Under the pieces are notes generated by a model. The model saw only the letters and a program-made list of their open reading frames with translations. It was not told the DNA's origin and ran no database searches. A stretch of 29,066 bases of DNA, from positions 1 to 29,066 of IMG/VR virus record IMGVR_UViG_3300023116_000238; one strand, given 5' to 3'. Positions 1 through 29,066 of this stretch are shown here, one piece after another. Source of the stretch: a virus. A program made the translations under genes and the position numbers. The stretch's first letter is position 1. Every line of letters begins with the position of its first letter.

Positions 1-3000
1 CTGAAAGTCAGTTCATCAACATCGTACCGGTGCGTCATCGTTGCGCCCATTTTTGTTACATGGAAATGTAGGGCACGGTCATGTGGCTCATATGCTGTCT
101 TGAGAGGGGCGTTGTCCGTATGTTGCTGCCAGCCATGAGTTGAACTGTTGGGGAATGCAAGTCGGTCATTGCTTACATCTACCCCGTCTTGAGAAAGGTG
201 TTCCCATCCATTGTTCTCCCAAGTTGGCCAAAGGCGAGGACTGTCGTAAGTGTTGGCGAAGGTGTCCTTAACAGCCCCTTCGCCTTGTGAGGGATGCATG
301 AGGCCGCCCGAGCCCATTGTTTCGGTTTGATAAGCCTGTATTCGGTCAAAGCCGGGCCGAACAATGATGTTGCCCGGAATCTCATTCGCAAGTGGTAAGC
401 GAATACGCATGTTTGGGGACACCCCACTACCAGCCAGTGATGGGGCCAACCCCTCAATGTCTCGGTCGCTTACATGTCGGAAATCGTAAATGATGGTTCC
501 AAGAGGGCTACCCCCTTCTAACCTATGCTCCTGTCCAGTATCATCAGTCACCAACGCACTTTGAAATTGCAATTCTTCATTCGGGATTTTGAGTGCACTT
601 TCTACCAACGGATAATTCATCTCCAGTTGAGGGTGCGCCAATTCTTGGGCCTGTATTAAGGGGAACATGGCGCTATTCGTAGATTCAAAGGAGAAGCGAT
701 TGTTACCGAGGATTTTCTCACCAACAGTCTTGTAGGCAGAACCGTCCTTGCGCACAACCCAAGGCGTCATTCCGAGACCGCGAGCGTTGCTGGCCGGCAA
801 AGTAAGGTTCCCACCGTCCATCCGTTTCCAAACAATGTGTTCTTCAAGGAAGTTGCGGGCAGCCTGTCGCCCGTCGTAGTATTTGTAGAGTCCTTCGGAG
901 GTGCCGTAATACTGACTTTTTGTCGTGACACCTTCACATTCAACCCCGTAGGTGGGATAGTCTTCGTGCAATTCCGACATGGGTACTACAGATTTGTCCC
1001 AAAACAAATCACCCGTAGGACTGTGGCAAGCATCACCGCGACCGATTTGAGAGGCGGCTGTAACCTGCGCATGCCAGTATGCTTCTACACCGACCGCTGG
1101 ATAAGACGCTGCTTTTTGTGGGAAGGCCGTTGTTGTATTGACCATGATTGCCTCTACATGAGGACCGGCAGTGGCGTGGGAAACATACCGGTCCTTGTTA
1201 TGCAATTTCTCAGCGTCCCAAGCAATCGTTCCGGCGTTCGCCAATGTACCGCTTCGCTTTACATCCAGCCAGTCGCCCATGGCGATGATACCGTCTCGGT
1301 CGGTTTTTGCAATAAGTGGAAGTTCACTTTCGTGAGTCACTGCAATCAAGTGCCGTGAAGCAAGGCCGTGAACACAACTCTCCGACCATAGTGCAGTGAC
1401 CGTATCTATAGAGCCATGTGGCGAAACTGTTCCCAAGCAAGACTCAGCACTACCGTAAGGCGAGAATCCCAAGAAGGGGTGCCATGCTCCGAGTCCAGCA
1501 CCAAAGGTTGCCGACGAGCCTATCTCCAATGAGTTGAGGAACGAATACCGTTCACCTGCCCACCCAACGGCTCCCACAGGCTTAGTCCGGTCAACGGCGT
1601 CAAGTAGCCCGTTAAAGTGAACCTGTGTACGCTCGTCAATTGATTCGTTGGAGTTGTTGTAACGATGTGTTCCGGCCTTTGTCCACACATAGAGTTTAAC
1701 ATCCGGCCCATTTACAGTGCTCGCCGCCACCGCCAACTTGGTCACAGGGTCAACCATGTTTGTGTTACTTGTGTAAGAGTTTTGCCCTAAAGTGAAAGTG
1801 CTACCGGCGTAACTAACATACGGCGCAAATGCTGACAGGCTTCCATCGCTTATGCGTAGCCACCCATACTGCGGTAAGGTCGTAGGAATAGTCGCACCGG
1901 TAGTAATGGTGGCTGCGGTTGGTCCTGCCGACTCCTCCGTATAAGTTCCTACATCCATGGTAACCCAGCCATAACGGTCTTGCTTTGCAGCATGTTGCAT
2001 AGAAGGTAAGAAAGTACCACCAATCGCTTTGAGCGGTTCTTTACCGGGGAAAGTGTTGATAGCAGTAGCCAATACGGCTGCTAACTCTTCTGCATTTTGA
2101 CAGCGCGTAGCATCAACAATGAATACATTATCAATGTGACCCATGTCATCCTCCGAGCCAAATGTGTTGAGATATGCTTTGGCTAAAGCAGAAGCGACAC
2201 GGAAAACTGATGGATTTTGAGATGCGCCCGAACCTGTCGCCAAACGGGTGTTTGATTGGGGGTGTTTGATATTGCGGATGATGTGATTATCCAAAAAGTG
2301 ACCGCCGGGGTGATAGCCGCCATCCATGTGCCATACGCATGCGCTGGCGAGTGTAGTAGGTATGGTGCCGTGCCCCATGTACACGCCGCTGACATTTGCA
2401 AATACTTCGTTTAATGGATGGGCATTTGGTGGAGGGCTTGATGCACCTAATTGATTATCGTAGTAACGACCCTCACCTGCGACTTGCCCGTAGTATGTAG
2501 CGTTCGGGAATCCTTTTGTCGGCTCCCAGTTTAACACAAAGTTGTACCCCTGTGCATTGTTACTTTGATATTCCTTTGTGGGAGGCAGCAACGCATCAAA
2601 TCCACTGATGCTTGCATCTCCGTGGGTAATGGTGTTAGGTAGGAGCGAGTTGCCGGCTACAGGGTGCGCCGTAGGTACAGAACTGTACCCGTTACCAGTT
2701 TGAATGATGTCCGACAACTGAGGTTCAAAGGTAGCGAAATTGTGGGGCACCGCCTGCCCCGGGCCAAAGATGAGATAAGTCGTAGAGTCTTCGGCTTGTG
2801 GCGTAGAATTATAGCGGGCATGGGGGTGACCAAACCGTATCACTATAGGGCTGGGACGAGCGCAATTTACGGTGAAACCACCATCAGTGTAAGTAACACC
2901 TGTGTGTGCCGCAGAAGTATTGTTACCGGCATCTAAGTCCGGGCTCAGCATAGCATCTTGGTTGAAAAACGGCATGTGATTGCGACCGTTGTGTTGGTTG

Positions 3001-6000
3001 AGATATGGGGTTCCGGGGAACATAGCCAGCATGGCGTTAGCGTCAAGTAGCGCATAAGCCCCTGCAATTTCGCCTACATTTTGTAATCCACTTGCACCGG
3101 TTGGGCCACCGGCATAGGGGTGAGTGTAGAACTCCGAATAGTCATTTTCTGTACCGTCATTGATGTCTACAGTTACGCCCGAAAAGCCGCCGCCAAAATA
3201 AAGAGGTACCCATCGGTCCGGACTGGCTTTAGCGCCTCGGAAGTAAAGAAGTGGCTCACCGTGCTTGCTTCCTTTCGTACGGACACCTTGGGTGTACCTA
3301 CTTTCACGAATGTTACCGTGAGCAAGCATGATGTCGTTTACGGCGACCGTGGTTAAGAAATCGGTGGAACTATCAACGATGTTCGCACGATAGGCTGAGT
3401 TGGACCCGGCAGCACTTTCTATGCGTGCCCAGTGACTATCACCCAGCCATGCTATAACAGGGTCACCCCAAGAGTCGCTATCATCCGAGGCAGGTGTGCA
3501 GGTCAAGAATAAAAACTCGTTGTTGCCGTTATCTGTCTCCAAATAGGGGCCAGCACCTGTGTTGAGATTGTTGATTTCAAACATTGGAGAATTGACCATA
3601 GGGACAATGCGGTCACCCGGTAAACGGTAAAAGGTTTCACCTCGCAGATTTTGTCGCCATTGTTCAGTGCGAACCATGTTGTTTTGACTATCTACAATAA
3701 TGGGCGTCGCTGTATTGGCGTTTGGTCCACGAAACTTCGTTGTAACAGTCAAAAGTGTCTTCGGTAAATAGCCGCAATCAATTCGGCGACCTTCCGAGAT
3801 TTGCAGAGCGGTCAATTCGTCGTCTGCAACAGCAGCCTGTATTCCCAAATCGGGTGTAATAGATGATTCAAAGAAATGCCTAAGTGGGACTACTCTGTGC
3901 TTTGGGTTGTGCGCCTTTACACGCACAGCGCCGGGCTTTACACCCCACTCGGCCAAAGTACGCCCATCCGGAGCGTAAAGTCCTGTACAATCAAAACTCG
4001 TTGCTCCTACATCGTCCGTGTTGGGGTCTTCCATACCGATAGCAAAGTTCACGGCCGACGCAATAACCTCGTCAGTGAGTACACTTGTAAAGTTCATTCG
4101 GGCACTCATGATGCGGGTGACTTTACCGCTTGTATATGCAGAAGGAATATTCTTGACGCCGTACAAAAAGTGTTCATTGGCCCCGCCAATACCAGCCTTG
4201 CCCTCATGTGAACGGGAAGTGTAATAGTAAACCTCACCATTGTTCCCTGTACCAGCCACATCACTCAATTGAATCAACCCGCTGTCCGGCAGGCCAAGGT
4301 ACCCAAGAATATCCGTGTGGGTAAACGAACCACTGTTATCGTATGGCGAAGCGAGTGTGAACTTCAAGTTGTCATTTGAGCCGTCCTTTTCAACTGAAAT
4401 GGATATGCCTACCGCCGCTGAGTTGTAAGTATTCCACAAATTACCCTTGAACGGCTGCTTGGTTCCACCAGTGTAGCGCCCATTGACATCACCTTCGCCA
4501 GCCATGTGCCTACCGACAGTAAAGCCACCTTGACCAACATCCCTGTCATCAAAATAAATGACGATTTCATCATCAAGTGTTTCCGGCAAGTGTGTCAAAT
4601 CGCCTGCAAACGACTGTCCGTATTGGCGATAAACTAAGCGGATAGTGTGTGGCTTGCTGCGATGGTCGGTAAAGCGAACCCCGTACATTTGCCCGTTTCC
4701 AATTTTATCCGGGCGGATTTCATCATCGGGGATGTACGACCCCGCCCCTTGATTGACGAGACCATGTTGATTAACGCCAATTTGTACATTATCTCCGTAG
4801 ATATGGTCAAAGCGAGTGTTGACACCATCGGGCCCATATCCCCATCGGCTGCAATCCGGTGCCCATCCGGGTATGCCCGCTTGAGTTATTCCTCCAAAAT
4901 TGATGCGGGCAGTTGCCTGTGAACCTACTCGCAGCCCACTGATAACCACTTGGCCATTTGATTTAGGCTCAAAGTTAGAATCAACTACAGAGTTCAAACT
5001 TCGCCCAGTAGCATGCTCAGTGGTAGATTCTGTGTTGAGTGGCGAACTGGATTGGATTTCCGGCCCGTAGTCCAAGTTGTTTTTGTAATCGTCGGAGACT
5101 TCGTCTACAGGTAAATACTCGCGCAAAGTCGTAATAGGGGCAAATGGTCGCCCAAACTTGTTGATGGGCATAGGTGCAGCATGCATGTTTTCGCCGCTCT
5201 TTTCATTTGGTTGACACCAGTAATTGCGGAAACGCCCACCGTGCCCAATCAAAAACTCGGGTCGGTAAGGAGCCTGTGCGTTTGATGCATCCAACCACAC
5301 GCAGAAGTTACGCCCCGATGCTCCGGGCACTGTAGAATGAATGACTACTGAATAGCCTTCTTCTCCTTTTTCGTCCATGACCACTCTACCCAAATGAGCC
5401 CGCAGGTACCCCATGTGTGTCCCGCGGTCGTGACTTCCAAACGCCGTCTCTTTATTCCAAAAAGGCGAAGGGTCATGGGTAGAACCAGTCACCGCAAAAT
5501 CAGCATGTTGGTGATGTGCAGTAGGGTCTTTGGTGTCCCCAGTGTGAACCGATGCTTCGCCCTTGCCCAAATCAAATCGTTCACCTTCTCCTAAATATTG
5601 GTCAGCAGGACGACGAGCATGTGTACGGCCGTTTTTAGCCCCGGCTTGGTTGATAAGTCGGACAACTTCTTTTGCCGCCGCCTCAATATCTGTGACCCCT
5701 TCTTTGACACCAACTTCACCCAAATCAATTGCAAGTCGGCGTACAAAGTCCATGTCGGTCCAATGCGGCAAGTGCTGCAAACGCTCCTCTTGATGCGCTG
5801 ATAAATCAAGTGGTGAAGAGCGAATCCCTTTCATGGATAAAAAAGCAGGTATAACCCGAGTTCCGTCCGGGGTATCAAAGAAAGTAGAGTGTTCATTTGT
5901 ACCAGCAAGCATCTGTCCATGCAATTCATTTGCAGCATCTGCATCGTGCACGGCTTCCTGTGTTCTCGGCATTATGGAACTGACTTGTGGCTTATGCTCG

Positions 6001-9000
6001 TGATAGCCAGTAGGGTGAGTGCTAACATCAACATTTGCATTCCATGTACTGCCGTGCGCCATGGCCGCTTCTGTAAAGTCGGATTGAGTAGTTGGTTGAA
6101 AACTTCGGTTTTGAGAAGGGAATCCAGCGGCGACATCAATGCCCGATGTTCTATCCGTTACATCCTGTACTCCCGTACCACGATTATTAACTCCAATTTG
6201 CACTGCGGCAGGGCTGGATTGAACTTGCATCCACAGGTCTTGGAAAGCGATGAACTCGCGGTCATGGGCCACATCATACAACAAAACTCGCGCATGCTCT
6301 TCTGTACTTTGATATGGGTCAAGGTAGGCCACTACAGGGATGTCGTCCGTCAACCCAAGTGATTCATAATTCAATTCAACCGTTTTGTTCACATGCTGCA
6401 CAAAGTTCCGTGCTGTTTCCAAACAGGAGTTGCCAATCAAAAAGTTCTCCAGTGGTAGGCTTTCACGAGAAGCAGCGTTGAGACTTCCTTCTCCACCAAG
6501 AAATCCTTCCCACACCTCGCCTTCATTCAGTGTTCCTCGGCTCTTGCAGAACAAGCCTTCCGTAGCGTGGGGATTTGTGTAGTGCATGTTCATCCATACC
6601 GTATCTCCGCTGCGCAAGCCTCCGGGGCAATATGGGTTTGCCCAAGCCGTATTGAGGAAGTAATTGGTGTTGATTTCGGGGTATGTAGCCGTCACTGCGT
6701 GTACATCAATGAGCGTGATTTCTGTCCCTGCCGTTGGAGCAAAGCCAGCATCAATTGAAACCAGCGCCAACGAGTTACCTGTGCGCACATTGTAGTGAGC
6801 GCGTTTAACGCCCGCTGCTGCAATATCGTAATATTCTATACGGTACGCATAATCAGTATCACCGGTAATGTCAAGAGGAAAGTCCGTACCGTCTTCCAGC
6901 ACCAAAGTAGGACTACTGAAAGAGGCGACAATTCCCTTTGCTCGCCTATTCTTGATACGGGGTAGGTGCGGATTTACGGTAGGTCCAGCCTTAAACTCAA
7001 TGGCGCTGACATATTGTTTGAGTCCGTAATCAATGTTACCTCCTTGAGTCATTACATTGGCCCTGTCGTAATAGAACGAATCACGACCTTCGTACCCAGC
7101 ACTTGAGACAAGAGGGTTATCACCAATGCTTTTGTAATTGAGGTTTTCTGTTTCAAGAGGCGGAATCAATTGTAACCCGACTTGGAACTCTCGCTTAAAA
7201 TCCGAAGAAAATGCCCAGTTGTCGTCGGCCGCAGCGTTCCCAGCAACCTCCAAATAACCATTGGAGCGGTTCACTGACTTGTACATGAACCAATGACCGT
7301 TTGAAGTGTAAGCAGTTCTAAACCTCAACGCACCGTTGATGTTCCCAACGGTTGTAGGAACACTATCGGGGTCGGGAAACACCTTGATGTCAGTAACATA
7401 GACGCGACGATTCGTATAATCGTATTCTGCGCTAATGGTTGTCCCTTGCCGGTGCGTTTTATCTACGATTGGAATTGAATAAGCACTGTGCATCGGAGGG
7501 TCTTCCGGAGAAACGCTACCCGGTCGGCGACCAACCGGGTTAGGCGACCAAGAAGGGGCCGTGTAAGTAGCGTCCAAATGCAATTTCATGCTGTTATTTG
7601 GTCCGGGGAAAACACCGTCCCTCTCATTGTCAAAGAAGAAGTCTTTGAACAGCGGAATCTCAACCATAGCACGGGTACTCGCGTACTGTGTCCCAAGTTG
7701 ATAATCATGCTGAACACTGTTCAAAGACTGGAACATGCGGTCATTGATGGTCGTCCCGTCTTGAACAACTGCGGCTTCGTCAAACTTATCGTCAACATGT
7801 AAGTTGTTACCTACTACAATCCCGACAGCAGTCTTCCAAGCCGCAAACGAATCCAACTCCCTACCGTCAAAGCCCACGAACTTACCTGTACCACGATGCC
7901 CTGTTCCCGAAGCAAAAGTAAATTGTGACCCCGTTTTGGACGAATATTCAGCCGACGCATAAGCACTCGCATTTTCATCAGTAGTAGCAGCGGCCTCTCG
8001 CAAATACACTCGCCCTGTCTCACCGAAACAATAAGTTCCCCATGAGGCCAAATCAGTGGCGGCGTTGTTGAGTGGTACAACGGAAATTGTAGTTGAGCCG
8101 AGAGCACTGACCTTTGTTACACAATCTCGTCGTAAAGACCATCCAAGGCGACTTAACGGGCTTGGGTCAAAGGTGGGCTTTGTGTTAATTGCGCCTTGCC
8201 CGGGGCCTCCCATTGTCATGGTGACGACAGGACTACCCGGCATAATTTCCTTGACAATGAATGAATCGGGAGCACCGTCACCTTTCACATTGACTGAATT
8301 GGACAACGCGTCTGCAACCAATCCATGTGCTCGTAATGTGGTACTACTACTGCCCATGGTGCTTTGAAAGTCAATGACCTTGCCACGAGAAACAACATAC
8401 TCCACAGTAACTTTGTTGGGCGTATCGGGGTCTTCCGCCAAAGTAACCAATTTTGATAATTGATTGAAGCGAGAGCGGTCAGTTGGCTGAATCACAAGTT
8501 GAATGTGATTACCTTGCCCTATGTGACCAACGATGTCAAACACTTCGTTAATCGGTGTCCCTTGATTACGGCTATAACGGGATTGAGGGATTGGGTGAAA
8601 GAACAACTCTTCACGGTGAACAACCGCTGCGGAACTACCGCTTGAAATAGCAATACTTGTCGCCGTAACCGCCGACACTTCGCCTAATCGTTGACCGTAA
8701 AGGCTGAAAAGAGGAACACCTACATCAAACACTGTTGTAGCATCTACACCGTTGACTGTGAATACCGTTGTTCCTGCGGCATATCCGGCCACATTATTCA
8801 CCAAAACACCTGTACGAGAACGGCGGTTGTAATTGAATCCTGCTTGATAATTTCCATTTGTGTCAATATTGGCGTCGCTATTTTCAACATCCGCAGTTGA
8901 AATTATCACTTTATGGAAATACGAAGGTCGTGAAGTGTCTTCGTAAAATGCACTCGGTATACCTGTAGGTGCACTTTGTGGACTATCGGAAGCGTGGGCT

Positions 9001-11396
9001 GGTAAGTAATTCTTTGGGGACTTGGAATGGTCCAGTGTATTTTCGTACAGCGTGCCTTCACTATCGTCGCCAAGCAAATCGCCATCTCCAAAGTAAAAGT
9101 CCGGCGTAGCGGAAAACTCAATTGTGCCCCCGGGAGCATATAGCACGGCTGTTCCCGCCGCAATGTCGCTGTGCATAACATCCAATACTCGTACCCCCGC
9201 AGCCAGTTCATGTGCAGCGACAGGTAGCGTTTTATTGACAACAAGTGCGCTGCCGCTCAACGAAGTGTGAACAATCGCCCCAATAACGGCCGCCGTTTGA
9301 AATCCAGCGGTCGGTGCAGAAGAAAAAGTAAGAGTGGCGGGCGAATGGCTGATGGTCACTGTAATGGATGATAGCCCTGCTACCTCGGAACCAATGAATA
9401 CTTTGTCAGCAGTGGTCGTCGTTGCATCAGCGCCAAATGCTTTCGTGCTTTGCAAAGTAAGGACATTGGCCGCATAATTTGACACGAGGCGGGCTGTAGC
9501 AGCACGCTCAATTCCTGTGCCCCCGAAGTCAATCGCATTGTAGTGGACTTGTACAAAGGGCGGATAATCGTAATCTGCGAGCGTAGGGAGTTTGAGAATA
9601 GCAACCCGAGGTTGAGCAGAAGGAGTAAGGTGACGCGTATGCTCTTGACCTGTAGGGGAAGCATCCTGTAAACTCTTGAGAGCAAAATGCTGGGCGTCAA
9701 ATCCGGCCCCACCAATCGCCAACAAATCACGCTGAGTATCATCCACCCCGGCCATACCGTTTTCAACCAATTGTGTTGGAACAGAAGTGAATATAGCACT
9801 GGAAATAGGGAAATCGCCGACCCGTTCATGAAATGCAACTTCCGAGCCGGCTACAACTACATCCTTGATTTGCCCATATCGCCCGGCGAAAGTAGCCTCC
9901 ATAATTTGTGCAACGGCATCTACAGATTGTTCTACAAAGGCACTGCTCGGCTGCGGCAACATACCCATGAAAGGATGCCCACTCACATGATTGAGTATAT
10001 GCCGACCAGTATGTCCAATGAGAAAATTGTCACCCATGCGAGTGGTTGCAGAAAACTTCGTGTAATCGTTGTCTGTAATCGCCATCGTAGTTGAAAACAT
10101 AATACCGTGATTGCCAAAGTCACTTTCGTCAACAAGTACCTGTCCTTGACGGTGGGAAAACTGCGTACCCGTACCCGCTTTTTGATAGGTGTTATCAGTA
10201 CCAGTGTCCACAATACAGTCACCCGTTACGACAACTCCGATGCCCGAACTGTGCGTCATGAGTGCCCCTCGGCGACCTGTACTGGCGTTTGATGCAAAGT
10301 CCAAATGGATGCTCTCAAGCGTAATAGTACCCGTGGAAGCGTCTATTTCCATAATGCGCATACGCTCGGGTGCTTCTCGGTTGGGTACACCAGTATCACG
10401 ACTATACCCTAATGGATTGATAAGGAGGTTGTAAGAGGTGTGAGGAATAGAAACAGTAGACTGGGTACCGCTGGCGTCTACTCTTTTCACGGCATAATTT
10501 CCGGTTGACTGGGGCGGCGTGGTTAAATCCAACAGGACTTCGCCTTCTTTGCCGGTAAATGTGTCAATCAGTGTTTGTGCTGCTACTACTCCAATGTTCA
10601 CTACAGAAGATGCACCGGTCTGTACGGGTACAGAAGGGAGTTCAAGGACATGGGGGATGGGTTCTACGGGCTCTTCAAACCGCCATAATCCAAGCGTACT
10701 ATCAGTCTTGATAGGCATTTCAAAGCGCGAGGCAGCGTCCGATGCACCCCTTGACCAATGCACCGCTTCAATCACACCTCGGTATTCACCACCAGTTCCG
10801 CCAATGTATAAAGCAGAAGGATGCAGAACAACCTCATGGTCTTCCTTAAGTTCTTTGTAAGCCAATACATCTCCATTGATGGATAGCGAAAGGAAGCGAC
10901 TGTTGAAAGTGGCTGTAACCAACATCAATTCACGGTGACCTAAGTTCAAAGCCGTGAGGTCGTTTTTACCTTTGTCCTGTGCGTTGAAAGTGTCGTGAAT
11001 GTCATCACCGGGCAGGGGAAAGGTCACACCATCCCAATAGGCGATTTGCCCGTCCGGGCCAGTGACACTTTTCGCTGTACTCAAAGTGTAAGTGTTGATT
11101 GCTCCGTTTGCAATGTTCCGCAATTGAACTTGGAAGTGAGCGGGGCCGGGACTGGAAGGGCTGCCGACGATGAGGCGGCAGATGTTTTCCTGTTCCCACA
11201 CGATGCCCCCGGAGTCGGGGATAACCCACGCTTCAATTGTAAAAGCAGATAACGAGCCAAGTGTAGATTGATTATTCAAATCGCTACCTTGATGTATTTC
11301 ACCGAAATTGCGGCGAAAGTTCATACGAGGAACAGAAACACCGTCGGTTACACCGTTGAAAAACAGCGCATGACTGGGCTTCATCAACAGTGACAT
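1..11396 (-). CDS. Giant tail-tip / receptor-binding protein, 3' end missing
   Basis: The frame starting at an ATG that overlaps the previous stop (TAATG) stays open to the left edge: 3,798 complete codons plus two bases with no stop, checked triplet by triplet. An AGGGGTGA ribosome site precedes it. Residues 1-240 resemble a LamG/concanavalin A-like jelly roll: FTIEAWVIPD (52-61), SLSINGDVLAYKE (about 170-182), LYIGGTGGEYRG (from 196) and LWRFEEP (237-243). The rest is beta-rich and Gly/Asn/Thr/Ser/Asp-rich. It includes a His cluster AHHQHADF near 1960, a compact Cys/Trp-containing stretch near 2020-2070 (GASGRNFCVWLDASNAQ), and an amphipathic stretch near 3090-3110 (NAEELAAVLATAIN). No transmembrane segment or catalytic motif was recognised. 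It lies directly after two distal-tail-like genes, where hub, fibre and host-recognition proteins are encoded. LamG is a common carbohydrate- or protein-binding fold. Adhesion is inferred from fold and position; the existence of the ORF is certain. Confidence 0.9.
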   Translation of the reverse strand, partial: MSLLMKPSHALFFNGVTDGVSVPRMNFRRNFGEIHQGSDLNNQSTLGSLSAFTIEAWVIPDSGGIVWEQENICRLIVGSPSSPGPAHFQVQLRNIANGAINTYTLSTAKSVTGPDGQIAYWDGVTFPLPGDDIHDTFNAQDKGKNDLTALNLGHRELMLVTATFNSRFLSLSINGDVLAYKELKEDHEVVLHPSALYIGGTGGEYRGVIEAVHWSRGASDAASRFEMPIKTDSTLGLWRFEEPVEPIPHVLELPSVPVQTGASSVVNIGVVAAQTLIDTFTGKEGEVLLDLTTPPQSTGNYAVKRVDASGTQSTVSIPHTSYNLLINPLGYSRDTGVPNREAPERMRIMEIDASTGTITLESIHLDFASNASTGRRGALMTHSSGIGVVVTGDCIVDTGTDNTYQKAGTGTQFSHRQGQVLVDESDFGNHGIMFSTTMAITDNDYTKFSATTRMGDNFLIGHTGRHILNHVSGHPFMGMLPQPSSAFVEQSVDAVAQIMEATFAGRYGQIKDVVVAGSEVAFHERVGDFPISSAIFTSVPTQLVENGMAGVDDTQRDLLAIGGAGFDAQHFALKSLQDASPTGQEHTRHLTPSAQPRVAILKLPTLADYDYPPFVQVHYNAIDFGGTGIERAATARLVSNYAANVLTLQSTKAFGADATTTTADKVFIGSEVAGLSSITVTISHSPATLTFSSAPTAGFQTAAVIGAIVHTSLSGSALVVNKTLPVAAHELAAGVRVLDVMHSDIAAGTAVLYAPGGTIEFSATPDFYFGDGDLLGDDSEGTLYENTLDHSKSPKNYLPAHASDSPQSAPTGIPSAFYEDTSRPSYFHKVIISTADVENSDANIDTNGNYQAGFNYNRRSRTGVLVNNVAGYAAGTTVFTVNGVDATTVFDVGVPLFSLYGQRLGEVSAVTATSIAISSGSSAAVVHREELFFHPIPQSRYSRNQGTPINEVFDIVGHIGQGNHIQLVIQPTDRSRFNQLSKLVTLAEDPDTPNKVTVEYVVSRGKVIDFQSTMGSSSTTLRAHGLVADALSNSVNVKGDGAPDSFIVKEIMPGSPVVTMTMGGPGQGAINTKPTFDPSPLSRLGWSLRRDCVTKVSALGSTTISVVPLNNAATDLASWGTYCFGETGRVYLREAAATTDENASAYASAEYSSKTGSQFTFASGTGHRGTGKFVGFDGRELDSFAAWKTAVGIVVGNNLHVDDKFDEAAVVQDGTTINDRMFQSLNSVQHDYQLGTQYASTRAMVEIPLFKDFFFDNERDGVFPGPNNSMKLHLDATYTAPSWSPNPVGRRPGSVSPEDPPMHSAYSIPIVDKTHRQGTTISAEYDYTNRRVYVTDIKVFPDPDSVPTTVGNINGALRFRTAYTSNGHWFMYKSVNRSNGYLEVAGNAAADDNWAFSSDFKREFQVGLQLIPPLETENLNYKSIGDNPLVSSAGYEGRDSFYYDRANVMTQGGNIDYGLKQYVSAIEFKAGPTVNPHLPRIKNRRAKGIVASFSSPTLVLEDGTDFPLDITGDTDYAYRIEYYDIAAAGVKRAHYNVRTGNSLALVSIDAGFAPTAGTEITLIDVHAVTATYPEINTNYFLNTAWANPYCPGGLRSGDTVWMNMHYTNPHATEGLFCKSRGTLNEGEVWEGFLGGEGSLNAASRESLPLENFLIGNSCLETARNFVQHVNKTVELNYESLGLTDDIPVVAYLDPYQSTEEHARVLLYDVAHDREFIAFQDLWMQVQSSPAAVQIGVNNRGTGVQDVTDRTSGIDVAAGFPSQNRSFQPTTQSDFTEAAMAHGSTWNANVDVSTHPTGYHEHKPQVSSIMPRTQEAVHDADAANELHGQMLAGTNEHSTFFDTPDGTRVIPAFLSMKGIRSSPLDLSAHQEERLQHLPHWTDMDFVRRLAIDLGEVGVKEGVTDIEAAAKEVVRLINQAGAKNGRTHARRPADQYLGEGERFDLGKGEASVHTGDTKDPTAHHQHADFAVTGSTHDPSPFWNKETAFGSHDRGTHMGYLRAHLGRVVMDEKGEEGYSVVIHSTVPGASGRNFCVWLDASNAQAPYRPEFLIGHGGRFRNYWCQPNEKSGENMHAAPMPINKFGRPFAPITTLREYLPVDEVSDDYKNNLDYGPEIQSSSPLNTESTTEHATGRSLNSVVDSNFEPKSNGQVVISGLRVGSQATARINFGGITQAGIPGWAPDCSRWGYGPDGVNTRFDHIYGDNVQIGVNQHGLVNQGAGSYIPDDEIRPDKIGNGQMYGVRFTDHRSKPHTIRLVYRQYGQSFAGDLTHLPETLDDEIVIYFDDRDVGQGGFTVGRHMAGEGDVNGRYTGGTKQPFKGNLWNTYNSAAVGISISVEKDGSNDNLKFTLASPYDNSGSFTHTDILGYLGLPDSGLIQLSDVAGTGNNGEVYYYTSRSHEGKAGIGGANEHFLYGVKNIPSAYTSGKVTRIMSARMNFTSVLTDEVIASAVNFAIGMEDPNTDDVGATSFDCTGLYAPDGRTLAEWGVKPGAVRVKAHNPKHRVVPLRHFFESSITPDLGIQAAVADDELTALQISEGRRIDCGYLPKTLLTVTTKFRGPNANTATPIIVDSQNNMVRTEQWRQNLRGETFYRLPGDRIVPMVNSPMFEINNLNTGAGPYLETDNGNNEFLFLTCTPASDDSDSWGDPVIAWLGDSHWARIESAAGSNSAYRANIVDSSTDFLTTVAVNDIMLAHGNIRESRYTQGVRTKGSKHGEPLLYFRGAKASPDRWVPLYFGGGFSGVTVDINDGTENDYSEFYTHPYAGGPTGASGLQNVGEIAGAYALLDANAMLAMFPGTPYLNQHNGRNHMPFFNQDAMLSPDLDAGNNTSAAHTGVTYTDGGFTVNCARPSPIVIRFGHPHARYNSTPQAEDSTTYLIFGPGQAVPHNFATFEPQLSDIIQTGNGYSSVPTAHPVAGNSLLPNTITHGDASISGFDALLPPTKEYQSNNAQGYNFVLNWEPTKGFPNATYYGQVAGEGRYYDNQLGASSPPPNAHPLNEVFANVSGVYMGHGTIPTTLASACVWHMDGGYHPGGHFLDNHIIRNIKHPQSNTRLATGSGASQNPSVFRVASALAKAYLNTFGSEDDMGHIDNVFIVDATRCQNAEELAAVLATAINTFPGKEPLKAIGGTFLPSMQHAAKQDRYGWVTMDVGTYTEESAGPTAATITTGATIPTTLPQYGWLRISDGSLSAFAPYVSYAGSTFTLGQNSYTSNTNMVDPVTKLAVAASTVNGPDVKLYVWTKAGTHRYNNSNESIDERTQVHFNGLLDAVDRTKPVGAVGWAGERYSFLNSLEIGSSATFGAGLGAWHPFLGFSPYGSAESCLGTVSPHGSIDTVTALWSESCVHGLASRHLIAVTHESELPLIAKTDRDGIIAMGDWLDVKRSGTLANAGTIAWDAEKLHNKDRYVSHATAGPHVEAIMVNTTTAFPQKAASYPAVGVEAYWHAQVTAASQIGRGDACHSPTGDLFWDKSVVPMSELHEDYPTYGVECEGVTTKSQYYGTSEGLYKYYDGRQAARNFLEEHIVWKRMDGGNLTLPASNARGLGMTPWVVRKDGSAYKTVGEKILGNNRFSFESTNSAMFPLIQAQELAHPQLEMNYPLVESALKIPNEELQFQSALVTDDTGQEHRLEGGSPLGTIIYDFRHVSDRDIEGLAPSLAGSGVSPNMRIRLPLANEIPGNIIVRPGFDRIQAYQTETMGSGGLMHPSQGEGAVKDTFANTYDSPRLWPTWENNGWEHLSQDGVDVSNDRLAFPNSSTHGWQQHTDNAPLKTAYEPHDRALHFHVTKMGATMTHRYDVDELTF

Positions 11397-12670
11397 TAGT
11401 TCACCCCTATTACATGGTCAGCACTTATCACTTGTAAATCAAACTGATAATAATTGTCGGCTCCCTCTTTGGTTAAATGTAGCGACTCGGGAATGACTGA
11501 TATGCCCCCGGTGTTGGTGGTGCCAGCGCCGCCCAACTTAGCCCAAGCATCACCGAGTACATCCGTGCCTCCAATGTCAAACGGAAAGACAAAATCGGCT
11601 ACACTTTCAAAAGTAGCGAAAACTGGACCGTCATCGGTCACAGGAGCAATTTCCATTGGACGAGTGCTCGGTCGCTGATTGCCGAGCGAGCCCTTATCAA
11701 GCGGTGTAACTTTGCCGGATGTCAAGAAAAAATTGCGAACGGTTGGGGAAATCTCGTTGGAGGTAATGAGGGAATTGTAGGGTATTTGGATGCCCCTCAG
11801 CAAGTCTTTGTCCTTGGTACTATTGGAAAGTAGTCCAAGGAGATTTTGCGCTTTGTCTCCTGCACTCATCCCTTTTGAACTACCTACTTGAGATGAATTG
11901 AGCACAATTCCATTAAGAGGCCATCTGTAAAATGTGGGTGAACTAATTCTAAACATTGGTGTGTGGCTGGTTGATGAATTGACAAACACATCCTGTATTT
12001 GGATTACAGAACCGTTCACCGTTACTGAAAATGCGTCTGCTACCCGCTTGCCTCCAAGGCCGTCACAACTGCCTATTTTTGTAATCTCAGTTGTCAACTG
12101 CAACGCGTCTTGAATAATGAGGGCCAGTGTGCTTGCCGGATTACCGTTATCCGGATTGAAAAGGACACCACCAATAGGGACATTGATTCGGACTTGGTTA
12201 CTGTTCTCGGCCAATGCATAGGCCGGGTCTACTGAGGGTGATGCAACGCCCCCTGCCCTGTTTGACACATTGCTATTGAAAACCAACACAAGTTGATTAC
12301 CACTACTTGTACAGATGGGAGAACGAAAGTTCCAATACACTGGCTTTAAATGAAGCCTTGCTGTTTGCAGAAGGCTCTCAACACTTGCATAAGCACTTGA
12401 AGCGGCCGGGACGGTGGTAGGGTAATACCGAATATCCCACAATATAGACGAAGGCTTTGTAGAAGGTGTACCGCCGATTGGGTCGTCTTGGATGATGCCG
12501 CGAATGCTCACTACAACTTGAGGTATGTTCGTGTCAATCGCCACTCGGTATGCGTCAAGAGGAACAGGGAAGGCTGCAACAGTGCGCTCTACGGCAATGG
12601 TAATATCAAGGGCATCCACATGCACGACATGTGGGGACGCCTCACCAAAAACCAACCTCAGCGGAATCAT
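11396..12670 (-). CDS. Distal-tail / hub-like protein, smaller paralogue
   Basis: A 424-residue protein, ATG start preceded by GTGAGG that overlaps the upstream stop; its own stop overlaps the start of the giant tail gene. Residues about 1-65 look like a tube/barrel beta domain (VHVDALDITIAVERTV, then QVVVSIRGIIQDD). The central part is beta-rich and contains a helix LALIIQDALQLTTEI. The C-terminal third is clearly related to the preceding gene's product: SAGDKAQNLLGLLSNS near 267, RGIQIPYNS followed by NFFLTSGK, and a final strand YYQFDLQVISADHVIG. I do not recognise an exact family. Position between a tape-measure-like gene and the large adhesin suggests a distal tail or baseplate hub ring component that anchors the giant protein. 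The duplication is seen in the sequence; the structural role is inferred. Confidence 0.75.
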   Translation of the reverse strand: MIPLRLVFGEASPHVVHVDALDITIAVERTVAAFPVPLDAYRVAIDTNIPQVVVSIRGIIQDDPIGGTPSTKPSSILWDIRYYPTTVPAASSAYASVESLLQTARLHLKPVYWNFRSPICTSSGNQLVLVFNSNVSNRAGGVASPSVDPAYALAENSNQVRINVPIGGVLFNPDNGNPASTLALIIQDALQLTTEITKIGSCDGLGGKRVADAFSVTVNGSVIQIQDVFVNSSTSHTPMFRISSPTFYRWPLNGIVLNSSQVGSSKGMSAGDKAQNLLGLLSNSTKDKDLLRGIQIPYNSLITSNEISPTVRNFFLTSGKVTPLDKGSLGNQRPSTRPMEIAPVTDDGPVFATFESVADFVFPFDIGGTDVLGDAWAKLGGAGTTNTGGISVIPESLHLTKEGADNYYQFDLQVISADHVIGVN

Positions 12671-12679
12671 GATTTTGCC

Positions 12680-14335
12680 TCACAGAATAAAGTCGGATGC
12701 AATCATTTGCAAACGGAAGTTGTAAACATTGGACTGCGCTTGGTGCTCAAGTTGCAAATCGGTGATAATGGCCTTGATACCTTTCGTCCTTGCCCCATTG
12801 TGTGTGGGGCTAAATGCATCACTGGCAGGGTAAGTGTTGGCTGTCGCCAATTTGTAACTGGTTGACAGGTTTTTACCGTGGGTAATGAAAAAGTTGCGTT
12901 GCTCAAATGCTTCGGAAACAGATGTGACAGAGGAGTCATAGGGGATTTGAACACCGAGAATGTAATCGCCTTTGTTGCTTTCACTATACCCTCGTAAACC
13001 TTCAATGAACTCCTTTACAAGTGGTGAACTTAAATCACTATTGGGCTGAAAGTTTTGACTGTTAGCAACAATTCCCAAAAGGTCTTGCGCTTTATCGCCC
13101 GCAGACTTGACTTTTTTTCCGGCTCGCCCACCAATAAAACCAGTAGACTCAAACGAAACTGCAAGAGGTATAGTATCTCTCATTACCCCCTCCAAGGCAC
13201 CGAAAGCGACATCTGTTTTTTGTTTAATTGTGATGAAAGTTTGACCGCCACCTGTACCTGTTGACACAACTGTTTCGTACACATCGCCCACATCCCGACC
13301 ACCCAGCGCATCTACATCACGGGAACACATCCCTCCGACCGTTGCAGGTGACATGCTTGTAAGTGCATTGCTGACAATGTGTGTCAACACTTCCGCAGGA
13401 CCGGTACCCCCTCCAATATCGCGGGCTGCGCCATTTTTGAAGGCGGGAGCAGTTTGGTCAAAAATGTGCTTGACAGGTATAGCCACTACAGGTAAGTTGT
13501 CGCTGAAAACAGAGTAGTAGGTTAGATGAGGGGCTTTGAGTATTTTGACAGCGTGTCCAGCAATTGGGGTCGTGATGGAATCATTCCATAGCGTAATGCT
13601 ACTGGAGGTTACACTTTTAACGGCCCCAAAGAGGTTTGCAGCAGACCCGTTCCCGGTAATAGAAAATGAAGTAGCCTGTGCAAGAGTCGTTTCAAACCAT
13701 TCCCTCGGGTCGCCTCCTGTCACGCTAATGGTGCGAGTTGAACTGCTGTAACTGGCAACACGGAGATTCGTCGTCCGGAAGCGATTGATGTACGCATACG
13801 GCTCTTGAACTGACCCGCTGCGCCTGCTATCAAAGACAAAGCGGATGTGGCGACTCCCTACAGGTTCATCTGTTTTGTACCAATACCCAACAGGCATGTC
13901 AAAATATTTGCCGTGTAGGGCATTGAGGTACGCAACATGGTCATTATCGGGAGTATTAGGTGGAAAAGTAGGCAAGGTGTGTCCAACTCCTCCGAAATTA
14001 AAGAAGCCCGAAAAGCCTTGACCGCCACTTGACGACGGGGGGAATAGGTTGGATTGCCCATTGCCCGGAGGGTCGGCGAAAGGAAGTTCGTTACCGAAGT
14101 CCATAGTAGCCGTAGCGAACTCGGACTTTTCTTGACCTTTATCGTCCGCAAAGGTCCCCTCCATCTCTACAACTACCTCAGCCATGTTCGGCTCAATCCC
14201 GAACTTAGCACCGTCGGTGAACTGAGTAGTAATGGCGGACGAGCGACGGTCTACTGTAAACTCAACCTTGTGAGCGTACAAATCAATGGTGTCGCCGTCT
14301 TCTCGCACAAGTCGGACCGGTAGTTGGTTGGCCAT
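12680..14335 (-). CDS. Distal-tail / hub-like protein, larger paralogue
   Basis: A 551-residue protein with ATG start; GAGGT lies nine bases upstream, beside the previous gene's stop. The N-terminus (LVREDGDTIDLYAHKVEFTV, then AEVVVEMEGTFADD) has the strand pattern seen in tail-tube-fold and Dit-type ring proteins. A Gly/Pro/Phe-rich loop follows near residues 90-130 (SSSGGQGFSGFFNFGG). The C-terminal third carries SAGDKAQDLLGIVANSQ near 411, LGVQIPYDSSVTS, NFFITHGK and a last strand VYNFRLQMIASDFIL. All are shared with the next gene's product, which is 127 residues shorter. The extra length lies before the shared core. Likely a ring or hub protein at the tail end, possibly forming alternating or stacked rings with its paralogue. 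The family name is uncertain. Confidence 0.75.
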   Translation of the reverse strand: MANQLPVRLVREDGDTIDLYAHKVEFTVDRRSSAITTQFTDGAKFGIEPNMAEVVVEMEGTFADDKGQEKSEFATATMDFGNELPFADPPGNGQSNLFPPSSSGGQGFSGFFNFGGVGHTLPTFPPNTPDNDHVAYLNALHGKYFDMPVGYWYKTDEPVGSRHIRFVFDSRRSGSVQEPYAYINRFRTTNLRVASYSSSTRTISVTGGDPREWFETTLAQATSFSITGNGSAANLFGAVKSVTSSSITLWNDSITTPIAGHAVKILKAPHLTYYSVFSDNLPVVAIPVKHIFDQTAPAFKNGAARDIGGGTGPAEVLTHIVSNALTSMSPATVGGMCSRDVDALGGRDVGDVYETVVSTGTGGGQTFITIKQKTDVAFGALEGVMRDTIPLAVSFESTGFIGGRAGKKVKSAGDKAQDLLGIVANSQNFQPNSDLSSPLVKEFIEGLRGYSESNKGDYILGVQIPYDSSVTSVSEAFEQRNFFITHGKNLSTSYKLATANTYPASDAFSPTHNGARTKGIKAIITDLQLEHQAQSNVYNFRLQMIASDFIL

Positions 14336-14336
14336 T

Positions 14337-14798
14337 TCAAATACCTCTACTCACTCCACTGTTTTGCAACGAGCCGCCCATTTTTGAACGAAGTTGCTTG
14401 GACACCATAGCCCCAAGTTCTTCTGCTAACTTCTTCTTATCGCTACGGTCGGTGATACCGGAAACATCAATTTTGATGGCCCCAATGTTGACATTTTGGT
14501 TTTGTTCTACTGGGCCGGCTGATTGGGTTTGCACGGCAGTATCGGCTTGCTGAGGAGGTCGGAAGGCTGTTTGCTGCGCCTCTTCCAATACGCTTTGAAC
14601 ATTCCGCATAGGCTCAATGCTCTGCATTTGCCGAAGAGCCTCACGCAAATCACGAGTCCGAGTGTGCGAGACATTCATAATACGGTTGAAGCCGCTGAGT
14701 TCGTCTCGTAGCCGAGACATGTTCTTGGTAGAGTCTTCGCTAAACTCCGCAAAACGCCGCATGGAATCAACCGTGCGCGGGTCAAGGTTCTCATCCAT
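14337..14798 (-). CDS. Miniature tape-measure-like protein
   Basis: A 153-residue protein, ATG start with GGAGTGA about eight bases upstream, overlapping the preceding stop. Residues about 1-75 are charged and heptad-like (FAEFSEDSTKNMSRLRDEL, LREALRQMQSIEPM), predicted helical coiled coil. A Pro/Gln-rich linker follows (RPPQQADTAVQTQ). Residues about 105-140 read IGAIKIDVSGITDRSDKKKL then AEELGAMVSKQL, a strand-then-helix pattern that I associate with the C-terminal end of long tape measure proteins. It sits right after the chaperone-like pair and before the distal tail genes, exactly the tape measure slot. Ordinary tape measures are many hundreds of residues. It could be a true short tape measure, a C-terminal fragment of one, or a tail-tip cap. 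Confidence 0.55.
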   Translation of the reverse strand: MDENLDPRTVDSMRRFAEFSEDSTKNMSRLRDELSGFNRIMNVSHTRTRDLREALRQMQSIEPMRNVQSVLEEAQQTAFRPPQQADTAVQTQSAGPVEQNQNVNIGAIKIDVSGITDRSDKKKLAEELGAMVSKQLRSKMGGSLQNSGVSRGI

Positions 14799-14804
14799 GA
14801 TTCA

Positions 14805-15071
14805 TCACTCCAACGGGGGCACATAATCGTAGCCCAAGTAAACAGCATCATCTCGCTGTGCCTCTTGCTTTTTCCTCATCACCACTGCCCAAGCGAGCAG
14901 TTGCCGTGCGTCCTGTGGTCCCAGTTCCCTCACTTCTTTCAGCCCCATGTTGTAATGTGTCATCAGCAAGTATTCGTTCCCTTCTCTCTGTAAGCGAAGC
15001 CAGTCGTCTGCTCGTTTACCAGCGATGTAATTTACAATGTCGCTGACTTCGCCTCCCGAAAACTGAGCCAT
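14805..15071 (-). CDS. Putative tail assembly chaperone, downstream partner
   Basis: An 88-residue, mostly helical protein (VSDIVNYIAGKRADDWLRLQ, LLAWAVVMRKKQEAQRDDA) ending YVPPLE. It starts at an ATG inside the 3' end of the preceding gene, overlapping it by 40 bases, and lies in the -1 frame relative to it. Two small overlapping genes between tail tube and tape measure, related by -1, are the usual arrangement of the lambda G/GT-type chaperones, which coat the tape measure during tail assembly. The -1 frame is also open for at least 30 codons upstream of the ATG, so a frameshift fusion is possible. However, I found no X-XXY-YYZ slippery heptamer in the overlap. Independent, coupled translation is the simpler reading. 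Function rests on position and size only. Confidence 0.6.
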   Translation of the reverse strand: MAQFSGGEVSDIVNYIAGKRADDWLRLQREGNEYLLMTHYNMGLKEVRELGPQDARQLLAWAVVMRKKQEAQRDDAVYLGYDYVPPLE

Positions 15072-15328
15072 TCCACAACTTGGTCGGGATGAGGCACCAG
15101 TTCCCTCAACGCCATACCTTCGGTGATGGTCAAATCCTTCAAAGAAATGTTGTCGGGGACATCAAGCCACATCTCAAATGCAGCCAGCCAGTATTGAACG
15201 AGATTGAACTCGGGTGCAGAAAACAATGTTGCAAGTGACTGAACTTCAAAGAAAGTCGGCTCACGAACACCGACCTCTACAGCCTTTTCATCAATGTTAA
15301 TTTTCGTTTTCTTGGTTTTCCTCGTCAT
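15032..15328 (-). CDS. Putative tail assembly chaperone, upstream partner
   Basis: About 98 residues from ATG at 15328; a GTG two codons earlier (15334) is an alternative. A basic N-terminus (TRKTKKTKINIDEKAVEV) resembles the start of many tail chaperones, which often begin with a lysine-rich strand derived from a substrate-mimicking segment. A compact helical body follows (FFEVQSLATLFSAPEFNLVQ, WLAAFEMWLDVPDNISLKDL, DQVVEWLSFREAKSATL). It overlaps the acidic small gene upstream by about 30 bases and the next chaperone candidate by 40. Its place between the tail tube and the tape-measure-like gene supports the call. I recognise no sequence motif that proves it. Confidence 0.6.
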   Translation of the reverse strand: MTRKTKKTKINIDEKAVEVGVREPTFFEVQSLATLFSAPEFNLVQYWLAAFEMWLDVPDNISLKDLTITEGMALRELVPHPDQVVEWLSFREAKSATL

Positions 15329-15524
15329 ACTCACTCACTTCGTCGTTTGAGGCAGCCTCTTGCGAGGGGGCCTCTTGAGAGTCTACCGCCTGCTCTTGCG
15401 AGGGGGCGATGTGCTCTCCAAATGGGTTGTCCGAAGCACGACCTGCTTCGGGATTGAATGCACCTTCTACTTCCACTTCATCCTCGGACCGAGGGTGCAA
15501 ACGGGAAGGGTGCTTCATGGGCAT
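15297..15524 (-). CDS. Small acidic low-complexity protein
   Basis: About 75 residues from ATG at 15524; TTG codons at 15539 and 15536 are in frame but overlap the previous stop and have no better ribosome site. The product is strongly acidic and Ser/Gln/Glu-rich, with two copies of APSQE and a tail EYDEENQENEN; it is predicted disordered. The copies correspond to an identical 15-base direct repeat in the DNA. No domain is recognisable. It lies between the tail tube gene and the chaperone-like pair. It might be an extra N-terminal chaperone partner, a DNA-mimic-like acidic tail, or a small accessory protein. The overlap with its neighbours on both sides argues that it is translated within the operon. 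Confidence 0.5.
   Translation of the reverse strand: MPMKHPSRLHPRSEDEVEVEGAFNPEAGRASDNPFGEHIAPSQEQAVDSQEAPSQEAASNDEVSEYDEENQENEN
15357..15407 (-). repeat. 15-bp direct repeat pair encoding APSQE
   Basis: The + strand sequence CTCTTGCGAGGGGGC occurs at 15357-15371 and again, identical, at 15393-15407. It lies inside the small acidic gene and encodes its two APSQE motifs. It looks like a local duplication within a disordered coding segment, not a regulatory site. Confidence 0.8.
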
Positions 15525-15532
15525 GGCATCAC

Positions 15533-17557
15533 TCAACAATGGAAAAGGGTGTCGGTACTGATAACCTTGATGTTCTTTGGATGAATCATGACCTTTGAAT
15601 GCAGAAGACCTTTGTCATCCGGTACAGGAATGGGGGCCTGTGTCATCACATAGTCATCAATGAGAATGCGCATCAGTTGTGCAGAATTGTCGGAACTGGT
15701 GCTCGGCTTAGTGAAGACCATTTCAATGATGGATGTGTCCGAATCAACCGTCCCACTCACTTCGCGATGGCTACGCAACTCATGCCACAATAGTGGGTCA
15801 CGGATAATAATGTCCATCTCCAACTCAAACTCTTCTCTTCCTTCCCGAATCACCGAAGCGTTACGAGTTCCTCCATACGGAACTTGCTTGGTTGAACGCT
15901 TCGCACTGTCAACGGTTTCGGGCACGGGTGTACCGCCGATGGTGTGAAAAGTTTCTACACCCGTCTTCCCTCGCAACTCAAATGTAGAGATGTAACCAAT
16001 GTCTTGGTCAAACGCAGTAATAGTGCCGTTGTAAAACATGAACGGTTTTTCCGAGCCCAGTGCGATGCCTGCTTCTTTGCGACCTTTTGCGTCCGAAGCG
16101 GTATTTTGAAACAAGCGATGGGCCGTGTAACGGTCACCGGGACTGGAGGCATCCAGTCGCCCAGTGTCCGTGTAACACGAAAGGGCGTTGAAAATGCAAC
16201 GGTATTTGACTTCTGCGTCAGTCGTCGCCGTGAGTTCCCATTCCACTACTTTACAGCCTCGGAAAATACGAGTCAATTGCTTAGAATCCGTCGCCGAGCC
16301 GGGAGCGTTGCTACTTTCATTCGCTCCATTGTAAGACCCTACATCTCGGTTGCGAATGCTGTGTTCAATACAAAAAGAGGGCACAGTTTCTGCTGAAAAC
16401 AATAAACGGTGAACTGGGTTATCAATGCGCCCATTTGCATCTACATGCGGACTACCCGTTGAAGCGTCCGACGCGAATCGGAAAGCCTGTATTCCATCGT
16501 TAGGCTGATGTTCATAATACAGGGGGTCATCAAGGAACAGACGATAGTCGCTACCGACAGGCTCAATGGCTACTACACGACGAACCTCACTGGAACGGGC
16601 TTGGTCAAAATGATGACTGTCGCTGCTCAGTGTAGACGCAGCGTCGGACGAAGGCCAGTATTGAGTAGACGAACCTTCTACGGCCTTGTAGTACACAGTC
16701 GGAACAAGCGTGGTATCGGGGAACAACACATAATCGCCAACTGCAAGTGTGTGGCCGTTGAAGTCAAGGTCGTCAACATCTGCGTAAGTTTGTCCTGCCA
16801 CAACCGCTGTTCTCAAAATACCCGCCTTATTATAGCCCTGTGCACCAATCATCGTTTCAGCATCCACCACTTCACGGCCAAGGCTGTAGTAAAGCCATCG
16901 TGGATTGTGCAACGGCATTTCCAATTGGCCACCTTGATGATGAACTTTACCTGTTTGTTGAATGGCTGCTTGGCGACCAAGTCCAATGACATGATGGCGC
17001 AACAATTCCACAGTAGTATCGGGAAGAACCATGTGTGACGCCAGTCCGATGAACTGGTCAATCGTTGAAACCTCTTGAGAAGCAGAGGCATCGTTGTCAT
17101 GAACAAAGTCGGACGCACTCAATGTCGGCATACCGAGGGAATGAATGAACAAAGCGTCCCCCGCAGTACTGATACGGGTGGCGGTGTCGTGCTCAAGTGC
17201 TGGGACAATTTTGAGGTAAGTTGCATCACTTTCCACCGTGTGGTCAACAATTCGGTAATTGCGACTGTTGAACCCGTCGTTGTAAAAATCCGAAAAGTTG
17301 TTCGGTGAGCCGTCTTTGTGAAAAGTAAGAGTTTGCCCAATAAGCATACCGAGCGGCACTTTGAGAATAGGGTTGGTTTCAAAAATCGTATTGGCTCCAC
17401 CAGTGCCTTCAAAAAACAAGGTCGTATAATCGGGGTTGTCAGCAGACCACATGGTTCGCCAAGTGCAGGGCTCACCGTGTTGAATGTAGATACCTGTCTC
17501 ATGACCCATGAGGACTTCGGAGACATCTCCTTTGTACGCTTGGCTCGCTCCCGACAT
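15533..17557 (-). CDS. Probable major tail tube protein, enlarged
   Basis: A 674-residue protein with ATG start; AGGAGTG lies upstream, overlapping the preceding stop. The segment HHQGGQLEMPLHNPRWLYY (near residue 210) followed by LGREVVDAETM resembles the strand-loop region of siphovirus-type tail tube proteins. The C-terminus (EEFELEMDIIIRDPLLWHEL, then IIEMVFTKPS, LMRILIDDYVMTQAPIPVPD and a terminal strand) has the alternating strands typical of a tube barrel closing on itself. Usual tube proteins are about 150-350 residues. The extra length lies in beta-rich insertions in the middle (roughly 230-500), which may form exposed decoration domains. Context supports the call: tail-terminator-like gene before, chaperone-like pair after. 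Some other tail sheath-like or multi-domain tail protein is possible, but no contractile-tail partner genes are visible. Confidence 0.65.
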   Translation of the reverse strand: MSGASQAYKGDVSEVLMGHETGIYIQHGEPCTWRTMWSADNPDYTTLFFEGTGGANTIFETNPILKVPLGMLIGQTLTFHKDGSPNNFSDFYNDGFNSRNYRIVDHTVESDATYLKIVPALEHDTATRISTAGDALFIHSLGMPTLSASDFVHDNDASASQEVSTIDQFIGLASHMVLPDTTVELLRHHVIGLGRQAAIQQTGKVHHQGGQLEMPLHNPRWLYYSLGREVVDAETMIGAQGYNKAGILRTAVVAGQTYADVDDLDFNGHTLAVGDYVLFPDTTLVPTVYYKAVEGSSTQYWPSSDAASTLSSDSHHFDQARSSEVRRVVAIEPVGSDYRLFLDDPLYYEHQPNDGIQAFRFASDASTGSPHVDANGRIDNPVHRLLFSAETVPSFCIEHSIRNRDVGSYNGANESSNAPGSATDSKQLTRIFRGCKVVEWELTATTDAEVKYRCIFNALSCYTDTGRLDASSPGDRYTAHRLFQNTASDAKGRKEAGIALGSEKPFMFYNGTITAFDQDIGYISTFELRGKTGVETFHTIGGTPVPETVDSAKRSTKQVPYGGTRNASVIREGREEFELEMDIIIRDPLLWHELRSHREVSGTVDSDTSIIEMVFTKPSTSSDNSAQLMRILIDDYVMTQAPIPVPDDKGLLHSKVMIHPKNIKVISTDTLFHC

Positions 17558-17560
17558 TTA

Positions 17561-18001
17561 CTACACTCCTATTGGGTCCGCCAACACGACCACCTCTACT
17601 TGAAATGTGTGTCGGAAAAGGCGTTTCGTCCGGTCACTCAAATCAGTTCTCGTCTTGAAAATCATACGGTCATAGTTCATACCGTCACCCTTGCGGTCAG
17701 CATGAATGAGGCGGCGAATCTCGTTCTCCAGCGATTGCAAATGGGAATGGCTCTTAGCCGTGCGAACATCTACAGTGATGTTGATACGAGTCATAACAAA
17801 ATTGTAGAGCAAGTCGGGAACATCCTCATTGTGAGCGGTTTCGTAAGCAAACACAAAATCCGAACGCTGTAGGTCTTGGCGCTTACCACGCTCCGGTTTG
17901 ACAGTGGCGATATGCTCAATCACCGGCTTGATGTTACCAGTGTTTGCTCGGTTCCACTTACGCAGTGTTTCAAGCACAAGGTCAACGGCTTCCTTCGTCA
18001 T
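17561..18001 (-). CDS. Tail terminator / neck protein-like
   Basis: A 146-residue protein, ATG start with GAGGTG six bases upstream, immediately after the adaptor gene's stop. The layout is an N-terminal helix (AVDLVLETLRKWNRANTGNI), then strands (DFVFAYETA), then TRINITVDVRTAKSHSHLQS leading into helix LENEIRRLIHAD, and a final strand FQVEVVVLADPIGV. This alpha/beta order, with a long strand followed by a helix and a closing strand, matches small tail-terminator and tail-completion proteins that cap the tube at the head side. Size and position (adaptor, terminator, tube) agree. No catalytic residues are expected. The exact family is not established. Confidence 0.65.
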   Translation of the reverse strand: MTKEAVDLVLETLRKWNRANTGNIKPVIEHIATVKPERGKRQDLQRSDFVFAYETAHNEDVPDLLYNFVMTRINITVDVRTAKSHSHLQSLENEIRRLIHADRKGDGMNYDRMIFKTRTDLSDRTKRLFRHTFQVEVVVLADPIGV

Positions 18002-18010
18002 TCCGCCACC

Positions 18011-19879
18011 TCACTCAAACACCACAACCTCAATGTAACGCTTGATAATGGCTTCGGCCTCCTGTTTCCACATAGTGGCCTTTTCCGAGAGGGGGATGTT
18101 TTGACTACCTTCGGGCAGCAATACTGAGCGGTCATCCGCCATAAGAAGGTCAACCGCCACCAATTTGGTTGCTGCTTCTTCAATGGCCTGCTCCACATAA
18201 CGCTCGCCATAGATGTAGGACACTTTGACAGCGTTCCACTCAAAGAACGGATATGAATTGTTGAAATAAATGATGCCCATTTCATGGTCAAGCCACCAGT
18301 CTTTGAGGCGGGCTTGGTCACCACCAGCGTCCGAAAACGCACCGATGTCAGACTGGAAGTAGTATTGAGTGACTGTGACATCGCCATCGTCCAATTGTGT
18401 AAGGGCTGCTCCACCGCCGACGACAGCCACACCAGTGAAGGTTGTAGCCGTCTTACCGCTGTAAGAGAACACACGAGTAGAAGCGCCATTGACAATCATC
18501 AGCAGACCCTTAGAAGGGAAACCAGTAGTAGAGTCCACTGAAAGTGTGGTGCCGGCAACGCTACGAGTGCTGGACCTGTAGAGATTTTGACCAACTGACG
18601 GCCTGTCTGCACTGGCCAAACCTGTAAGTGTGATAGTATAAGAACCGGCACTACCGGCAAAAATGTCAACCGTACCAACAGTTAGTCCTGCCGAATTGTA
18701 CAGCACATCCCCTACATCAAGTACAGTATCGGGGTCCGCTGCACCACTATGCAAACTGATAACTGTAGTGTGAGGTTCAATGAAGGTAATATCGGTATAG
18801 GAGGCAACCTCAAGTCCCGTATCGTAATTTGCATTTGCCGTTTCTGTTGAGCGGGAAGCCGTCTGTGAGACGGTAAGGTTAGTCAAATCAGTGGACGCAA
18901 TCTGCAAAGCCTCGCCACCCTTGGTCTGTCGCATGCTGGTAAGTTTGAGTTTGCCGTTACCGTAGTCAGCGTTGGCGCTGGCGAGCACTTCGTTGTGAAC
19001 GGCGATGTTGGATGTGGAGCCTTCCAAAGTAAAGGTAGGGCTGAAATCTACAGCCGTCTTGCCCACACGGTCTTCTTTGTTGATAAGGTCGGCGAGGTTC
19101 TGTGCCGTGGACACTTTGTCAAAGTCAGCCCGCCAATTCGTACTTCCAGTACCAACGCTCAGCGTGGCGATGGAGCCGTTGCCGAGGGAGAAGTACAGCG
19201 AGTCTCCGGACAGCCCTTCGTGGTCAATGATTTCAAGACGAGCCTCGGCCGAACCAATCTCACGATAATCGTCACCTTGCCACATTTCAATGCGGAGAAT
19301 CTGCTGAATGTTACGGAACAACAAAGGCGTTGTTCCAACATAGTCAGTAAAGTATCGGCGACGATACGGCTTGTAGGTATCAAAGTTGAGGTATTCGGCT
19401 GATACGAGGTAAGGTCGCCAAGCGTTATGCGTTACATTATCAATGCGGTCTTGCACCTCTTTGATGCGCTGTTCCACATGACTGCGTTTGACACCACGGG
19501 TCTTGCCGTTGGTGAACGACGCTTGGTTCTGCACATAGGTGTTGTCGGCCAATTCATAATCAGTAGCCGTCAGCGTGACATCCGTGAAGTGAAGTTTGAC
19601 ACCGTTTGCTGTAGAGGTGATGTTGCTGATGGTCGCGGTTGTTCCCATCGGGTCAGCATCGCTGTAAATGAGGATTGAATCGCCTGTCTCAAACCCATGG
19701 TTACGATAGTCTGCACCAGTGACAAAGACCGCTCCACTTTCGCTATCAGCACTCACCAACACTTCTTCTTGCGGACCAATCCCAAGAAGGTCGGCAACCT
19801 TCTGCGCCGTCGTGTAAACAATCTCGGTGGGACGAAGAGGCCGTGTTTCGGGCTCACCGGGGCTGAACACTACTGGCAC
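18011..19879 (-). CDS. Probable head-tail adaptor with large beta insertion
   Basis: A 622-residue protein starting with GTG; a strong GGAGG seven bases upstream decides this start. The first residues (EIVYTTAQKVADLLGIGPQE) and the last about 65 (YVEQAIEEAATKLVAVDLLM, then a helix MWKQEAEAIIKRYIEVVVF) look like the helical ends of gp6/gp15-type connectors that dock below the portal. Helix VEQRIKEVQDRIDNVTHNAW lies near 135-155. Between them, roughly residues 160-540, is Ser/Thr/Gly-rich beta sequence, for example VLDVGDVLYNSAGLTVGTVD. Typical adaptors have 100-200 residues, so most of this protein is insertion. Position before a terminator-like gene supports the adaptor role. It could instead be a neck whisker or collar protein fused to an adaptor. 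Confidence 0.6.
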   Translation of the reverse strand: MPVVFSPGEPETRPLRPTEIVYTTAQKVADLLGIGPQEEVLVSADSESGAVFVTGADYRNHGFETGDSILIYSDADPMGTTATISNITSTANGVKLHFTDVTLTATDYELADNTYVQNQASFTNGKTRGVKRSHVEQRIKEVQDRIDNVTHNAWRPYLVSAEYLNFDTYKPYRRRYFTDYVGTTPLLFRNIQQILRIEMWQGDDYREIGSAEARLEIIDHEGLSGDSLYFSLGNGSIATLSVGTGSTNWRADFDKVSTAQNLADLINKEDRVGKTAVDFSPTFTLEGSTSNIAVHNEVLASANADYGNGKLKLTSMRQTKGGEALQIASTDLTNLTVSQTASRSTETANANYDTGLEVASYTDITFIEPHTTVISLHSGAADPDTVLDVGDVLYNSAGLTVGTVDIFAGSAGSYTITLTGLASADRPSVGQNLYRSSTRSVAGTTLSVDSTTGFPSKGLLMIVNGASTRVFSYSGKTATTFTGVAVVGGGAALTQLDDGDVTVTQYYFQSDIGAFSDAGGDQARLKDWWLDHEMGIIYFNNSYPFFEWNAVKVSYIYGERYVEQAIEEAATKLVAVDLLMADDRSVLLPEGSQNIPLSEKATMWKQEAEAIIKRYIEVVVFE

Positions 19880-19892
19880 TCATACTCCTCCC

Positions 19893-22334
19893 TCACCAAA
19901 GGCCAACTCGCCGCATGTCGTCTTGAATGCCCTTGAGCAACTGCTCGCCAAGGGACATCCACTCCCCGGTCTGTTTGTCACTGCCTCCCATGAACCGCTC
20001 AAGCATTTCTTCCAACGACATGTTCGTCGGGGCAGAAGCGTCGGGCATCACTGTAGGTTCAGCGGGCGCAGCAGGCTCAGCGGGCGCAGCACCTTCTTGC
20101 TCCTCCACAAAGTCGCCAAGGCCTAACTCTTCACGAGTCGTACCGACAACATTCCTCCGGTCTCGCTCAGCACGGCGTCGGTTGCGCAATTCATCTCTAC
20201 TCATAGGGATGGTGCGGTTAAGTCGGCTGTCGGTCATTGGTGTACCATCATCTGCAACACGCATAGCACGAGGAGATTGGGCTGCCCGAGAAGGGGTGAT
20301 TTGGGCACCTGCTTGACCAGCGACTGGAATATTACCTCGCTCATGCTGACCTTGTAGTTGTCGGAGGCTGCCGCTTGGTGCAGAAGAACGCTTTTCGCCA
20401 GTCGGTACTCCACTTCGTTCTACCAATTGTTGAAGTGCTTCATCATACTCTGCTTGTAACCTTTCAATTCCGCTTTGCATGCGCGCCATTTGTTCACGGT
20501 AATCGCTTGGCTTTTGTGTCTCGGGCAGCATGTCCATTTGGCGAAGACGCAACTTGGCCTCGCTGAGTTTGTTTTGCAATGGAGCAAGTCGCATTTCTGC
20601 TTCTGCTTCTGCTTGGCGGCGACCCAAGTTCATTTCTCGGAACATATCAGTGTTGTAAGTAGCGTCGTCGGGGTGCAAGAACTCACCAGCCTCGCCACGG
20701 ATTTCAACCTGCTCCATGGCGGTTGAAAGTGCCTCCTGCTGCATTCTACGCTGCCCCTGTTCATAGGCTTCTCGTGAACGAGGGTCCTCACTCATAGCAC
20801 CCATACCCATACCCATTTGAGCACGCAAGCGGTTTTGCATCTCCATTTGATTCTCCAAACTTTGGAAGACAGCAGCCTTGTAACGCTCAAAACCTTCGGG
20901 GTTTCCGTCCACGCCTCGTGGGTCCATGGCGTTGAAGTGATTGACCAACATGATGTTCATGCGCTCCTCAGCGGTAACTTCGGGGTCGGGTCGGTCGGAA
21001 GGAGAAGGGGTCATGCGCGCAGGGTCGGGCTGAACTACTTTGCCGGAACCCATAAGTTCAGCAATAGCCGTTTCTGCACCCATTTCAACAGGCTCGGCTT
21101 GCGAAGCAAGAGAGTCCATGTTCTGCTCCAACATAGGCCCAATATCGTTGAAGCCCTGCGGATTGAGTTCTTGAACCACTTGTTGCTGCATCTCGGGACT
21201 CATGCGAAGGCCCTGCTCAAGAAGCATGCTGTCCAGTTGGGCGTACATAGCAGCCTGCGGCATGCTCATGCCCAAAGACGCCGCCAAGTCGTAAATGGCG
21301 CGAGGGTCGGAAAGGTCAACCCGTGTGCGACCCATAGCACCCATACCGGTAGCGTCACGGTGAGTTGCTTCCATTGTAAGTCCTTGATTCTTCAAAAACT
21401 GGGCGAGGCGAGAAGGGTCTTGGCGAATCGCTGACAGACCTTGCTCAACTAAAGTGTCACGCAAAGCCTGTGGGTCCCGGTCACCACCTCTACCGGGAGA
21501 CATGGTCACGCCTTCTTGACCAAAGTGTTGTTGGAACAGTTGAGGGTCCCTGCTCAACACTTTACCAAGAAGGCGACGAAGGTCCATGGACTCCTTGATA
21601 CGAGGAGTGAGGTCGGGAGTAATCGTTGGCTCGTATATGAACTCGCCCGTTTCTTCGTCAATTCGTCCAGTCTCTTGAACACCCGTAAACAACTCGTCTT
21701 CTTCGGTGTACTGACCTGCGTCTCGGGCGGCTCGCTCGGCGCGTTTAGCCCCTTTGCGTCCACTCAACCCAAGTCCATAATTCGTTTTCCGACCCTGTAG
21801 GCTTTGTCCACCTTGGCCGAAAAAGGCACTGGTACCGCTGGGGTCAATGATACGCATGCCTCCCATACCGGCTCCTTCTTCACCAGCAGCGATGTTTGAA
21901 GAAATGAAGCCCTTTTCTCGCGGTTTACCTGTGGCTTCGTCAATCTGCCCCCGCATTTTAGTGCGAGCAGCATCAAGTCCAAACTTGAAACCGGGTGACA
22001 AGTCTGTGGTTGTACGGTCAGCGGGGTCCTGCTCTTCAAAAGCCTCCCGTCGTTTACCGGGAAGGGCAGGGCCCATCTCTTCTCGGCGACGGGCGAGTTG
22101 TTCTTCTCGTGCCCTGCGCTCGGCAGCGGTGTAGGTGATTTTTGACTTATCTTTGACACGGACTTTACCTGTCAGTGGATTGATTGACCCTTCCTTTGCG
22201 GCGGTCATACCTTCCGCTTCGGCCACTCGTTCCCTGCGCTTCCTTTCTTCTGCTTCACGCATGGCCTCTGCGGTGGTGAGGTCATCATCGCCTATCGCTT
22301 TCCGGACAAGCACTCGCCCCATATCACTCACCAT
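19893..22334 (-). CDS. Met/Gln/Glu-rich structural protein of unknown role
   Basis: An 813-residue protein. ATG at 22334 overlaps the zinc-ribbon gene by 11 bases; an ATG at 22322 with GGTGA five bases upstream is an equally good start. The sequence is highly charged and rich in Met, Gln, Glu and Arg. It contains predicted helices and coiled coil (MREAEERKRRERVAEAEGM; RLAPLQNKLSEAKLRLRQMD; ARMQSGIERLQAEYDEALQQ) and long disordered parts. A Pro/Ala repeat APAEPAAPAEP lies near the C-terminus, which ends in a helix EQLLKGIQDDMRRVGLW. No enzyme motif was recognised. It lies between head accessory genes and the adaptor gene. Candidate roles are an internal or ejected virion protein, a displaced tape measure protein, or a neck-associated fibrous protein. 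None can be chosen from sequence alone. Confidence 0.6.
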   Translation of the reverse strand: MVSDMGRVLVRKAIGDDDLTTAEAMREAEERKRRERVAEAEGMTAAKEGSINPLTGKVRVKDKSKITYTAAERRAREEQLARRREEMGPALPGKRREAFEEQDPADRTTTDLSPGFKFGLDAARTKMRGQIDEATGKPREKGFISSNIAAGEEGAGMGGMRIIDPSGTSAFFGQGGQSLQGRKTNYGLGLSGRKGAKRAERAARDAGQYTEEDELFTGVQETGRIDEETGEFIYEPTITPDLTPRIKESMDLRRLLGKVLSRDPQLFQQHFGQEGVTMSPGRGGDRDPQALRDTLVEQGLSAIRQDPSRLAQFLKNQGLTMEATHRDATGMGAMGRTRVDLSDPRAIYDLAASLGMSMPQAAMYAQLDSMLLEQGLRMSPEMQQQVVQELNPQGFNDIGPMLEQNMDSLASQAEPVEMGAETAIAELMGSGKVVQPDPARMTPSPSDRPDPEVTAEERMNIMLVNHFNAMDPRGVDGNPEGFERYKAAVFQSLENQMEMQNRLRAQMGMGMGAMSEDPRSREAYEQGQRRMQQEALSTAMEQVEIRGEAGEFLHPDDATYNTDMFREMNLGRRQAEAEAEMRLAPLQNKLSEAKLRLRQMDMLPETQKPSDYREQMARMQSGIERLQAEYDEALQQLVERSGVPTGEKRSSAPSGSLRQLQGQHERGNIPVAGQAGAQITPSRAAQSPRAMRVADDGTPMTDSRLNRTIPMSRDELRNRRRAERDRRNVVGTTREELGLGDFVEEQEGAAPAEPAAPAEPTVMPDASAPTNMSLEEMLERFMGGSDKQTGEWMSLGEQLLKGIQDDMRRVGLW
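20056..20091 (-). repeat. Tandem 18-bp repeat encoding Ala-Pro-Ala-Glu-Pro
   Basis: Two adjacent 18-base units (20056-20073 and 20074-20091) differ at one position (GGTTC versus GGCTC at the start). They encode the repeated AEPA segment near the C-terminus of the 813-residue protein, a flexible linker just before its last helices. Confidence 0.85.
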
Positions 22335-22608
22335 GCTGCCCTAAGTTATAATCCATTTGCTTGCCACAAGTTCTGCACTTGTCAACCCAACAGAAGTAAA
22401 GCATACCGCAATCTGTACAACGAGTACCTGCGCCGATGTTCAAAACATCACCAGTCTTGCGTGTACGGATGCGCTGCTTGGAAGTAATGCCCTCAAGAGG
22501 ACGCTCAGTGTTGTGAACTGAACCAGTGCCGAAAGACTCCGCAAGACGAATGCCTCGCTTCTCAAGGCGCTCCACTTCGTCAAGACCGATAGTCGCTTTG
22601 TCCATCAT
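22324..22608 (-). CDS. Small zinc-ribbon protein
   Basis: About 94 residues. A GTG at 22614 is in frame, but GAGGTG just upstream of ATG 22608 and ATG 22605 favours one of those. The N-terminal half is charged (TIGLDEVERLEKRGIRLAES). The C-terminal half holds CTDCGMLYFCWVDKCRTCGK, a CX2C-X10-CX2C pair of knuckles with one extra Cys between them, which should bind one zinc ion. Zinc ribbons of this kind occur in nucleic-acid-binding and protein-binding adaptors. The gene is embedded among virion genes, ending inside the start of the 813-residue protein's gene. It may therefore be a minor head protein or an assembly factor, though a regulator cannot be excluded. The metal site is clear; the role is unknown. 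Confidence 0.75.
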   Translation of the reverse strand: MMDKATIGLDEVERLEKRGIRLAESFGTGSVHNTERPLEGITSKQRIRTRKTGDVLNIGAGTRCTDCGMLYFCWVDKCRTCGKQMDYNLGQHGE

Positions 22609-22615
22609 CGCCACC

Positions 22616-22789
22616 TCAAACGGTAGTTACGATGAAGTACAGGTTTCCAAGAATGACTTGCGGGTCTGCCGACACCGGAGTGTTCGCACCAATAGCCGCA
22701 ACGATGGCGGCTTCAATGGCCGTCTTCGCCGTGCTGTCCTGCAAGTCACGAGGAGCGAAAGGCCCCAAGATGGTAGCAGTCTTAGCCAT
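22616..22789 (-). CDS. 57-residue head-accessory candidate
   Basis: A short ORF starting ATG at 22789 and ending TGA at 22616, filling the interval between two larger genes. GAGGTGA, fused to the preceding gene's stop, lies about six bases upstream, and its own stop again overlaps the GAGGTG of the next gene. The protein begins MAKTATILGPFAPRDLQDST, continues with an Ala-rich helix (AIEAAIVAAIGA) and ends with a hydrophobic strand (VILGNLYFIVTTV). No family is recognised. Both junctions and the ribosome site argue that it is real. By position it may be a decoration or head-completion protein. Confidence 0.7.
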   Translation of the reverse strand: MAKTATILGPFAPRDLQDSTAKTAIEAAIVAAIGANTPVSADPQVILGNLYFIVTTV

Positions 22790-22799
22790 TTAGGTCACC

Positions 22800-23024
22800 T
22801 CATCGGCGACCCATCACGACGAAAGTACATGCCCCACCGACCTTGAAGGTCGTGCCGTCAATGGCGTGAGTCACGGTTGCTGCCGTCGTCTTTGCGTTCA
22901 CCATGCCGCCATCAATAGATGACAAGAGGGCACTGAGGTCAATGTTTTCAGCACCAGTGGTGCTTCCAGTCACAATCATTCGGTCACCAAAGTAGGTTGG
23001 TCGGGGGTCAATTGATACTGCCAT
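22800..23024 (-). CDS. Small beta-rich head-accessory protein
   Basis: A 74-residue protein starting ATG after an AGGAGATGAATAA segment that combines ribosome site and upstream stop. It is Thr/Gly/Ala-rich with alternating strands (DRMIVTGSTTGAENIDLSAL; TVTHAIDGTTFKVGG) and ends CTFVVMGRR. It is not recognised as a known family. Short, soluble, beta-rich proteins encoded just after the capsid gene are often decoration or cement proteins, so that role is inferred by position only. It ends in a TGA that is part of the next gene's GAGGTGA. Confidence 0.65.
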   Translation of the reverse strand: MAVSIDPRPTYFGDRMIVTGSTTGAENIDLSALLSSIDGGMVNAKTTAATVTHAIDGTTFKVGGACTFVVMGRR

Positions 23025-23026
23025 GT

Positions 23027-23422
23027 TTATTCATCTCCTGTTTCGGTAGGGGTTTCTGCCTCTTCCACTGGCTCGGCTACGGGTTCCGGGTTTAAGAAAG
23101 CATTGACGGATTTGAGAAGAGTGGCCTTGGTGGCGTAGCCGCCAACCTCAAGTCCTCTTTCTGTCATCCAAGTCACAAGGTCCTTCTTGGTCCAGCCAGC
23201 ATCGGGGATGCCATCGTTGCCTTCGTCAACCGTAACACCTGCATCGCCCTCAATGCGCCAGTATTTGGCGCTCAACGAAGCCCGGTGATGGTCAAGCCAT
23301 TCCTGCGTCACTTCAAAGGGGACACCTCGCAAGCAAACAGTTCGCTTCATACCGGGAACTGCCCGCTCAAAGTAAGGGCCAAGTGAAGTAATAGTAGGCA
23401 GAAGAGTCACCTCAAGCAACAA
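23027..23422 (-). CDS. Head protein with SAP/HeH-like motif
   Basis: Up to 131 residues. The frame opens at TTG 23422 within the end of the preceding gene. GAGGTGA at 23407-23413 points to a start near GTG 23410 or later, and the first ATG is at 23350, so the true N-terminus is uncertain. Residues about 25-60 (MKRTVCLRGVPFEVTQEWLD) resemble the opening strand and helix of small head-completion proteins. Residues about 78-112 (GWTKKDLVTWMTERGLEVGG, then TKATLLKSVNAFL) form a helix-extended loop-helix like SAP/HeH motifs, known for contacting DNA. The tail is acidic and Pro/Glu-rich. It may be a head-completion or packaged-DNA-contacting protein. Confidence 0.65.
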   Translation of the reverse strand: MLLEVTLLPTITSLGPYFERAVPGMKRTVCLRGVPFEVTQEWLDHHRASLSAKYWRIEGDAGVTVDEGNDGIPDAGWTKKDLVTWMTERGLEVGGYATKATLLKSVNAFLNPEPVAEPVEEAETPTETGDE

Positions 23423-23813
23423 TTGCCCACATGGTCGTCAGAGTAGCCGTTGGTCCACCTACGACCGTAAAGGTCACAACACCATCAGCGACCGTAGCGG
23501 TCACTGCGTCAGCGGCGTCAGCGGTGTCTCCAATAATAACTGCAAGGACTTGGCTACCGTCTCCGCCGGCCGTCAAGGTGTCAGCCGTTGTAATCGTAGC
23601 CAAAGTTCCACAAACCAGTTTTGCACCAGCGACGGCGTTACCGTCACTGTTGGATGCAAGGAAACCGGTAAGGCTGCCGGGGTAAGAGCCGCCAGCGTTG
23701 CCGTCCAACCAGTTGGTGTCGCCACCGGGAGTTCCAGCGTACAGGTCCAGTTCAAAAGTGTTCGTAAAAACGACGGTTTCAGTACCGCCACCGTTCGTCA
23801 AAGTTACTGCCAT
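23412..23813 (-). CDS. Small beta-rich protein after the capsid gene (decoration candidate)
   Basis: A 133-residue protein, ATG start with GGAGATGATG just upstream. It is rich in Gly, Thr, Ala, Val and Asp and nearly free of basic residues, with repeated short strands (TETVVFTNTFELDLYAGTP; ADAVTATVADGVVTFTVVGG) and a hydrophobic C-terminus TTMWAIVA. This composition and the position directly after the major capsid gene match head decoration or fibre-like cement proteins in many tailed viruses. No specific family was recognised. Its stop TGA is embedded in GAGGTGA, which serves the following gene. Confidence 0.65.
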   Translation of the reverse strand: MAVTLTNGGGTETVVFTNTFELDLYAGTPGGDTNWLDGNAGGSYPGSLTGFLASNSDGNAVAGAKLVCGTLATITTADTLTAGGDGSQVLAVIIGDTADAADAVTATVADGVVTFTVVGGPTATLTTMWAIVA

Positions 23814-23850
23814 ATTTCATCATCTCCATGTTTTTTTTGTCGTTTCTCCA

Positions 23851-24996
23851 TCACTCCAAGTCGCGGATTGAGCCATGACCACCGAAGAAAGTGTTCCACA
23901 CCTCTCCCATGGTTCGGTACAGCCCCTCTTGACCGAGGCGGTTGATGGCGAATGGGTCACCGGTCTCAATGCCGGATTCGTAGTATTGCGTTGGCTTGGC
24001 CACACTGAAATGCATGTAGTCCGTATCAAGGAAGTACATGCGGCTGATACCGGAGGCGGCCTTTTTAACATCCTTGGAAGGAATGATTGGGACACCGTTG
24101 TAAGTAGCCACAATGAAACCAGCCTCAACACCGGGCACACCCTTCACACCGTTGAAGGTGGGGGTGACTCGCTTCTCTTCCATGAACCGCTGTTGGGCTT
24201 GGAGGAGTTGCTGAATGCGCATCAAGGTGTCGTAGCCCGTAAGGATAACCTTCGGGTTGCCACCACGGACCCAAATCTTTTGGAAAAGGTCGTCAATGTG
24301 GTCAAGACTGAGCACACGGTTGGTGTTGTGGGTTCCGGAAACATTCTCTTCGGCGTAAGACCAAGAGTTTGCAGCGGCATCACGGTCAATGCTGTAAATG
24401 TCAGCATCAGCGTCACTCGTCAAGTAGCCGTTTGCGTTGGTCATTGAAGAGCCGAGCGTAATGCGGTCCAAAGACTCGTAGTCGTTACCAGCAGGTTCGT
24501 CAGCGTCCTCAAGGAGCATTTTGTTGATTTCTTCTGCGTGGTGCTTACCCATTTCTTCCTTGAGGATGGAACGGATGTCGCCAAGACCGTCGTCCTTGTC
24601 GTTAAGGAAGATGGCCATTTCGCTCATGTCAAAGGTGTGAGCGATGGTCTTTGGCTTTGCAGCGATGTTTTGGAAGGTTGGCTTGGTCGTGTCGGGCAAG
24701 GTGCCGTTCTCAGCGATGCCGCCACCCTTGGAGGAGTCGGGGCGAGCCGTGACAACACGCCATCCACTTCGGTCCCAAGGCTTCTTTGGAAGGATGGAGA
24801 AGGCGTTGAACTCTTGGTTCAACTGGCTCCAAACTTTGCGTCCGTAGATGGCTTGGTAGGTACCAGCCGTGGTGGACAACATTGGTGCGTCAGCCTTCAA
24901 AAGTTCGCTACCGGAGTAGGCGTAGCCCATGTTGGAGCCAGCGCCGTAGTAGTAGCGTTCCATGTCGTTGATTGTGCGTAGGTAATTTCGTGCCAT
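23851..24996 (-). CDS. Major capsid protein, HK97 fold
   Basis: A 381-residue protein, ATG start; AAAGGAGAG seven bases upstream overlaps the protease/scaffold stop and is among the strongest ribosome sites here, as expected for a highly expressed protein. An N-terminal helical arm (residues about 1-50) is followed by an E-loop-like segment (GWRVVTARPDSSKGGGIAEN, then PTFQNIAAKPKTIAHTFDMS), a spine helix (LKEEMGKHHAEEINKMLLED) and a long P/A-domain part (NPKVILTGYDTLMRIQQLLQ; GFIVATYNGVPIIPSKDV). It ends with strands around YFLDTDYMHFSVAKPTQYYE. Size, order and the protease-scaffold neighbour support an HK97-type shell protein. No separate delta domain is needed because a scaffold is encoded just upstream. 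Confidence 0.85.
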   Translation of the reverse strand: MARNYLRTINDMERYYYGAGSNMGYAYSGSELLKADAPMLSTTAGTYQAIYGRKVWSQLNQEFNAFSILPKKPWDRSGWRVVTARPDSSKGGGIAENGTLPDTTKPTFQNIAAKPKTIAHTFDMSEMAIFLNDKDDGLGDIRSILKEEMGKHHAEEINKMLLEDADEPAGNDYESLDRITLGSSMTNANGYLTSDADADIYSIDRDAAANSWSYAEENVSGTHNTNRVLSLDHIDDLFQKIWVRGGNPKVILTGYDTLMRIQQLLQAQQRFMEEKRVTPTFNGVKGVPGVEAGFIVATYNGVPIIPSKDVKKAASGISRMYFLDTDYMHFSVAKPTQYYESGIETGDPFAINRLGQEGLYRTMGEVWNTFFGGHGSIRDLE

Positions 24997-25011
24997 ATTT
25001 CATCTCTCCTT

Positions 25012-25863
25012 TCAGTTAAATGCTCTCCCAGCCAGTTGATGGACTTCGTCCCATGACATGTTCGCCAAATCTTGGGTGGAAGGAACGGTAATGGAAGGTG
25101 CGGCTTCCGACTTGCGGAGAGTCGTACCTTCGCCAGTGGCGAGGGAGTCAATGCGCTCACTGAGAGCAGTGACTGCCTTTTCAATGGAGGCGAGTGGGCC
25201 ACGAGCGTCAAACTCGGAAGCACGGCGAGACTCAATTTCAGCCGTCTGCTCTTTGGCAAGGCGGTCAGCAAAGACAGCGCCAAGACTGGTTTTGAGTTGC
25301 TTCTCAATGGAAGCAGCCTTGTAAGCAGCATAGGCTTCCTCAACTTGTGCCGGGGTCAAGTCCGATGGGGACAAGAAGCCCTTGGAGACATCGCCGCTGC
25401 TGGAGCCGCTGTTGAGTTTGCCGATGGCGTTGGTAGAAGGAGAGCCGTTTTCTTGGACTCGTCCCTTCGCCTGTGCAGCAAAGTATTGTGCACCGTCGGT
25501 GGAACCGAGGTCCGAACCAAGGTTGGCCTTGGAGAGTTGGTCAAAGTGCAAGCGGGCACCGTCAGTGTCCACTCCAGCGGATTTGAGAGTGTTCTCCATC
25601 CAGTGGAGGTAGTCTTCGGTAATCACATCGCTGTATTCGCTTTTGGCGTACATGCCTTCTTTTTCGTCTTCTTCGGCCATTTCGTCACCTTTGTCTTCTT
25701 CGGTTTTTTTGTCTTCGGGTTTGTCGTCGTCTCTCTTGTCCTTCATGTGCTCCTTCAAACCTTCGGGCATTTCGCCCTCGCCTTTTTCCATGGCATCCAG
25801 TCGCAGGTTAATTCGGTCAAGAACTGACGAGAGTTCGCTCATTGCTTCGTTTTCGTTGGTCAT
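25012..25863 (-). CDS. Nested in-frame scaffold protein (internal start)
   Basis: An ATG at 25863, codon 179 of the protease gene and in the same frame, has a perfect AAGGAGGA seven bases upstream. Translation from it gives a 283-residue protein without the protease domain: MTNENEAMSELSSVLDRINL, an acidic region with runs of Glu/Asp/Lys, a Ser/Gly-rich linker, helix VEEAYAAYKAASIEKQL and a C-terminal coiled coil. It ends at the shared stop just before the capsid gene. Lambda uses the same plan (C protease and internal Nu3 scaffold), providing many scaffold copies per protease. The ribosome site and frame are seen directly; expression is inferred. Confidence 0.75.
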   Translation of the reverse strand: MTNENEAMSELSSVLDRINLRLDAMEKGEGEMPEGLKEHMKDKRDDDKPEDKKTEEDKGDEMAEEDEKEGMYAKSEYSDVITEDYLHWMENTLKSAGVDTDGARLHFDQLSKANLGSDLGSTDGAQYFAAQAKGRVQENGSPSTNAIGKLNSGSSSGDVSKGFLSPSDLTPAQVEEAYAAYKAASIEKQLKTSLGAVFADRLAKEQTAEIESRRASEFDARGPLASIEKAVTALSERIDSLATGEGTTLRKSEAAPSITVPSTQDLANMSWDEVHQLAGRAFN

Positions 25864-26397
25864 TGTGGTGTCCTCCTTCAATATGCGGAAGGTCGCTTCG
25901 GGGTTGATACCCTTTTCACAAATGGTAACTTCATGCAGTTCCAGTTTGGAGATTTCCGTGTAGTCGCCATGTTGGCTGTCGGATTTGTTGACACGCTTGA
26001 AAGCCTGCCCTCCAATACTGAATCCACGAAGGGACCCTTTGCGAATCTCGTTAGCCACTTCTCGGGCTTTCTCAATGTCGTCACGCACCTTGATGACGAC
26101 AAAAAGGCCGGCATCATCAACGCCGGACTTCCAAAGTCGGCCACTGCTATCAGTGTACGAGTCAATAACGCTACCGACTTGAATGTTGGAGTGAGCCAAC
26201 TGAACATTGCGAAACTCTTGAGACTTCATGAAGCCATCAAAAGCATTCTTGAGTGCGTCTCGGGTAATCAAATCCCCTTGCTTGTCCACCATCTCAACGG
26301 AGGCGTAGCCTGCAACGACAAGGTCACCACTGCTCTTGAGAACCGAAATACTACCCGTCTGTGAGAACGGGGAGGTTCGGAGAGGGGAGGCCATCAT
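25012..26397 (-). CDS. Prohead protease with C-terminal scaffold region
   Basis: A 461-residue protein, ATG start; AGGAG lies 12 bases upstream. Residues about 18-165 match the caudovirus prohead serine protease/XkdF type. The strand LVVAGYASVEMVDKQGDLIT (26-45) opens the domain. The candidate catalytic His is H69 in VQLAHSN and the candidate Ser is S127 in LRGFSIGGQ. A late acidic strand KLELHEVTICEKGINPEA follows, as in this family. From residue 179 the sequence is a scaffold: a helix SELSSVLDRINLRLDAMEKG, a very acidic Lys/Asp/Glu stretch, a Ser/Gly linker and a C-terminal coiled coil (LASIEKAVTALSERIDSLAT). The protease should mature the prohead by removing scaffold and possibly itself. 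The catalytic assignment is by pattern, not alignment. Confidence 0.8.
   Translation of the reverse strand: MMASPLRTSPFSQTGSISVLKSSGDLVVAGYASVEMVDKQGDLITRDALKNAFDGFMKSQEFRNVQLAHSNIQVGSVIDSYTDSSGRLWKSGVDDAGLFVVIKVRDDIEKAREVANEIRKGSLRGFSIGGQAFKRVNKSDSQHGDYTEISKLELHEVTICEKGINPEATFRILKEDTTMTNENEAMSELSSVLDRINLRLDAMEKGEGEMPEGLKEHMKDKRDDDKPEDKKTEEDKGDEMAEEDEKEGMYAKSEYSDVITEDYLHWMENTLKSAGVDTDGARLHFDQLSKANLGSDLGSTDGAQYFAAQAKGRVQENGSPSTNAIGKLNSGSSSGDVSKGFLSPSDLTPAQVEEAYAAYKAASIEKQLKTSLGAVFADRLAKEQTAEIESRRASEFDARGPLASIEKAVTALSERIDSLATGEGTTLRKSEAAPSITVPSTQDLANMSWDEVHQLAGRAFN
25871..25878 (-). promoter_or_regulatory. Internal Shine-Dalgarno for nested scaffold
   Basis: The minus-strand sequence AAGGAGGA lies inside the protease coding region, seven bases before an in-frame ATG. 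It is the most complete Shine-Dalgarno match I found in the window. In that frame it encodes Lys-Glu-Asp, codons that could easily have been written differently, so the match suggests selection for internal initiation. Confidence 0.8.
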
Positions 26398-26424
26398 TGC
26401 TGGCGAATACTCCTGTCATGGTAT

Positions 26425-29066
26425 TTAATCAGTATGGATGACGGCTTTTTCATCAGTGAGTTCTAAATTGTCTTGCAGTGCACCGCTTTCCTTGGGTTTG
26501 CGCTTGTCTTCTGCACGCTCTTTGTTTTCCCGCTCAATGTCGCGGACATCATAATCCGGCATGGTTTTAGCATCATTGAGGTTTGTAGGCCCACTGGGTG
26601 ATTCTATAGGTGTACCGTAATCAAACCCGAGCCCTTTAGCCCCACCATGATAATCGCCAACGGCACCTACACTGCTTTTCTCCAATAATCGCTCTAACAG
26701 AATCAAACTTTTGCTCAAAAGGTGCTGTTTCTTTTGTTTCCATTCAGTGTCCTTTACTTTGTGCGGTTGGGTGAGTGGCTTTGCAGGCTCAACGGACTCC
26801 TTTACCTCGGACTTTTCTTCAATCTCCAATTCTCCTTTGAGTAGGACACCTACGACGGGTGACCAAAACGGTCGCTGACTTTCACTGAGTCGCAGGACAT
26901 ACGGGTTGTCCGCTTGAGGCGTGTGAACTGACCACTCGTCGTCTCGCATAGACGCTTTGTAGATTACTGCATCGTCGCCAATTTTGATTTGAACATACCT
27001 GCCTTTGCGGAACACTTCTACAGGGTGATGATACAGTTCTCCTTTTGCAAGCATGGATAAGGATTCGGAACTTACCAGTCCTTCGCCTTCGGCTTCACCT
27101 TCAATTTTCGGAGCATGAACCGTGTAGACTTTTTGTCGCTCCGAAGCCTCAGTTTCCGTCACATTGGTGACATCTACCCGCACCAAGTCCCCTACATCGT
27201 ACTTGTCTTCACTTTGGAACGATGCGCCGACATCCATGTAGTCGTTACCCTCGTGCTCTACTTTGCGGTCACCCAAGTCTTCCCCATGTGCGATAGGGCC
27301 AGTGCCCAGCCGATAGTGATACGGGCCATCACCGCGTCGGTCAAGTACCATCAGCACCACCTCCGAACCGGGTTGCAGCATCACCCACTTTGGGTGCCGA
27401 GGCTCACCTTTCATGTAAGCCGACTTAGCGTCTCGCATCAAAATGCGTGGTCCTTCCAAGTTCTTGACAGCCGACTTCAAACCAGCATCATCAGTGAGTT
27501 TCGTGTCGGAGGCACTGGGAGTATGCACCATTTCCACACTTTCAAGAGCGCCCCGCATAATTTTGATACGCTCTTGGATGGGCATGTCGTAAGTGTCATT
27601 ACCGTCAAACTCCAATATGTCAAAAATGTGGATAACATCCTTGCCGCGAATAGCGTCAATCACGAAGTCCTTTTCACTGACTTTCTTGAACGCCTCCTTT
27701 TCTTCATCCGAAAGGTCGGCCTTTGATTCAACCTTATCATTCTTTTTCGTGACGAAAAAACGAGGGCCCTCGGGAAAGTCACTGACAATCCAATCGCCAG
27801 TAAACCCTTTCAAATACTCCATATCGTCCAATTCAAAAATACGATGCATGGCTTGCAGCGAAGGCACACCGTCCGGCATATCCTTACGGATATAGTCCGG
27901 ATTTGTCAGCGAAGCCAAAAGCGAAGGCCCATCCATCTTATTTGTCGGAGCCGTTACTTCTTCATTACGGCTTCGCCCAAGGAGATTCTTTCGTTTACCT
28001 CTTGGTTGCCTTTCAATTGGTACATCCGAGCGATGGTCGCCAAAGTAATTACGGTGCATCGGGGCAAGCGCATGAGCGTTCTCCAAAGTAGGCGTCACCA
28101 ACGATAATGGCTCGGGCTCATCCAGTCGGTACACCACCGGCTTACCGCTTTCGTCAAGGTACATACCGAGCGTAACATCGTGCACTGTTCCCCATTCCAT
28201 GCGGTAAGCAGGGCTGTCGTAAAGCGACTGGATTCCGTAGTTTTCATGGGTCCCTGCCCCTCCACCAATTTTCTTGGGTTTAAGTTCCTTGACCTTTTCT
28301 ACAATGTTTTGCATGATTTTTGGCTCATGTTCGGGAAGCAAAACGATAAACGAATCAAGAATGCCGATGCGCTTTTCCGCCCGATTGTCAACCTTGTCAG
28401 CAATTTTCTTTCCTTTGATTCGGCGGGGCTGTATGGCTTTGTTGTCAGCCAAAAAGTCGTCATCAGCAAGCAACATACCGTTAGCACTCGCCCGACTTCG
28501 GTGACCTAAAGTATTCTTGACTTCTTGAAGAGCCGAGAATATTTTTGCTCTTCGCTGGTGACGACGCCTCATGGGGTCGCCTGCGACAAGCGATTCTCGT
28601 TCTTCGGGGCTAAGTTGACTTTGCTGACTCGGTTTCAATCCATGCTGACTTAGCATGACATGGGTATCATATTTTTGAGGTTCACCACGATGGATGTCAT
28701 GCAGCATAACTTGCGACCGAGGGGCCGTTGTGTTTTGTGCACGGAACTTCTTTTTCTTCTCGCCGGTTTCGTCAAGGTAATACGACAAATCGTCGGTAAG
28801 GTGAGAATGAATGTCACCCATACCTTGTAGGTCGTATTCACTCAAATGCTCTCCCAAACCGCCTTGCAAAAACTCCTCAACAGGAAGAACATAGAAAGAC
28901 TGGTCTTCGCCAAACTGGTCCTTCAATTTTTTGTAAACTGCCCTTAGCCTTTGAACAGCACTGTCTCGCGCAATATTTGTGCGACCCCGTACAACGGTAC
29001 CCATTTCCGGGCGAGAGTCGTCACGCTCCACATTCTGCATACCCAAGGCCTCCAACCAGTCTTCTC
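26425..29066 (-). CDS. Large head-module protein with degenerate ligase-like domain, 5' end missing
   Basis: The frame is open to the right edge. A TTG at 29055 is in frame, but codons before it continue, so the gene probably starts outside the window; at least 876 residues are present. The first about 400 (numbered from 29055) are charged and helical and not recognised. About 405-570 resembles an ATP-dependent DNA ligase adenylation domain: DWIVSDFPEGPRFFVTKKND (motif I place), VIDAIRGKDVIHIFDILEFD (III/IIIa place), PRILMRDAKSAYMKGE (IV place) and PKWVMLQPG (V place). An OB-like segment follows (KYDVGDLVRVDVTNVTET). The motif I Lys and motif III Asp-Gly-Glu are absent, so it is probably catalytically dead. 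The C-terminal part is charged with coiled-coil segments. It lies directly before the protease, where portal or head-morphogenesis genes occur; it may be a portal extension. Confidence 0.6.
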   Translation of the reverse strand, partial: EDWLEALGMQNVERDDSRPEMGTVVRGRTNIARDSAVQRLRAVYKKLKDQFGEDQSFYVLPVEEFLQGGLGEHLSEYDLQGMGDIHSHLTDDLSYYLDETGEKKKKFRAQNTTAPRSQVMLHDIHRGEPQKYDTHVMLSQHGLKPSQQSQLSPEERESLVAGDPMRRRHQRRAKIFSALQEVKNTLGHRSRASANGMLLADDDFLADNKAIQPRRIKGKKIADKVDNRAEKRIGILDSFIVLLPEHEPKIMQNIVEKVKELKPKKIGGGAGTHENYGIQSLYDSPAYRMEWGTVHDVTLGMYLDESGKPVVYRLDEPEPLSLVTPTLENAHALAPMHRNYFGDHRSDVPIERQPRGKRKNLLGRSRNEEVTAPTNKMDGPSLLASLTNPDYIRKDMPDGVPSLQAMHRIFELDDMEYLKGFTGDWIVSDFPEGPRFFVTKKNDKVESKADLSDEEKEAFKKVSEKDFVIDAIRGKDVIHIFDILEFDGNDTYDMPIQERIKIMRGALESVEMVHTPSASDTKLTDDAGLKSAVKNLEGPRILMRDAKSAYMKGEPRHPKWVMLQPGSEVVLMVLDRRGDGPYHYRLGTGPIAHGEDLGDRKVEHEGNDYMDVGASFQSEDKYDVGDLVRVDVTNVTETEASERQKVYTVHAPKIEGEAEGEGLVSSESLSMLAKGELYHHPVEVFRKGRYVQIKIGDDAVIYKASMRDDEWSVHTPQADNPYVLRLSESQRPFWSPVVGVLLKGELEIEEKSEVKESVEPAKPLTQPHKVKDTEWKQKKQHLLSKSLILLERLLEKSSVGAVGDYHGGAKGLGFDYGTPIESPSGPTNLNDAKTMPDYDVRDIERENKERAEDKRKPKESGALQDNLELTDEKAVIHTD

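Follow-up and report, generated by a model that had tools for sequence, protein, structure and literature searches.

Hub or Tal proteins of the lambda J type, as found at the tail tip of phages, as a rule measure about 1,000 to 1,500 aa. In the haloviruses HCTV-1 and HVTV-1 (Druskaviridae), the place after the tube, chaperones and tape measure is occupied by four to six ordinary genes (127 to 130 in HCTV-1, 133 to 138 in HVTV-1), the largest of which encodes 1,045 aa in HCTV-1. The baseplate hub gp44 of HFTV1 is a trimer with a C-terminal carbohydrate-binding domain (PMC12494034), and features of the magroviruses of Poseidoniales have also been published (PMC10768690, PMC12999244, PMC5332604).

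Here we describe a virus locus at which, different from the haloviruses, the place of these tail-tip genes is taken by one giant chain. The window, that is, the whole stretch of DNA analyzed, comprises an entire virus record of 29,066 bases, and its contig ends inside the giant gene.

The virus and its tail module

The window and seven relatives share one gene order: capsid protein, small head genes, adaptor, completion protein, tube, chaperone frames, tape measure, one or two Dit-like proteins and, as the last large tail gene, the giant. Up to the tape measure, the gene order of HCTV-1 matches that of the window.

25012..26397, minus strand: prohead maturation protease, S78 type (PF04586, E=1e-10)
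23851..24996, minus strand: HK97-fold major capsid protein, halovirus type (phrog_24667, E=1e-58; PF17236)
18011..19879, minus strand: putative head-tail adaptor-type protein, 622 aa (phrog_17057, function unknown, E=7e-24; position)
17561..18001, minus strand: putative tail completion-type protein, 146 aa (weak PF11367 match, E=0.18; position)
15533..17557, minus strand: tail tube protein, 674 aa (PF18906 Phage_tube_2, E=1e-5)
14805..15334, minus strand: two overlapping frames (88 and 100 aa), putatively in the tail assembly chaperone place, since they lie between tube and tape measure as do HCTV-1 genes 122/123
14337..14798, minus strand: miniature tape measure protein, 153 aa, a C-terminal remnant (C-terminal motif and gene position as in 403-567-aa homologues)
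12680..14335, minus strand: Dit-like/ring-type protein, copy 1, 551 aa (position; paralogue of the 424-aa gene)
11396..12670, minus strand: Dit-like/ring-type protein, copy 2, 424 aa (paralogue of the 551-aa gene, hhalign probability 100; putative distal-tail role from position)
3..11396, minus strand: proposed giant tail-tip protein, N-terminal 3,798 residues (relatives 5,098-6,106 aa; 3′ end outside the window)

The capsid protein has its best matches in HCTV-1, HCTV-5 and HVTV-1 (34 to 35% identity over 99%), and it and the head module are related to those of tailed haloviruses (Druskaviridae), a defining trait of Magrovirales. Another such trait is a genome of 90 to 110 kb with a family B DNA polymerase; the polymerase (PF00136) is present in 7/7 relatives of 90 to 118 kb, the window being a fragment without that region. 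In the nearest relative, L002, a Cpn60/TCP-1 chaperonin (PF00118, E=6e-56) and an HMG-CoA-lyase-like gene (PF00682, E=2e-20) adjoin the tail module, and both have been reported in magroviruses (PMC5332604, PMC10768690). On sequence grounds, the virus is a relative of the magroviruses, viruses of marine Poseidoniales archaea, with the host assigned by kinship. The PCNA sliding clamp (PF00705) was detected in none of the seven relatives, while archaeal controls gave a signal; we therefore do not claim membership in the Aoguangviridae (magrovirus clade B), the type virus of which carries PCNA.

Among GTDB genome contigs, pieces of the giant occurred only on two small contigs in bacterial MAGs, giving no host link. 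These two, from a Cytophagaceae (PAUP01000059) and a Maricaulis (NZMJ01000142) MAG, are probably mis-binned viral contigs. A 6-kb contig (IMGVR_UViG_3300020054_000191) encodes a capsid protein 100% identical to that of the window and, judging from this identity, is the same virus species in another record. Next to the prohead protease gene of the window lies an open frame of 879 aa (26425-29064, minus strand); it contains a KMDG motif and weakly matches an ATP-dependent DNA ligase domain (PF01068, E=5e-4). Genes for a ligase and a prohead protease also occur together in a published contig of a group A magrovirus (PMC7318539).

The 153-aa gene combines homology to bona fide tape measures with a place between the chaperones and the distal tail proteins. 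Versions of 135 to 171 aa occur in 35 loci; three others (L025, L057, L059) encode classical tape measures of about 400 to 570 aa with the same ending motif, and the two long homologues tested gave PHROG tape-measure matches (2e-23 and 6e-7). By motif and homology, the 153-aa protein is a shortened tape measure, the long form of which is kept in a sister clade. In a full comparison of eight viruses, two Dit-like paralogues were seen in each of the four that have a mini tape measure, and a single copy in each of the four that have a long one; Dit-like duplication thus correlates with tape-measure loss. In the short-tape-measure lineage, these pairs measure 424 and 551 aa in the window and 671 and 824 aa in G005. 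For the 424-aa copy there was no PDB match and for neither Dit-like protein of the window a PHROG match, while their position fits Dit. Given that HFTV1 uses 341 residues for a 56-nm tail, 153 residues suggest a tail of roughly 20 to 25 nm, and by this analogy the mini tape measure would point to a very short tail in the window lineage.

Between the head and neck genes, the window encodes a charged helical protein of 813 aa (19893-22334, minus strand). In relatives with a capsid protein identity of 84 to 90%, this protein reaches only ∼37 to 44% identity, and elsewhere unrelated genes of 147 to 369 aa take its place. We considered this protein as the missing tape measure and rejected it because G005, with the same mini tape measure, has only a 147-aa gene there.

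The giant open frame and its relatives

According to the ORF listing, the giant frame starts with an ATG, extends over 3,798 codons and is open at its 3′ end; its translation contains no stop, for which the chance at the base composition of the window is ∼10^-81. Its ATG shares one base with the stop codon of the preceding gene, as would be the case for translational coupling in a tail operon. Between the frame and L002, differences at the three codon positions (0.17/0.09/0.54) are dominated by third positions, with a dN/dS of ∼0.04 to 0.08 in those 400-codon windows where it was computable. In closer pairs, dN/dS was 0 to 0.12 along the whole gene, the maximum over 400-codon windows of three pairs being about 0.12 in every computable window. 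Judged from these comparisons, the frame is coding and under purifying selection throughout. Since the window is the complete record, the stop codon of the giant cannot be read here.

Relatives of the giant number at least 159 in IMG/VR with one query and at least 291 with another. All 41 loci that include both ends encode one uninterrupted frame of 5,098 to 6,106 aa (median, 5,253). Because these loci had been selected with the giant itself, we repeated the test on contigs picked by the capsid protein alone. A capsid-protein search yielded 496 relatives, and the unbiased set consisted of 21 contigs of at least 50 kb chosen only by this protein. The giant was present in 21/21: as a single frame of 5,173 to 6,140 codons in 15, cut by the contig end in 4 and with one frameshift each in 2, with no conserved split among them. 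Frameshifts were also seen in L083, otherwise 99 to 100% identical to the intact L006, and twice in L141. Since they fall at differing places among copies, they are what assembly errors or decay would produce, not a real gene boundary. Compared with that of L053, the giant of L141 (7027-23354) has an identity of 73 to 76% as far as residue ∼1384 and of 96% from there on, likely reflecting a recombination breakpoint inside the gene.

The original prediction, made from the window alone, of a single stop-free frame of at least 3,798 codons with its C-terminus beyond the window is confirmed and was even an understatement: the frame runs off the contig, and the relatives, at 5,098 to 6,106 aa, are indeed far longer than ordinary hub or fiber proteins. 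Homologues split into separate genes had been named as a refutation, and this test left the giant single-framed; homologues of equal length and with an unchanged gene order, to be sought in marine viral metagenomes, were found. As for the genome share, the giant takes ∼16.5 kb of ∼105 kb in L002, or about 16%, a milder cost than claimed.

Lectin domain, conserved core and plug-in domains

Three features were placed within the part of the giant that lies in the window.

10662..11396, minus strand: laminin-G/concanavalin A-like lectin fold domain, residues 1-245 (PF13385, E=6e-4, below the Pfam cut-off; AlphaFold2 model)
6777..6962, minus strand: small repeated module, about residues 1479-1540 (also residues ∼4253-4311 of relatives; hhalign probability 52%)
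1750..1830, minus strand: insertion site, about residues 3190-3215 (77-88-aa plug-ins in seven relatives; empty in the window)

Segment-wise structure prediction with fold searches, as originally proposed for placing domains, covered residues 1-2115 and succeeded in part. The AlphaFold2 model of residues 1-1001 (mean pLDDT, 70.6; pTM, 0.68) retrieved laminin-G, pentraxin and PAPP-A structures at probability 1.0, and residues 1-245 are thereby predicted to be a laminin-G-type jelly roll, whereas the model of residues 1000-2115 was poor (pLDDT, 53.7; pTM, 0.40). Botulinum-toxin structures that also appeared in the fold search were set aside as sharing only the common jelly-roll fold. Within residues 1000-2115 (window 5051-8399, minus strand), the most conserved blocks were modeled least confidently (r=-0.35; mean conservation, 0.73 versus 0.56), a pattern compatible with an interwoven oligomer and equally with a shallow alignment. 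In a published count of auxiliary metabolic genes, four groups of magroviruses were listed with Laminin_G_3 domains (PMC10160649); these domains may well be structural modules of the giant protein.

Beyond the laminin-G domain, searches of the giant against Pfam, PHROG and PDB profiles (the latter with five segments, A1-A5) returned nothing meaningful. The conserved core spans ∼5,200 alignment columns with a mean pairwise column identity of 0.53 among 26 representatives. No core homologue is known outside the group: tblastn of the window part gave no match in GenBank phages, and hhalign of the core against HCTV-1, HVTV-1 and vir519 tail proteins gave nothing convincing (best, 16%). The sole internal repeat detected was the module of ∼57 aa listed above, a weak hit, and the core appears essentially non-repetitive.

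Length differences between giants come as discrete insertions at many sites, and in the conservation profile the variable cassettes are sharply bounded. These optional domains of 70 to 320 residues include beta-propeller-like, laminin-G and cyanophage-type modules. The largest is a 322-residue cassette (residues 4463-4784 of L002) with a repeated ‘DGTKMW...REYTLSTPYD’ pattern; it has no family match and, judged by eye from its repeat-like sequence, resembles a beta-propeller. The second is a laminin-G domain at ∼5307 of 217 to 233 residues (about 220 to 250; PF13385, E=2e-5). Both sites lie, in the numbering of relatives, beyond the window edge, and variation is strongest there.

Several comparisons bear on the movement of these domains. 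L006 and L058 carry the 322-aa cassette, whereas L042, with a core that is 97% identical, lacks it. The cassette of L141 is 89% identical to that of L006, while over residues 1385-4529 L141 is 96% identical to the cassette-less L053. The laminin-G insert, in turn, is 38% alike between L053 and L067, the cores of which are 77% alike, and 81% alike between L034 and L053, the cores of which are only 67% alike. In these sequence comparisons, the plug-ins are gained, lost and swapped independently of the core. In addition, phages of Roseobacter and Lentibacter encode proteins that weakly match the 322-aa cassette (E ∼1e-3), and an insert of ∼70 residues matches 290 mostly cyanophage records, several of them annotated as structural protein.

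Proposed role and comparison with known systems

Its position after the tube, chaperones, tape measure and Dit-like protein(s) makes the assignment of the giant to the tail tip well supported, and gene position and synteny in the window plus seven relatives bear out the location first proposed. As the best explanation of the whole, to which we give a probability of about 0.65, we propose that the giant is the host-contacting tail-tip (adhesion-device) protein of magroviruses and that the window frame encodes the N-terminal ∼70% of it. The core would form an oligomer, most likely trimeric by analogy with HFTV1 and phage hubs, that sits under the Dit-like ring(s) and closes the tail. The lectin and propeller-like modules would bind host-surface glycans or proteins, and binding, relayed through the core, would cause the tip to open and let out the tape measure and DNA. 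Exchange of modules could then re-target the virus while leaving its scaffold as it is. For the oligomer, binding and signal relay, the HFTV1 hub provides a structural precedent (PMC12494034).

We further suggest, tentatively and with considerable doubt, that one major magrovirus lineage is nearly tailless: a tape measure of ∼150 residues and a duplicated ring protein would be paired with an outsized single-chain tip of >5,000 residues that does the reaching, binding and envelope crossing, with host range set via domain swaps, some of them with bacterial marine phages. If true, the tip takes on work usually split among a long tail and several baseplate and fiber proteins.

The original picture of a composite adhesin survives only in part: the protein is composite with lectin-type modules, but an adhesin role for the whole chain is not supported, as a conserved framework (dN/dS 0 to 0.12) makes up the greater part. 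The suggested hub module was not recovered; Pfam, PHROG, PDB profiles and HCTV-1/HVTV-1 gave no sequence match of the giant to a hub, Dit or receptor-binding family. Reliance on one adhesin is likewise not supported, as three more tail-type genes follow the giant in L002 (about 470, 117 and 379 residues, without family matches); the 379-aa protein (28232-29371) is fiber-like by inspection, has no database match and is a possible fiber gene.

These downstream genes also bear on the idea that the giant is mainly a mechanical baseplate or tip scaffold, used to seal the tail and to get across the S-layer, the main receptor-binding protein being a small downstream gene such as the 379-aa one. The highly conserved core with its low dN/dS, unlike a fast-evolving adhesin, and the absence of the large cassettes from many relatives would fit this, yet an N-terminal lectin-type domain is found in all, and swapped lectin and propeller-like plug-ins are the usual signature of host-range modules; we consider this idea unlikely. 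A structural polyprotein, cut at assembly into several tail proteins (hub, fibers and others), would account for extreme length without repeats and for the four to six separate genes of halovirus relatives at the same place, and the virus does encode a protease. That protease, however, is of the S78 type, normally the head protease, no protease domain was found in the giant and no relative has a conserved split, making the polyprotein quite improbable. That in the short-tape-measure lineage the giant itself serves as the tape measure, or stands in for it, might be thought from the mere 153 aa left there, but the giant is just as long beside tape measures of 403 to 567 aa and its confidently modeled parts are beta-rich, not helical, so that we give this very little credence. 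An assembly artefact fusing several genes can be dismissed, with a practically negligible chance, for although the record is a fragment from a metagenome, dozens of independent contigs, drawn from many metagenomes, show this same single frame.

The host-contacting tail-tip protein that we favor, taking ∼16% of the L002 genome, present in every long relative tested and built as a fixed framework with lectin-type plug-ins, is an obvious candidate for host recognition. Its modules are concrete, separately expressible units for testing, and viruses that combine one tail plan with either a short or a long tape measure offer a natural comparison.

The giant family is already in public databases, as indicated by the unnamed giant A0A1B1IU10 of UniProt (in BFVD as pieces), which is more divergent and was compared from these pieces only. 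It is the closest relative among predicted viral structures: in both structure and sequence it matches residues 1-1001 (E=2e-57, 26% identity) and, in two pieces, residues 1000-2115 (E=2e-35 and 2e-29, 36 to 40% identity). We found no published description of this family, though an earlier mention in the magrovirus literature is possible. The giant core shows no detectable sequence relation to the tail-tip proteins of HCTV-1 and HVTV-1, including HCTV-1 gp127; HCTV-5 and HVTV-1 have a separate laminin-G protein at the tail-tip place, whereas in the giant laminin-G is built in. With HFTV1 gp44, to which profiles A1-A5 against PDB revealed no homology, it shares its place at the tip of an archaeal tailed virus and the prediction of a module for carbohydrate binding. 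In HFTV1, however, the binding domain is C-terminal and the fibers are separate proteins, while the conserved lectin domain of the giant is N-terminal. Phage hub/Tal proteins resemble it in their tip position and in a conserved scaffold with added domains, although hub domains (lambda J, gp27-like) were not recognized in the giant by Pfam, PHROG, PDB profiles or comparison with HCTV-1 gp127. Plug-in modules are held in common with marine bacteriophages (cyanophages; Roseobacter and Lentibacter phages), where they belong to other proteins, structural or hypothetical, and the giant core is absent. A tail-tip protein with recognition modules is known, while its size, a single-chain conserved core and embedded exchangeable domains are new.
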